Of a DNA stretch of 64,000 nucleotides, positions 1-64,000 are shown piece by piece. Both the position numbers and the translations under genes were made by a program. The DNA lies in NCBI RefSeq assembly GCF_002941025.1, contig NZ_PTJS01000001.1:1736001-1800000 (forward strand), in the 5' to 3' direction. How positions within the stretch are numbered: the stretch's first letter is position 1; each line of letters begins with the position of its first letter. The DNA is from Streptomyces sp. QL37. GTDB lineage: Bacteria > Actinomycetota > Actinomycetes > Streptomycetales > Streptomycetaceae. The notes beneath the pieces are model-generated. The model saw only the letters and a list, made by a program, of their open reading frames with translations, was not told the origin of the DNA and searched no databases.

Positions 1-2970
1 CAGGGTGAGTTCGGTGACGTGTCCGCAGCCGAGGTCGTGGCCGGCGCTCAGCGCCAGCTCGACCAGAGCGGTGCCGGGCAGCAGGGTGGTGCCGGAGACC
101 GCGTGGTCGGCCAGCCAGGGCGTGGTGGACAGCGAGAGCCGGCCGGTGAACAGCGTGCCGCCGCCGGCGACCGGGACGGCCGCGCCCAGCAGCGGGTGGC
201 CGGCGCTCCGGAGACCCGCGGCGGTGACGTCGCCGGCGGCCGCGGACCGGCCGAGCCAGTAGCGCTCACGTTGGAAGGCGTAGGTGGGCAGGTCCGCGGT
301 CCGCACCTGCGTCCCGGCGAACACCGGGGACCAGTCGACCGGGACGCCGGCCACGAACGCCTCGCCCAGCGAGGTGAGCAGACGTCCGGCACCTCCGTCG
401 TCACGGCGCAGCGAGCCGAGGCCGGTGACGGCCGCGTCGGCGGCGTCGGCGGTCTCCTCGATGCTGTTGAGCAGGACCGGATGCGGACTGCACTCGACGA
501 ACACCCCGTAGCCTGCGGCCAGCAGGGTCCGGGTGGTCGGCTCGAACAGGACGCTCCGGCGCAGGTTGGTGTACCAGTAATCGGCGTCCAGCGTGGTGGT
601 GTCCAGCACGCTGTTGGTGACGGTGGAGTAGAAGGGCACGTCGGCGGGGCGCGCTCGTACGTCCGCGAGGTCCGTGAGGAGCCGTTCGCGGATGGACTCG
701 ACGTGGGCGCAGTGCGAGGCGTAGTCCACCGGCAGCCGTTTGGCGCGTCCGCCGTCGGCGACGATCGTCTCGCGCAGGGCGTCGAGGGCGTCGGCGTCCC
801 CGGAGAGCACCACCGAGGAGGCGCCGTTGACCGCGGCCACGGCGACCCGCCCGTCGTGGGCGGCGACGAGCTCGCGTGCCCGGGACTCGGGCAGGGCCAC
901 CGACATCATGCCGCCCTGGCCGGAGAGCGCCTCGGCGATCGCCTGGCTGCGCAGGGCCACGACGCGGGCCCCGTCGGAGAGACTGAGCGCGCCTGCCACG
1001 CAGGCAGCGGCGATCTCTCCCTGGGAGTGGCCGATGACGGCGGCGGGACGCACACCGTGCGCACGCCACACCTCGGCCAGCGACACCATGATCGCCCACA
1101 GGGCGGGCTGCACGACGTCCACCCGTTCCAGCGGGCGGCGTTCGCGCACGGTCCCGAGGAGATCCCAGTCGGTGAAGGGCGCGAGGGCCTCGGCGCAGTC
1201 GGCCATGGTGGCGGCGAACACCGGGGAGGCGTCCAGCAGGTCGGCTGCCATGCCTGCCCACTGGGAGCCCTGCCCGGGGAAGACGAACGCGATGCGGGAC
1301 TCCCCCGCCGGTGCGCCGCGCACCACGCCGGTCGCCGGGTCGCTCTCGGCCAGGGCGGTGAGGTCGGCGGTCACCGCGGCCAGGTCCGCACCGACGACGA
1401 CGGCCCGCCGGTCCAGGGCGGCGCGGGTGGTGGCCAGGGTGTGGGCGACGTCGGGCACCGGATCGGTGCCGGCCTCCAGGTGGTCCAGGAGGCGGCGGGC
1501 CTGGGCGGCCAGTCCCGGCTCGTCACGGGCGGACAGCACCAGGGGCAGAGGGCGGTCCCAGACCGGCTCCTCGTCGCGCGGCTCGGGTTCGGGGGCCGCC
1601 TCGACGATGACGTGGGCGTTGGTGCCGCTGATCCCGAAGGAGGACACGGCGGCGCGGCGGAGCTCCCCGGGGGCGGGCCACTCCCGCGGCTCGGCGAGCA
1701 GTTCGACGGCGCCGGCCTCCCAGTCGACCTGGGTGGTGGGCTGTCCGGCGTGCAGGGTCCGGGGCAGCCGGCCGTGGCGCATGGCCATCACCATCTTGAT
1801 GACTCCGGCGACTCCGGCGGCGGCCTGGGTGTGCCCGATGTTGGACTTCACCGAGCCCAGCCACAACGGCTCCTCGCGGTCCTGGCCGTAGGTGGCCAGG
1901 AGAGCCTGGGCCTCGATCGGGTCACCGAGCGGGGTGCCGGTGCCGTGTGCCTCGACGGCGTGGACCTGACGGGGTTCCAGGCGGGCGTCGGCGAGGGCGG
2001 CGCGGATGACGCGTTGCTGGGAGGGGCCGTTGGGGGCGGTCAGGCCGTTGGAGGCGCCGTCCTGGTTGACGGCGGTGCCCCGTACGACGGCGAGCACGCG
2101 GTGGCCGTTGCGGCGGGCGTCGCTCAGCCGTTCCAGGAGCAGCATCCCCACGCCCTCGCCCCAGCCGGTGCCGTCCGCGCCCTCCGCGAACGACTTGCAG
2201 CGGCCGTCCAGGGCGAGGCCGCGCTGGCGGGAGAAGTCGATGAAGGTGTCGGGGGTGGACATGACGGTCACCCCGCCGGCCAGGGCGAGGCCGCACTCAC
2301 CGGTGCGCAGGGCCTGCACGGCCAGGTGGAGGGCGACCAGCGAGGAGGAGCAGGCGGTGTCGATGGTGACGGCCGGGCCCTCCAGCCCGAGGGTGTAGGA
2401 CACGCGGCCGGAGGCGACGCTGCCGAGGTTGCCGTTGCCGAGGTAACCCTCGACGCCTTCGGGAACATCCGTGAGCCAGCTGCCGTAGTCGTGGTACATG
2501 ACGCCGGCGTAGATGCCGGTGCGGCTGCCGCGCAGGGTGTGCGGGTCGATGCCGGCGCGTTCGAACGCCTCCCAGGCGGTCTCCAGCAGCAGCCGCTGCT
2601 GCGGGTCCATGGCGACGGCCTCGCGAGGGCTGATGCCGAAGAACCCCGGGTCGAACCGCGGTGCGTCGTGGAGGAATCCGCCCTCTCGCACATGGGTGCG
2701 GCCCGGCGCGTCGGGGTCGGGGTCGTAGATCGCGTCGACGTCCCAGTCCCGGTCCGCGGGGAAGTCACCCACGGCGTCCACTCCGGCGTCGACCAGCTGC
2801 CACAGCTGTTCGGGCGTGCTGACGCCGCCGGGGTAGCGGCAGCTCATGGCGACGACGGCGACGGGCTCGTGCGCCGCTTCGGAGATCCGGTCGTTGTTCC
2901 GGCGCAGCCGCTCGTTCTCGAGCATGGCCTGGCGCAGCGCCTCGACGATCTCCTCGACAGATGTGTCCAC
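1..2970 (-). CDS. Type I modular polyketide synthase, N-terminal part (runs off window)
   Basis: Extends a polyketide chain as the protein acting after the PKS at 3096-13970. It opens at a GTG with AGGGAG about 11 nt upstream. Residues 1-27 form a charged helix ([16 protein letters not shown]...) typical of an N-terminal docking domain. A ketosynthase follows (from about residue 35) with active-site DTACSSS, EAHGTGT and KSNIGHT. The acyltransferase has GHSQGE and a YASH specificity motif, which by the established rule predicts methylmalonyl-CoA. A dehydratase then starts with an intact HxxxGxxxxP motif ([13 protein letters not shown]) near the window edge. The reductive domains and any further modules are off-window. 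The 990 codons seen contain no stop. Part of the macrolactam cluster; it probably docks to the C-terminal tail of the preceding PKS. Confidence 0.95.
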
Positions 2971-3055
2971 GGTCGGTGTCGCTCCCTGCTGACTCGGCGG
3001 CGCTGATGATGCGGTGAAGGTGGGGATGCGGTGATGGTGCGCCGGAAGCGGATCG

Positions 3056-3089
3056 CCGGTGCCGGACGCGGCGCGGCGTCCGGCACCGG
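3056..3089 (-). terminator. Strong hairpin between the two PKS genes
   Basis: A perfect 14-bp inverted repeat (CCGGTGCCGGACGC, 6-nt loop, and its complement) begins 6 nt after the stop codon of the upstream PKS, in the 125-bp gap before the next PKS start. There is no U-tract, as is common in Streptomyces. It could end or attenuate transcription, or protect mRNA, between two genes that must both be made. Which of these applies is not visible from sequence. Confidence 0.6.
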
Positions 3090-3095
3090 GGCGGG

Positions 3096-13970
<10,875 letters not shown>

Positions 13971-14046
13971 CCACGCATCTCCACTTTCGACCGACACCGT
14001 TTTTCCACCTTTTTTCTCACGGTAATGACGACCCCTGGAGGCCCAC

Positions 14047-14067
14047 ACCCTTAGGCACCCCTAGGGG
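14047..14067. promoter_or_regulatory. Operator-like direct repeat upstream of the first PKS
   Basis: ACCCTTAGGC followed directly by ACCCCTAGGG gives two half-sites at 10-bp period; the second lies in a perfect CCCCTAGGGG palindrome. It sits 77-97 bp upstream of the PKS ATG and just beyond the stop of the glutamate mutase E gene. The same repeat occurs at three other cluster promoter positions, so I infer a cluster-specific regulator site. Confidence 0.6.
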
Positions 14068-14089
14068 CCGGTCCGGACTGATCCCCGGC

Positions 14090-15343
14090 TTACGGAAAGG
14101 CGTTGTGGTCGTCGAACGAACGCCGGACGTAGGACAGGGAGGCGAGCAGCTCCGCGGAGGTGACGGTGTGGGCCGGGCGCGCGTCGACGGCGCCGGACAG
14201 CGGCATCTTTCCCACGTCGGACCAGCACAGCCGGCCGTCCTCGGCGATATAGCTCCGGCTCAGTCCGGCATTGTCGGGATGCAGGCAGTAGGGCACGTCC
14301 AGCCGGCCCTCGGAGAACGCCTTCAGCAGTGCGGTGCCGAGGTCGTCGTCCAGGTTCAGCACCGCGTCGACCAGCGCGTACGCCTCGGCGTACGTCTCCG
14401 TCCCGGTGCCCTCCAAGGGGTCCTGGGCGGTGCGCGCGGCGACCGCGGCCGCGTATTCCAGCGCGGACACGTTCTCCGCCACCGACGGAATACGCCGGGA
14501 TTCCGCGACGGTTTTCACGATGAGACGCTCGGAGCCGCTCCCGACGGCCAGTTCGGCGGCCTGCGCGAGCAGTCGGCGGGCGCCGTGCTCGGTTTCGGGG
14601 AACAATCCCATATAGGCGTAGACGACCACGTGCCATTCGGTGTCCGAAAGGAACCGCGCGCACAGGCTGCGTAACGCCGCGACCGCTTCGGAGTCCTGAC
14701 GCCGATTCGTCTGCTGGGCGTAACTCACCGAAATGCTCCGGATTCCGTGCCGGCGGAAGAACAGCGCCTCGAGCACGCTCACCGCGACGAGCAGGCCGGG
14801 CGGGCAGAGCTGGCCGAGCACACACCCCCCGAAGGTCTCCAGGTGCGGTTCGGCGCCGGTCCGGCGGAGCGTGGCGAAGTGTTCGCAGGATTCCGCCCAG
14901 TGGGCGACGGACTCGCGCAACGGGACTCTGCCGTACGGGAGGCAGTAGGAGACGGGCCCGCCCTCCGAGGCGTCGAGCCCCACGGCCGTCAGTGCCCGGA
15001 AGATGTGCTGGGGCGCCGCCGAGCCGTGCCGCACCTGCACCGGGAAGTCCGGCCCGTGGATGCCGTCCAGGACCCGGCGCGTGGTGGCCGTTTCGTGGCT
15101 CACCAGCGGATAGCCGTTGAGGTCGACCCCTTCGAGGACGGCGAGTTGCGCCGACTCCAGGTCGCCGACCCGCGTGTAGCTGTCCAGGGTGAGAGTGCCG
15201 ACGGTCGTCGCGTCGGCGTTCCGGGTGGCGAGCAGCCCGGCGCGCATGCGCTGCGGGCTGCTCATTCCCATCCGGGGCTGCACCACCAGCCGGCCGGCGT
15301 CGTGGGCCCGGCGCACGAACGCGCCGAATCCGGCACCGGTCAC
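14090..15343 (-). CDS. Glutamate mutase (methylaspartate mutase) large subunit, GlmE/VinI-like
   Basis: Catalytic E subunit of a B12-dependent glutamate mutase that rearranges L-glutamate to (2S,3S)-3-methylaspartate, the first step to a 3-aminoisobutyrate-type starter. The 417-aa protein is shorter than catabolic GlmE (about 480 aa) but has the TIM-barrel character of the family, with stretches such as GLLATRNADATTVGTLTLDSYTR and HGSAAPQHIFRA. The GTG start overlaps the stop of the S-subunit gene by 4 bp (GTGA), the usual arrangement for obligate partners. Neighbouring genes match the vicenistatin starter set, which favours a biosynthetic over a catabolic role. Substrate is inferred from context. 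Confidence 0.88.
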   Translation of the reverse strand: MTGAGFGAFVRRAHDAGRLVVQPRMGMSSPQRMRAGLLATRNADATTVGTLTLDSYTRVGDLESAQLAVLEGVDLNGYPLVSHETATTRRVLDGIHGPDFPVQVRHGSAAPQHIFRALTAVGLDASEGGPVSYCLPYGRVPLRESVAHWAESCEHFATLRRTGAEPHLETFGGCVLGQLCPPGLLVAVSVLEALFFRRHGIRSISVSYAQQTNRRQDSEAVAALRSLCARFLSDTEWHVVVYAYMGLFPETEHGARRLLAQAAELAVGSGSERLIVKTVAESRRIPSVAENVSALEYAAAVAARTAQDPLEGTGTETYAEAYALVDAVLNLDDDLGTALLKAFSEGRLDVPYCLHPDNAGLSRSYIAEDGRLCWSDVGKMPLSGAVDARPAHTVTSAELLASLSYVRRSFDDHNAFP

Positions 15344-15789
15344 ACCAGGGCCCGCTGGGGCAGGGCGTCGAGCATCCGGCGGAAGGCCGCTATGCCGTCG
15401 GCCGACTCCTCGAACACCTCGTCGTAGCCGGCCGCGCGCAGTGCCGCCGCCTCCTCGTCGCCGCAGGGCCCGGCGATGCCGAGCTTGCCGCCGATGACGA
15501 CGGGCACGGCGCCGAGGCCGGGGTGCTCACGCAGCCGGGTGACGGTGCGCATGCCGTCGTGGTAGCCGTGTCCGTTGACGCTGCTGATCACGATCAGTGC
15601 GGGGTCGTGCGCGAGGGCCTCGCCGATCAGCAGGTCCTCGGGGACGCAGGGGCCCAGGTTGACCACGCGGTGGCCGTGCTCCTCGACGAGGAGCTGGAGG
15701 TAGACCAGGTTCCAGGTGTGCGAGTCGGAGATGCCGCCCGCCACGAGGACGGGCTGGTCACCGGGGGCGGGGGTGAGGGAATCGCTCAT
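15340..15789 (-). CDS. Glutamate mutase B12-binding small subunit, GlmS/VinH-like
   Basis: The 149-aa protein has the flavodoxin-like cobalamin fold of GlmS: VLVAGGISDSHTWN near the N-terminus, ISSVNGHG in the middle (the SxL region) and VVIGGKLG (the GG motif). The usual DxHxxG cobalamin motif reads DSHTWN, so Asp and the cobalt-ligating His are kept but the glycine is Asn. It partners the GlmE-like protein encoded just downstream with a 4-bp overlap. Its ATG overlaps the decarboxylase stop by 1 bp (TGATG). The start was set by that overlap and because the upstream in-frame stretch does not resemble protein. Confidence 0.88.
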   Translation of the reverse strand: MSDSLTPAPGDQPVLVAGGISDSHTWNLVYLQLLVEEHGHRVVNLGPCVPEDLLIGEALAHDPALIVISSVNGHGYHDGMRTVTRLREHPGLGAVPVVIGGKLGIAGPCGDEEAAALRAAGYDEVFEESADGIAAFRRMLDALPQRALV

Positions 15790-17027
15790 CACAGGGCCTG
15801 TCCGTGTTCGTAGGTTCGGGTGTGCTCGATGCGGGACACCGAGACGAGGTCGTCGCCGCGGACGATGACCTCCGTGGGGGCGGGCCTGCCGAGGAACATC
15901 AGGAGGCTGGCGGTGGGCCCGTAGGAGCCGGCGTTGGGAACGGTCAGCAGGTCGCCGGGGGCCGGGTCGGACAACGGGACCTGGCGTCCGAGCAGATCGC
16001 CGGGCGTGCACAGCGGTCCGGCGAGCTGGACCGGGACTCCGTCGGTGCCGACGGACTCCTGCGGCTCGACGGAGACCGGCAGGATGCGGCCGAGGCCGGA
16101 CATGCCGCCGAAGGTGTTGATGCCGGCGTCGAGGACGACGTAGCGGGTGCCCCGGCTGTCCTTGACGTTGACGACGCTCGTGAGCAGGGTGCCGCTGTCG
16201 GCGACCAGGTACCGTCCCGACTCGCAGGCGATGCGCGGGGCACCGTCGCGCCAGCCGGGGAAGTGCTCGTCGAGCGACGTGGCCAGGGCTTCGCGCAGTT
16301 CGCCGTAGACCGGGCGCCGTCCCTGGACCGCGTACGGTGCGGCGAAGCCCCCGCCGAGGTCGACGATGCGGAAGTCGACGCCCAGCTCCCGCTGGAGCGC
16401 GGCGGCGGTGGCGATGGTGTGCTGGAACTCGGCGATGAGGCTCGCCTCGTCCTTGGCGTTGCTCAGCGGGAAGAAGTGCAGGCCGACCAGGGTGGTGCCG
16501 GGTACGTCGCGCAGTTCCGCGGCGAGGCCGGGCAGGGTCTCGCCGTCGAACCCGAACTGTGAGGGCACCCCGGTCATGCGGATGCTGGTGGCGGCGGCCC
16601 CGGTGGGGTTGTTGACCCGGATCAGGCAGTCGGCCGTGATGCCGAGCCGTACCGCCGTCTCACCGACGTGCCTCAGGTCGCCGGGCGACTCCACGGAGAA
16701 CGTCCGCACGCCCCGGGTCATGGCCTCGGCCAGCTCCTCGGTGGTCTTGCCGGGGCCGGTGTAGAGGATCTCGGTCCCCTCGTAGCCGGCCCGCAGGACG
16801 GCGTCGAGTTCCCCGACGGAGCTGATCTCCGCGCGGCAGACCCGGGGACCGCCGGCCCGCATCTCACGAAGGATCTCGGGGTGCGGGTTGGCCTTGGCCG
16901 CGTAGTACACGGCCACCTCTTCGGGCAGCGCGGCGAACAGCTCGTCCCGCGCCGCCGCGACCCGGTCCAGGTCGTAGACGTAGGAGGGGGTGCCGAAGCG
17001 CCGGGCGAGGTCGGTGGTGCCGGTCAC
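15789..17027 (-). CDS. PLP-dependent fold-III decarboxylase (VinO-like)
   Basis: This 412-aa enzyme belongs to the diaminopimelate/ornithine decarboxylase family (alanine-racemase fold). The PLP lysine is K45 in YYAAKANPHP. The glycine-rich phosphate loop is DLGGGFAAPY, a CESGRYLVADSG segment follows, and the C-terminal NAGSYGPTAS is the usual active-site strand. In the vin pathway VinO decarboxylates 3-methylaspartyl bound to VinL, giving 3-aminoisobutyryl-ACP; position within the starter cassette suggests the same here. The GTG start overlaps the preceding adenylation gene by 4 bp. A free-amino-acid decarboxylase for primary metabolism is less likely, given context. Confidence 0.88.
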   Translation of the reverse strand: MTGTTDLARRFGTPSYVYDLDRVAAARDELFAALPEEVAVYYAAKANPHPEILREMRAGGPRVCRAEISSVGELDAVLRAGYEGTEILYTGPGKTTEELAEAMTRGVRTFSVESPGDLRHVGETAVRLGITADCLIRVNNPTGAAATSIRMTGVPSQFGFDGETLPGLAAELRDVPGTTLVGLHFFPLSNAKDEASLIAEFQHTIATAAALQRELGVDFRIVDLGGGFAAPYAVQGRRPVYGELREALATSLDEHFPGWRDGAPRIACESGRYLVADSGTLLTSVVNVKDSRGTRYVVLDAGINTFGGMSGLGRILPVSVEPQESVGTDGVPVQLAGPLCTPGDLLGRQVPLSDPAPGDLLTVPNAGSYGPTASLLMFLGRPAPTEVIVRGDDLVSVSRIEHTRTYEHGQAL

Positions 17028-18550
17028 GGCGTGGTTCCTTCCAGAAGGCTGAGGAGCTGCTTGCGGTCGTGCTTGCCGTGTGCGGTCAGCGGCAGTTCGT
17101 CGACGACACGGCTGACGCCGGGCACCTTGGCGGGCTCCAGCCGGAGGGACAGCTCCCGGAGCAGCACGTGCGGGTCGATGCCGCCCTCGGCGAAGACCGC
17201 GAGATCGCGGCCGGGGGCGGGTGGCAGGACCGCGGCGGCCCTGACACCGGGTACGTCCGTGGCCGCGGCCTCGATCTCGGTGGTGCTCATGCGGACGCCC
17301 TTGTGCTTGAACATGTCGTCCCGGCGGCCCTCGTAGTACAGGTACCCCTCCTCGTCGACGTGTCCGAAGTCGCCTGTGTGCAGGCGCAGTCCGCCGTCCG
17401 GCGCGGGCCGGAAGGCGCGCGCTGTCTGCTCGGGCGCGCGCCAGTAGCCGGGCATGACGTGGGGGCCTTCGACGACGATCTCCCCGGTCTGCCAGGGCGG
17501 CAGCGCGTTGCCGTCGTCGTCGACGGTGAAGGCCCGGGTGCCGGGCAGCGGGCGGCCGACGGACTCGGGCCTGGCGTCCTGCTGGTCGGGCGGCAGGACG
17601 GAGACGCGCTTGCACTCGGTCTGGCCGAACTGGATGACCACCTCGGATCCGGGGAAGGCCGTGCGGAGCCCGTCGGCGGTGGGCTTCGGCAGCGCGGCCC
17701 CGGTGTTGGTGAACATGCGGACCGTGGAGTCCTGCCGCGGTTCGCGTTCGGCCAGCGCGCAGATCATGGTGGCCAGGGACGGCACGATGGGGACGACGGT
17801 GGCCCCGGTCTCGCGGATGCGGCGCAGCAGCACCAGGTCGGACTCGCCGTCGGCGAGCACGATCTCGCTGCGGCCGGCCGCGGTGAGCAGCACCTTGTAG
17901 AGGCCGTAGTCCCAGGAGATGGGGAAACGGCAGAAGACCACGTCGTCGGGGCGGTAGCCGAGTTCGAGGTTGATGGCCTCGGTGGCGAAGACCATCCGGC
18001 CGTGCGGGCAGACGACGGCCTTGGGGGCCGCCGTGGAGCCGGAGGTGTAGACGAGGACGGCGAGGTCGTCGCTGTGGACGGGATCGCCGTCGCCCCGGGC
18101 GTCCTTGTCGCGCAGGTCGGTGACCGCCTGCCAGACCTCGTCCAGGCCGAGGACGGTGACCGGCTCGGCGAGCGTGGCGACGCGGGACACGGCGGATCCG
18201 TCGACGACCACCAGTGACGGCTCGGAGTTCTCGACGACGGCCGTGAGGTGGTAGTCCTTCATGCCGGTGTTCACGGGGACGAGGACGGCGCCGCGGCGGG
18301 CGGTGCCGTACAGCAGGGCGACGAGCTCGCGGGTGCTGGCCAGTTGCACCAGGACGCGGTCGCCGTGGCCGATGCCCTGGGTCCGGAGCCACGCGTCGAC
18401 GGCGTGGCTCCAGGCGGTGAGTTCCCGGTAGGTCCACCGCCCGGTGCCGTCGGTGACGGCCGCCGCGTCGGGGTGCTCGGCGGTGGCCTCGTCGAGCAGG
18501 TCGTGTATCCGGGCGTCGGTGCGGGCCTGCGCTGTCGGTTGACCGTTCAC
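17024..18550 (-). CDS. Stand-alone adenylation enzyme, 3-methylaspartate type (VinN-like)
   Basis: ANL-family enzyme of 508 aa with P-loop YTSGSTAAPK, FGQTE, HTGDFG and the C-terminal catalytic Lys in GKHDRKQ. It activates an amino acid as the AMP ester and loads it on a carrier protein. D214 (ISWDYG) and the adjacent pair K314-R315 (TECKRVS) fall where, from memory, VinN uses D230, K330 and R331 to hold the amino group and the extra carboxylate of 3-methylaspartate; the offset is a constant 16. This distinguishes it from the neighbouring adenylation gene. GTG start, 4-bp overlap with that neighbour. Carrier partner is inferred to be the ACP at 20141-20392. Confidence 0.88.
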   Translation of the reverse strand: MNGQPTAQARTDARIHDLLDEATAEHPDAAAVTDGTGRWTYRELTAWSHAVDAWLRTQGIGHGDRVLVQLASTRELVALLYGTARRGAVLVPVNTGMKDYHLTAVVENSEPSLVVVDGSAVSRVATLAEPVTVLGLDEVWQAVTDLRDKDARGDGDPVHSDDLAVLVYTSGSTAAPKAVVCPHGRMVFATEAINLELGYRPDDVVFCRFPISWDYGLYKVLLTAAGRSEIVLADGESDLVLLRRIRETGATVVPIVPSLATMICALAEREPRQDSTVRMFTNTGAALPKPTADGLRTAFPGSEVVIQFGQTECKRVSVLPPDQQDARPESVGRPLPGTRAFTVDDDGNALPPWQTGEIVVEGPHVMPGYWRAPEQTARAFRPAPDGGLRLHTGDFGHVDEEGYLYYEGRRDDMFKHKGVRMSTTEIEAAATDVPGVRAAAVLPPAPGRDLAVFAEGGIDPHVLLRELSLRLEPAKVPGVSRVVDELPLTAHGKHDRKQLLSLLEGTTP

Positions 18551-20115
18551 TGCGACTCCTGCCGTCCTTCGGTCCTGGTCCCGGCTCCGGCGGGCTGCTG
18601 TCGCAGGGCCGCGGCGCGGGAGGTGAGCTTCCTGCGATCGGTCTTGCGGTTGGGGTTGAGCGGAAGTGTGTCCAGGTGGTGGTAGGCCCGGGGGACGACC
18701 GCGGCCGGCAGCAGTTCCCGCAGGTGACGGGCGAGCCGGGCGGCCGGCACCGGGTCGCCGGTGTGGAAGACGGCGAGTTCGACCGTGCCGTCCACGGGCA
18801 CGGCGACGGTCACCGCGTCCTCGACGCCCGGGCAGGTGCGTACCGCGGCGTCGACCTCGGCCAGTTCCGTCCGGATGCCGTGCACCTGGACCTGGGCGTC
18901 CTGGCGGCCCAGGTACAGCAGTCCGTCGCCCTCGGTGCTGCGGACCCGGTCGCCGGTGCGGTAGTAGCGCAGGCCGTCGCGTTCCAGGAAGCGTCCGGTG
19001 TCGTCGGCCGGGTCGAGGTAGCCGGGGGTCAGCTGGGGTCCGGCGATGCACAGTTCGCCCTCGCCGGTCGTGCTGGGCGAGCCGTCGGCGTCCAGCAGCA
19101 GGACCGTGTGGCCAGGGTTCACGGTCCCGATCGGCACCATGCCGTGCAGGTGCCGGTGGCCCGGCCGCCAGCGGTGCGCGGTGACGGTGATGGTCAGCTC
19201 GGTCGGCCCGTAGATGTTCTCCAGCACCGTGCCGGAGGCCGCGGCCGCCCAGTCCTCGGCGTCCCGGCAGCTGAGCGCCTCCCCCGCGAAGAAGCTTCTG
19301 CGCAGTGAGGACAGCGCACCGGCTGAAAGGCCGCCGGTGCGCCGCACCAGGGAGATCGCGCTGGGCGTGGAGAACCACACGGTCAGCCCCTGCTCGGCCA
19401 CGAACTCGGGCAGGCGCGCGTACTCCCGCGCGGGGACGGGGACGACGGTGGCTCCGGCCCCCCAGGCGCAGAACAGGTCGAACATCGCGCAGTCGAAGTT
19501 GAGGTCGAAGGTCTGCGAGAAGACGTCCTCGGGCCCGAAGTCGTACCGCTCGTCGAGCAGGGAGAAGTAGTGCGCGGTGTTGGCGTGGGTGACCGGCACG
19601 CCCTTGGGCCGTCCGGTGGAGCCGGAGGTGAACAACACGTAGGCGGTGTCGTCCGGGCGGGCGGGCATCGGTGCCTTCAGCACGCTGTCGGGGTCGACCG
19701 CGAGTGCCGGCATCGGCTGCCCGCCGGGGGCGAACAGGGTGGGCAGGGTGACGCCGTCCTCGTGCAGCGCGGTCAGCGCGGGCAGGGCGTCGTCGTCGGC
19801 GAGCAGGGCGCCCACTCCGGCGGCCTCGATCATCTGCCGGGTGCGGGCGGCGGGGAAGGCCGGCTGCAGGGGGACGACGGTGACCCCGCTGTAGAGACCG
19901 GCCAGCAGGCTCGGGTATGCCGAAGCTCCCTTGCCTGCCAGCACGCCCACGGCGGGCGGCTGGTCGGGGAGACCGGACAGCAGGGAGCCGGCGAGCAGGA
20001 GGGCCCGCTCGTGCAGTTCGCGGTAGGTGTGGGCGGCGCCGTCGGCCCGCAGCGCGGGCCGGTCGGGCGCCAGGGCCAGCCCGCGCAGGAACCGTCCGGA
20101 CAGGGCTCCGTCCAT
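18547..20115 (-). CDS. Stand-alone adenylation enzyme, capping amino acid type (VinM-like)
   Basis: ANL-family protein of 522 aa. Motifs: LFTSGSTGRPKG, ENIYGPTE, GELCIAGPQLTPGY, YRTGDRV, and a terminal catalytic Lys in NPNRKTDRRK. It lacks the K-R pair of its neighbour and is closer to NRPS A domains. In the vin pathway VinM adds L-alanine to the amino group of 3-aminoisobutyryl-ACP, so this gene probably makes the protected dipeptidyl starter. The amino acid cannot be read reliably here (substrate region FDLNFDCAMF). The ATG at 20115 is chosen; an in-frame TTG at 20127 with GGGACGG just upstream is possible. It lies 25 bp after the ACP gene. Confidence 0.86.
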   Translation of the reverse strand: MDGALSGRFLRGLALAPDRPALRADGAAHTYRELHERALLLAGSLLSGLPDQPPAVGVLAGKGASAYPSLLAGLYSGVTVVPLQPAFPAARTRQMIEAAGVGALLADDDALPALTALHEDGVTLPTLFAPGGQPMPALAVDPDSVLKAPMPARPDDTAYVLFTSGSTGRPKGVPVTHANTAHYFSLLDERYDFGPEDVFSQTFDLNFDCAMFDLFCAWGAGATVVPVPAREYARLPEFVAEQGLTVWFSTPSAISLVRRTGGLSAGALSSLRRSFFAGEALSCRDAEDWAAAASGTVLENIYGPTELTITVTAHRWRPGHRHLHGMVPIGTVNPGHTVLLLDADGSPSTTGEGELCIAGPQLTPGYLDPADDTGRFLERDGLRYYRTGDRVRSTEGDGLLYLGRQDAQVQVHGIRTELAEVDAAVRTCPGVEDAVTVAVPVDGTVELAVFHTGDPVPAARLARHLRELLPAAVVPRAYHHLDTLPLNPNRKTDRRKLTSRAAALRQQPAGAGTRTEGRQESQ

Positions 20116-20140
20116 GGTGGCGTCCAAGGGGTCCGTCCCG

Positions 20141-20392
20141 TCAGCTCGTGGTGCGCTGGAGCATGCCCTCGACGGTCTCCCACAGCGTGCCCGCGCTGCG
20201 GAAGGTGCCCATGGTCAGCGCGCTGTCACGGAAGCGCACCTGGTACGCGTCCTCCAGCGTGCCGAGCAGCTGGACCATGCCCAGCGAGTCCAGGCCGAGG
20301 TCCTTCAGCTCGTCGTCGGTGGTCAGCGGCTCCTGCGGGGGCAGGAACGGCAGGAAGGTGCGGAGTATCTCTTCGAACTGGTCGTCCCACAT
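20141..20392 (-). CDS. Discrete acyl carrier protein (VinL-like)
   Basis: An 83-aa acidic carrier protein with the phosphopantetheine site at S36 (DLGLDSLGM). It carries the methylaspartyl, aminoisobutyryl and dipeptidyl intermediates between the adenylation enzymes, decarboxylase and trans-acyltransferase. The ATG is preceded by AGGAGA at a 6-nt spacing, which decides the start over an in-frame ATG 17 codons upstream. It stands between the acyltransferase and the VinM-like gene, as in the vin set. Its short size and lone position exclude a PKS fragment. Confidence 0.9.
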   Translation of the reverse strand: MWDDQFEEILRTFLPFLPPQEPLTTDDELKDLGLDSLGMVQLLGTLEDAYQVRFRDSALTMGTFRSAGTLWETVEGMLQRTTS

Positions 20393-20426
20393 GGGTGTCT
20401 CCTGCGGATAGGGCGGATCGGACGGT

Positions 20427-21362
20427 TCAGGCGGCGCGTGCACGGCGCCGGGGGGTCATCGCCAGGCGGGGGTGGGCGGCGACGACCTCGAAGGTGCGGG
20501 TGGTACAGGGAACCCGGCCGAAGAGACTGTCGGGGCCGGCGACGCACATCCGCCGGACTCCGGCGTCCCGCAGGGCCGTGGTGACGCTCGGCCAGTTCAT
20601 GGGGTGGTCGAAGCCGTCGAGCAGCATGGTGCGCAGCTCCGCGCCCGTGTGCAGCAGCCTGCCGTCCTGGTCGGCGACGACCGGCAGGGAGGGATCGGCG
20701 AAGGTGTAGCGCGAGATGACCTCGCGTTCCGCCTTGGCCCGCAGCGGCGCGAACGCGGACGCGTGCATGGGGGGACGCATGGTGTACAGGGGGAGGCTGC
20801 CGATGCCGCGCAGCCGCTCCCGCATCCACTCCACACGGTGTTCGGCGAGGGAGACCATCCAGAAGCCGTCGTCGATGTGGCAGGAGATCTCGTGCCACTC
20901 GCCGGCTTCGCCGAGTTCGGCGAGGATCGGGTCCAGTTCCTCGCTCGGCGCGCGGACGAAGGACAGGGTGACGATGTCCTTGTGGTGTTCGGCGAAGTAC
21001 GACTCGAGGCACCGCGCGATACCGGCGGTGAGCCGGACCGCGTCGGGCAGGTCGAGGGCGCCGGTGTAGGCGAGGGCGGCCTTCTCCCCGAAGCTGGGAC
21101 CGGCCACGATGTCGGGGACGACGTCCAGGTGCTCGGTCGCCCAGTACGCGCTGGCCAGGCAGTTCACGAAGAAGGCGACCTGGGCGGCTTCCGAGTAGTC
21201 GCCCTCGGAACGGCGGAAGGCGTCCACCAGCGAGTAGCCCAGGGCGTCGTCGGCGACGGCGACCAGGTTCCGGGCCACGGGGTTGGCCACCATGAAGCGG
21301 CCCACGTCGGCGAAGGGGACGGGCCCCATGCCGGGGAAGACGAGAGCGGTGTCGTACGCCAT
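20427..21362 (-). CDS. Discrete trans-acyltransferase for the starter unit (VinK-like)
   Basis: A 311-aa malonyltransferase-fold acyltransferase with nucleophile S90 in GPSFGE and a candidate catalytic H200 (RPPMHASAF). The usual malonyl-binding Arg context of PKS ATs is not evident. VinK moves the dipeptidyl starter from VinL to the loading ACP of VinP1; this cluster has exactly those two partners, the free ACP (35 bp downstream) and a PKS that opens with an ACP lacking its own AT. Start: ATG after a purine-rich GGGGAC. An extender-loading AT is the alternative, but the PKS modules already have their own. Confidence 0.87.
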   Translation of the reverse strand: MAYDTALVFPGMGPVPFADVGRFMVANPVARNLVAVADDALGYSLVDAFRRSEGDYSEAAQVAFFVNCLASAYWATEHLDVVPDIVAGPSFGEKAALAYTGALDLPDAVRLTAGIARCLESYFAEHHKDIVTLSFVRAPSEELDPILAELGEAGEWHEISCHIDDGFWMVSLAEHRVEWMRERLRGIGSLPLYTMRPPMHASAFAPLRAKAEREVISRYTFADPSLPVVADQDGRLLHTGAELRTMLLDGFDHPMNWPSVTTALRDAGVRRMCVAGPDSLFGRVPCTTRTFEVVAAHPRLAMTPRRRARAA

Positions 21363-21427
21363 GGCGGTGTCCCCGCCCCCTCTCACTGTGGTCTGCGACG
21401 CCCGGCCCGGCGTCGTGGCGCGGCGCG

Positions 21428-22345
21428 TCACAGGCCGGCGAGGAAGTCGGTCAGCACCTCGAAGAACCGGTCCGGTTCCTCCAGGTGCGGCAGGTGGCTG
21501 GACTCCTCGAAGATCTCCCAGCGGGCCCCCGGGACACGGTCCATGTAGGGCTGGACGACGGCCGGGGTGGCCTCGTCGTGACGTCCGCTCAGGAGCAGCG
21601 TGGGTGTCCGGATGGTGTCCAGTTCGTCGACGATCGACCAGTCCTTCAGGGAGCCGATCACGTGGAACTCGGTGGGGCCGTTCATCGCGTAGTAGACCGT
21701 CGGGTCGTTGTAGATCTCCATGAAGGAGGAGAGGAAGTCGCGGGGCCACGGGGTGAGGCGGCACACGTGGCGGTCGTAGAAGACCCGCATCGCGGCCAGG
21801 TACTCCTCGGATTCGTAGGTGCCGGCCCTCTCGTGCCGTACGAGGGCTTCCTGCACGTCCGGCGGCAGGGCGGCCCGCAGCCGGGCCATCTCCTGGAGCC
21901 AGATGGGGTACGAGGCGGGCGCGTTGGCCACGACCAGACCGCGGAGGCCGGGGGGACGGCCCATGGCGTGCCGTGCGCTGAGCGGGCCGCCCCAGGACTG
22001 GCCGAACAGGACGTAGTCGTCGGCGATGCCCAGTTCCCTTACGAGATTTCCGAGTTCGTCGAGGAAGAGGTCGACCGTCCAGAAGTCCGGGGCGCTGTCG
22101 GGGAGATGGGTGGAGCCCCCGTTGCCGAGCTGGTCGTAGTGGACGACCGGCCAGCCGTACTCGGCGAGGCGGGCGAGCGGCAGCAGGTAGTCGTGCGTAC
22201 TGCCGGGGCCGCCGTGGACGACGACGACCGCGGGGCGCCCCGCCCCGAGTTCCCCGGTCACGCGGTACCAGGTCCGGTACTCCCCGAAGGGGACGGTGCC
22301 CTTGACGCCGGGCACCAGACCCTGCGCACTGGGTTTCGGGGACAC
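21428..22345 (-). CDS. Proline-iminopeptidase-family hydrolase (VinJ-like amino-cap remover)
   Basis: Alpha/beta hydrolase of about 305 aa: oxyanion-hole HGGPG (residues 44-48), nucleophile S117 in GQSWGG, acid Asp in SGRHDEAT and His in SSHLPHLEEP. VinJ of this family removes the N-terminal alanyl group from the finished polyketide chain, freeing the amine for lactam formation. It is the first gene of the minus-strand starter operon. The GTG at 22345 is chosen because AGAGG lies 8 nt upstream; GTG at 22354 overlaps that site. Its presence supports the dipeptide-protection route rather than direct loading. Confidence 0.85.
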   Translation of the reverse strand: MSPKPSAQGLVPGVKGTVPFGEYRTWYRVTGELGAGRPAVVVVHGGPGSTHDYLLPLARLAEYGWPVVHYDQLGNGGSTHLPDSAPDFWTVDLFLDELGNLVRELGIADDYVLFGQSWGGPLSARHAMGRPPGLRGLVVANAPASYPIWLQEMARLRAALPPDVQEALVRHERAGTYESEEYLAAMRVFYDRHVCRLTPWPRDFLSSFMEIYNDPTVYYAMNGPTEFHVIGSLKDWSIVDELDTIRTPTLLLSGRHDEATPAVVQPYMDRVPGARWEIFEESSHLPHLEEPDRFFEVLTDFLAGL

Positions 22346-22491
22346 GCTGATCACCTCTAGTCGGCTGCGGAGTGCGGCGGCCGTCCGGTCAGGAGATCCG
22401 GCCGGGACCGCGGAGCGTGTGGTGCTGGGGGCGGACCGTGCTTCCGCCGTGGTCCGCAGCCGACGCTAACCGTCGCCCAGACGTTCGACGG

Positions 22492-22510
22492 ACCCCTAAC
22501 CGCCCCTAGT
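22492..22510 (+). promoter_or_regulatory. Operator-like direct repeat A in the divergent promoter
   Basis: ACCCCTAACCGCCCCTAGT holds two CCCCTA half-sites at exactly 10-bp spacing (22493 and 22503). Same design as the sites at 14047 and 28200. Confidence 0.6.
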
Positions 22511-22562
22511 GGTACGGGGAGTGACGGGCGCCACGGCCGCACCCCTCAGCGGGTCGCGCCGC

Positions 22563-22580
22563 TAGGGGCACATAGGGGTG
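22563..22580 (-). promoter_or_regulatory. Operator-like direct repeat B in the divergent promoter
   Basis: TAGGGGCACATAGGGGTG on the plus strand is the reverse-strand version: two CCCCTA half-sites at 10-bp spacing (22563 and 22573). It points opposite to site A, which fits one site for each divergent operon. Confidence 0.6.
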
Positions 22581-22706
22581 GGCCATCCCGGGCGCCGCTC
22601 CTTAGCGTGCGGGAAACGGTCGGCGGAAACCGCGCCGGCGCCGGGCCCGGAGCCCTTCCCCGGGGTGAACCGCGCGGCCCGCTCCCTCCCGTGCGAAGAG
22701 GACACC

Positions 22707-23939
22707 ATGACTGCACCTGCCGAAGCGGCCGCCGAGGGCGCCCTCCCGGAGTTCCCGATGCGTAGGGCCTGCCCCTTCAGTCCGCCGGCCGCCTACGCCG
22801 GGCTGCGCGAGAACGAACCGGTCTCCCGGGCGCAGCTGAAGGTCAACGGCAAGCCGGCCTGGCTGGTCACCCGCCACGACCTGTACAAGAAGGTGCTCGG
22901 CGACGCGCGGGTGAGCGCCAATCTGAAGCTGCCGGGCTACCCGCTCCAGGTGCCGGTGCCGGAGGAGACGCTCCAGTCGGTCCCCCTCACCTTCCTGTCC
23001 ATGGACCCACCCGACCACACAGTGCAACGCCGCATGCTGGCACCGGAGTTCAGCGTGCGCCGGATGCGCGAGCTGCGCACCCGGGTGCAGGAGCTCGTGG
23101 ACGAGCAGATCGACGACATGCTCGCCAAGGGCTGCGACAGTCCGGTGGACCTCGTCACGGCCCTGGCGCTGCCGGTGCCGTCCCTGGTGATCTGCGAACT
23201 GCTCGGCGTCCCCTACGAGGACCACGCCCGGTTCGAGCAGTGGGCGTGGGCCATCATGAACCACGAGGTCAGCGACGAGGACCGGGGCATGGCCCACTAC
23301 GAGCTGGACCGCTACGTCGACGGGCTGGTCACCGCGAAGGAGAGCGAGCCCGGCGACGACATGATCAGCCGGCTGATCGAGTTCAACCGGGAGACTCCGG
23401 CGGTGGAGCACTCGGACATCGTCAGCATGTCCAAGCTGATGCTGGTCACCGGGCACGAGACCACGGCGAACATGATCGCGCTGGGTGTGCTGGCGCTGCT
23501 CGAACACCCGGACCAGCTCGCCGCCGTGCGCGAGGAGCCCGAGCTGATGCCACGCGCGGTGGAGGAACTGCTGCGCCTGTTCTCCATCTCGGACGCCGGC
23601 ACCGCGCGCGTGGCCATGGAGGACATCGAGCTCGGGGGTGTCACCATCCGCGCCGGTGAAGGCATCCTGCCGCTGAACAACGCCGCCAACCACGACGAGC
23701 AGGTCTTCCCCGACGCGGACCGGCTGGACGTGCGCCGCGAGGCCCGCAGCCACGTGGCCTTCGGGTACGGCGTCCATCAGTGCGTCGGCCAGAACCTGGC
23801 CCGGATGGAACTCGACGTCGTCTACTCCACGCTGCTGCGCCGGGTGCCGACACTGCGCCTGGCCACGCCGGTCGACGAGCTGCGCTTCAAGGACGACGCC
23901 ATCGTCTGGGGCCTGTACGAGCTGCCCGTCACCTGGTGA
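22707..23939 (+). CDS. Cytochrome P450 (first of a tandem pair)
   Basis: A 410-aa bacterial class I P450: I-helix TGHETTAN, ExxR in VEELLR, and heme loop FGYGVHQCVGQNLAR with the Cys thiolate ligand. AGAGGA lies 7 nt before the ATG. It is strongly similar along its whole length to the next gene (shared FPMRR.CPFS, SRA.LKVNGKPAWLVTRH, SMDPPDHT.QRRML), so the two arose by duplication. It probably oxidises the macrolactam or a late intermediate. It is the first gene of the plus-strand operon that ends with a ferredoxin. Substrate and position of oxidation cannot be read from sequence. Confidence 0.93.
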   Translation: MTAPAEAAAEGALPEFPMRRACPFSPPAAYAGLRENEPVSRAQLKVNGKPAWLVTRHDLYKKVLGDARVSANLKLPGYPLQVPVPEETLQSVPLTFLSMDPPDHTVQRRMLAPEFSVRRMRELRTRVQELVDEQIDDMLAKGCDSPVDLVTALALPVPSLVICELLGVPYEDHARFEQWAWAIMNHEVSDEDRGMAHYELDRYVDGLVTAKESEPGDDMISRLIEFNRETPAVEHSDIVSMSKLMLVTGHETTANMIALGVLALLEHPDQLAAVREEPELMPRAVEELLRLFSISDAGTARVAMEDIELGGVTIRAGEGILPLNNAANHDEQVFPDADRLDVRREARSHVAFGYGVHQCVGQNLARMELDVVYSTLLRRVPTLRLATPVDELRFKDDAIVWGLYELPVTW

Positions 23940-23994
23940 CGCCGGGCACCCCGATGAGCATTCCCTCCCCCACCGTTCCGTTCGAGAGGCAGCC

Positions 23995-25230
23995 ATGACC
24001 CAGTCCGCAGACCCGGCCGGCGGGACGGCGTCGCCGTATCCGCAGTTCCCGATGCGACGCACCTGCCCGTTCAGCGAGCCGCGCGAGTACGCCGGGCTGC
24101 GCGCGGACGAGCCCGTGTCGCGCGCCTCGCTCAAGGTGAACGGCAAGCCGGCCTGGCTGGTGACCCGGCACGAGCACGTGAAGCAGGTGCTCGGCGACCC
24201 GCGGGTGAGTTCCAACCTCAAGCGTCCCGGCTACCCGCACCAGTTCCACATCTCCGAGGAGATGCTGGCCCACGTCCGGCTGATGATGCTGTCCATGGAC
24301 CCGCCGGACCACACCGCGCAACGCCGCATGCTGATACCGGAGTTCACAGCGCGGCGGGTGAAGGAGATGCGTCCGCGGATCCAGCAGATCGTCGACGAAC
24401 GCATCGACGCCATGCTCGCCGCGGGCGGCCCGGTGGACCTGGTCCAGGCCCTCGCCCTGCCGGTGCCGTCCCTGACCATCTGCGAGCTGCTCGGGGTCCC
24501 CTACGAGGACCACGCCCAGTTCGAGGAGTGGTCGGGCGCCCTCATGAACCACGACCTCAGCCCCGAGGAGTACGGGGCGGCGGTGCAGTCCCTGGACATG
24601 TACCTCGACAAGCTGGTCACCCTCAAGGAGACCGAGCCGGGGGACGACCTGATCAGCCGGTTCCTGGAGAAGAACCGCACCGAGCAGGCCGCCGACCACG
24701 TCGACGTGGTGACCATGGCCCGGATGATGCTGGTGGGCGGCCACGAGACGACGGCCAACATGATCGCGCTCGGTGTGCTGGCCCTGCTGGAACACCCGGA
24801 CCAGATGGCCGAGCTCCGGTCGGACCACACCTTGCTGCCGAACGCGATCGAGGAACTGCTCCGGGTCTTCTCCATCTCGGACTCGGGCACCGCCCGCGTC
24901 GCGGTCGAGGACATCGAGGTGGGCGGTGTCACCATCCGCGCCGGTGAGGGCATCCTCGCGCTGAACAACGCGGCCGACCACGACGAGGCGGTCTTCGCCG
25001 ACCCCGGCACCCTCGACTTCCACCGCAAGGAGGCGCGCAGCCACCTCGCCTTCGGGTACGGCATCCACCAGTGCATGGGCGCGAACCTGGCCCGCGCGGA
25101 GCTGGAGATCGTCTACGGCACCCTGCTCCGCCGCGTTCCGGGGCTCCGGCTGGCCGTGCCCGTGGAAGAACTGCGGTACAAGGACGACGCCATGGTCTAC
25201 GGCGTCTACGAACTGCCCGTCACCTGGTGA
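23995..25230 (+). CDS. Cytochrome P450 (second of a tandem pair)
   Basis: A 411-aa P450 with I-helix GGHETTAN, EELLRVF and heme loop FGYGIHQCMGANLAR. It is preceded by GAGGCAG 5 nt before the ATG and lies 55 bp after its paralogue. The close similarity with kept catalytic motifs in both suggests two oxidation sites or two steps on the same scaffold rather than a dying copy. The ferredoxin 26 bp downstream is the likely electron donor. Confidence 0.93.
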   Translation: MTQSADPAGGTASPYPQFPMRRTCPFSEPREYAGLRADEPVSRASLKVNGKPAWLVTRHEHVKQVLGDPRVSSNLKRPGYPHQFHISEEMLAHVRLMMLSMDPPDHTAQRRMLIPEFTARRVKEMRPRIQQIVDERIDAMLAAGGPVDLVQALALPVPSLTICELLGVPYEDHAQFEEWSGALMNHDLSPEEYGAAVQSLDMYLDKLVTLKETEPGDDLISRFLEKNRTEQAADHVDVVTMARMMLVGGHETTANMIALGVLALLEHPDQMAELRSDHTLLPNAIEELLRVFSISDSGTARVAVEDIEVGGVTIRAGEGILALNNAADHDEAVFADPGTLDFHRKEARSHLAFGYGIHQCMGANLARAELEIVYGTLLRRVPGLRLAVPVEELRYKDDAMVYGVYELPVTW

Positions 25231-25256
25231 CGGCCGACCCGATCGGAAGCCCTGTC

Positions 25257-25448
25257 ATGCATGTCACCACGGACCACGACCGCTGCGTGGGCTCCGGTCA
25301 GTGCGCGATGCTCAGCCCCGAGGTCTTCGACCAGGACGACGACGGTCTCGTCGTCGTCCTCCAGGAGAGGCCGGCCGCGGAGCTGCTGGACGATGTCCAC
25401 CGTGCCGCGGACCTGTGCCCGTCACGGTCCATCCACGTCACCGGCTGA
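25257..25448 (+). CDS. 3Fe-4S ferredoxin
   Basis: A 63-aa ferredoxin of the P450-partner type, with cluster ligands in CVGSGQC and a distal CPSRSI (three Cys, pattern C-x5-C...C-P), as in [3Fe-4S] ferredoxins. GGAAG precedes the ATG by 7 nt. It supplies electrons to the two upstream P450s. No ferredoxin reductase is encoded in the window, so a housekeeping reductase must serve. Confidence 0.92.
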
Positions 25449-25605
25449 TCCGTTCCACCCCTCGCGCCGCGGTCCCGTGCGGGCCCGCACCGGCACCGCG
25501 GCGCGGGCGTCCGGCCTGCGTACCGCGGGGCAGCGCCACCCGGCCCACGTACTGCGGGGCGCGCAGTCCGCCCGGCACGATGACGACAACCGAGGACGTG
25601 AACCC

Positions 25606-27198
25606 GTGGTGACGAACCGACCTCGCTCCTCCGAATCCGGACTGCCCATCGAGCCGGTCCAAGGGCCCGGCACCCTGGCGGGCTGGGACCCGGCCGAGAA
25701 GCTGGGCGAGCCGGGGCAATACCCGTTCACGCGTGGTGTGTATCCGTCGATGTACACGGGGCGGCCGTGGACGATGCGGCAGTACGCCGGGTTCGGTACC
25801 GCCGCCGAGTCCAACGCCCGTTACAAGCAGTTGATCGCCAACGGCACGACGGGACTCTCCGTCGCGTTCGACCTGCCCACCCAGATGGGGCACGACTCGG
25901 ACGCCCCCATCGCCTCCGGTGAGGTCGGCAAGGTCGGCGTGGCGATCGACTCGCTCGACGACATGCGCGTCCTGTTCGGCGGGATCCCGCTGGACGAGGT
26001 CTCCACCTCGATGACCATCAACGCCCCGGCCGCGCTCCTCCTGCTGCTCTACCAACTGGTCGCCGAGGAGCAGGGCGTCCCGGCGGACCGGCTGACGGGC
26101 ACCATCCAGAACGACGTGCTCAAGGAGTACATCGCCCGGGGCACGTACATCTTCCCGCCCAAGCCCTCGCTGCGGCTGATCGCGGACATCTTCAAGTACT
26201 GCCGGGCCGAGATCCCGAAGTGGAACACCATCTCCATCTCCGGCTACCACATGGCGGAGGCCGGCGCCTCGCCCGCACAGGAGATCGCCTTCACCCTCGC
26301 GGACGGCATCGAGTACGTCCGCACCGCCGTCTCGGCCGGCATGGACGTGGACGACTTCGCGCCGCGCCTGTCCTTCTTCTTCGTCGCCCGTACGACGATC
26401 CTGGAGGAGGTCGCCAAATTCCGTGCCGCGCGCCGGATCTGGGCGAAGGTGATGCGGGAGGAGTTCGGCGCGAAGAACCCCAAGTCCCTGATGCTGCGCT
26501 TCCACACCCAGACCGCCGGGGTCCAGCTCACCGCCCAGCAGCCCGAGGTCAACCTGGTCCGGGTCGCCGTGCAGGGCCTGGGCGCGGTCCTGGGCGGCAC
26601 GCAGTCACTGCACACCAACTCCTTCGACGAGGCCATCGCCCTGCCGACCGACAAGTCCGCCCGCCTCGCACTGCGCACCCAACAGGTCCTGGCCTACGAG
26701 ACGGACGTCACGGCGACGGTGGACCCCTTCGCCGGGTCCTACGTCGTCGAGAAGATGACCGACGACGTCGAAGCCGCGGCGGTCGAACTGATGCGGAAGA
26801 TCGAGGATCTCGGTGGGGCCGTCGCCGCCATCGAACACGGCTTCCAGAAAAGGGAGATCGAGGAGAACGCCTACCGCATCGCCCAGGAGACCGACTCCGG
26901 CGAGCGGGTCGTCGTCGGGGTCAACCGCTTCCGCCTGGACGAGGAGGAACCCTACGAACCCCTCCGCGTCGACCCCTTCATCGAGACCCAGCAGGCCGAA
27001 CGCATCGCCAAGCTCCGGGCCTGGCGGGACCAGGACCGGGTGGACCGGCACCTCGCCGCCCTGCAGAAGGCCGCGGCCGGGGACGACAGCGTGCTGTACC
27101 CGATGAAGGACGCCCTGTCCGTCGGCGCGACCGTGGGAGAGGTCTGCGACGCGTTGCGCGAGATCTGGGGTACGTACACCCCCGGCGAGCTCTTCTGA
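25606..27198 (+). CDS. Methylmalonyl-CoA mutase large subunit lacking the B12 domain
   Basis: A 530-aa radical acyl-CoA mutase catalytic (TIM-barrel) subunit; it ends at GTYTPGELF without the roughly 130-aa cobalamin domain of full-length enzymes, so it needs a separate small subunit. Specificity positions: Tyr60 in MRQYAGF and Arg178 in KEYIARGTY correspond to Tyr89/Arg207 of methylmalonyl-CoA mutase, whereas isobutyryl-CoA mutase has Phe/Gln there. This supports succinyl-CoA/methylmalonyl-CoA interconversion and hence supply of the methylmalonyl extender used by the partial PKS at the left edge. The GTG start lies 9 nt after GAGGA and 157 bp after the ferredoxin. Confidence 0.9.
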
Positions 27199-27243
27199 TC
27201 CCCGGCCGGACCTCCCCCGGGGCCGTCGGCCCGCGGGGAGCCT

Positions 27244-28116
27244 TCACCCCCGGCCCGCCTCCGGCCGGGGGCCCACGAGCGACTCGGCCTGCTGGAGGAA
27301 GAGCGGCAGCCACTGCTCGTAGGAAGCGGTGCCCAGATACCGCGACGCCGTTTCCGCGTCCTTGCCGACGGGCACGTGCAGCGGCGTCCCGGGGTCGTCG
27401 ACGGCGGCCAGGACCGCCTCGGCCACCTCGCCGCAGTCACCGGCACCCTCCTGGACGCGGGCGAGGAACCGCGCGGTCCACGCACGGTCGGCGGCGTAGG
27501 CACCGGCCGCGGAAGGCTCCGCCGGGGCGGCGCCCGTGGTGCTCTCGCGGTGGATGCGGGAGGCGAAGCTGCCGGGCTCCAGGCACACCACGCGGATCCC
27601 GAAGGGCCGCACCTCGGCGGACAGCGCCTCGCTGAGCGTGCCCAGGGCAGCCTTGCCGGCGGCGTAGAAACCACCGTGCGGCACGGCGAACGTACGGCCG
27701 GCGAGGGAGGAGACATTGACGATGACGCCGCTGCCGCGTGCGCGCATGGCGGGAAGGACCGCGCGCACGGTGCGTACCGGGCCCCAGAAGTTGGTCTCCA
27801 GCACCGCCCGCGCCTCGTCCTGCGGCATGGTCTCCACGGGCCCGGTGCGGTCGATGCCCGCGTTGTTGACCAGCACGTCGATGGCGCCGTGCCGTTCCTG
27901 CACCCCGTCGACCGCGGCGGCGACCGAGGCGTCGTCGGTGACATCGAGCCGGGGCACGTCCAGGGTGAGGTTCTCCGCCCGGGCACGGGCGAGCAGTTCA
28001 CGGGCGCCGGCGGGATCGCGTACGCAGGCGTGGACGCGGTCTCCCCTGCGGGCGAACGCCAGCGCGGTCTCCAGGCCGATCCCGCTGCTGCAACCGGTGA
28101 TGAGGACCGACGTCAT
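27244..28116 (-). CDS. Short-chain dehydrogenase/reductase at the cluster border
   Basis: A 290-aa classical SDR: GCSSGIG cofactor loop at the N-terminus, NNAG, catalytic Ser in NVSSLAG and the YAAGK pair (YxxxK). The C-terminal extension resembles the oxidoreductase branch near retinol/17-beta-hydroxysteroid-type SDRs. The ATG follows AGGCGG. It converges on the mutase gene. Its upstream region carries the same CCCCTA direct repeat as the PKS and starter promoters, so I include it in the cluster regulon, perhaps as a tailoring ketoreductase or alcohol dehydrogenase. The substrate is unknown. Confidence 0.88.
   Translation of the reverse strand: MTSVLITGCSSGIGLETALAFARRGDRVHACVRDPAGARELLARARAENLTLDVPRLDVTDDASVAAAVDGVQERHGAIDVLVNNAGIDRTGPVETMPQDEARAVLETNFWGPVRTVRAVLPAMRARGSGVIVNVSSLAGRTFAVPHGGFYAAGKAALGTLSEALSAEVRPFGIRVVCLEPGSFASRIHRESTTGAAPAEPSAAGAYAADRAWTARFLARVQEGAGDCGEVAEAVLAAVDDPGTPLHVPVGKDAETASRYLGTASYEQWLPLFLQQAESLVGPRPEAGRG
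27247..27271. terminator. Hairpin at the convergent mutase/SDR ends
   Basis: CCCCCGGCC, 7-nt loop, GGCCGGGGG forms a perfect 9-bp stem overlapping the last codons of the SDR gene, 49 bp after the mutase stop. It could serve as a bidirectional terminator. Confidence 0.45.
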
Positions 28117-28199
28117 GGTGTACCGCCTGCTTTCCGGGCGTCGGACGAAGATGAAGATGACCGGTGGGCAGCCTACGAACGCGCCTCCGAGGGCCGCAT

Positions 28200-28218
28200 C
28201 CCCTATGACCCCCTAGGG
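28200..28218 (+). promoter_or_regulatory. Operator-like direct repeat upstream of the SDR
   Basis: CCCCTATGACCCCCTAGGG holds CCCCTA half-sites at 28200 and 28210 (10-bp spacing). It is 84 bp upstream of the SDR start and 65 bp upstream of the divergent membrane-protein gene. This is the fourth copy of the cluster motif. Confidence 0.6.
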
Positions 28219-28282
28219 TGTCCCCTCCAGGCCCTTGACCGCCCCGGCCGCACGTCCTAACAGACCGCTAATATGCCCGCTC

Positions 28283-29029
28283 ATGAATGACGACGTACGC
28301 AACATCGTGCTCGGTCTCATAGCCGCCGGAATAAGCGCCGCCCTCGGCTGGCTCGCCCGCACATACCTGTGGCGGCGCAGACTCCGCCGCAAGCAGGCCT
28401 TCTTCGGACTGCCGGGGAACTCCGAATGCCTGCTCGTCGTCAACCGGGACGCCGGAGGGGACGGCGCGGTCCACCGCCACGACGTCTTCGCGCTGCTCGA
28501 ACTCTCCGCTCTCATCAAGGACTGCGCCGCACACGCGCAGATCGTGTCCCACGACACCGCTCAGCAGGGGTTCGGCGAACGAACGGAGTTCTGCGTCGGA
28601 GGCCCCGGGTCCAACCGGCGTATGGCCGCGCACCTCCAGTCCCTGCTGCCGGGCGTGAAGATCAACACCGGTCCGGAACCCGGCCCCGACCGCGCCGCCT
28701 TCCAGGTGGGCTCGGAACGCTACCGGCTGGAGCCCGGAACCTCCGAACACGTCCTGCTCGCCCGGCTCACCGGCGGCCCGGACGCACGGCCAGTCTTCCT
28801 CCTCTGCGGCCAGCGCGCCATCACCAACCAGGCCGCCTCCCGGTATCTGATGCGCAACCACGAGAAGCTCCAGCGCAAGCACCGCGGCGGATCCTTCGTG
28901 CTGCTGCTGAAAGTGGTCAATTCCCAGGCGTACGGCCCCGATGTCGTCGAGCTGGTCGGCGACGTGACACGCGCGGCACAGGCCCCACTGCCCGCCGCAC
29001 CCCGCGCCTCCCACCGCGCCACCGGCTGA
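28283..29029 (+). CDS. Membrane-anchored protein of unknown function
   Basis: I do not recognise this 248-aa family. Residues 5-25 form one hydrophobic segment followed by a strongly basic stop-transfer stretch (WRRRLRRK), so the rest is probably cytoplasmic. The soluble part has a conserved-looking GGPGSNRRMAAHL segment and a later RAITNQAASRYL segment, with predicted alternating helices and strands like a nucleotide- or sugar-binding Rossmann fold. A damaged partial copy of its middle lies about 630 bp downstream. It is divergent from the SDR, and the shared intergenic region carries a cluster-type operator, but membership of the cluster is unproven. Confidence 0.75.
   Translation: MNDDVRNIVLGLIAAGISAALGWLARTYLWRRRLRRKQAFFGLPGNSECLLVVNRDAGGDGAVHRHDVFALLELSALIKDCAAHAQIVSHDTAQQGFGERTEFCVGGPGSNRRMAAHLQSLLPGVKINTGPEPGPDRAAFQVGSERYRLEPGTSEHVLLARLTGGPDARPVFLLCGQRAITNQAASRYLMRNHEKLQRKHRGGSFVLLLKVVNSQAYGPDVVELVGDVTRAAQAPLPAAPRASHRATG
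28607..28668 (+). repeat. Intact copy of a duplicated segment
   Basis: About 62 bp within the membrane-protein gene (coding for SNRRMAAHLQSLLPGVKIN) that recurs nearly unchanged at 29233-29296. Confidence 0.85.
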
Positions 29030-29232
29030 ACCCGGCGCGGCCTGACGACCTCCACCCGGGCGCCCACCATGACGACCCCCTGGCCTCGATCCTTCGTGGC
29101 GGCTTCACGATCGTCACGGACCTCGTCCTGACACCCACCGTCCTCGTCGACGAGGACGGGACCGTCACACGGCAAAGCCGCAGGGCCGAGTGGGGCAGCA
29201 CCGCGATTGAGCCGAAGGTGGGACTCCGTGAA

Positions 29233-29296
29233 CGCGTCCGAACCGGCGTATGGCCGCGCACCTCCAGTCCTTGCTGCCGGGTGTGAAGATCAACCC
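29233..29296 (+). pseudogene. Decayed partial copy of the membrane-protein gene
   Basis: About 62 bp nearly identical to 28607-28668 (shared run from the NRRMAAHLQSLLPGVKIN codons, a few synonymous changes). An extra G in the upstream part breaks the frame relative to the intact gene, there is no upstream start in frame, and the similarity stops after the KIN codons. The 29030-29232 stretch before it holds an unassigned reading-frame fragment and no recognisable gene. It is best read as a remnant of a second gene copy. Confidence 0.65.
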
Positions 29297-29327
29297 GGGG
29301 GCGGACGAGTGCACGGGGCCGGCGGGG

Positions 29328-30266
29328 TCACTTGGATTCCAGACGCCCCAGGGGGTGATCACCGGCGAGGACGGTGCGCGCCGTCTCCCAGTCGGCATCG
29401 TCGATGCCGGTGACGTGCCGCAGGAAGGCGAGGGTGACCTGCTGGACGAGAGCGACACGGCCGGGATCCTCGTCCGTGGTCTCCGCCACCTGGTAGCCGG
29501 AGACGCCGCCGAGGAAGTGCTCACCACCGAAGACGGTGAGCAGGCTCTTGTCGCCGCGGCTGAGGGTGTAGGGGTCGCTCGTCCAGGCCGGCCCACGGGT
29601 GGAGAGCGGGAGGTCGTCCTTGTCTCCGGCTACGACCAGTCCTGGGGCGGTGATGCGGGAGAAGTCCTGGTCGCGCAGCCACGGGAGGTTTTCGTGGGCG
29701 AAGGGAGTCAGTTCGTCACCGCCCTTGCCGGCGGTGGCCAGCTGGATGGTGGCCAGGACCCGGGAGTCCGACAGGTCCTCAGCGACGCCGGTCTGCGGGT
29801 CCTTGACGCGCAGACCCACGAGGATGCCCGCGGTCTGGCCGCCGAAGGAGTGCCCCGCCGCGACGACGCGGCTGCGGTCCACCCGGCCGGCCAGGCCGGG
29901 CACGGCCCCCTCCAGTGACTTGAGCTCATCCAGGATGCGCTTCATGTCCCGTACGCGGTGGCGCCACATCTGGGGCCCGCGGGGGTCGTCCGCGGCCAGG
30001 CCGAGCCTCTTGGAGTCGAGGTGGGTGGCCTGGATGACCACGAAACCGTGAGAGGCCCAGTGGTCGGTCAGGGGTGCGTAGCCGTCCAGGTCCGAGCCGA
30101 ATCCGTGCGCGAACAGCACGATCGGCAGGTTGCCGCCGGTGACCGGGGCGCAGACGCGTACGTGCAGGTCCTCGCCGCGCCGCGGTGCGGCCAGCACGAT
30201 CGGCTTGACCGCTACGGTCGGGGTGGGCTCGGGGCCGGTGAGACCGGTCGTCCGGTGTGTGGTCAT
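29328..30266 (-). CDS. Alpha/beta hydrolase (PAF-acetylhydrolase/chlorophyllase-like)
   Basis: A 312-aa alpha/beta hydrolase with oxyanion-loop HGFGSDL, nucleophile Ser in AAGHSFGGQT, and likely acid Asp and His in GDKDDLP and GGEHFLGG. The family includes dienelactone hydrolase-like and PAF-acetylhydrolase-like esterases; no signal peptide is seen, so it is probably cytoplasmic. GGGAGAGA precedes the ATG. It lies 39 bp downstream of a 49-aa ORF and shares its MerR-type promoter. The natural substrate is unknown; a detoxifying role controlled by the divergent MerR is plausible. Confidence 0.85.
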   Translation of the reverse strand: MTTHRTTGLTGPEPTPTVAVKPIVLAAPRRGEDLHVRVCAPVTGGNLPIVLFAHGFGSDLDGYAPLTDHWASHGFVVIQATHLDSKRLGLAADDPRGPQMWRHRVRDMKRILDELKSLEGAVPGLAGRVDRSRVVAAGHSFGGQTAGILVGLRVKDPQTGVAEDLSDSRVLATIQLATAGKGGDELTPFAHENLPWLRDQDFSRITAPGLVVAGDKDDLPLSTRGPAWTSDPYTLSRGDKSLLTVFGGEHFLGGVSGYQVAETTDEDPGRVALVQQVTLAFLRHVTGIDDADWETARTVLAGDHPLGRLESK

Positions 30267-30305
30267 GCGCGTGTCTCTCCCAGGTGGGGTGGTGCGTGCG
30301 GTGGA

Positions 30306-30455
30306 TCAGGCGGCCTTGAGGCCGAAGGTGCGTTCGGCGCCGAGGTGACCGAGCTCCGGCCCGTCCTGCTCGTCGAGGGGAGCGGCGTAAAGGAAGGTGC
30401 GGGGGTCGACGCCCCCGGGGCCGCGAGCACCGACGGGGGCGATGTCCTCACTCAT
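30306..30455 (-). CDS. Small protein of 49 aa, unknown
   Basis: Reads MSEDIAPVGARGPGGVDPRT..., ending GLKAA and a TGA stop. GTGGAG lies 6 nt before the ATG. It is hydrophilic with no membrane segment and one FLYAAPLDEQDGPELGHLG stretch. It is the first gene after the MerR-type promoter and precedes the hydrolase by 39 bp, so the two are probably cotranscribed. The good ribosome-binding site and placement argue that it is real; it could also be the remnant of a longer gene. Confidence 0.6.
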   Translation of the reverse strand: MSEDIAPVGARGPGGVDPRTFLYAAPLDEQDGPELGHLGAERTFGLKAA

Positions 30456-30532
30456 CGGATGCTCCACTTCGTCCGAGCCGCGGCCTGTCGGGGACGTACC
30501 GGCAGGAAGCCCTGCGGGTACGCATATCGGTA

Positions 30533-30563
30533 CGCTAAAACCTCACGTCGACGTGAAGGGCAA
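30533..30563 (-). promoter_or_regulatory. MerR-type promoter with 19-bp spacer
   Basis: On the minus strand a TTGCCC -35 (30558-30563) and TTAGCG -10 (30533-30538) are separated by 19 bp, the over-long spacing that MerR-family activators correct. The spacer holds a near-perfect dyad, CCTCACGTCGACGTGAAGG on the plus strand (30541-30559), similar in plan to SoxR and related sites. It drives the 49-aa ORF and hydrolase. Confidence 0.7.
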
Positions 30564-30567
30564 GCGA

Positions 30568-30585
30568 ATGTGACGCGCGTCACAT
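30568..30585. promoter_or_regulatory. Perfect Crp-type palindrome
   Basis: ATGTGACGCGCGTCACAT is an exact 18-bp palindrome matching TGTGA-N6-TCACA and the Streptomyces Crp pattern GTG-N6-GNCAC. It lies just upstream of the -35 of the minus-strand promoter and 15 bp before the MerR start, so it may control either or both genes. Confidence 0.55.
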
Positions 30586-30600
30586 GGAGATGGAGACGGG

Positions 30601-30981
30601 ATGCGCATCGGGGAACTCGCCCGCCGGACCGGAGTCACCACTCGGGCCCTGCGGTACTACGAAGAGCAGAACCTGCTCGTTTCCGAGCGCAGCGACAGCG
30701 GTCAGCGCCACTACCCGGAAGCTGCCGTCGACCGGATCCGGGTGATCCTGGAGCTGTACGCCGCCGGCCTGTCCAGCAGGACCATCGCCGAGCTCACACC
30801 CTGCGTCGTCGACGGCAAGGCCACGCCAGAGCTCCTCGACCGCCTGGCCGTGGAGCGCGATCGCATCGACCAGCACCTCGCGGATCTCACACGCACCCGG
30901 GACCGCCTCGACTCGGTCATCGTCGGCGCTTCCGCCACCATGCACACCGGCGCCCCCTGCCGGCAGAACACGCCCGCCTGA
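30601..30981 (+). CDS. MerR-family transcriptional regulator
   Basis: A 126-aa regulator whose first 70 residues form the winged-helix MerR domain (MRIGELARRTGVTTRALRYYEEQNLL). A dimerising helix follows, then a short tail with a single Cys near the end (GAPCRQN). It lacks the multi-Cys metal or Fe-S motifs of MerR and SoxR, so the inducer is more likely an organic compound. GGAGACGGG precedes the ATG closely. Divergent from the 49-aa ORF/hydrolase pair, whose promoter carries the expected 19-bp-spacer dyad. Confidence 0.9.
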   Translation: MRIGELARRTGVTTRALRYYEEQNLLVSERSDSGQRHYPEAAVDRIRVILELYAAGLSSRTIAELTPCVVDGKATPELLDRLAVERDRIDQHLADLTRTRDRLDSVIVGASATMHTGAPCRQNTPA

Positions 30982-31170
30982 GACCGGTGCCACCGGACCG
31001 CACGGCACGGTCAGCCGCGGCCGCACTGCCCCGCGGGAGCGGACACGAACCCGGCACGCCGAACGCAGCGGCATGCCCGGTCCCGCGACCTGAGCCTTCC
31101 GCCCTCGTGAGCCGGCGGGGTAACGTCAGGGCCGCCTGTAACGATTCAACTCCACTGCGGGAGCGTCACG

Positions 31171-32580
31171 TTGAGAGCTGTAGCCCTGACTCTGCCCCTT
31201 GCGCTGGGCGCCGCCCTGCTGGTCACGGCTCCGGCCGCGGCCACCCCACAGCACAAGGACCGGCCCCAGGGCTGGGCCTCCGTCGCGGGCGGAACCACCG
31301 GCGGCGCGGGCGGCACGGAGTACGTGGTCCGCGACCGCGCGGAGCTGCTCGCCGCCCTGGACAACGGCGGCAGTCCGACCGGTCGGAAGATCATCCGGGT
31401 CGAGGGGACCGTCAACGGGCACGAGGCCGGTGACGGCACCCTCCTCGGCGAGCAGGACTACGCCCCGGGCTGGGACCTCGGCGCGTACATGGCCTGCTTC
31501 GTGGACGGACGGACCTGGAGCGATACGGCGCACGAATGGTGCAAGACACAACGCGGGCTCCGGGTGGAGGGGTCCAACGCGGAGAAGAAACAGATCCAGC
31601 TCACCGTCCCCTCCAACACCACCCTGGTGGGCGAAGGCGTGGACGCCGTCCTGGAGAGCGTCTATCTGACGGTGAACACCGGCAGCAACATCGTCGTACG
31701 CAATCTGCGCTTCAAGGCACCGGTGGACCATTTCCCCAGCTGGTCCCCGGACGACGGCGCACAGGGCTCGTGGAACGCCCGCTTCGACGCGTTCACGGTG
31801 GTCACCGGCACCCATCTCTGGATCGACCACTGCACCTTCGACGACGGAGACTTCCCGGACGGCGAAGCCCCGGCCGGCTTCCACGGCAAACCGGTCGGCC
31901 GCCACGACGGCCTCCTCGACCTGGAGGACGGAACCGACTACGTCACCGTCTCCCACAGCCGCTTCCAGGGCCACGACAAGACCATCATGATCGGCTCCGG
32001 CGACGGCAAGGGCGACCGCGACCGCGGCCACCTGCGTGTCACCTTCCACCACAACCTCTTCGACAGCACCCAACAGCGCAGTCCCCGGGTCCGCTTCGGC
32101 CAGGTCCACCTGTACGGCAACTACTTCCGGGGGTCCGTCGGCGACCCGGACTACCCTCTGGTGAGCCAGTCGGCGGGTGGCTCCTCGTACTTCCTGGGCA
32201 TGGGACTGGAGTCCAAGATCGTCTCGGAGGCGAACGCCTTCGACTACACCGGCCCGGGCGCGAGCCCGGACATCACCGTGGCCAACCTCAAAGGCAATCA
32301 GCTGGCCGACCGCGGTTCCTGGTTCAACGGACGGCCCGTGAACCTGGTCGCCGTGGCCCGGGCGAAGTACCGGACAGCCTCGGCGGCGGCGATCGCCGAG
32401 GCGGAGGCCGCCGGCTCCGCTGCCCCGGACTGGGCCGTGTCCGGCTTCACCACGGACACCGGGTGGGACCCCGCCGACGTCTACCCGTACACCGTGCGGA
32501 AGTCGGCTGCCGCGATCCGCTCCGGGGTCCTCGCCCACTCCGGGTCCGGACGGGGAAGCCACCACGCGGAGCGTGGCTGA
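31171..32580 (+). CDS. Secreted pectate lyase, PL1-like
   Basis: A 469-aa extracellular parallel beta-helix lyase. Residues 1-24 are an Ala/Leu-rich signal peptide ending near AAAT. The family signatures are WIDHCTF (Ca-binding region) and VTFHHNLFDSTQQRSPRVRFG, which contains the catalytic Arg. It cleaves polygalacturonate by beta-elimination. The start is a TTG with GGGAG 7 nt upstream, which explains why the signal peptide begins with an unusual codon. It is monocistronic, with no linked pectin-uptake genes; it suggests a soil or plant-litter lifestyle. Confidence 0.9.
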   Translation: MRAVALTLPLALGAALLVTAPAAATPQHKDRPQGWASVAGGTTGGAGGTEYVVRDRAELLAALDNGGSPTGRKIIRVEGTVNGHEAGDGTLLGEQDYAPGWDLGAYMACFVDGRTWSDTAHEWCKTQRGLRVEGSNAEKKQIQLTVPSNTTLVGEGVDAVLESVYLTVNTGSNIVVRNLRFKAPVDHFPSWSPDDGAQGSWNARFDAFTVVTGTHLWIDHCTFDDGDFPDGEAPAGFHGKPVGRHDGLLDLEDGTDYVTVSHSRFQGHDKTIMIGSGDGKGDRDRGHLRVTFHHNLFDSTQQRSPRVRFGQVHLYGNYFRGSVGDPDYPLVSQSAGGSSYFLGMGLESKIVSEANAFDYTGPGASPDITVANLKGNQLADRGSWFNGRPVNLVAVARAKYRTASAAAIAEAEAAGSAAPDWAVSGFTTDTGWDPADVYPYTVRKSAAAIRSGVLAHSGSGRGSHHAERG

Positions 32581-32822
32581 GTCCGGCCCGGTCGAGGCCC
32601 GCGTCGTGGGCCTCCGCCTCCCGTGCTCGTACGTCACCTCGACCACCTCGTGGCCCCCTCCCCCAGGCCGGCAACGGTCGACCGGCGACGGGTGCCCGGC
32701 GCAGCTGACGGGTCCAAGTGGATTTGGTCGCTCCGTTTGGGGAACACATATGTCCTCCCCTCGGCCCCACCCGCCCCAGGGCAGGCCCGACGGGTTCTGA
32801 TCGAAGGAGGACGTGGACGTTC

Positions 32823-34034
32823 ATGACTGACGGCTCTGCAAGCGAGCGAACGGGAGCAGGGCGGCTCACCGCGGTGGCCCAGTGGTGGCAACGCGCGTAC
32901 TCGTACGCGGGCGACGAGCGCGCCACCCTGCTGGTCGTCGGGAAGAGCACCCTCGCCGCCACCCTCGCCTGGGTGATCGCGTACGACGTCCTCGACGCCG
33001 CCTCGCCGGCATTCGCACCGTTCTCCGCCGTGCTGATCATGCAGGTGACGGTCTACCGCTCGGTCGTGCAGTCGCTCCGCTACGTCGGTGCGGTCGTCGC
33101 GGGAGTGCTGGTCCAGGCCGCACTCGGCTACCTCGCGGGCCCGGATCTGCTGACCTTCGTGCTGGTGGCCCTCGTCGCACTCGCGATCGGCCGCTGGACC
33201 GTTCTGGGCGTCCAGGGGCCGCAGGTCGCCACCGCCGCCTTCTTCGCCTTCTCGACCTACACCGCGTCGTCGGGGGACTCGCAACGGTTCTTCCGGCTCG
33301 GGGAGATCGTGGTGCTCGTGCTCATCGGCTGCGCGATCGGCATCGCCGTCAACGTCCTCGTGGCCCCTCCTCTGCGCTACCGGAGCGCGGAGTACAGCAT
33401 CCGCAACCTCGCCCGGACCCTCCACGACCTCCTCACCGACATCTATCCGGTGCTCGCCGACCAGGTTCCGGACCAGGAGACCGCCGCGGACTGGCGGGAC
33501 CGCGCGGCGCGTACCGGCGAGATGATCAAGCAGGCCCAGTCAGGACTCCGGACGGCCAAGGAGAGCACCTTGCTCAATCCCCGGCGGCTGTGGCGCCGCT
33601 ACCGGGGGCACCCGGGCTTCCAGGGGTACGAGGCAGTGCTCGGTGCCCTGGAGCGCATGCTCTACCAGGTCGCCGCCCTCACCCGCGGCCTCGACCGGTC
33701 CCGCGAGGGTGGCGAGGCCCTCCCGCCCTTCCTGCAGCGGTACGGGGCGTTCCTGGAGGCGGGGGGCGCGGTCACCGAGGTGCTGACCACGCTGGACGAG
33801 ACGACCCTGCTCCAGCAGGCGAAACGGCTGGACCGCCTCACCGACGAGGCCGAGGCGCGCCGCGACGAGGTGATCGAGGTGACCGACCGCCTGTCGTTGT
33901 CCCTCTCCGACCCCACCGTCCCGTACGGCGTCCTGGTCACCGAGGCGACACGGCTCACGGAGGAGTTCCGCTACACCTGCCAGGTCCTGCTGGACGCGGC
34001 GAAGGAGGGGTCATGGACGAAACGGCATGCCTGA
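32823..34034 (+). CDS. FUSC-family (aromatic acid exporter-like) membrane protein
   Basis: A 403-aa membrane protein. Residues about 25-185 contain some six hydrophobic segments (for example FAPFSAVLIMQVTVY and VATAAFFAFSTYTASS), then a long helical cytoplasmic C-terminal region. This is the fusaric-acid-resistance/ArAE plan, half the size of classic AaeB, as usual in actinomycetes. GAAGGAGG lies 12 nt before the ATG. Its substrate is not evident. It converges with the SRPBCC gene. Confidence 0.82.
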   Translation: MTDGSASERTGAGRLTAVAQWWQRAYSYAGDERATLLVVGKSTLAATLAWVIAYDVLDAASPAFAPFSAVLIMQVTVYRSVVQSLRYVGAVVAGVLVQAALGYLAGPDLLTFVLVALVALAIGRWTVLGVQGPQVATAAFFAFSTYTASSGDSQRFFRLGEIVVLVLIGCAIGIAVNVLVAPPLRYRSAEYSIRNLARTLHDLLTDIYPVLADQVPDQETAADWRDRAARTGEMIKQAQSGLRTAKESTLLNPRRLWRRYRGHPGFQGYEAVLGALERMLYQVAALTRGLDRSREGGEALPPFLQRYGAFLEAGGAVTEVLTTLDETTLLQQAKRLDRLTDEAEARRDEVIEVTDRLSLSLSDPTVPYGVLVTEATRLTEEFRYTCQVLLDAAKEGSWTKRHA

Positions 34035-34117
34035 CGAACGGCACCGGACCGGCCGGAACCCATGCCGGCCTCTCGTCCCCGCGGACATACGTGAGGGCCG
34101 AGCGTGTACCCCCGTCC

Positions 34118-34651
34118 TCAGCCCCGCCGCTGCTCCGCCGCGGCCCTGATGCCGTCGAGGGTGGCGTCCATGCCCTTGCCCAGCTCGTCGAAGCGGTACG
34201 CGATGATCGCCTCCTCCCGCTCGGGCGTACGGTCGATGTAGGCGTTGAGTCCGCTGCGGCCGGGCCCGATCGTGACCGACTGCCGCAGCAGGGTGCCGTC
34301 GCCGTCCGGAGCGAGCGTGAAGGACCAGGTCGCCATCCTCCGTTCGGGGTCCTCGACCGACTCGCCGTACCGTCCGTCGACGTCCAGGACGCACCAGGTG
34401 AGCCTGCTGCCGGGCTCGAACTCGGTGAAGTGGGCGATGGTGCGCCAACGGCCGTTCAGGGGGTGCTCGTTGTGCCCGATGTAGCGGACACCGGCCGCCG
34501 GAGAGGTGGCGCCGTCCTGCCACTCCACCTCCAGCAGTTCGGGACTCCACCCGGCCATGGCCTCGACGTCGGCCACGATCTCCCAGACGCGAGCGGGGCC
34601 GGCGGCGACCCGGATCTCACGGTGTGTGCTGGACCCATCGGCGTATCGCAT
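34118..34651 (-). CDS. SRPBCC (polyketide cyclase/dehydrase-like) protein
   Basis: A 177-aa START-like helix-grip protein: the N-terminal REIRVAAGPARVWEIVADVEAMAGWSPELLEVEW is typical of the polyketide_cyc2 family, and the long C-terminal helix is intact. Such proteins bind small hydrophobic ligands and only some are cyclases. It is more than 5 kb beyond the biosynthetic cluster and monocistronic, so a role in the PKS pathway is unlikely. Confidence 0.82.
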   Translation of the reverse strand: MRYADGSSTHREIRVAAGPARVWEIVADVEAMAGWSPELLEVEWQDGATSPAAGVRYIGHNEHPLNGRWRTIAHFTEFEPGSRLTWCVLDVDGRYGESVEDPERRMATWSFTLAPDGDGTLLRQSVTIGPGRSGLNAYIDRTPEREEAIIAYRFDELGKGMDATLDGIRAAAEQRRG

Positions 34652-34784
34652 GACAACTCCCCCGGCGGAAAAGGGCCTTCGCCGTTTCCGCAGGAGGAAT
34701 TCTACGAGCTCCCCCTTCCGGGGTGCGACCGCCCCTCACCTCTCCCACGGATCCCCACGGACCGGCATCGGGACGGCCGTTTCC

Positions 34785-34817
34785 CCGTGGGCGTGGAGCC
34801 TCGCTCCACGCCCACGG
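34785..34817 (-). terminator. Terminator-like hairpin, distal
   Basis: CCGTGGGCGTGGAGC, CTC loop and its full complement make a perfect 15-bp stem downstream of the gluD-like gene. No U-tract follows. Confidence 0.6.
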
Positions 34818-34914
34818 CGTCCAGGCCGGTCACACGTCGCCTCGTGACCTTCGCCGGTCCCCGCCGCAGCGGCCGCGACCCGGCCGGCGCGCAGCTGACC
34901 TTCTCCCCCACCGG

Positions 34915-34941
34915 GCACCGGTACGGATCGCGTACCGGTGC
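34915..34941 (-). terminator. Terminator-like hairpin, proximal
   Basis: GCACCGGTACG, 5-nt loop and its complement make a perfect 11-bp stem 45 bp after the gluD-like stop codon. Confidence 0.6.
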
Positions 34942-34986
34942 CGGGTGCGAGGAGTGATCACCGGCTGCTGCCGGGCGGATTGGGGA

Positions 34987-35862
34987 CTACTGCGGTCGGC
35001 GGCCCGGCAGCACCGTTCCGGGTTCGGCGGCGGCGACGCCCGTCCCCTCCGTCTTCGGGTTGCGCCGCTGCCGTCTGGCCACCCAGGTGGCGAACCAGGA
35101 GAGCAGCATGCACATGCCGATGTAGATGGGTGAGATGACCATGACCACGGGGATGAACGGCAGATCGTAGTCGAGGTTCGACGCGATCAGCTTGCCCGCG
35201 TGGAGGAACTCCTCGTAGGTGATCAGATAGCCCAGCGAGGTGTCCTTGAGCGCCACCACCAGCTGGCTGATGATGGTGGGCAGCATCGCGCGGACCGCCT
35301 GCGGGGCCAGGACGTGGGTGGTGACCTGCGTCTTGCGCATGCCAAGCGCGTACGCCGCCTCCCGCTGCCCCCGCTCCACGGAGTTGATCCCCGTCCTGAA
35401 GACCTCCGCCAGCACCGACCCGTTGTAGAGGGTCAGTCCTGCAACCAGCGCCGGCAGCGGCTGGACCTTGAGCGCGACGAAGATGAAGAAGATCATCACC
35501 AGTACGGGCATGGCCCGGAAGAACTCGACCAGCAGCGTCGAGATCCAGCGCACCGGCCTGTGGGCGGAGAGCCGTCCGACGGCGAGTACCGCCCCGAGCG
35601 CGAGGGAGAGGACCGCCGCGTACGCGAACGCCTTCAGGGTGTTGCCGAGCCCGCGCAGCAGCAGCTCCTGGATGCCCTTGTAGGTGAAGGGCGTCCACTT
35701 CTCGCTGGTGAACTGGTCGGTGTCGAAGAGGAGATAGAGGATCCAGCCGAACAGCGCGAGGATCACGGCCGTCGACACGACCCCGTAGAGGAAGTGCCGC
35801 TTGCGGGTGGCGGGCCCGGGGATGTCGTAGAGCGCGGAGGCTGAGGCGGTGGAGTGGGTCAT
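34987..35862 (-). CDS. gluD: Glutamate-type amino-acid ABC transporter permease (GluD-like)
   Basis: A 291-aa inner-membrane permease of the polar amino-acid (HisMQ) class with about five to six hydrophobic segments. The EAA loop is in AAYALGMRKTQVTTHVLAPQAVRAMLPTIISQ, which contacts the ATPase. It pairs with the GluC-like permease, whose stop its ATG overlaps by 4 bp. Last gene of an A-B-C-D ordered operon as in actinobacterial gluABCD. The basic C-terminal tail (VARRQRRNPK) is cytoplasmic. Confidence 0.88.
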   Translation of the reverse strand: MTHSTASASALYDIPGPATRKRHFLYGVVSTAVILALFGWILYLLFDTDQFTSEKWTPFTYKGIQELLLRGLGNTLKAFAYAAVLSLALGAVLAVGRLSAHRPVRWISTLLVEFFRAMPVLVMIFFIFVALKVQPLPALVAGLTLYNGSVLAEVFRTGINSVERGQREAAYALGMRKTQVTTHVLAPQAVRAMLPTIISQLVVALKDTSLGYLITYEEFLHAGKLIASNLDYDLPFIPVVMVISPIYIGMCMLLSWFATWVARRQRRNPKTEGTGVAAAEPGTVLPGRRPQ

Positions 35863-36503
35863 CGGGCGACTCCCCAGCGCTTCTCCAACACGTTGAAGAT
35901 CGCGCTGATGGCGAGGGTGATGATCAGATATCCGACGGCGATCCAGACGAAGGACCAGATGATGCTGTAGCCGAGTTCGTTGAGGGTCTTGTAGGTGCCC
36001 AGCAGCTCGGTGACGCTGAAGGCCCCGGCGATCGCGGAGTTCTTGGCGAGGGCGATGAGTGTCGAGCCCACCGGCGGGATCACGGACCGGAAGGCCTGGG
36101 GCAGCACCACGTTGCCCAGTGTCTGCCCGAAGGACATCCCGAGGCTCCGGGCCGCCTCGCCCTGTCCCGTGGGCACGGTGTTGATGCCGGAGCGCAGGGC
36201 CTCGCAGATGAAGGCCGAGGTGTAGCAGCCGAGGGCGAGGACCGCGAAGACCTGGAAGGGCAGGACCAGGCCGAAGCGCGGCAGACCGAGCAGCACCGCG
36301 AAGAACAGCAGCGTCAGCGGGGTGTTGCGGAGCACCGCGACCCATACGGTGCCGATCACCCGGAGCGAGCCGACCGGCGCGACCCGGAACGAGGCCATGA
36401 CGAAGCCGAGCACCAGCGCCAGGATCGAGGCGTAGACGGTGAGTTCGACGGTGCCGAGGAAGCCCTTGCCGTAGAGCGACCAGTTCTCTGTCAGTACATC
36501 CAT
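35859..36503 (-). CDS. gluC: Glutamate-type amino-acid ABC transporter permease (GluC-like)
   Basis: A 214-aa permease, the shorter of the pair, with hydrophobic segments from residue 11 on and an EAA loop in [28 protein letters not shown]. The ATG (MDVLTENW) is 16 bp after the binding-protein stop. It forms the heteromeric membrane channel with the GluD-like protein for uptake of glutamate or a related polar amino acid. Confidence 0.88.
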
Positions 36504-36519
36504 GGTGGTGGCCGGCCCC

Positions 36520-37434
36520 TCAGTTCGACGGGTAGCGGTCGATGGGCGGCGGTTTCGGGGCGGGTACCCCGGACAGGCCCAGAGTCGCTTCGAACGCCTT
36601 CTTCCAGTTGCCGTTCTTCTCGTTGGCCTCCAGGGCGTCGTTGAGAGCGGCGCGCAGCGCGTTGTCACCACGCGGGACTCCGATGCCGTACGGCTCCTCG
36701 GAGAAGGGCTTGCCGACCACCTTCATCTCGTCCGGGGCCTTGGCGGCGAAGCCCAGCAGGATGGCGTCGTCGGTGGTGACGGCGTCGACCTGGAAGGTCA
36801 GCAGGTTGTCGACGCAGATCGAGTAGGTGTCGTACGCGACGAGATCCGCCTTGGGGAAGTCCGCGGCGATGCGCTGGTACGGCGTGGACCCGGCGGCCGA
36901 GCAGACCGTCTTGCCCGCCAGGTCCTGCGGGCCGTGGATGTCGTTCTCGTCGGTGCGCACCAGCAGCCCCTGACCGGCCATGTAGTAGGGCCCGGCGAAG
37001 CCGACGAGTTTCTTGCGCATGTCGTTGATCGTGTAGGTGCCGACGTAGTAGTCGATCTGCCCGTTCTGGAGTGCCGTCTCCCGGTTGGCGGAGGCGATGG
37101 TCCGGAAGCGGATCGTGTCCGGGTCGAAGCCGAGGGAGGCCGCCATCATGCGGGCGATCTCGATGTCGAAGCCGGAGTAGGTCCCGGTGGCCGGGTCCTT
37201 CTCGCCGAGGTAGGGCTGGTCCTCCTTGGCGCCGACGACGAGATGGCCACGCTTCTTGGCCTTCTTCCAGGTCCTGGATTCCGGCAGCGAGAAGTCGGTG
37301 TCGACCTTGTACCGGGGCAGCGCCTCGGCCTTCGGCCCCTTGACCGGCGGGCTGCCCTCCCTGCCGCAGCCCGCGGTGAGCGCGACGATCAGGAGGCAGA
37401 CCAGCACGGCCGCGATGTTCCTCGTACGCAACAC
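36520..37434 (-). CDS. gluB: Amino-acid ABC transporter substrate-binding lipoprotein (GluB-like)
   Basis: A 304-aa lipoprotein. The signal peptide ends in lipobox LTAGC, then a periplasmic-binding-protein family 3 domain with [18 protein letters not shown], [14 protein letters not shown] and [14 protein letters not shown] motifs. It captures glutamate-like amino acids outside the membrane. The start is GTG after AGGGGG, 11 bp after the ATPase stop. Exact ligand not proven; the operon order supports glutamate. Confidence 0.87.
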
Positions 37435-37445
37435 GGTGCCCCCTG

Positions 37446-38189
37446 TCAGTGCTTGAGGATCTTGGACAGGAAGTCCTTGGCGCGGTCGCTCTCCGGGGAG
37501 GTGAAGAAGTCCTCCGGCGTGCGGTCCTCGATGATGCATCCGTCGGACATGAAGACGACGCGGTTGGCCGCGGACCGGGCGAAGCCCATCTCGTGCGTGA
37601 CGACCACCATGGTCATGCCCTCGCGGGCGAGCTGCTGCATGACTTCGAGGACCTCGTTGATCATCTCCGGGTCCAGGGCGGAGGTGGGCTCGTCGAAGAG
37701 GAGCGCCTTCGGGTCCATGGCGAGGGCGCGGGCAATGGCGACGCGCTGCTGCTGGCCGCCGGAGAGCTGCGCGGGAAGCTTGTCCGCCTGCGAGGCCAGC
37801 CCGACCCGCTCCAGAAGTTCCCGGGAGCGCTGGTCGGCCTCGTCCTTCCTGCGCTTGCGTACCTTGAGCTGGGCGAGCGAGACGTTCGCCAGCACGGTCT
37901 TGTGGGCGAACAGGTTGAACGACTGGAAGACCATGCCCACTTCGGCCCGGAGCTCCGCGAGGCCCTTCCCCTCCTCGGGGAGTGGCTTGCCGTCGATGGC
38001 GATATGCCCGGACTCGATCGTCTCAAGCCGGTTGATCGTCCGGCAGAGCGTTGATTTTCCCGATCCGGAGGGGCCGATGACCACCACCACCTCCCCGCGG
38101 CCGACGGTGAGATTGATGTTCTGCAGTACGTGCAACTTCCCGAAGTACTTGTTGACGTCCCGCAGCTCGATCAACGGATCGACGGCCAT
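37446..38189 (-). CDS. gluA: Amino-acid ABC transporter ATPase (GluA-like)
   Basis: A 247-aa ATPase with Walker [11 protein letters not shown]-loop VFQSFNLF, signature LSGGQQQR, Walker [12 protein letters not shown] and switch His in VVTHEMG. It is typical of the polar amino-acid importer class and powers the GluBCD-like components encoded after it. First gene of the operon; the 102 bp upstream hold its promoter. Confidence 0.9.
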
Positions 38190-38291
38190 ACGCTGCCCTA
38201 CCCACTTATCGCTTGTGTCGAGGTCAGCGCAAACTATCCGGGGTGAACACGCGCTTCGGGGCCGACACGCACCGGCGGCGCATAAGGCTGT

Positions 38292-38753
38292 TTATCGCGT
38301 TTTGGCCTCCGGGCCGCTCTCCGCCGACTCCGCGTACATCTCGGAGAGCTCGGGGCTTCCCGACATCGCCCAGTCGAGACCGGCGGCGACCACATCGATC
38401 TCCCGCCCGGAACCCAGCCGCACCACGGGCTTTCCACCGGCCAGGATGTCCCATGCGGCCCCGGGGACGGTACGCACCAGCACGGTGCCGAGGTAGAGGC
38501 CCGCGTCGTTGCCCACCCAGGGCAGCTCCTCCGGGTCGTCCCGCCAGATCGGCGTCAGCTGGTCGAGCGCGGACAACGAGGCGGGGCTGTCGTCGAGTTC
38601 GAGCCCGCACTGCCCTGCCCGGGCGCGCAGCAACTCGCATTCCGCGAACAGCTCGGCCACGCCGTCCGGGTCGGTCCCGACGGCGGCCGCGAGAGCCGCC
38701 GCACGTGTACCGCCTTGGCGCTTCCGCCAGTTGTCCAGGAAGGGAATGTTCAT
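38292..38753 (-). CDS. DUF6278-like conserved hypothetical protein
   Basis: A 153-aa acidic soluble protein beginning [15 protein letters not shown], with [14 protein letters not shown] and [24 protein letters not shown] recall this as a Streptomyces family (DUF6278) of unknown function. No catalytic motif or membrane segment is seen. Monocistronic, divergent from the SDR gene. Confidence 0.72.
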
Positions 38754-38860
38754 ACCACCAGGATCCCACCCCGGACGGCTTCCGCACCGCAGGGCGCGCG
38801 ACTGTTCCGGTTCCGGGACCCGGCCCGTACACCCGCCGGCCACGTCTTTAGGGTACGAGG

Positions 38861-39640
38861 ATGACGTCGCAGAACTATCTCTCCGAACTCTTCTCGCTGG
38901 AAGGCCGGGTCGCCGTGGTGACCGGCGGCAGCTCCGGCATCGGCCGGGCCATCGCAGGGGCCCTGGCGCACGCCGGCGCGAGCGTCGTGGTCGTGGCGCG
39001 CGGGGAGGCGGAGCTGGTGCGGACCGTCGGTGAACTCGACGCCGAAGGCTGCCGTGCGGCCTGGGTGAGCGCCGACCTCGGAACCACCGAAGGCGTGCGT
39101 ACGGCCGGGGAGGGTGCGGTCGCCGCGTTCGGTGAGCCCGACATCCTCGTCAACTGCGCGGGTATCAACCTGCGGCCGCCGATGAGCGAGCTCGACGAGG
39201 ACGTCTGGGACACCACGATGACGGTGAACCTCAAGGCCCCCTACCTGCTGGGCCGCCGGTTCGGACCGGGCATGGCGGAGCGCGGCTTCGGCCGGATCAT
39301 CCACATCACCTCCCAGCAGGCACACCGCGCGTTCGTGCAGAGCGGGGCGTACGGGGTCTCCAAGGGTGCGCTGGAATCGCTGGCCCGCTCACAGGCCGAG
39401 GCATGGTCGCCGCACGGAGTCACCTGCAACACGCTGGTGCCCGGGTTCGTGATGACTCCGCTCAACGAACGGCTGTCGTCCGACCCGGAGCGGGTGGCGG
39501 CGCTGGCCGCCCGCACGATGGTGGGACGCAACGGGCTGGCCCAGGACTTCGCCGGCGCGGCGGTGTTCCTCGCGAGCGTCGCCTCCTCGTACGTCACCGG
39601 GCAGTCGCTGTTCGTCGACGGCGGGTTCTCCGTCCACTGA
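38861..39640 (+). CDS. SDR oxidoreductase (gluconate 5-dehydrogenase-like)
   Basis: A 259-aa classical SDR: GGSSGIG, NCAGIN, catalytic Ser in ITSQQAH, the YGVSK pair (YxxxK) and a FVDGGFSVH C-terminus. The extra start VTGGSSGIGRAIAGAL and length fit gluconate/2-deoxygluconate dehydrogenase-type enzymes acting on sugar acids. TTAGGG lies 7 nt before the ATG. No neighbouring sugar genes confirm the substrate. Confidence 0.85.
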   Translation: MTSQNYLSELFSLEGRVAVVTGGSSGIGRAIAGALAHAGASVVVVARGEAELVRTVGELDAEGCRAAWVSADLGTTEGVRTAGEGAVAAFGEPDILVNCAGINLRPPMSELDEDVWDTTMTVNLKAPYLLGRRFGPGMAERGFGRIIHITSQQAHRAFVQSGAYGVSKGALESLARSQAEAWSPHGVTCNTLVPGFVMTPLNERLSSDPERVAALAARTMVGRNGLAQDFAGAAVFLASVASSYVTGQSLFVDGGFSVH

Positions 39641-39659
39641 GGTGATCCGGTGAACGCGG

Positions 39660-39684
39660 GATGCCGCCCGGCAAGGGCGGCATC
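39660..39684. terminator. Hairpin between convergent genes
   Basis: GATGCCGCCC, 5-nt loop, GGGCGGCATC: a perfect 10-bp stem between the SDR and Clp_N gene ends, likely a shared terminator. Confidence 0.6.
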
Positions 39685-39701
39685 GCGGCACCTTCGCGTT
39701 C

Positions 39702-40451
39702 TCAGCTCCGGGCGTCCGGGGCCGGCTCCCCTTCATCGGCCGCGACCGCGGCGGCGACGTCGGACGACGCCACGTCCTTGTCGACGCCCAGCCCCGCGAG
39801 CAGGCCCGCGCCTCCCTCGAACTCCAGCACGGCCAGCACGATGTGCCCGGTTCCGATGAAGTTGTGGCCGAGGCGCAGGGCCTCCCGGAAGGTGAGTTCG
39901 AGGACCTTGCGGGCCCCGGCGTCGTACGGGATCAGCTCGGGGACGTCGGCGGCGGCGGCCGGCAGGGCGAGTGCCGCAGCCTCCCGGACCGCTTCCAGTG
40001 CGACTCCCTGTCCGACGATCACCTGGGCACCGAGGGAGTCCGGCTCGGCCAGGAGGCCCAGGACCAGGTGCTCCACCCCCACCTCGTCGTTGCGGGCGGC
40101 CTGGGCCTCGTTGTTGGCACCCATGACGACATTCCTGGCCTCCTGGTCGAACTGGCCGAAGCCCTGGCCCGGATCAAGGTCCGAGGCCTCGCCGGGCTTC
40201 TTGGGCACGAACCTCTTCTGGGCGGCCTGCCGCGTGACGCCCATGCTCCGGCCGATGTCCGTCCATGAAGCGCCGGAGCGGCGCGCCTGGTCCACGAAGT
40301 GGCCGATGAGGTGGTCGGCGACCTCCCCGAGGTGATCCGCGGCGACCACCGCTCCGGAGAGCTGTTCCAGGGTGTCGCTGTGGGTCTCCTTGATCGCGTC
40401 GATCAGGTCGTCGAGACGGATGGGCGGATTGGCGCGCAGCGGCTTCGTCAT
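39702..40451 (-). CDS. Clp N-terminal-domain protein with N-terminal helix-turn-helix
   Basis: A 249-aa protein. Residues 55-85 form an HTH (GASWTDIGRSMGVTRQAAQKRF). Residues about 95-235 form a Clp_N double repeat (NEVGVEHLVLGLL- and IGTGHIVLAVLE-type segments) like that of ClpA/ClpC, but with no AAA+ ATPase. It is probably a DNA-binding protein that reads out protease-chaperone clients or adaptors. Two palindromes directly upstream of its start suggest autoregulation. Confidence 0.83.
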   Translation of the reverse strand: MTKPLRANPPIRLDDLIDAIKETHSDTLEQLSGAVVAADHLGEVADHLIGHFVDQARRSGASWTDIGRSMGVTRQAAQKRFVPKKPGEASDLDPGQGFGQFDQEARNVVMGANNEAQAARNDEVGVEHLVLGLLAEPDSLGAQVIVGQGVALEAVREAAALALPAAAADVPELIPYDAGARKVLELTFREALRLGHNFIGTGHIVLAVLEFEGGAGLLAGLGVDKDVASSDVAAAVAADEGEPAPDARS

Positions 40452-40453
40452 GG

Positions 40454-40498
40454 GGCAACCCTAGGTTGACACCCACGACTCGTCAACCGAGGGTTGAC
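40454..40498. promoter_or_regulatory. Twin palindromic operators upstream of the Clp_N/HTH gene
   Basis: Site 1 is GGCAACC-CTA-GGTTGAC (40454-40470) and site 2 is GTCAACC-GAG-GGTTGAC (40482-40498, perfect 7-bp arms). Their centres are 28 bp apart, and site 1 begins 3 bp from the start codon, so binding there would block translation initiation or transcription. A likely autoregulatory operator. Confidence 0.65.
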
Positions 40499-40514
40499 AG
40501 TCGGAAGCCGGCCG

Positions 40515-41294
40515 TCAGACGTCGAGGTCCACGACCACCGGGGCGTGGTCGGACGCCCCCTTGCCCTTGCGCTCCTCACGGTCGACGTAGCTGTCCTTGA
40601 CCGCCGACGCGAAGGAGGCGTTGCCGTAGACGAGGTCGATGCGCATGCCCTTGTTCTTCGGGAAGCTGAGCTGGCGGTAGTCCCAGTAGGTGTACGGGTG
40701 GTCGTACTTGAGGGGGCGCGGCACCACGTCGGAGAGCCCCTCCTCGCGCAGCGTCGCGAGCGCCGCCCGCTCGGCCGGGGTGACGTGCGTCGCGCCGACG
40801 AAGAGCGCCGGGTCCCAGACGTCCTCGTCCGTCGGCGCGATGTTGAAGTCGCCGAGGACCGCGAACGGCCGGGTCCCCGCCGCGTCCGCGGCGACGGCCT
40901 TCTGCAGCGCCTCCAGCCAGCGAAGCTTGTAGGCGTAGTGGTCGTGGTCGACCTCGCGGCCGTTCGGGACGTAGACCGACCAGACGCGGGCGGGGCCGCA
41001 CGTCGCCGAGACCGCCCTCGGCTCCTGCACTCCCTCGTAGTCCGGGCCTTCGGGCAGGCCCGTCACGACGTCCGCGAGGCCGACGCGGGAGAGCAGCGCC
41101 ACGCCGTTCCACCGGCCCGTGGCGTTGACCGCGGACTCGTAACCCGCCTCGCGCAGCGCTTCGGCGGGGAACTGCTCCAGCGTGCATTTGGTCTCCTGGA
41201 GGCAGAGCACGTCCGTGCCGCTGCTCTCCAGCCAGGCCAGCAGCCTGGGGAGCCGGGCGGTGATCGAGTTGACGTTCCATGTGGCGATGCGCAT
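40515..41294 (-). CDS. xthA: Exodeoxyribonuclease III / AP endonuclease
   Basis: A 259-aa Mg-dependent base-excision-repair nuclease: start MRIATWNVNSI, metal-binding Glu in LQETKC, catalytic VYVPNG, VLGDFNIAP and terminal SDHAPVVVDL are all present. It cuts DNA at abasic sites and removes 3'-blocking groups. Full length and intact. Confidence 0.95.
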   Translation of the reverse strand: MRIATWNVNSITARLPRLLAWLESSGTDVLCLQETKCTLEQFPAEALREAGYESAVNATGRWNGVALLSRVGLADVVTGLPEGPDYEGVQEPRAVSATCGPARVWSVYVPNGREVDHDHYAYKLRWLEALQKAVAADAAGTRPFAVLGDFNIAPTDEDVWDPALFVGATHVTPAERAALATLREEGLSDVVPRPLKYDHPYTYWDYRQLSFPKNKGMRIDLVYGNASFASAVKDSYVDREERKGKGASDHAPVVVDLDV

Positions 41295-41328
41295 GCGGTA
41301 AACCTAACCGCTCCCACTGACAGCCGGG

Positions 41329-41976
41329 TCAGAGACGGGTCGCGTCGCCCGGGGCCAGCCGCCCGTGGTCCGCGCCGCCCAGTGCGCCGATCTGCATGTC
41401 GTAGATCGGGCGGGCGAGGTCGGTGAGCAGGGCGTCGTGGATGTCGATCGCGCGGCGCGGCTTCACCTCGCGTACGTAGTCGATGACCTCCGAGATCTTG
41501 CTCCAGGGGGCCATGACCGGCAGCATCAGCGTGTCCACCGGGTGGTCGGGCACCGTGAAGGCGTCGCCGGGGTGGAAGACCGAACCGTCCACGAGGAACC
41601 CGATGTTGGTGATCCTCGGGATGTCCGGGTGGATCACCGCGTGCAGTTCCCCGTGCACCTGTACATCGAGTCCCGCGGCGGTGAACGTGTCGCCGTGACC
41701 GACCGTGTGCACGCGCCCCGGGAACGCTGCGGACACCTGCTCGGCCACACTGCGCAGGGTCCACACGCGCGCGGCGGGGTTGGACTCCAACGCGGCGCGC
41801 AGCCGCGCCTCGTTGAAGTGATCCGGGTGTTCGTGGGTCACCAGGATCGCGTCGGCACCGACCGCGGCGTCGTCCTCGGCGAACCCACCGGGGTCGATGA
41901 CGAGCGTCTGCCCGTCCCGCTCCAGGCGGACGCAGGAGTGGATCTTCTTGGTGAGGGTGAGAGACGAAGCGTTCAT
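41329..41976 (-). CDS. MBL-fold metal-dependent hydrolase
   Basis: A 215-aa metallo-beta-lactamase-fold protein. The metal motif is THEHPDHF (HxHxDH); other ligands are in the VHGELHAV region and HPGDAF. It resembles UlaG-like/YtnP-like hydrolases of unknown substrate. Close to but separate from xthA (34 bp) and pcaL (12 bp), all on the minus strand, so cotranscription with pcaL is possible. Confidence 0.85.
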   Translation of the reverse strand: MNASSLTLTKKIHSCVRLERDGQTLVIDPGGFAEDDAAVGADAILVTHEHPDHFNEARLRAALESNPAARVWTLRSVAEQVSAAFPGRVHTVGHGDTFTAAGLDVQVHGELHAVIHPDIPRITNIGFLVDGSVFHPGDAFTVPDHPVDTLMLPVMAPWSKISEVIDYVREVKPRRAIDIHDALLTDLARPIYDMQIGALGGADHGRLAPGDATRL

Positions 41977-41988
41977 GCACCCATCCTG

Positions 41989-44016
41989 CTACGCGGGCGG
42001 GGTGGTTTCCTCCTGGATCACGGACTGCGCGATCTCGAACGCCGCGCCTGCCGCCGGGATGCCGCAGTAGACGGCGGTCTGGAGCAGCACCTCCTTGATC
42101 TCGACCGGTGTGAGCCCGTTGCGCAGGGCCGCCCTGACGTGCTGTGCGAGCCCGCCCAGGTGCCCGGACGCGACGACCGCGGTGAGGGAGACACAACTGC
42201 GGGACCTGCGGTCGAGGCCCTCCCGGCTCCAGATCTCGCCCCAGGCGTAGCGGGTGAGGAGGTTCTGGAAGTCGTCGGTGAAGCCGTCCGAGGCCGCCGT
42301 CGCCGCGTCCACGTGGGCATCGCCCAGCACCTCGCGCCGGACCTTCATCCCCCGGTCGTACCGGTCGCTGCGTCCCGTGGGAGAGGCGTCGGGCAGGTCG
42401 GCCGCGGCCGCGATCTCCGCGACGGGGACGACGGGGGCGAACGGGGCGGAGAAGCCCGGGGACGGCGGCGGCACGGGGATCGACGCCTGGGTGTCCTGCC
42501 AGGCGGTCGAGAAGTGCATCAGCAGCAGGTCGGTGACGGCGGCGGGCTGCTCGACCGGGGCCAGGTGGGAGGCTCCGGGGACGAGGGCGAGCCGGGCGTC
42601 CGGGATGCCCGCGACCAGGGTGCGGGCCTCGGCCGGGCCGGTGACCTTGTCCTCGGCCCCGACCAGGACGAGGGTCGGCACGCCGATGCGGGGCAGTTCC
42701 GTACGGATGTCGAAGGCGGCCAGGGCCTCGCAGGAGGCGATGTAGCAGCCGGGGTCGGTGGTGCGGACCATCTGGACCGCCCACTCGACGATGGCCGGCT
42801 GCGCGGCGGCGAAGCCGGGGGTGAACCAGCGCTCCGGGGAGGTCCGGGCGATCGGCTCCAGGCCGTTGCTGCGGACGATCACCCCGCGCTGCCGGAATTC
42901 GTCGGCGGTGCCGAAGCGGGGCGACGCGGCGACGAGCGCCAGGGCGGCGACCCGGTGCGGGTGGCGCAGCGCGAGGTCGGCACCGACGGCGCCGCCGATG
43001 GAACAGCCCGCGTAACCGAAGCGCTGGACGCCGACGCTCTCCAGTGTGGCGAGGAGGCGGTCGGCGAGGTCGGTGACCGCTGCGGCGGGGTAAGCGGGGG
43101 CTCCGCCGTGCCCCGGAAGGTCGTAGCGGAAGATCCTCCAGTGCTGGGAGAGCTCCGGTATCTGGCGGTCCCACATGTGCCATGTGGTGCCGAGCGAGGG
43201 CCCGATGACCAGGACCGGGGCGTCCTCCGGACCGTCGAAGCGGTACTGGAGCAGCCGGCCGGGCCCCGGCCCCTGCGCGGTCTGGGGGCCGGGGGCGGGC
43301 TGCGGTGCCTGCGCCGCAGGACCGGCCGGCGGCGCTCCGCCGGGGCCCTGGGGCTGCTGCGCGGTCTGCGGCTGGGAGTGCTGCGGAGCCAGCGGCTGGG
43401 AGTGCTGCGGAGCCAGCGGCTGGGAGTGCTGCGGAGCCAGCGGCTGGGTGTGCTGCGGCCCGGAGGGCTGCTGCGAGTGCGGCTGGGCCGGCGCGGGGTG
43501 CGGGACCTGCGGCTGGGAGTGCTGCGGACCCAGCGGCTGTGCGGGCTGCGGAGCCAGCGGCTGGGTGTGCTGCGGCCCGGAGGGCTGCTGCGAGTGCGGC
43601 TGGGCCGGCGCGGGGTGCGGGACCTGCGGCTGGGAGTGCTGCGGACCCAGCGGCTGTGCGGGCTGCGGAGCCAGCGGCTGGGTGTGCTGCGGCCCGGAGG
43701 GCTGCTGCGAGTGCGGCTGGGCCGGCGCGGGGTGCGGGACCTGCGGCCGGTCGTACGGCTGCGCAGGGGCGGACTGAACGGCGTACGGCTGTGCGTACTG
43801 CGGCCCGGAAGCCGGGGCGGGCGCCTGCTGCGGAGGCGGAGCGGCCGCCTGCGGCGGCTGGGCGGCCGTCGGCCCGGGGGCCTGCGCGTACGCCTGGCCG
43901 GGCGCGGGCTGAGGGGCCTGGGGCGACTGCCGGATCACTTCGCCCCGCAGTGGCTCGGGGTTGGCCGTCCGCGGGGGCCGGGCGGGCTGCGGGGTCGTCT
44001 CGCTCACTTCACTCAC
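41989..44016 (-). CDS. pcaL: Fused 3-oxoadipate enol-lactonase / 4-carboxymuconolactone decarboxylase with PQ-rich extension
   Basis: A 675-aa protein in three parts. Residues 1-250 are a Pro/Gln/Ala low-complexity extension with tandem repeats. Residues 252-500 are an alpha/beta hydrolase (nucleophile Ser in AGCSIGG, His in GASHLAP), the enol-lactonase. Residues about 545-665 are a carboxymuconolactone decarboxylase (EIWSREGLDRRSRS, ALRNGLTPVEIKEVLLQTAVYCG). The fusion catalyses two consecutive steps of protocatechuate degradation, as known for PcaL in Streptomyces and Rhodococcus. No other pca genes are nearby. The extension is odd for a cytoplasmic enzyme; usual PcaL is about 375-400 aa. 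Confidence 0.87.
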   Translation of the reverse strand: MSEVSETTPQPARPPRTANPEPLRGEVIRQSPQAPQPAPGQAYAQAPGPTAAQPPQAAAPPPQQAPAPASGPQYAQPYAVQSAPAQPYDRPQVPHPAPAQPHSQQPSGPQHTQPLAPQPAQPLGPQHSQPQVPHPAPAQPHSQQPSGPQHTQPLAPQPAQPLGPQHSQPQVPHPAPAQPHSQQPSGPQHTQPLAPQHSQPLAPQHSQPLAPQHSQPQTAQQPQGPGGAPPAGPAAQAPQPAPGPQTAQGPGPGRLLQYRFDGPEDAPVLVIGPSLGTTWHMWDRQIPELSQHWRIFRYDLPGHGGAPAYPAAAVTDLADRLLATLESVGVQRFGYAGCSIGGAVGADLALRHPHRVAALALVAASPRFGTADEFRQRGVIVRSNGLEPIARTSPERWFTPGFAAAQPAIVEWAVQMVRTTDPGCYIASCEALAAFDIRTELPRIGVPTLVLVGAEDKVTGPAEARTLVAGIPDARLALVPGASHLAPVEQPAAVTDLLLMHFSTAWQDTQASIPVPPPSPGFSAPFAPVVPVAEIAAAADLPDASPTGRSDRYDRGMKVRREVLGDAHVDAATAASDGFTDDFQNLLTRYAWGEIWSREGLDRRSRSCVSLTAVVASGHLGGLAQHVRAALRNGLTPVEIKEVLLQTAVYCGIPAAGAAFEIAQSVIQEETTPPA
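43370..43748 (-). repeat. Tandem repeats encoding the Pro/Gln-rich PcaL extension
   Basis: Three 24-bp units (43370-43441; peptide QPLAPQHS) are followed by two full 117-bp units (43442-43558 and 43559-43675) and most of a third (43676-43748), nearly identical. The 117-bp unit encodes 39 residues rich in QP, GPQH and PAP. Frame is preserved throughout. Confidence 0.9.
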
Positions 44017-44052
44017 TCGCTCCAGGGTAATGAGCGGCCCGTCCGCTCCCCG

Positions 44053-44724
44053 TCAGGGGGTCGACGCGGAGACCGCGTAGACGACCGGGGCCGCCGGATC
44101 GGTCATGTTGACGGTGATGGTCTGGGTGGGGCGCGGGTCCTTGTTCTTGTGGACCGTGCCCGCCCAGTCGACGCCCGGTCCGAAGTACCACCCGGTGATC
44201 TTGATGTCCCGTTCGCCGATGGTGACCTTGCCGGTCTCCAGCGCGGCACGGCCGGTGCCCACACCGCTCAGGAAGCGGTCGAGCCCGGCGGAGGTCGTAC
44301 GGAACTTCACGTACATCCGGCTGGCTTTCCAGTTGTTCGTCTCGTAGTACTGGACCCCCTGCGCATTGCCCGGGATGGGCAGCTCGAAGATCCGGCGCTG
44401 CATGCCGGACGGCCAGTCCTCGCGCAGCCCCTGGGCGGCGGCCTCGGCTTCCTTGTCCTTGCCGGAACGGCGGCTCTGGCCCGCGGAGATCACCAGATAG
44501 CCGGCCGGGATGCCGATGAGCAGCACGATGATGGTGAGCGTGATCAGGCGCCGTCTGACCACCCTGCGCCGGTCCTCGGGGGGCGTGCCGTCCCCCGAGG
44601 ACCCGGACGAGCCGGAGGACCCGGAGGACCCCGAAGAACCCGAGGCGCCGGACGACCCGGACGACCCCGGGGAGCCGGACGTAGGAGGCTGGCGCGGCAC
44701 GATGTGGTGCTCGGCTGCGGTCAT
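44053..44724 (-). CDS. Single-pass membrane protein with Gly-Ser repeat
   Basis: A 223-aa protein I do not recognise. Residues 15-45 are GSS repeats, residues about 60-80 one transmembrane helix (LITLTIIVLLIGIPAGYLVI) after a basic RRRVVRRR stretch, giving an outside C-terminal domain of about 140 residues with beta-strand character. Lies between pcaL and the ROK kinase; no functional hint from neighbours. Confidence 0.72.
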   Translation of the reverse strand: MTAAEHHIVPRQPPTSGSPGSSGSSGASGSSGSSGSSGSSGSSGDGTPPEDRRRVVRRRLITLTIIVLLIGIPAGYLVISAGQSRRSGKDKEAEAAAQGLREDWPSGMQRRIFELPIPGNAQGVQYYETNNWKASRMYVKFRTTSAGLDRFLSGVGTGRAALETGKVTIGERDIKITGWYFGPGVDWAGTVHKNKDPRPTQTITVNMTDPAAPVVYAVSASTP

Positions 44725-44788
44725 GTTCGGTGATCCCTCGAAGCTGCGGTACGGGGCGGGGTGCGGATGGCCGGAACGCGGCCCCCGG

Positions 44789-45955
44789 TCACTCGACGGG
44801 GCGGGTGCCGCGCGTGTTCCGGATGGTGCTCGCGGCCTGGTCGTAGAACTGCGCGTACCGCTCGTAGCGCTCGACCCGGCGCCGGTTGGTCCGGCGGAAC
44901 CTCCGGGCCACCAGACGGGCGAGGTCGGCGGCGCCGACCATCCCCGCCTCGGGGCCGAGCTGCGCCTTCGCGATCCGGGCCTCCGGGCGGTAGCCGCGGC
45001 CGGTGAGGTGGCGTTTGAAAGCGTCCCTGGCCGGACCGATCAGCAGGTCGTCGGCGGCGCTGACACCCCCGCCGATGACGAAGCAGGAGGGGTCGAGGGC
45101 GGCTGCGAGATTGGCGATGCCCACGCCGAGCCACTGGCCGATGTCCTGGAGGAGCTCCACGCACATGGCGTCGCCCTCACGGGCCAGTTCGGTGATGAGC
45201 GGCCCGGTGATGTCGGGGATGTTGCCCTTGACCCGCTCGATGATGCCGTGGGCCACCGGGGAGTCAGCCGCGGCCAGCTCCCTGGCCTCGCGCACGAGGG
45301 CGTTGCCCGAGCTGTACTGCTCCCAGCAGCCGCGGTTGCCGCACGGGCAGCGGTGCCCGCCGGGCACCACCTGCATATGGCCGAACTCACCCGCGACGCC
45401 GTACTTGCCGCGCTTGACGTGCCCGTCCTCGAGGATCGCCCCGCCGATGCCGGTGCCCAGCGTGATCATGACCAGGTGGTCCTCGCCGCGGCCGGCGCCG
45501 AAGCGCCACTCCGCCCAGGCCGCCGTGTTGGCGTCGTTGTCGACCATCACGGGGACCACCAGCCGGGAGGCGAGCGCGTCGCGGAGGGGTTCGTCCCGCC
45601 ACGCCAGGTGCGGGGCGAACAGCACCTTGGAGCGGTCCGCGTCGACCCAGCCCGCCGCGCCGATCCCGACGGCGTGCACATCGTGCCGGTCGGAGAGGTC
45701 CAGGACCAGCTCGACGATGGTGTCCTCGACGACCTTGGGGCTCTTGGACTTGTCCGGCGTCTCGGTGCGCAGGGTCTCCAGGATGTTGCCGTCGGCGTCG
45801 ACGACTCCGGCCATCACCTTGGTCCCGCCGATGTCGATGCCGACGGTCGGAACTCTGGGCGCCGTGAGGTGCGAGCGCCGCTCCTTGGTGCCGACGGTCC
45901 GCAGGACGGTGGCGCGGGCGGAGCCGCGGTGTGTGAAGTCGCGGTACGTGCTCAT
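44789..45955 (-). CDS. ROK-family sugar kinase
   Basis: A 388-aa ROK protein without an N-terminal HTH, so probably a kinase, not a repressor. The phosphate loop is GIDIGGTKV, the catalytic Asp is in VDNDANTAAWAEW, and the Zn motif is CPCGNRGCWEQYSSG. AGGGAC precedes the ATG. It lies 132 bp downstream of the sugar ABC transporter operon on the same strand and probably phosphorylates the imported sugar. It is longer than glucokinase GlkA (about 317 aa), with extra N- and C-terminal tails. Confidence 0.87.
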   Translation of the reverse strand: MSTYRDFTHRGSARATVLRTVGTKERRSHLTAPRVPTVGIDIGGTKVMAGVVDADGNILETLRTETPDKSKSPKVVEDTIVELVLDLSDRHDVHAVGIGAAGWVDADRSKVLFAPHLAWRDEPLRDALASRLVVPVMVDNDANTAAWAEWRFGAGRGEDHLVMITLGTGIGGAILEDGHVKRGKYGVAGEFGHMQVVPGGHRCPCGNRGCWEQYSSGNALVREARELAAADSPVAHGIIERVKGNIPDITGPLITELAREGDAMCVELLQDIGQWLGVGIANLAAALDPSCFVIGGGVSAADDLLIGPARDAFKRHLTGRGYRPEARIAKAQLGPEAGMVGAADLARLVARRFRRTNRRRVERYERYAQFYDQAASTIRNTRGTRPVE

Positions 45956-46087
45956 CGTCCCTGCGCAGGTCGGGGGGCCGGTCGGTGGTCCGTCCGGCGG
46001 CGGACGGCGCCCGCCGCACACGATTCTGCCATTCCCCCACCCCCGGAACCGGTCTCCGGGCCCGGGGCGGGGAACGCGGACCGTGGT

Positions 46088-46948
46088 TTACGGGGTGTCG
46101 TCACCGACCGGGCGGCCGCCGAGGTGGTCCGGCGAGGGGGCTCGTTCGAGCTCGTGGCTGAGCTCGTCGAGCTCGCTCCCACCGGCCATCTGACGGGTCA
46201 GTTCGTCGAGTGTGACGTCGTCCTTCGTGTGGCTCCCGGACATCGCGCCACGCTTGAGCAGCACGAACCGGTCGCCGACGAGATACGCGTGGTGAGGGTT
46301 GTGCGTGATGAGGACCACGCCGAGCCCGGCGTCCCTGGCGGCCGCGACGTACTTGAGCACGACCCCCGACTGCTTGACGCCCAGCGCCGCGGTCGGCTCG
46401 TCGAGGACGAGGACCTTGGCGCCGAAGTACACGGCACGCGCGATGGCCACGCACTGGCGTTCACCGCCTGACAGCGTGCCGATGGGTTGATCGACGTCGC
46501 GCAGGTCGATGCCCATGCGCAGCAGTTCCGCGCGGGTCGTCTCGCGCATCCGCCGTACGTCGAGGCGCTTGAAGGGGCCGGCGCCCTTCGTCGGCTCGGA
46601 GCCGAGGAAGAAGTTGCGCCAGACCGGCATCAGCGGAACGACGGCCAGATCCTGGTAGACGGTGGCGATGCCCCGGTCCAGCGCGTCACGCGGGTTGGCG
46701 AGCGTGGTCTCCTCGCCCTCGATCAGGAACGTCCCGGCGTCGTGCCGGTGCAGCCCCGCGATGATCTTGATGAGCGTGGACTTGCCGGCGCCGTTGTCCC
46801 CGAGGACGCAGGAGATCTCCCCCGCGTGCACCTCCAGCGAGACGTTCTCCAGGGCCTTGATGTTGCCGTAGTACTTGCTGACGCCGTCGAGCTCGACGAG
46901 CGCCGCGCCTGTCGCGTCCCGGGGGGCCGTAGCCTGGGTGGACGTCAT
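46088..46948 (-). CDS. Sugar ABC transporter ATPase (single-domain)
   Basis: A 286-aa ATPase with Walker [10 protein letters not shown], signature LSGGERQ, Walker [12 protein letters not shown] and switch His in ITHNPHHAY. Carbohydrate-uptake class 2 (ribose/xylose type), but with one ATPase domain instead of the usual two. Its ATG overlaps the permease stop by 4 bp. It powers the permease and binding protein encoded immediately upstream. Confidence 0.88.
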
Positions 46949-47994
46949 TTCGTCGCCTCCGCACGCTTGCGTACCCAGTGGTTGAGCAGGGTGGCCAGGA
47001 GCAGCATCGCTCCCAGGAAGAACTTGAACCAGTCGGGGTTCCACTCCGCGTACACGATGCCCTTGCTGGTCATGCCGAAGATGATCGCGCCGATGGCGGA
47101 GCCGATCGCGGAGCCGTAGCCGCCGGTGATCAGACAGCCGCCGATGACGGCCGCGATGATGTAGATCAGCTCGTTGCCGACGCCCTCGCCGGACTGGACC
47201 ACGTCGTACGAGAAGAGCAGGTGCTGCCCGGAGACCCATGCGGCGAAGGCGACGCCGAGGTAGAGCCCGATCCGCGTACGGATCACCGGGACGCCGACCG
47301 CGCGTGCGGCGTCGGCCTCACCGCCGACGGCGAAGATCCAGTTGCCGAAGCGGGTGCGGATGAGGATCCAGGTGGCGATCGCGACGAGCGCCGCCCACCA
47401 CAGGATGGTGACCTTCAGCTCGACGTCACCGATGGTGAGGTAGGACGCGAAGACCTTGCGGGCGGAGTCGAAACCCTCCATGTTCCCGATGGCCTTGGTC
47501 GACACGGTGCCGCTGATCAGCTTGGTGAAGCCGAGGTTCAGACCGGTCAGCATGAGGAAAGTGCCGAGCGTGATGATGAAGCTCGGCAGCTTGGTGCGGG
47601 TCAGCATGAAGCCGTTGAAGGCGCCGAAACCCAGGGTGACCAGCAGCGACACGAAGACGCCGACCCAGACGTTGGCGGTCATCTGGTAACTGAACATCGA
47701 GGAGATCAGCGCCGAGCTGGTCACCATCACGCCGGCGGAGAGGTCGAACTCGCCGCCGATCATCAGGAGCGCCACGGGCGCCGCCATGATCCCGATGGTG
47801 GAGGCCGCGTACAGCACCGTGCCGAGGCTGGAGGCCTGAAGGAAGCTGTCGGCGACGATCGCGAAGAAGAGGAAGACGGCGATTGCCCCGACGACCGAAC
47901 CGAGCTCGGGCCGGCCGAGGAGCTTGCGCAGCGGAGAGGTGCGCAGCAGGCGTTCGTCGGTGGGGGGCGCCGCCGGTTGCCCGGTCGATGTCAT
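46945..47994 (-). CDS. Sugar ABC transporter permease (ribose/xylose class)
   Basis: A 349-aa permease of the BPD_transp_2 class with about 8-10 hydrophobic segments; [13 protein letters not shown] and [20 protein letters not shown] are family signatures. The ATG overlaps the binding-protein stop by 4 bp. It forms the channel for import of a monosaccharide; the identity of the sugar cannot be read. Confidence 0.9.
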
Positions 47995-49001
47995 CGGGTC
48001 CCCCGGTTCGTGTACTCCGCCAGAGCGTCGGCGTCGTCGCGGGTGATGACCTGCGGGCCGGTCAGGACGGGCAGGCCGCCGCCGAGCACGTTCTGGTTGT
48101 AGCGGTAGAGCCAGAGCAGGTCGACGGCCTCGTAGCCCTGGAGGTAGGGCTGCTGGTCGACGGCGAAGCCGAGGGTCTTGTTCTGGAGGCCGGTGGCGAC
48201 GCTCGCGTTGAGGTCGAAGGTGTCGATCTCGGCCTTGCTGCCCGCGGTCTGCTTCGCCTTGACCGCCGCGGCGGCGAAGGGGGCGCCGAGGGTGACGACC
48301 GCGTCGATGTCCTGGTCGGAGTCGAGCTTGGCCTCGATGGACGCCTGGACGTCGGGCATGTTGGTGCCGTCGACGTAGAGGTTCTGCATCGTGCCGTCGA
48401 AGGTCTTCTTGGCCCCGGCGCAGCGCTGCTCGTGGCCGACGTTGCCCTGCTCGTGCAGGACGCAGAGCACCTTCTTGCGCTTCCGCTCGTTCAGCTCGTC
48501 GCCGACGGCCTCGCCCGCGATGGACTCGTCCTGGCCGATGTGGGTGAGCGCCCCGAAGGCCTTGGACTCGGCGGAGCCGGAGTTCACCGTGATCACGGGG
48601 ATGCCGGCCTTCACCGCCTTGGCGACGACGGTCTTCATCGAGTCGGGCTTGGCCAGCGAGACGATCAGGCCGTCGACCTTCTTGTCGATCGCGGTCTGGA
48701 CGAGCTCGGCCTGTTGCTGGCCCTCGTCGCTGTGCGAGTACAGGAAGTTGATGTTGTCCTTCTGCGCCGCCTGCTTGGCGCCCTTCTGGACGATGTCCCA
48801 GAAGGTGTCGCCATCACCCGAGTGGGTGACCATGGCGAACGTCCAGCGGGGCGTGTTCACCGCGGACCGGCCCTCGGCGGCCTGGGCGGCGCGCTCCTCC
48901 GCCCGCTTGCCGCCGGTGCTGCTGCATCCCGCGAGGGAGGCTGCCAGTACCGCTGCCAGCACGGCGCCCATCGCGCGTACCCCTGTCCGAACCCTTGCCA
49001 C
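47991..49001 (-). CDS. Sugar ABC transporter substrate-binding lipoprotein
   Basis: A 336-aa lipoprotein with lipobox SLAGC and a LacI/ribose-binding-type periplasmic domain (FAMVTHSGDGDTFWDIVQKGAKQAA..., GLIVSLAKPDSM, VITVNSG). The GTG start follows AAGGG. First gene of the transport operon; its upstream region holds a copy of the 13-bp site also found at the GntR/dehydrogenase promoter, suggesting control by that GntR. Confidence 0.9.
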   Translation of the reverse strand: MARVRTGVRAMGAVLAAVLAASLAGCSSTGGKRAEERAAQAAEGRSAVNTPRWTFAMVTHSGDGDTFWDIVQKGAKQAAQKDNINFLYSHSDEGQQQAELVQTAIDKKVDGLIVSLAKPDSMKTVVAKAVKAGIPVITVNSGSAESKAFGALTHIGQDESIAGEAVGDELNERKRKKVLCVLHEQGNVGHEQRCAGAKKTFDGTMQNLYVDGTNMPDVQASIEAKLDSDQDIDAVVTLGAPFAAAAVKAKQTAGSKAEIDTFDLNASVATGLQNKTLGFAVDQQPYLQGYEAVDLLWLYRYNQNVLGGGLPVLTGPQVITRDDADALAEYTNRGTR

Positions 49002-49171
49002 GACGCCGTGCCCTTCTTGTGCTGCTCGCTGTGCTGCCTGGTGAAGCCGGGGAGGGCGGACTCGCCGCCCGGCGGGCCAAGTATCCCCGAGCCCGGACCG
49101 GCGTGGACCGGCAGGGGCGCGGGCCGCGCCCTCCCGTCGTTCTAGCGACCTAGCATGACCGCGTCAACGTT

Positions 49172-49184
49172 TTTGTCCGAACAT
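49172..49184. promoter_or_regulatory. GntR-type operator candidate, transporter promoter
   Basis: TTTGTCCGAACAT, matching TTTGTC-N2-RACAT, lies 171 bp upstream of the binding-protein gene. The same pattern occurs at 50015-50027. Confidence 0.5.
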
Positions 49185-49211
49185 TCTTACCGGAGGCCGC
49201 CGGCCGGGGAT

Positions 49212-49973
49212 TCAGGGCCGGACGAGCAGCTGGAACTCGAAGGCGTACCGCGACGCCCGGTAGACGTGCGAGCCGAATTCGACCGCCCGCCCCCCGTCGT
49301 CGAAGGTGGTGCGCTCCATGGTCAGCAGCGGGGCTCCGACGGGCTCCGCGAGCAGTTCACCCTCCTCCGCGGTGGCGGCGCGTGCCCCCACGGTCTGCCG
49401 GGCGCTGTGCAGCGTGATCCCCGTGGCACGCATCAGCCGGTACAGGCCGGTCGACTCCAGCCGCTCGGTGGAGAGGTCGAGCAGCTGCGGCGGCAGGTGG
49501 TTGCGCAGGAGAGCCACGGGCTCGTCGTGCGCGTAGCGCACCCGTTCGACGAGATGGACGTCACTGCCCTCCTCGACACCGAGCGCGGCGGCGACCCCGG
49601 GTGCCGCCTGCTCGACCGTGTTGCGCAGGACCCGGGTCGCCGGTCTCCGGCCGGCGGTGTCCAGGTCGTCGTAGAGGCTGCTCAGTTCCAGCGGGCGCTT
49701 GATGCGGCTGTGCACGACCTGGGTGCCGACACCGCGCCTACGCACCATCAGCCCCTTGTCGACGAGGGACTGGATGGCCTGGCGGACGGTGGGCCGGGAG
49801 AGTCCGAGCCGTGCGGCGAGCTCCAGTTCGTTGCCGAGAAGGCTGCCCGGTGCGAGCCGCCCCTGCTCGATGGCCGCCTCCAGCTGCTGGGCCAGCTGGT
49901 AGTAGAGCGGGACGGGGCTGGTGCGGTCCACGCCCAGCCCGAGGGCGGCGGAGTCGGCGGCGGGTTTGGGCAC
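49212..49973 (-). CDS. GntR/HutC-family transcriptional regulator
   Basis: A 253-aa regulator: N-terminal winged helix (PLYYQLAQQLEAAIEQGRLAPGSLLGNELELAARLGLSRPTVRQAI) and a C-terminal UTRA ligand-binding domain (LHSARQTVGARAAT...LLTMERTTFDDGGRAVEFGSHVYRAS). UTRA domains usually bind sugar phosphates or sugar derivatives. It sits between the sugar transporter and a divergent Gfo/Idh/MocA dehydrogenase, so it is the likely local regulator. Confidence 0.9.
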   Translation of the reverse strand: MPKPAADSAALGLGVDRTSPVPLYYQLAQQLEAAIEQGRLAPGSLLGNELELAARLGLSRPTVRQAIQSLVDKGLMVRRRGVGTQVVHSRIKRPLELSSLYDDLDTAGRRPATRVLRNTVEQAAPGVAAALGVEEGSDVHLVERVRYAHDEPVALLRNHLPPQLLDLSTERLESTGLYRLMRATGITLHSARQTVGARAATAEEGELLAEPVGAPLLTMERTTFDDGGRAVEFGSHVYRASRYAFEFQLLVRP

Positions 49974-50014
49974 GGCACGGAGCGTACCTCCTGCCGCCGC
50001 GCCGCACCCCTCAA

Positions 50015-50027
50015 TTTGTCAGGACAT
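50015..50027. promoter_or_regulatory. GntR-type operator candidate, divergent promoter
   Basis: TTTGTCAGGACAT holds the palindrome TGTC-N2-GACA. It lies 42 bp upstream of the GntR start and 39 bp upstream of the dehydrogenase start, next to a TTGACA (50032-50037). Confidence 0.55.
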
Positions 50028-50066
50028 ATAGTTGACAGTGCGCCTGGGGGGCGGCACGTTGGGTCC

Positions 50067-51071
50067 ATGCGCATCGGACTCATCGGCACGGGCCGGATCG
50101 GTTCCTTCCACGCGGGCGTCCTGGCACGCCACCCCGCGGTCGCCTCGCTCGTGGTGACGGATCCGGACGCCGCCCGCGCCTCGGAGGTCGCGGTGCGGAC
50201 GGGGGCCACACCCGTCGCCTCCGCGGAGGTCGTCCTCGGCGCGGGCGTGGACGCGGTCGTGATCACCTCGGCCACCTCGGCACACGCGGATCTCATCGGC
50301 CGGGCGGCCCGGGCCGGTCTGCCCGCCTTCTGCGAGAAGCCCCTCGCACTGGACCTGGCGGGCACGCTGGGCGCCCTGCGCGAGGTCGAGCGGGCGGGCA
50401 GTGTGCTCCAGCTCGGTTTCATGCGCCGGTTCGACGCGGGCTACGCCGCGGCGCGCACCGCCGTGCGCGGGGGGTCCCTGGGGCGGCTGCACACCGTACG
50501 GGCGGCGACCTCCGACCCCGCTCCCCCGCCCGCCGCCTATCTGCCGCTCTCCGGTGGGCTGTTCAGGGACTGTCTGGTGCACGACTTCGACATCCTGCGC
50601 TGGGTGACGGGCCGTGAGGTGACCGAGGTGTACGCCACCGGCTCCGACGCGGGCCCGGCGATGTTCCGGGAGGCGGGCGACGTGGACACCGCGGCGGCGC
50701 TGCTGACCCTGGACGACGGCACGCTCGCCACGGCGACGGCCACCCGGTGCAACGGGGCGGGCTACGACGTACGCATGGAACTGGCGGGTGAGCGGGACCA
50801 GATCGCGGTCGGCCTCGACGACCGCACGCCGCTCACGTCCGCCGAGCCGCAGGGGCCGCCCGCCCCCGCCAAGCCGTGGCCGGGCTTCCTGGAGCGCTTC
50901 GCCCCGGCGTACGAGGCGGAGCTGGACGCGTTCCTCGCCGTCGTACGCGGAGAGCTTCCGAACCCGTGCGACGGCCGGGAGGCACTGCACGCGCTGCGCG
51001 TCGCCGAGGCGTGCGAGCTGTCGCGCCGGGAGCGGCGTCCCGTGACGATGGCGGAGATCGCCGAGGGCTGA
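50067..51071 (+). CDS. Gfo/Idh/MocA-family dehydrogenase (inositol 2-dehydrogenase-like)
   Basis: A 334-aa NAD(P)-dependent oxidoreductase: Rossmann start RIGLIGTGRIGSFHAGVLA, catalytic Lys in FCEKPLA, and the HDFDILRWVTG motif with the His and Asp of inositol dehydrogenases. Probably oxidises myo-inositol or a related cyclitol or sugar after import by the neighbouring transporter. Divergent from the GntR gene with a shared operator candidate. Confidence 0.88.
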   Translation: MRIGLIGTGRIGSFHAGVLARHPAVASLVVTDPDAARASEVAVRTGATPVASAEVVLGAGVDAVVITSATSAHADLIGRAARAGLPAFCEKPLALDLAGTLGALREVERAGSVLQLGFMRRFDAGYAAARTAVRGGSLGRLHTVRAATSDPAPPPAAYLPLSGGLFRDCLVHDFDILRWVTGREVTEVYATGSDAGPAMFREAGDVDTAAALLTLDDGTLATATATRCNGAGYDVRMELAGERDQIAVGLDDRTPLTSAEPQGPPAPAKPWPGFLERFAPAYEAELDAFLAVVRGELPNPCDGREALHALRVAEACELSRRERRPVTMAEIAEG

Positions 51072-51107
51072 CGCCACTCGTCGCCGTGCACCGGGCCGTG
51101 AGCCCCG

Positions 51108-52304
51108 CTACCAGGCCACCGGGAGGCTCAGTGGGCCCCGGATCAGCATTCCCGTACGCCAGGACAGGCCGGCCGGGTCCGTGTCGAGCCGCAGCTCCGG
51201 GCAGCGTTCGAGGAGCGACCGGATGGCGATGCGGGCCTCGATGCGGGCCAGTGGCGCACCCAGGCAGTAGTGGATGCCGTGTCCGAAGGCGACGTGCCCG
51301 CGGGCGTCCCGCGTGATGTCGAAGCGTCCGGCGTCCGGGTAGCGGGCGGGATCGCGGTCGCAGTCGGCCATCGCGACCAGGACGAGCTCGCCACCGCCGG
51401 GGACCACCGTGCCCGAGATGTCGAGCGGTTCGGTGGTGAAGCGGTAGGTGGGGGTCTCGACGGGCCCCTCGTAGCGGAGCGTCTCCTCGACGGCGTTGTC
51501 GATCAGCCGGAAATCCGCTCGCAGCGCCGCGAGTTGCCCGGGATGTGTCAGCAGGCTCAGGACGCCGTTGGAGATGAGGTTGACCGTGGTCTCGTGTCCC
51601 GCGACGAGCAGCAGCCAGGCCATGCCCATGAGTTCGTCGGCGGAGAGCTGGTCGCCGTCGTCGTCCGACGTGTGGATCAGCGCGCTCATCAGGTCGTCCC
51701 CGGGGACCCCGCGCTTCCCCTCGACCAGCCCGGCGAGGTACGAGGACATGGCGGCCTTGGCCCGGCCACGCGCGTCGGCGTCCAGGGACGAGACGGCGGC
51801 GCCGGACCATGCGCGGAAGGCCTGCCGGTCCAGGGACGGCACACCCAGAAGCTCGCAGATGACGGCCATCGGCAGGGGGACCGACAGTGCTTCGACCAGG
51901 TCGGCGGACCGGCCGGGGCCGTCGGTCATGGAGTCGAGCAATGCGTCCGTCATCTCCTGGACGCGCGGGGCGAGCCGTTCCATACGGCGTGGGGTGAACT
52001 CCCGGGCCACGAGCCTGCGCAGCCGGGTGTGGACCGGGGCGTCACTGCCCAGCATGGACGTGCCCACGGACACCTTGCCGATGCCCAGCGAGGGTGACGC
52101 GGCGCGCCAGTCCTTGGAGAGCCGCTGGTCGGCGAGGAGGGCTCTCCCCGCGTCGTACCCGACGACCAGCCAGGCCTCGGCGCCCTCCGGGATGCGGACC
52201 CGGTGCACCGGGCCGCGGGCTCGTAGGCGCGCGTAGACGGGATACGGGTCGCGGATGAAGTCGTCGCCGAGCGCGCCGAGGTCGAGCACGGCCTGGGTGG
52301 TCAA
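51108..52304 (-). CDS. Cytochrome P450 (third in window)
   Basis: A 398-aa P450: I-helix VAGHETTVN, ExxR in EETLRYE, heme loop FGHGIHYCLGAPLAR. The TTG start forms a 4-bp TTGA overlap with the thioesterase stop, and AAGGGA lies 6 nt upstream. It resembles the P450 at 52751-53923 (shared GVPGDDLMSAL, VAGHETTVNLISNGV), separate from the pair in the PKS cluster. No ferredoxin is linked. Substrate unknown. Confidence 0.9.
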   Translation of the reverse strand: MTTQAVLDLGALGDDFIRDPYPVYARLRARGPVHRVRIPEGAEAWLVVGYDAGRALLADQRLSKDWRAASPSLGIGKVSVGTSMLGSDAPVHTRLRRLVAREFTPRRMERLAPRVQEMTDALLDSMTDGPGRSADLVEALSVPLPMAVICELLGVPSLDRQAFRAWSGAAVSSLDADARGRAKAAMSSYLAGLVEGKRGVPGDDLMSALIHTSDDDGDQLSADELMGMAWLLLVAGHETTVNLISNGVLSLLTHPGQLAALRADFRLIDNAVEETLRYEGPVETPTYRFTTEPLDISGTVVPGGGELVLVAMADCDRDPARYPDAGRFDITRDARGHVAFGHGIHYCLGAPLARIEARIAIRSLLERCPELRLDTDPAGLSWRTGMLIRGPLSLPVAW

Positions 52305-52744
52305 GGTGTGTCCCTTCGGACCGGGCGGGCGGAGAGAACGGTCCCCTGCGCGACCGCGCACAGGGTTTCCGCTCCCTCGTCGTCCACGGTGTACAGGTCG
52401 CAGCGCACGACGGCCTGTCTGCGGCCGGTGTGGACCACCTCGGCACGGGCGCTCAGGGTGCGGCCGCTCGCCGGGCGGACGTACTGGATCGAGAAACCGC
52501 CGGTCAGGACGGCCGCTCCGAGCGTCGTCCCGGCGGCGAAGGTCAGCGCGTTGTCGGCCGCGTAGGACAGCACCCCGCCGTGCAGGAACCCGTTCTGCTG
52601 GGTGAGCTCCTCGCGTACGTCGACCTCCAGGACGGCCGCGCCGCCGCCGAACGCCGTGATCCGCGCGCCGACCAGCCCGCTGAACGGCTGGCTGTCGAGG
52701 ACCTGCCGCGCCGTGTCCAGGGTGAGTCCGGTCATGGACGCCAT
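52301..52744 (-). CDS. PaaI-type hotdog thioesterase
   Basis: A 147-aa hotdog-fold protein: the core motif QQNGFLHGGVLSYAADNALTFAAGT holds the catalytic-type Asn/His-Gly-Gly and acidic residue. It hydrolyses acyl-CoA thioesters, often aromatic. Placed between and overlapping two P450 genes, so it is translated with them, suggesting a short pathway acting on an acyl thioester. GGTGAG is just upstream of the ATG at 52744; ATG at 52735 is the alternative. Confidence 0.83.
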   Translation of the reverse strand: MASMTGLTLDTARQVLDSQPFSGLVGARITAFGGGAAVLEVDVREELTQQNGFLHGGVLSYAADNALTFAAGTTLGAAVLTGGFSIQYVRPASGRTLSARAEVVHTGRRQAVVRCDLYTVDDEGAETLCAVAQGTVLSARPVRRDTP

Positions 52745-52750
52745 CTCACC

Positions 52751-53923
52751 TCACCAGCGCACCGGAAGGCGTCGGACGCCCCGGAGCAGCAGCCCGGGCA
52801 GCCAGTCGGGCTCCCCTCCGTCCGGGTCCCGGACGAGCCCGGGGCAGCGCTCCAGCAGGGCGCGGATCGCGATGCGGCCCTCCATCCGGGCCAGTGGAGC
52901 GCCCAGACAGAAGTGGATGCCGTGCCCGAAGGCCAGGTGCCCCTGCGCCGCGCGCCGGATGTCGAAGGTGTCCGGGTCCGGATAGCGGCCGGGGTCCCGG
53001 TCCCCGGAGCCGAGGGCGACCAGCACGGCCTCGCCCTTCGGGATGACGACAGGGCCGATCGCGACGGGTTCGCGGGTGAATCGGAAGGTGGCCGTCCCGA
53101 CGGGCCCGTCGTAGCGGAGCATCTCCTCGACGGCGCCGTCGATCAGCTCCGGCCGGGCGCGGAGCAGGGCCAGCTGGTCCGGGTGGTCGAGCAAGGCGCG
53201 TACGCCGTTGGAGATCAGGTTCACGGTCGTCTCGTGTCCGGCGACCAGGAGCAGGAAGGCCATGCCGATGAGCTCGTCCGGCGACAGGCGGTCACCGTCG
53301 TCGTCACGCGCCTGGATCAGGGCGCTCATCAGATCGTCGCCCGGAGCACACCGCTTGTCCTCGACCAGCTCCTCCAGGTAGGCGCCCATCGCGTGGACCG
53401 CTTCGCTCTCCTTCTCCGGCGAGACGGGCGTGACGATGGCGTTGGACAGCAGGCGGAAGGCGTCCCGGTCGATGTCGGGTACGCCGAGAAGCTCGCAGAT
53501 CACGGTCATCGGCAGCGGGAAGGCGAACGCGTCGACGAGGTCGGCGCTCCCGGCGGGCACCATCGCGTCGAGGAGGTCCCCGGTGATCCGCTCGACGCGC
53601 GGACGCAGCGCCTCGATCCGCCGGGCGGTGAATTCGCGTGCGACGAGTTTGCGCAGCCTGGTGTGGTGCGGGGCGTCCATCTCCAGCATGTTGGCGTTGA
53701 TCGGGTTGCTCGTCGCGGAGAAGAGGTCCGTCGTACGCCAGTCCTTGCTGTACCGCTGGTCCGCGAGGGCCGCACGGGCCTCGTCGTAACCGACGATCAT
53801 CCAGATCCGCTCGACCTCGTCCGTACGCACCAGGTGCACCGGTCCCTCGGCGCGCATCTTCGCGTAGTACGGATACGGATTCGCGCTGAAGTCCGCCGCT
53901 CCGCGCAGATCGACCTCTGTCAT
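52751..53923 (-). CDS. Cytochrome P450 (fourth in window)
   Basis: A 390-aa P450 with VAGHETTVN, EEMLRYD and heme loop FGHGIHFCLGAPLAR. First gene of the P450-thioesterase-P450 operon; 6 bp separate it from the thioesterase. A paralogue of the gene at 51108-52304. Electron partner and substrate are not encoded nearby. Confidence 0.9.
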   Translation of the reverse strand: MTEVDLRGAADFSANPYPYYAKMRAEGPVHLVRTDEVERIWMIVGYDEARAALADQRYSKDWRTTDLFSATSNPINANMLEMDAPHHTRLRKLVAREFTARRIEALRPRVERITGDLLDAMVPAGSADLVDAFAFPLPMTVICELLGVPDIDRDAFRLLSNAIVTPVSPEKESEAVHAMGAYLEELVEDKRCAPGDDLMSALIQARDDDGDRLSPDELIGMAFLLLVAGHETTVNLISNGVRALLDHPDQLALLRARPELIDGAVEEMLRYDGPVGTATFRFTREPVAIGPVVIPKGEAVLVALGSGDRDPGRYPDPDTFDIRRAAQGHLAFGHGIHFCLGAPLARMEGRIAIRALLERCPGLVRDPDGGEPDWLPGLLLRGVRRLPVRW

Positions 53924-54173
53924 CGTCCCGCCCCCTCCTCCGGTCTGACCGGTTCAGCCTAGGCGGCTGTCCGGCGCTCCGTCCTCGTCCTCATGGAGGA
54001 GACCCGCGTCGTTCACCGACAGCGCGATCCGGTCCCGGTCCCCGAGGAAGCCCGGCTTCCTCGGCGACCACGGACTCCTCGTCGGCATCGTGCTGATCGT
54101 GACCGGCGCAGCCGTGCTGATCGCGGCGGGCCCGGTCAGGACATGACGCGGGACGCGACGCCGGGCCGCGGCA

Positions 54174-55094
54174 TCAGGACGTGCCGTCCGCGCGGCGGCG
54201 TCCCCACGCGGTGCCGGTCAGCACGAGCACCGCGCCGACCGCCCCCGGCGCGCCGAGACGCTCGCCGCCGATCGCTATGCCGACGGCGGCGGCCCAGAGC
54301 GGTTCCGTGCCGAGGAGCAGGCTGACGCGGGACGGAGAGGTGCGGCGTACCGACCACATCTGCACGAAGAACGCGAACAGCGTGCAGAACACGGACAGGA
54401 AGAGCAGCCCCGCCCACTCGGCCCGACCGAAGTCCGCCGCCACCGTCCAGGGCGCCACTCCGGTTCCGGGCGCGGCGGCCAGTACGGCGAAGACGGCGAC
54501 CGCGCTGCCGAGTTGCACGGTGGTCAGGGAGAGCGAGTCGGCGTCCTGGACCGCCTTGATGCGCGCCATCGCGAGGACGTGGACCGTACGGGCGACGGCC
54601 GCGAGCAGCATCAGAAGGTCCCCTGCCGAGGGGCTGGTGAAGCCGGCGCCCTGGGTCAGCAGCACCACGCCCGTGACCGAGAGCCCCGCCGCCGCCAGGA
54701 AGGCGGCCGGCGGCCTGACCCGGGTGACGGCGGCCTCGGCCAGCGGCGTGAAGACCATCGTGAGGCTGATGATGAGCCCCGCGTTGGTGGCCGACGTGTG
54801 GACGACCCCGTACGTCTCCAGCAGGAAGATCCCGCTGAGCACCAGCCCCAGCAGGCCGGCGCCCCGCCACTGCGCACCGCTCAGCGCCCGCAGCCCGCGC
54901 CATCCGGCGACGGCCAGGGCGGGCAGCACGATCGCGAAGCGGAGCACGAGGACGGCGATCACGGTGTGCGTCGTGGTGATGCCCTTGGCCGCGAGGTAGC
55001 TGGCCCCCCAGACGGCGGCGACGAGCAGGAGCGGCAGATCCGTCACCCATGCGCGGCGGGGCGGGGCGAGAGCGGGCAGGGCGGCAGCGGACAC
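54174..55094 (-). CDS. EamA/DMT-family exporter
   Basis: A 306-aa membrane protein with ten hydrophobic segments in two EamA repeats (PLLLVAAVWGASYLAAKG... and GLLFLSVFCTLFAFFVQMW). Such drug/metabolite transporters export amino acids or small metabolites. The GTG start is chosen because AGGAGA lies 6 nt before it. Divergent from the TetR gene, its likely regulator. Confidence 0.88.
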   Translation of the reverse strand: MSAAALPALAPPRRAWVTDLPLLLVAAVWGASYLAAKGITTTHTVIAVLVLRFAIVLPALAVAGWRGLRALSGAQWRGAGLLGLVLSGIFLLETYGVVHTSATNAGLIISLTMVFTPLAEAAVTRVRPPAAFLAAAGLSVTGVVLLTQGAGFTSPSAGDLLMLLAAVARTVHVLAMARIKAVQDADSLSLTTVQLGSAVAVFAVLAAAPGTGVAPWTVAADFGRAEWAGLLFLSVFCTLFAFFVQMWSVRRTSPSRVSLLLGTEPLWAAAVGIAIGGERLGAPGAVGAVLVLTGTAWGRRRADGTS

Positions 55095-55316
55095 CTGGTT
55101 CTCCTGGTTCTCCACGACGGGAACGACGTGGAGACCTCGCCGGCTCACACGGGGAGCGATCACCGTACCGAACGCCACTGCGCTCGGGTACCTCTGTCCG
55201 CAGGGTGACTCGGCCACCAGTTCGCAGGAGTCGTCACAGCTGGAAGCGGTCCCCCGGCGGCGCCGGCTCCTCCTAGAATGTCGGTCTTGGGACGCTCGGA
55301 CACACGGAGTTGGCAC

Positions 55317-55970
55317 ATGGGTGGAGCGCGGCTGGACGGACGGGTCGAGCGGGGGAACCAGACCAGGCAGCTGGTGCTGGGGCGCGCGGTCCACGTCGCC
55401 TCGACCGAGGGACTGGAGGGCCTGTCGCTCGGCCGGCTGGCCACGGAGCTGAAGCTGAGCAAGAGCGGGGTGTTCGCCCTCTTCGGCTCCAAGGAGGAGC
55501 TGCAGCTCGCCACGGTGCGCGCCGCGGTGACCGTCTTCGTCGAGCACGTGCTGACTCCGACCAGGGCGGTTCCGCCCGGACTGGGCCGTGTCTGGCGGAT
55601 GTGCGAGAGCTGGCTCTCCTATTCGCAGCGCCGGGTGTTCAGCGGCGGCTGCTTCTTCTACGCGACCATCGCCGAGTTCGACTCCCGGGAGGGCAAGGTG
55701 CACGACGCCCTGGCCTCCACGCAGACGGGCTGGGTCACCTTCGTGGAGGAGACCCTCGAGGAGGCCAGGGCGCGGGGAGAACTGGCGGCGGACACGGACG
55801 TCTCACAACTGGCCTTCGAGCTCATCGCCTTCATGGAACTGGCCAACGCCGAGTCCGTACTGCACAACAACAACCCCGGCTACACCAAGGCGACGCGGGC
55901 CATCCTGGGGCGCCTGCACGCCGCCGCCACCGACCCCTCCACGCTGCCCGCGATCCCCGATCGAAAATAA
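55317..55970 (+). CDS. TetR-family transcriptional regulator
   Basis: A 217-aa regulator: HTH in residues 15-60 (LGRAVHVASTEGLEGLSLGRLATELKLSKSGVFALFGSKEELQLAT) and a C-terminal helical ligand domain ending in the TetR_C-like LEEARARGELAADTDVSQLAFELIAFMELAN. ACGGAG precedes the ATG by 8 nt; an ATG 13 codons upstream is possible. Divergent from the EamA exporter, which it probably represses. Confidence 0.88.
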   Translation: MGGARLDGRVERGNQTRQLVLGRAVHVASTEGLEGLSLGRLATELKLSKSGVFALFGSKEELQLATVRAAVTVFVEHVLTPTRAVPPGLGRVWRMCESWLSYSQRRVFSGGCFFYATIAEFDSREGKVHDALASTQTGWVTFVEETLEEARARGELAADTDVSQLAFELIAFMELANAESVLHNNNPGYTKATRAILGRLHAAATDPSTLPAIPDRK

Positions 55971-56067
55971 CTGCACGCTCGTTCGTTTAGTTATATGGTG
56001 GGCGGGAGGCCGGGACACGGGTCCGGTCCGTTCGTCCCGCCTGCCTGACCGAACGGAGGGGTCGGCT

Positions 56068-56535
56068 GTGCCGCCCATCATCTGGAAGACGTCATGGAAG
56101 CCCGGTCCGGCCGCGCACAGCACCGGTCCCGGCTCGGCCGTGGTCGTCAGCGTCACCGAATTCGTCACCCACCGGCCGTGGGGCACGCCCGCCGTCGCAA
56201 CCGAAGGCTTCCGGCTGCGGCGCAGCTGGCCTTCGACACCCGGGGCGGTCGCCATCCGACTCTGGATGGACATCGGCCCCCGGCTCGACCGGTCGGGATC
56301 AGTCACCGTCTGGACCGATGAGGCTTCCCTGATGCGGTTCGTCGCCCGGCCGGATCACGTGCGCGTCGTGCGCGCGTTCCGGGGGCGCGGAGTGACGCGG
56401 TCGCTCCTGCGCGGGACGACACCGGCCGCGCTCTCCGAGCCGGGTGCCCGTCCCGAATCCGCGGCCGACCCTCGACTGGGCCCGGTGTGGGCGTACGCGG
56501 AGCGGATCCTGACCGGCGCGGAGCCCTGGAGCTGA
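56068..56535 (+). CDS. Conserved hypothetical, possible dimeric alpha/beta barrel
   Basis: A 155-aa soluble protein with no clear catalytic motif. The alternating pattern and the SVTVWTDEASLMRFVARPDHVRVVRAFRGRG stretch recall the ABM/DUF3291 dimeric barrel group. The GTG start follows GGAGGGG by 6 nt. The next gene starts 9 bp downstream, so the two are cotranscribed. Confidence 0.65.
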   Translation: MPPIIWKTSWKPGPAAHSTGPGSAVVVSVTEFVTHRPWGTPAVATEGFRLRRSWPSTPGAVAIRLWMDIGPRLDRSGSVTVWTDEASLMRFVARPDHVRVVRAFRGRGVTRSLLRGTTPAALSEPGARPESAADPRLGPVWAYAERILTGAEPWS

Positions 56536-56544
56536 GAGGCGTTC

Positions 56545-57159
56545 ATGGACATCGTCCTGCTCGACCGCGCCGCCGTCCTGGAGTCCGTCCGCGTCGTGGA
56601 CCGCGCCCGCCCCGGCGACTGGCGGCGTCCGACCCCGTGCGACCGGTGGGATCTGCGGGACCTGGTGACGCACATGGCCGCGCAACACCACGGATTCGCG
56701 GCGGCGGCCCGTGGCGAGGGAGCGGAAGCCGCCGCCTGGCGGACGGCGGATCTCGGGGACGACCCGGCCGGCGCCTACCGCGCCGCCGCCGGGGTACTCC
56801 TCGACGCCTTCGCCTCCCCCGGACTGCTGGACAGACCGTTCGCCCTGCCGGAGATCAGCACGCGGCCGGTGCCCGGCGGACGGGCCGTCGAGTTCCACTT
56901 CGTCGACTACGTGGTGCACGCGTGGGACGTGGCAGTCGCACTCGGACTCCCCGTCCGCCTGTCGGAACCCGTGCTGCGCGCCGCGCTGCCGATCGCGTCG
57001 GCCGTGCCGGACGGTGCCGCACGGCGCGCCTCCGACTCCGCGTTCCGCCCGTCCCTCCTCCCGCAGGACGCGACGGGCACCGCCCCACCCGGCACTCTCC
57101 CCCTCGTCCTCGCCGCCCTGGGACGGCCCGCCGGCTGGACACCGCCGGAGGTGTGGTGA
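56545..57159 (+). CDS. TIGR03086-family (mycothiol-dependent maleylpyruvate isomerase-like) protein
   Basis: A 204-aa DinB/MDMPI-fold protein. The metal-site motifs PTPCDRWDLRDLVTHM and HFVDYVVHAWDVA carry the family His and Asp/Glu residues. Many members are mycothiol-dependent enzymes of unknown substrate. Cotranscribed with the preceding hypothetical. The reaction cannot be stated from sequence. Confidence 0.8.
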   Translation: MDIVLLDRAAVLESVRVVDRARPGDWRRPTPCDRWDLRDLVTHMAAQHHGFAAAARGEGAEAAAWRTADLGDDPAGAYRAAAGVLLDAFASPGLLDRPFALPEISTRPVPGGRAVEFHFVDYVVHAWDVAVALGLPVRLSEPVLRAALPIASAVPDGAARRASDSAFRPSLLPQDATGTAPPGTLPLVLAALGRPAGWTPPEVW

Positions 57160-57181
57160 CCCGCGGGGCGGGCCGCTCCCG

Positions 57182-57808
57182 TCACGCCCCGGGCGGGTCG
57201 AAGTCTCCGAACCGGGCCGGGCCCCCCGGCCGGTAGGTGTGGATCGCGATGCCGCTTCCGGTGGTCCGGGCCCCGGTCAGTTCGAAGGCCGTCGGCTTCC
57301 CGCCGTCCGCGAAGAGGCGCTTGCCACTCCCCAGGTAGACCGGGTAGACGAGCAGGTTGACCTCGTCGATCAGGCCGTGCGCCAGGAGGGACCGCGCCAG
57401 GGTGCCGCTGCCGTGGATCTGCAGCTCACCCTCCGCGGTCCGCTCCTTGAGCCGGGCGACCTCGGCCGGCACGTCGCCGGAGACCACTGTCGTGTTCTCC
57501 CACTCCGGGTCGGTCAGGGTCGTGGAGACGACATGCTTGGGCAGGGTGTTGAGCCGTGTGGCGATCGGGTCCTGCGGATCGGTGACCTTGGGCCAGTAGG
57601 CCGCGAAGATGTCGTACGTACGCCGTCCGAGGAGATAGGCGCCCGACCGGTCGAAGACCTCGTCGGTGAAGGCCGCCATGCCGTCGTCCGCGAAAGGCAC
57701 CAGCCAGCCTCCGTACTCGAACCCGCCGCTGGTGTCCTCCTCGGTGCCCCCGGGCGCCTGCATCACGCCGTCGAGGGACACGAACGTGGTGAGAGTCAGC
57801 TTCGCCAT
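57182..57808 (-). CDS. Dihydrofolate reductase-like (RibD C-terminal) protein
   Basis: A 208-aa member of the RibD_C/YwjB-type DHFR-fold family: start KLTLTTFVSLDGVMQAPGG, GAYLLGRRTYDIFAAYWP and IHGSGTLARSLLAHGLIDEVNLLVYPV. It is not the folate enzyme; substrate unknown. GAAGGAG is 7 nt before the ATG. Converges with the TIGR03086 gene. Confidence 0.85.
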   Translation of the reverse strand: MAKLTLTTFVSLDGVMQAPGGTEEDTSGGFEYGGWLVPFADDGMAAFTDEVFDRSGAYLLGRRTYDIFAAYWPKVTDPQDPIATRLNTLPKHVVSTTLTDPEWENTTVVSGDVPAEVARLKERTAEGELQIHGSGTLARSLLAHGLIDEVNLLVYPVYLGSGKRLFADGGKPTAFELTGARTTGSGIAIHTYRPGGPARFGDFDPPGA

Positions 57809-57990
57809 GGTTCCGCTCCTTCGCCTCGTGCCAGGGGTCATGGGTCCCGGCAGTCCGTCCGCTTCCACCTGTTCCGACACCACTTTCGGGCGAAAGTCAT
57901 CGGTACGCCCGACCAGGTCCGCCGCGATTCAACGGTCACAGATCGACTACATCACCGAGATCTCGCACGTACCTTCGATACATAGGGTGC

Positions 57991-58458
57991 ATGCGCACCA
58001 CACACATCACCCGTGCCGGACTCTCCGTGCTCGTCGCCCTGGCCGCACTGACCGCCTGCACCCAGGAGCCGGGAGGGACTCCCGGAGCCGCGCCTTCCTC
58101 GTCCCGCTCCGCCGGTCCGTCCACGTCGTCACCCACCGCCCCGGTGGACACGGCTGCACTGGAATCGTCCGTACGCGCGTACGTGACGGCCTACTACCAG
58201 CCGGACACCGACGCCGCGTACGCGCTCATTTCCAAGCGCTGCCGGAAGGACATGTCCGAGGCGCAGTTCGAGGCCCTCGTCGACCGGGCGGCACAGACGG
58301 CCGAGCAGCTCGGAAAGACCTACACACTGAAGCGGCTGTCCGTGGACAGCGTCCACGGGAACGACGCCCGGGTGACCTACGGCGTGGGCGAACCGGAGTA
58401 CGACGAGCGCTCCTCCTGGGTGCGGGAGGGCGGTGAGTGGCACAACAACCTCTGCTGA
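57991..58458 (+). CDS. Hypothetical lipoprotein
   Basis: A 155-aa lipoprotein with lipobox LTAC, a Ser/Pro/Ala-rich linker and a C-terminal domain of about 100 residues predicted as an alpha+beta NTF2-like fold (VRAYVTAYYQPDTDAAYALIS...). No function known to me. It ends at a Cys (HNNLC). Monocistronic. Confidence 0.72.
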   Translation: MRTTHITRAGLSVLVALAALTACTQEPGGTPGAAPSSSRSAGPSTSSPTAPVDTAALESSVRAYVTAYYQPDTDAAYALISKRCRKDMSEAQFEALVDRAAQTAEQLGKTYTLKRLSVDSVHGNDARVTYGVGEPEYDERSSWVREGGEWHNNLC

Positions 58459-58522
58459 CGGCGCCGCGCCCGACGGCCCGTCCTACGCTGGTGGGGACGG
58501 TACGCGAACGAAATGGGAGACC

Positions 58523-59359
58523 ATGAGCCAGACACCGCCCCCGGTCCGCAATCTCCACGACGGCAGCACCATCCCCGCGGTGGGCCTCGGCACCTGGCCA
58601 CTCGACGACGAAGCGGCCGAGCAGGCCGTCGCCGGGGCGCTGCGGGCCGGCTACCGGCTCGTGGACACCGCGCTGAACTACGGGAACGAGACCGGCACCG
58701 GCCGGGGCATCGCGAGCTCCGGAGTGCCGCGGCAGGACGTCTTCGTCACGACGAAGGTGCCCGGCCGCCACCACGGTTACGAGGAGACGCTGGCCTCCTT
58801 CGAGGAGTCGCGCGGCAAGCTGGGGCTGGAGTACGTCGATCTGTACCTCATCCACTGGCCGCTGCCCCGGGTGGACAAGTACGTCGACACCTGGAAGGCG
58901 ATGATCAAGCTCCGCGAGGAAGGCCTCGTACGCTCCATCGGCGTCTCCAACTTCACGGCCGAGCACTTGGACCGGCTGGAGCGGGAGACGGGTGTGCTGC
59001 CCGTGGTGAACCAGATCGAGATGCATCCGCTGCTCCCGCAGGAGGAGCTGCGGGCGGTGCACGACGCGAAGGGCATCGTCACGGAGAGCTGGAGTCCGCT
59101 GGCCCGGGGGCGCCAGGTGCTGGAGGCGCCCGAGGTGGTCGCCACCGCCGAGGCCCACGGTGTGACGCCCGGCCAGGTCGTGCTGCGGTGGCACACGCAG
59201 CTGGGGGCGGTGCCGATCCCGAAGTCCGCGGATCCCGGGCGGCAGCGGGAGAATCTCGACCTGTTCGGTTTCGAGCTGACACAGCGGGAGCTGGACCTGA
59301 TCGGGGCCCGGCCGCCTCACCGCTTCGGCGGGGACCCCGACACGCACGAGGAGTTCTGA
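58523..59359 (+). CDS. Aldo/keto reductase
   Basis: A 278-aa NADPH-dependent AKR: catalytic tetrad in DTALNYGNE (Asp, Tyr), VTTKV (Lys) and YLIHWP (His), with the cofactor segment VPIPKSADPGRQRENL. It reduces aldehydes or ketones, as in 2,5-diketo-gluconate reductase-type enzymes. Starts after GGAGACC; followed by a strong terminator. Confidence 0.9.
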   Translation: MSQTPPPVRNLHDGSTIPAVGLGTWPLDDEAAEQAVAGALRAGYRLVDTALNYGNETGTGRGIASSGVPRQDVFVTTKVPGRHHGYEETLASFEESRGKLGLEYVDLYLIHWPLPRVDKYVDTWKAMIKLREEGLVRSIGVSNFTAEHLDRLERETGVLPVVNQIEMHPLLPQEELRAVHDAKGIVTESWSPLARGRQVLEAPEVVATAEAHGVTPGQVVLRWHTQLGAVPIPKSADPGRQRENLDLFGFELTQRELDLIGARPPHRFGGDPDTHEEF

Positions 59360-59378
59360 CCGCGGTCGCGGCATCGTC

Positions 59379-59409
59379 GGTGACGGCCGGGGGCTGCCCG
59401 GCCGTCACC
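59379..59409. terminator. Convergent terminator
   Basis: GGTGACGGCCGGG, 5-nt loop and its complement make a perfect 13-bp stem between the AKR and ABM genes. Confidence 0.65.
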
Positions 59410-59429
59410 GGTCGCGCGGGGCCGCCAGG

Positions 59430-59759
59430 TCACCGGTTGCGCGGGGTGACCTCCGACATCCGGGACCAGTCGTCCCCTGGCACCTCGACGTTGATGATCT
59501 CCGGTACCTCGCTGACGAGCTCCGACATGGTGTCGATCGCCTTCTTGAAGTGCTCGGAGTTCACATGCGCCGCACCCGCCTCCTCGGAGGCGAACGCCTC
59601 GAGCAGGACGAACTGGTCCGGGTTCTCGACGCTGTAGGACCAGTCGAAGAAGAGGTTGCCCGGCTCCTGGCGGGTGGCGAGGGTGAAGTCCTCGACGGCC
59701 GGGAGCCAGTTGTCCCGCTCGGCGGTACGCACGGTGAACTTGACGGCGATGAAGATCAT
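59430..59759 (-). CDS. ABM-domain (antibiotic biosynthesis monooxygenase-like) protein
   Basis: A 109-aa dimeric alpha/beta-barrel protein of the YgiN/ABM type: MIFIAVKFTVRTAERDNWLPAVEDFTLATRQEPGNLFFDW and FVLLEAFASEEAGAAHVNSEHFK. Such proteins act as quinol monooxygenases or have unknown roles. CAGGAG is 5 nt before the ATG. Not linked to a biosynthetic cluster here. Confidence 0.83.
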   Translation of the reverse strand: MIFIAVKFTVRTAERDNWLPAVEDFTLATRQEPGNLFFDWSYSVENPDQFVLLEAFASEEAGAAHVNSEHFKKAIDTMSELVSEVPEIINVEVPGDDWSRMSEVTPRNR

Positions 59760-59848
59760 GGCGACTCCTGGTCGGGGGCGGCGGCGTCCCGACCAGGGTC
59801 CCATATCCGTACAGGCCGGGCTCGAACCGGCACACCAGCCCTGGACCG

Positions 59849-60964
59849 TCAGCCGCCGAGCGCTTCGTGACGGGCGGTCAGCCGGGCCGCCCCCTCCTCG
59901 GTGAGCGAGCCGAAGAGCCGCAGACGGGAGATCCCGCCGTCCGGGAAGATGTCGATCCGGACGTGGGTGGAGCGCACGGGCTCCGGCAGGACGAAGCGGT
60001 GGTTCGTGTCGGGCTGGAGCCGGGTGCGGGGCAGGATCTGCGACCACTCGCCGTCCTCGCCGTCACTGACCGAGATCTCTGCCCAGCCCGCCGCGTTGCC
60101 CTTGAGGTAGGCCGTGTCGATCTCGACCGCCCGGATCTCCGACTGCTCGGCCAGCCGGTAGCGGATCCAGTCGTTGCCCTTGTCGCGCCGGCGGCGGGTC
60201 TCCCAGCCGTCGTCCATCTTGTGGGAGCGGCCCGGCGCGATGGTGTTGGTGGCCGGGGAGTAGAAGCGGTCGGAGGCGTCCTCGACCTGGCCGCCGTTCT
60301 CCAGTGCCGCCAGGTCGAACGTGCCGAGCGCGGTGAGCCAAGCCGGGTCGGGGGCCACCTCGCCGTGGACGCGCAGGCGGGCTATGCCTCCGTCGGGGTG
60401 CTGGTTGACCCGGAGGTGGGTGAACCGCTGCTCCGCGTCGACGGCGAAGCCGTTGGCCGCGTGGCCGCCGACGGCCGTACGGGGGACGAGGGTCGTCCAC
60501 TTCACGTCGGGCGCCAGGAGATCCTCGGGCGACGGGGAGCCGGGCAGCGAGGTCGCCTCGACGGATACGGACTGCGGGTAGTTGCCGCGGAAGTGCGCGG
60601 TGTCGACGACCAGCCCGCGCACCACACCGGGAGCACCGAGGCGCACGAGGGCCCAGTCGTGGTCCTCGTCGGTGGGATGCGGCTCGGCGGCGCCGGTACC
60701 GCGGCGGCGGCGGGTCTCCCAGCCGTCCATGATCTTGCCCTTGTGTCCGAAGCGCTCCGGGTCGAACTCCGCGGGCTCCGGCTTCAGCAGGTTCTCCCGC
60801 TCGGCGAAGAACTCGTCGTTGGCGGCGATGACCCCCGCGCCGAGCCGCCGGTCGGCGAGGTCCACGAGGTGGGTGAAGGGGAAGTCGGCGGTGCGGTAGT
60901 CGGCGTACGGGTCGCCACCCCCGTACGGGCTCGCGTCGCCGGTGAAGTGCGGTGTCGCCGTCAT
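59849..60964 (-). CDS. alc: Allantoicase
   Basis: A 371-aa allantoate amidinohydrolase (allantoicase) with the two-repeat beta-sandwich: the paired KIMDGWETRRRR and KMDDGWETRRRR segments and the RVNQHPDGGIARLRVHG / RIDIFPDGGISRLRLFG segments are the family hallmark. It splits allantoate to ureidoglycolate and urea. It lies 3 bp after allantoinase and is coordinately used in purine breakdown. Confidence 0.95.
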   Translation of the reverse strand: MTATPHFTGDASPYGGGDPYADYRTADFPFTHLVDLADRRLGAGVIAANDEFFAERENLLKPEPAEFDPERFGHKGKIMDGWETRRRRGTGAAEPHPTDEDHDWALVRLGAPGVVRGLVVDTAHFRGNYPQSVSVEATSLPGSPSPEDLLAPDVKWTTLVPRTAVGGHAANGFAVDAEQRFTHLRVNQHPDGGIARLRVHGEVAPDPAWLTALGTFDLAALENGGQVEDASDRFYSPATNTIAPGRSHKMDDGWETRRRRDKGNDWIRYRLAEQSEIRAVEIDTAYLKGNAAGWAEISVSDGEDGEWSQILPRTRLQPDTNHRFVLPEPVRSTHVRIDIFPDGGISRLRLFGSLTEEGAARLTARHEALGG

Positions 60965-60967
60965 GGG

Positions 60968-62311
60968 TCAGTGGTTCCTTTCGAGGAGGCGGCCGGTGGG
61001 TTCGGCGAGTACGCCGTCGGCCGCGATCCGCGTGCCGCGCAGCCAGGTGGACCTGACGACGCCGTGCAGGGTCTTCCCCGCGTAGGCGGTGACCTGGTTG
61101 CGGTGGAAGAGTCCGGCCGGATCGACGGTGAAGGTCTCCTCGGGGGCGAGAACCGCGAAGTCCGCGTCCCGTCCGGCCTCGATGGCGCCCTTGCGGGTCA
61201 GCCCGGCGAGGCCGGCGGGGGCGGCCGACATCCAGCGGGCCACGTCGTCGAGGGTGTGGCCGCGCCGCCGCGCCTCGGTCCAGATGGCGGGCAGGCCCAG
61301 TTGCAGCGAGGAGATCCCTCCCCAGGCGGAGGCGAAGTCGGGGGTCTTGAGGTCCGTGGTGCAGGGCGAGTGGTCGGAGACGATGCAGTCGATCGTGCCG
61401 TCGGCGAGCCCGGCCCAGAGCGCGTCCTGGTTCGCGGCCTCCCGGATGGGCGGGCAGCACTTGAACTCGGTGGCCCCGTCGGGGACTTCCTCGGCGGTCA
61501 GGGTGAGGAAGTGCGGGCACGACTCGACGCTGACACGGACACCCTCGCGCTTGGCTGCGGCGATCAGAGGCAGTGCGTCGCTGGAGGAGAGGTGCAGGAC
61601 GTGCACGCGGGCGTTCAGTCGCTTCGCGTGGGCGATGAGGCCCTCGATGGCGGCGTTCTCCGCGTCCCGGGGGCGGGAGGCGAGGAAGTCGGCGTACTTC
61701 TCCCCGCTCCTCTGCGGAGCCTCGGCCAGGTGATGGGGGTCCTCCGCGTGCACGATCAGGAGCCCGCCGAAGCCCGCGATCTCGGCCATCGAGCGGGCCA
61801 GCTGTTCCTGGTCCAGCTCGGGGAACTCCTCGACGCCGGAGGGCGAGAGGAAGCACTTGAAGCCGAACACCCCGGCCTCGAACAGCGGGCGCAGATCCTT
61901 CGTGTTGGAGGGGATCGCACCACCCCAGAAGCCGGTGTCGATGTGCGCCTTGGGGGCGGCCACACCCTGCTTGACGCGCAGGTGCTCGACGGTGGTGGTC
62001 GGCGGGAGGGAGTTGAGCGGCATGTCGAGGAGGGTCGTGATGCCTCCCGCCGCAGCTGCGCGGGTGGCGGTCCAGAAGCCCTCCCACTCAGTGCGGCCGG
62101 GGTCGTTCACATGGACGTGGGTGTCGACGAGGCCGGGCAGCAGGACGTCGTCCCCGAAGTCCTCGACGTGGGCGCCGCCGGGCACCTCGGTGTCGTACGG
62201 CAGGACCGCCTCGATCTCCCCGCCGGCGACGAGGACCGCCGCCGCGCGGGTTCCCTCGGGGGTGACCACGCGCGTCGAGCGGAGTACCTGCTTCTTGTCC
62301 ACTCCGGACAC
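60968..62311 (-). CDS. allB: Allantoinase
   Basis: A 447-aa cyclic amidohydrolase opening the hydantoin ring of allantoin. Metal ligands: DTHVHVN, carboxylated Lys in [27 protein letters not shown] and [11 protein letters not shown] start. First gene of the alc operon; a palindromic operator lies 19 bp upstream, next to the divergent IclR gene. Confidence 0.95.
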
Positions 62312-62656
62312 CTGTGCTCCTCACGCAGACTTCAACGATTTGTTGAAGGAGTCTTCACTCGGGAAAGCGGCCCGTCAAGACCCCTCCCGCCCCTCGGGCT
62401 CACCCTTGGACGGGCCAGTGGACCACCCGTGAAGCCGATTGGACATTTCCACGAAGTAAAAGTTCATTTTCGACAGGCGGAACGTAGAATAGACCAGGAG
62501 CGGCACCACCGCGCTTCGGGCCGAACGCGGCCCGGAACGCCGACACCAGGACAAAACAGGTCCTGACCGGCAAGGACGCCGCACCGGGAGCAGTGGGCCG
62601 ATCGGGAACAGCCCGGTAGGCTGCTGCCTTGCCTCCGCTTCGAAAGGACCGTTGAC
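62312..62656. promoter_or_regulatory. Divergent allB/allR control region
   Basis: 345 bp with no gene between the allantoin operon and its regulator. It holds overlapping palindromes beside allB (62330-62358) and A+T-richer sequence (62440-62490) suitable for promoters. Confidence 0.6.
62330..62358. promoter_or_regulatory. AllR-type operator candidate
   Basis: CTTCAAC-N5-GTTGAAG (62330-62348, perfect 7-bp arms) overlaps a second dyad, TGAAG-N4-CTTCA (62345-62358). It lies 19-47 bp from the allB start, ideal for an IclR repressor such as AllR. Confidence 0.65.
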
Positions 62657-63460
62657 GTGCCGCCGTCCCACGCCAGCACATCCGACTCCAAGCCCGCCGG
62701 TCCCAGCGGCGGCGTGCAGTCCCTCGAACGCGCCTTCGATCTACTGGAGCGCATGGCGGACGCCGGGGGCGAGGTCGGCCTCAGCGAGCTCTCCGCGAGC
62801 AGCGGGCTCCCCCTCCCGACCATCCACCGGCTGATGCGCACCCTGGTCGTCTGCGGCTACGTACGCCAGCAGCCCAACCGGCGCTACGCGCTGGGCCCCC
62901 GCCTGATCCGCCTCGGCGAGTCCTCGGCCCGCCTGCTGGGCACATGGGCGCGGCCCTACCTCCAGCGGCTGGTCGAGGAGACCGGCGAGACGGCCAACAT
63001 GGCGCTGCTCGACGGGGACGAGATCGTGTACGTCGCCCAGGTGCCCTCGAAACACTCGATGCGGATGTTCACCGAGGTCGGCAGGCGGGTGCTCCCCCAC
63101 TCCACCGGTGTGGGCAAGGCCCTTCTCGCGGACACCCCGGCGGACGAGGTGCGCGCCCTGCTGGCCCGTACGGGCATGCCGGCGGCCACCGAGAAGACGA
63201 TCACCACTCCGGACGGCTTCCTCGACGCGCTCGAACAGGTGCGGAGGGCGGGCTACGCGGTGGACGACAACGAGCAGGAGATCGGGGTCCGCTGCCTCGC
63301 GGTCTCGGTGCCGGACTCCCCCACATCGGCGGCCATCTCCATCTCGGGGCCCGCCGGCCGGGTGACGGAGACGGCGACCGAGCGGATCGTGCCGATCCTC
63401 CAGCAGATCGCGAAGGAGCTCTCGGAGGCGCTGGCCAGCAGCGGCGGCACGACGGGCTGA
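62657..63460 (+). CDS. allR: IclR-family regulator, probable AllR
   Basis: A 267-aa IclR protein: N-terminal winged helix (VQSLERAFDLLERMADAGGEVGLSELSASSGLPLPTIHRLMRTL) and C-terminal effector domain (GKALLADTPADEVRALLARTGMPAATEKTIT..., GYAVDDNEQEIGVRCLAVSV). Divergent from allB-alc; known AllR proteins repress allantoin catabolism and respond to allantoate or glyoxylate. GTG start, AAAGGA 8 nt upstream. Confidence 0.9.
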   Translation: MPPSHASTSDSKPAGPSGGVQSLERAFDLLERMADAGGEVGLSELSASSGLPLPTIHRLMRTLVVCGYVRQQPNRRYALGPRLIRLGESSARLLGTWARPYLQRLVEETGETANMALLDGDEIVYVAQVPSKHSMRMFTEVGRRVLPHSTGVGKALLADTPADEVRALLARTGMPAATEKTITTPDGFLDALEQVRRAGYAVDDNEQEIGVRCLAVSVPDSPTSAAISISGPAGRVTETATERIVPILQQIAKELSEALASSGGTTG

Positions 63461-63663
63461 ACCTCTCAGGGCGGCGCCTCGGACCGGGGTGGGCACCGAG
63501 AGCCGCCCGTCCTCCATGCCCACCGTGATGTCCGCCCGGTCCAGGTGCGCCCGGTCACCCCCGGCACACGCCGTCACCGGGCCCGGCCTCCGCTCACGCA
63601 CCTCGGCCGTGGCCTGCGGCGCGCCGACTCGGACCACCGCTGACGAAACAGGCGCCCCTGCCG

Positions 63664-63984
63664 TCACGGGTGGCGGCGCGGCGGCTCCCCGAAGAGCTCG
63701 ACGGCGACCCGTACGTCCCGGAGCCCCGGTGCCAGCGCGCTGACCGAACCGATCGCCCCCGCGACCAGCAGCAGCGAACGGCGCAGCCTGGGCACCTCGG
63801 GCCTCCCGCTGACCGCCATGGCGTCCAGCGCGGCCAGCTCGTCCTCGGCGATACCCCGGTCCGGGAACTCGGCGGGATGTCCGGCGAGTTCCCGGCGGAG
63901 CCGGGAGACGGCCGTACGCAGCTCCGTCACCCTCGGGTCCTCGCCGCTCCCGGTCAACCGCTCCTGCCCCACGCTTCGCAACAA
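63664..63984 (-). CDS. DUF5955-like hypothetical protein
   Basis: A 106-aa acidic soluble protein (ELRTAVSRLRRELAGHPAEFPDRGIAEDELAALDAM...), which I recall as a Streptomyces family of unknown role. The TTG at 63984 follows GGGGAG; an internal GTG is possible. Lies at the window edge, convergent with allR. Confidence 0.7.
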   Translation of the reverse strand: MLRSVGQERLTGSGEDPRVTELRTAVSRLRRELAGHPAEFPDRGIAEDELAALDAMAVSGRPEVPRLRRSLLLVAGAIGSVSALAPGLRDVRVAVELFGEPPRRHP

Positions 63985-64000
63985 AGCACTCCCCCTCGCA

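What the first reader, a model, noticed from the sequence alone, without database searches (positions are those of the whole stretch)
14090..22345. Complete vicenistatin-type beta-amino-acid starter cassette feeding a PKS with a bare loading ACP
Eight consecutive minus-strand genes match, one for one, the functions of VinJ, VinK, VinL, VinM, VinN, VinO, VinH and VinI, and they end at a PKS that opens with an ACP and no loading AT. Most junctions are overlaps (ATGA/GTGA), so the cassette is translated as a unit. This predicts a macrolactam with a 3-aminoisobutyrate-derived starter and a temporary amino-acid cap.
Basis: partly seen in the sequence, partly recalled or inferred. Interest (0 to 1): 0.8.

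Follow-up and report, generated by a model that had tools for sequence, protein, structure and literature searches.

The report
Sceliphrolactam-type macrolactam starter genes
A soil-type bacterium carries a complete, well-known set of genes that turns glutamate into an unusual amino-acid starter for a large ring-shaped antibiotic; the same set is already described in close relatives, so this copy is ordinary.

Summary
Eight minus-strand genes (14090-22345) encode homologues of VinJ, K, L, M, N, O, H and I in that order, followed by a PKS whose first domain is a lone ACP. The junction claim is loose: 4 of 8 overlap, three GTGA and one TGATG, none ATGA. The interpretation (3-methylaspartate to 3-aminoisobutyrate starter, temporary cap) is well supported: five proteins match solved vin proteins best (names recalled), the VinN pocket is conserved bar S299T, and the mutase keeps its active site yet lies apart from five clostridial mutases. 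Beyond the window the cluster follows the published sceliphrolactam (sce) gene table: P450s, ferredoxin, ten modules with methylmalonyl AT in 3 and 8, TE, transporter, two-component pair. SirexAA-E, named in 2018 as holding an sce homologue (PMC5785472), has the same ten modules at 87-94% identity. So it is a new member of a known kind, of low interest. The open point it touches: sce lines are one module short of the eleven extensions needed. No product or activity was tested.

The parts
21428..22345 (-). VinJ/SceF-type amidohydrolase (removes the amino-acid cap)
   Evidence: Pfam abhydrolase; best PDB match 3wmr, 496 bits
20427..21362 (-). VinK/SceG-type dipeptidyl acyltransferase
   Evidence: Pfam VinK_C 109.8 bits; best PDB 5czc, 5czd, 7f2r, 8h6s at 433-435 bits, next 52.8
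20141..20392 (-). VinL/SceH-type stand-alone ACP (GLDSL)
   Evidence: PP-binding; best PDB 5czd chain B 86.9 bits, then 8k4r chain B 86.0
18547..20127 (-). VinM/SceJ-type adenylation enzyme (adds the cap)
   Evidence: best PDB 8k4r 588 bits, then 6akd 569 bits
17024..18550 (-). VinN/SceI-type 3-methylaspartate adenylation enzyme
   Evidence: best PDB 3wvn 590 bits, 3wv4 462, next 209; 53% identity to the 3wvn chain, recalled pocket residues D230, K330, R331 conserved
15789..17027 (-). VinO/SceK-type PLP decarboxylase of the ACP-bound amino acid
   Evidence: Orn/DAP decarboxylase domains; best PDB BtrK, a glutamyl-[ACP] decarboxylase, 186 bits
15340..15789 (-). VinH/SceL-type glutamate mutase S subunit (DSHTWN cobalamin motif)
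   Evidence: B12-binding; D[SA]HTWN in 70 of 70 relatives extracted
14090..15343 (-). VinI/SceM-type glutamate mutase E subunit
   Evidence: Met_asp_mut_E 277.6 bits; 9 of 9 recalled active-site positions conserved, tree; one TTA codon at codon 224
3096..14048 (-). PKS1: loading ACP, then modules 1 and 2 (KS-AT-DH-KR-ACP each)
   Evidence: Pfam, domain scan, no AT before the first KS
1..3099 (-). PKS2, start of (module 3, methylmalonyl-type AT); continues left of the window to C1:1728435; GTGA overlap with PKS1
22578..23939 (+). cytochrome P450 (SceD/E type); the true start is probably further in, since sceD/E are 404-406 aa
   Evidence: Pfam p450; 91-96% identity beside the cassette in HB132, papulosa and SirexAA-E
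23995..25230 (+). cytochrome P450 (SceD/E type)
   Evidence: Pfam p450; 91-95% identity in the same three loci
25257..25448 (+).
   Evidence: Fer4_15/Fer4_13; on the P450 side at 57-89% identity in 15 of 80 cassette loci, and at 35-48% on the other side, just before N, in 10 more

Best explanation
This is the starter-unit half of a sceliphrolactam-type polyene macrolactam cluster in a Streptomyces-like actinomycete. Glutamate mutase (H+I) makes (2S,3S)-3-methylaspartate; N loads it on the free ACP L; O decarboxylates it there to 3-aminoisobutyrate; M caps the amino group with a small amino acid (probably Ala, Gly or Ser); K moves the dipeptide to the lone loading ACP of PKS1; ten PKS modules extend it, J removes the cap and the terminal TE closes a 26-membered lactam; two P450s and a ferredoxin finish it. 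Shown here: gene content, order, homology, conserved residues, module architecture. Inferred from the vin and sce literature: each reaction, the cap, the ring size and the product.
For: Domains and PDB matches; VinN pocket residues; GlmE active site and tree; cassette order JKLMNOHI in 24 of 80 VinN loci, and with L inverted in 24 more; ten modules with YASH-type AT in 3 and 8, no DH found in 6, TE at the end, same domain string in SirexAA-E with PKS identity 87-94%; downstream ABC ATPase, FtsX permease, sensor kinase and LuxR response regulator in sceV-Y order; a LuxR/LAL regulator between PKS2 and PKS3, where sceP stands. Literature: sce gene table, ten modules, methylmalonyl AT 3 and 8 (PMC5785472, parts 1-4 of 6 read); vin logic (PMC11284099, parts 1-2 of 7 read plus passages).
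Against: Identity to the VinN chain is only 53%, and S299 and A300 (numbers recalled) are T and G, although all 80 relatives share that. Seven of 80 VinN loci show no I in the stretch fetched (L044, L062, L065, L075, L076, L079, L083; some stretches are cut by contig ends), so N does not always come with the mutase. In place of sceB and sceA (thioredoxin, MFS transporter) a methylmalonyl-CoA mutase-like gene follows; none of the ten ORFs scanned at 22.6-36.3 kb is an MFS or thioredoxin protein (not every ORF there was scanned). No product is known.
Confidence: 0.93

Rival explanations
1. The cassette makes a different beta-amino acid starter, for example beta-alanine from aspartate as in fluvirucin, and the mutase pair serves something else.
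For: VinN itself accepts Asp with low efficiency and a vinI mutant makes a desmethyl vicenistatin (PMC11284099 passages); a second GlmE/GlmS pair lies about 118 kb away, so the mutase is not unique in the genome; five VinN loci show neither H nor I in the stretch fetched, apart from the cut L044 (L062, L075, L076, L079, L083).
Against: H and I sit inside the same minus-strand run with overlapping junctions, and 72 of 80 VinN loci gave an I homologue over more than 80% of its length. The second pair belongs to a different, PUFA-synthase-like gene set.
Confidence: 0.03
2. An 11-module bombyxamycin/piceamycin/weddellamycin-type cluster rather than a sceliphrolactam-type one.
For: Same starter logic; the wdl cluster has a P450 and a ferredoxin too (PMC11051340, part 1 of 5 plus passages).
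Against: Ten KS domains here, ten in SirexAA-E and ten in a row on one contig of CB01580; methylmalonyl AT in modules 3 and 8 and two P450s as in sce, whereas wdl has eleven modules, one methylmalonyl AT (module 8) and one P450.
Confidence: 0.03
3. A silent cluster that makes nothing under natural conditions.
For: Expression is unknown; a TTA codon in glmE (codon 224) could make the starter pathway depend on bldA (bldA dependence recalled).
Against: No internal stop in the eight cassette genes, and the PKS reading frames run through their modules; active-site residues conserved.
Confidence: 0.05

Closest known systems
sceliphrolactam (sce) cluster of Streptomyces sp. SD85 (PMC5785472) and its named homologue in Streptomyces sp. 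SirexAA-E
   Same: Gene order of the sce table from C, D, E through F-M, N, O, P, Q, R, S, T and V-Y; ten modules, methylmalonyl AT 3 and 8; SirexAA-E PKSs 87-94% identical with the same domain string
   Different: A methylmalonyl-CoA mutase-like gene follows the ferredoxin where the table has sceB and sceA; a stand-alone thioesterase gene follows the response regulator, beyond the end of the table; the SD85 DNA itself was not available for comparison
vicenistatin (vin) cluster of S. halstedii HC34
   Same: All eight starter genes (VinH-VinO); best PDB relatives of J-N are vin proteins (names recalled)
   Different: Four PKSs VinP1-4, a sugar pathway (PMC11284099) and a 20-membered ring (PMC10662134); here six PKSs with ten modules, P450s and ferredoxin
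bombyxamycin/weddellamycin-type 11-module clusters; Amycolatopsis xylanica cluster
   Same: 3-aminoisobutyrate starter cassette, polyene line
   Different: Eleven KS in A. xylanica, one module with a KR lacking the catalytic Tyr; ten KS here
verticilactam cluster (vtl) with ferredoxin VtlF
   Same: P450 plus ferredoxin in a 3-methylaspartate-type cluster; SceC, VtlF's sce counterpart, also converted verticilactam intermediates in vitro (PMC11236979, parts 1-2 of 8 read)
   Different: One P450 there, two here; motif here C-X2-S-X2-C where VtlF has C-X2-A-X2-C; activity not tested
clostridial catabolic glutamate mutase
   Same: Same family and 9 of 9 recalled active-site positions
   Different: Separate clade, branches 5.98 and 4.02 changes per column; far below NCBI equivalog cut-offs

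Membership tests
vin-type 3-methylaspartate/3-aminoisobutyrate macrolactam starter cassette | five common proteins: beta-amino-acid adenylase, free ACP, second adenylase, dipeptidyltransferase, amidohydrolase | tested here: met
   N, L, M, K, J with best PDB matches to chains recalled as the vin proteins
vin-type 3-methylaspartate/3-aminoisobutyrate macrolactam starter cassette | glutamate mutase E and S subunits of the cassette-linked clade | tested here: met
vin-type 3-methylaspartate/3-aminoisobutyrate macrolactam starter cassette | PLP decarboxylase acting on the ACP-bound amino acid | tested here: inconclusive
   homology only: best PDB relative BtrK acts on an ACP-bound amino acid; no VinO chain stood among the 49 matches
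vin-type 3-methylaspartate/3-aminoisobutyrate macrolactam starter cassette | adenylase pocket for 3-methylaspartate (D230, K330, R331; recalled) | tested here: met
   conserved in own and 80 of 80 relatives; S299 is T in own and all 80
vin-type 3-methylaspartate/3-aminoisobutyrate macrolactam starter cassette | loading ACP without AT at the start of the first PKS | tested here: met
vin-type 3-methylaspartate/3-aminoisobutyrate macrolactam starter cassette | measured use of 3-methylaspartate and of the amino-acid cap | not testable with these tools
   needs enzyme assays
sceliphrolactam (sce) cluster type | ten extension modules with methylmalonyl AT in modules 3 and 8 | tested here: met
sceliphrolactam (sce) cluster type | module 6 yields a hydroxyl (implied by the paper's text) and the line ends in a TE | tested here: met
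   no DH found in module 6; Thioesterase domain at the end of the last PKS
sceliphrolactam (sce) cluster type | two P450 genes and a ferredoxin beside the cassette | tested here: met
sceliphrolactam (sce) cluster type | production of sceliphrolactam or a close relative | not testable with these tools
   no culture data; the strain is not named to me
bombyxamycin/weddellamycin 11-module type | eleven extension modules | tested here: not met
   ten KS
fluvirucin type (Asp to beta-alanine) | no glutamate mutase in the cassette (recalled) | tested here: not met
   H and I present
catabolic methylaspartate mutase | score above the NCBIfam equivalog cut-off; clustering with clostridial enzymes | tested here: not met
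   148 of 390 bits (E), 55.7 of 110 (S); tree (five clostridial sequences only)

The most novel reading that the evidence does not exclude
The ten-module line, one short of the eleven extensions that a sceliphrolactam skeleton needs, is a fixed trait of this lineage (own, SirexAA-E and, by KS count, CB01580). The absent ketone-forming module belongs inside PKS3 (the SceQ position): its N-terminal 60 residues (89.4 bits, next 82.0) and its ACP plus C-terminus (169 bits, next 124) both match best the two ends of one two-module protein in the 11-KS A. xylanica cluster, whose second module has a KR without the catalytic Tyr. That would make module 5, rather than module 6, the module used twice. 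The N-terminal margin is slim, and loss or gain is not resolved: single-module proteins with a similar C-terminus also occur outside the sce type.
Probability: 0.3. Interest if true: 0.45.

Novelty: new member of a known kind. Interest (0 to 1): 0.17.

Why it matters
As a finding it mainly confirms annotation: the cluster can be labelled sceliphrolactam type with confidence, and the starter chemistry follows from characterised relatives. Its modest extra value is comparative: it adds another assembly with exactly ten modules, which argues that the missing module reported by Low et al. is real, and it points to PKS3 as the place to test for the repeated extension.

Tried and rejected
Considered and rejected: a different starter (fluvirucin-like Asp route), an 11-module bombyxamycin-type line, and a catabolic mutase (see rivals and membership rows). 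My first pass took the frame 25261-27198 as a 645-aa mutase; its first ~115 residues are the ferredoxin gene and what follows it read in another frame, and the core matches PF01642. My first gene-order count dropped the small ACP through a position filter and was redone with an overlap rule. GC-frame gene calling missed several cassette genes and was only a guide. Comparing single domains of the ten modules with A. xylanica gave no clear one-to-one order; of the pieces of PKS3 compared with A. xylanica, KS, post-AT/DH, DH-KR linker and KR-ACP pieces matched other proteins best and the KR was a tie, so only the N-terminus, AT and C-terminus pointed to the two-module protein. The pattern used for the KR Tyr also flagged own modules 4 and 9 and A. 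xylanica B1 and B3 as lacking it; the printed sequences show a Tyr there and only B2 lacks it. A search for a GlmES plus PUFA-synthase combination in print listed 8 papers, all with zero occurrences of 'glutamate mutase'. The VinN structure paper (PMC4223343) is not held, so D230, S299, A300, K330, R331 and the glutamate mutase active-site numbers are recalled and were placed on the alignments by sequence.

Limits: the 80 VinN loci are the best 80 of 119 confirmed and were found with patterns taken from this protein, so close relatives are over-represented; homologues covering over 80% at over 40% identity with no early stop were extracted for 70 H, 72 I, 80 N, 79 O and 57 M of the 80, the rest being cut, absent or unlike. 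The GlmE tree had 98 rows: own two, 72 locus rows, 19 of the 120 listed proteins (120 of 2622 hits listed) and 5 of the 120 listed, all clostridial; catabolic mutases of other phyla were not sampled. In one search one of 29 handles (L034) was not held, so 28 genomes were searched, the list was cut, and no row of G023 is shown. Papers, by what I saw: PMC5785472 parts 1-4 of 6; PMC11284099 parts 1-2 of 7 and passages; PMC10662134 parts 1-2 of 8; PMC11236979 parts 1-2 of 8; PMC11051340 part 1 of 5 and passages; PMC9230918, PMC10037901 and PMC12159101 passages; the rest search listings only.
Full report
What was checked. The window lies at C1:1736001-1800000 of an 8.78-Mb, five-contig genome. Eight minus-strand genes at 14090-22345 were translated without internal stops. 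Pfam assigns to them, in transcription order, alpha/beta hydrolase, VinK-type acyltransferase, ACP, two AMP-binding enzymes, an Orn/DAP-type PLP decarboxylase, a B12-binding protein and a methylaspartate mutase E chain; the next gene is a 3650-aa PKS with three ACP stretches, of which the first stands before the first KS with no AT in front. Its detail about junctions is loose: M/N, N/O and H/I overlap by GTGA, O/H by TGATG, while J/K, K/L, L/M and I/PKS1 are spaced by 65, 34, 13 and 41 bases. PKS1 and PKS2 also overlap by GTGA.

Which known proteins they resemble. Among solved structures the best matches are 3wmr for J (496 bits), 5czc and its kin for K (435 bits, next family 52.8), 5czd chain B for L (86.9 bits), 8k4r for M (588 bits) and 3wvn for N (590 bits). 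The listing names these generically; that they are VinJ, VinK, VinL, VinM and VinN is recalled, in agreement with the structural work described in PMC11284099. O is closest to BtrK, listed as a glutamyl-[BtrI acyl-carrier protein] decarboxylase (186 bits), which fits VinO's action on an ACP-bound substrate. I is related to clostridial GlmE at only 107 bits.

Starter specificity. I aligned N with the 3wvn chain and with 80 relatives. Identity to the chain is 53.0%. The positions that I recall as D230, K330 and R331 are D, K and R in this protein and in 80 of 80 relatives; S299 is T and A300 is G in this protein and in 80 of 80. One of those relatives is Amycolatopsis rubida DSM 44637 (L086), whose cluster PMC10662134 describes as nearly identical to that of the macrotermycin producer, a 3-amino-2-methylpropionate macrolactam, so the T/G pair is compatible with that starter. 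GlmE keeps all nine active-site positions that I checked, as do all 93 non-clostridial rows (own two included); in a 98-row tree it falls in a 28-row group (SH-aLRT 100), whose locus rows come from VinN cassette loci, and the five clostridial enzymes stand apart (quick method, no bootstrap). Both mutase subunits are far below NCBI's equivalog cut-offs for methylaspartate mutase. The S subunit carries D[SA]HTWN instead of the classical DxHxxG (recalled) in 70 of 70 cassette relatives.

The cluster beyond the cassette. Neighbouring stretches of the genome were read. Domain scanning gives a loading ACP and ten modules: 1-5 and 7-9 KS-AT-DH-KR-ACP, 6 KS-AT-KR-ACP, 10 KS-AT-ACP, followed by a thioesterase domain. 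AT motifs are YASH in modules 3 and 8. A LuxR/LAL regulator lies between PKS2 and PKS3 on the other strand, and after the last PKS come an ABC ATPase, an FtsX permease, a sensor kinase, a LuxR response regulator and a stand-alone thioesterase. On the other side of the cassette are two P450 genes and a 63-aa ferredoxin whose DNA is also the start of a longer false frame. Order, sizes and the module facts agree with the sce table and text of PMC5785472 (parts 1-4 of 6 read), except that sceB and sceA have no counterpart among the ten ORFs scanned there. That paper names SirexAA-E among strains with a homologous cluster; here SirexAA-E shows the same domain string and 87-94% identity across the PKS proteins, and its cassette proteins are 88-96% identical. 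A potato isolate, JH34, is reported with a sceliphrolactam cluster at 92% antiSMASH similarity (PMC10037901, passages); a GlmE listed under that strain name is 95% identical.

How common it is. Cassette order J-K-L-M-N-O-H-I occurs in 24 of 80 VinN loci, and the same order with L inverted in 24 of 80; the other 32 are shorter, rearranged or cut by contig ends, and seven of them show no I. Among 61 genomes (own included) drawn by kinship, 10 have a VinN homologue at E <= 1e-120, of which own and three others are at 86% identity or more. PMC10662134 reports 435 genomes with macrolactam clusters.

Mechanism. The route given under Best explanation is taken from the vin work as reviewed in PMC11284099 and from the sce proposal; nothing in it was measured here. 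The ferredoxin is worth noting: SceC, its counterpart in the sce cluster, converted verticilactam intermediates by [4+2] cycloaddition in vitro (PMC11236979, parts 1-2 of 8 read), so the present one may do more than feed electrons to the P450s. That is an inference by homology.

The open point. Low et al. found ten modules for eleven extensions, showed that a SceQ-SceR fusion still makes sceliphrolactam, and proposed that SceQ or SceR works twice. The present genome, SirexAA-E and, by ten KS in a row on one contig, CB01580 all have ten. In A. xylanica, which has eleven KS, the protein whose two ends best match the two ends of PKS3 here has two modules, the second with a KR lacking the catalytic Tyr; the N-terminal margin is slim (89.4 against 82.0 bits) and several inner pieces match other proteins better. 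With the C-terminal 180 residues of PKS3 as query, all 7 sce-type genomes among the 28 searched have a one-module frame (1825-2092 aa); in the other 21 the best listed frames vary widely, two-module sized (3294-3610 aa) in G005, G012, G014, G029 and G031, single-module sized (1751-1874 aa) in G013, G016, G017, G026, G027 and G030, and other lengths or no listed row in the remaining ten. So the place of the difference is suggested, its direction is not. PMC10662134 says that mutations in specific PKS regions drive ring size and points, in Amycolatopsis, to PKS3, but that protein carries the last modules, so it is not the one meant here. The subscription paper on tripartilactam (Hwang et al. 2020) was seen only as a reference, and I cannot say whether it settles the matter; the searches that would have shown an answer in print are (open-licence papers only).

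Verdict. The finding is true and correctly read, and ordinary: a new member of a known kind with published, closely similar relatives.

Noticed in passing
G000:C1:1631985-1633837 (L004:15985-17837), outside the window: A second glutamate mutase pair, its E subunit 56% identical to the window's, beside a PUFA-synthase-like gene set (KS-AT protein, triple FabA protein, PfaD-like protein, two acyl-CoA dehydrogenases, PPTase, semialdehyde dehydrogenase). Homologues at 63-67% identity occur in 5 of 60 relatives. Product not identified.
   Followed up: partly
window about 25609-27198, +: A methylmalonyl-CoA mutase-like gene next to the cluster, 91% identical to a paralogue at C1:5150318; at the same place HB132, papulosa, SirexAA-E and MMG1121 have shorter, gapped, more divergent copies (55-67%).
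   Followed up: partly
window 14090-15343, codon 224 of glmE: A TTA codon in the mutase E gene, shared with the three closest loci (L011-L013) but absent from the other 19 of the 22 nearest loci examined; it could put the starter pathway under bldA control.
   Followed up: partly
L032 and 23 other cassette loci: The VinL-type ACP gene lies inverted between K and M in 24 of 80 loci, while in 24 others, the sce type among them, it runs with its neighbours.
   Followed up: no
window 15340-15789 and 70 relatives: The cobalamin motif of the cassette's S subunit is D[SA]HTWN, with N where the classical DxHxxG (recalled) has G, in 70 of 70 relatives.
   Followed up: partly
L106:7329-12758 (PKS3): One-module PKS at the SceQ position whose two ends best match one two-module protein of an 11-KS cluster.
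   Followed up: partly
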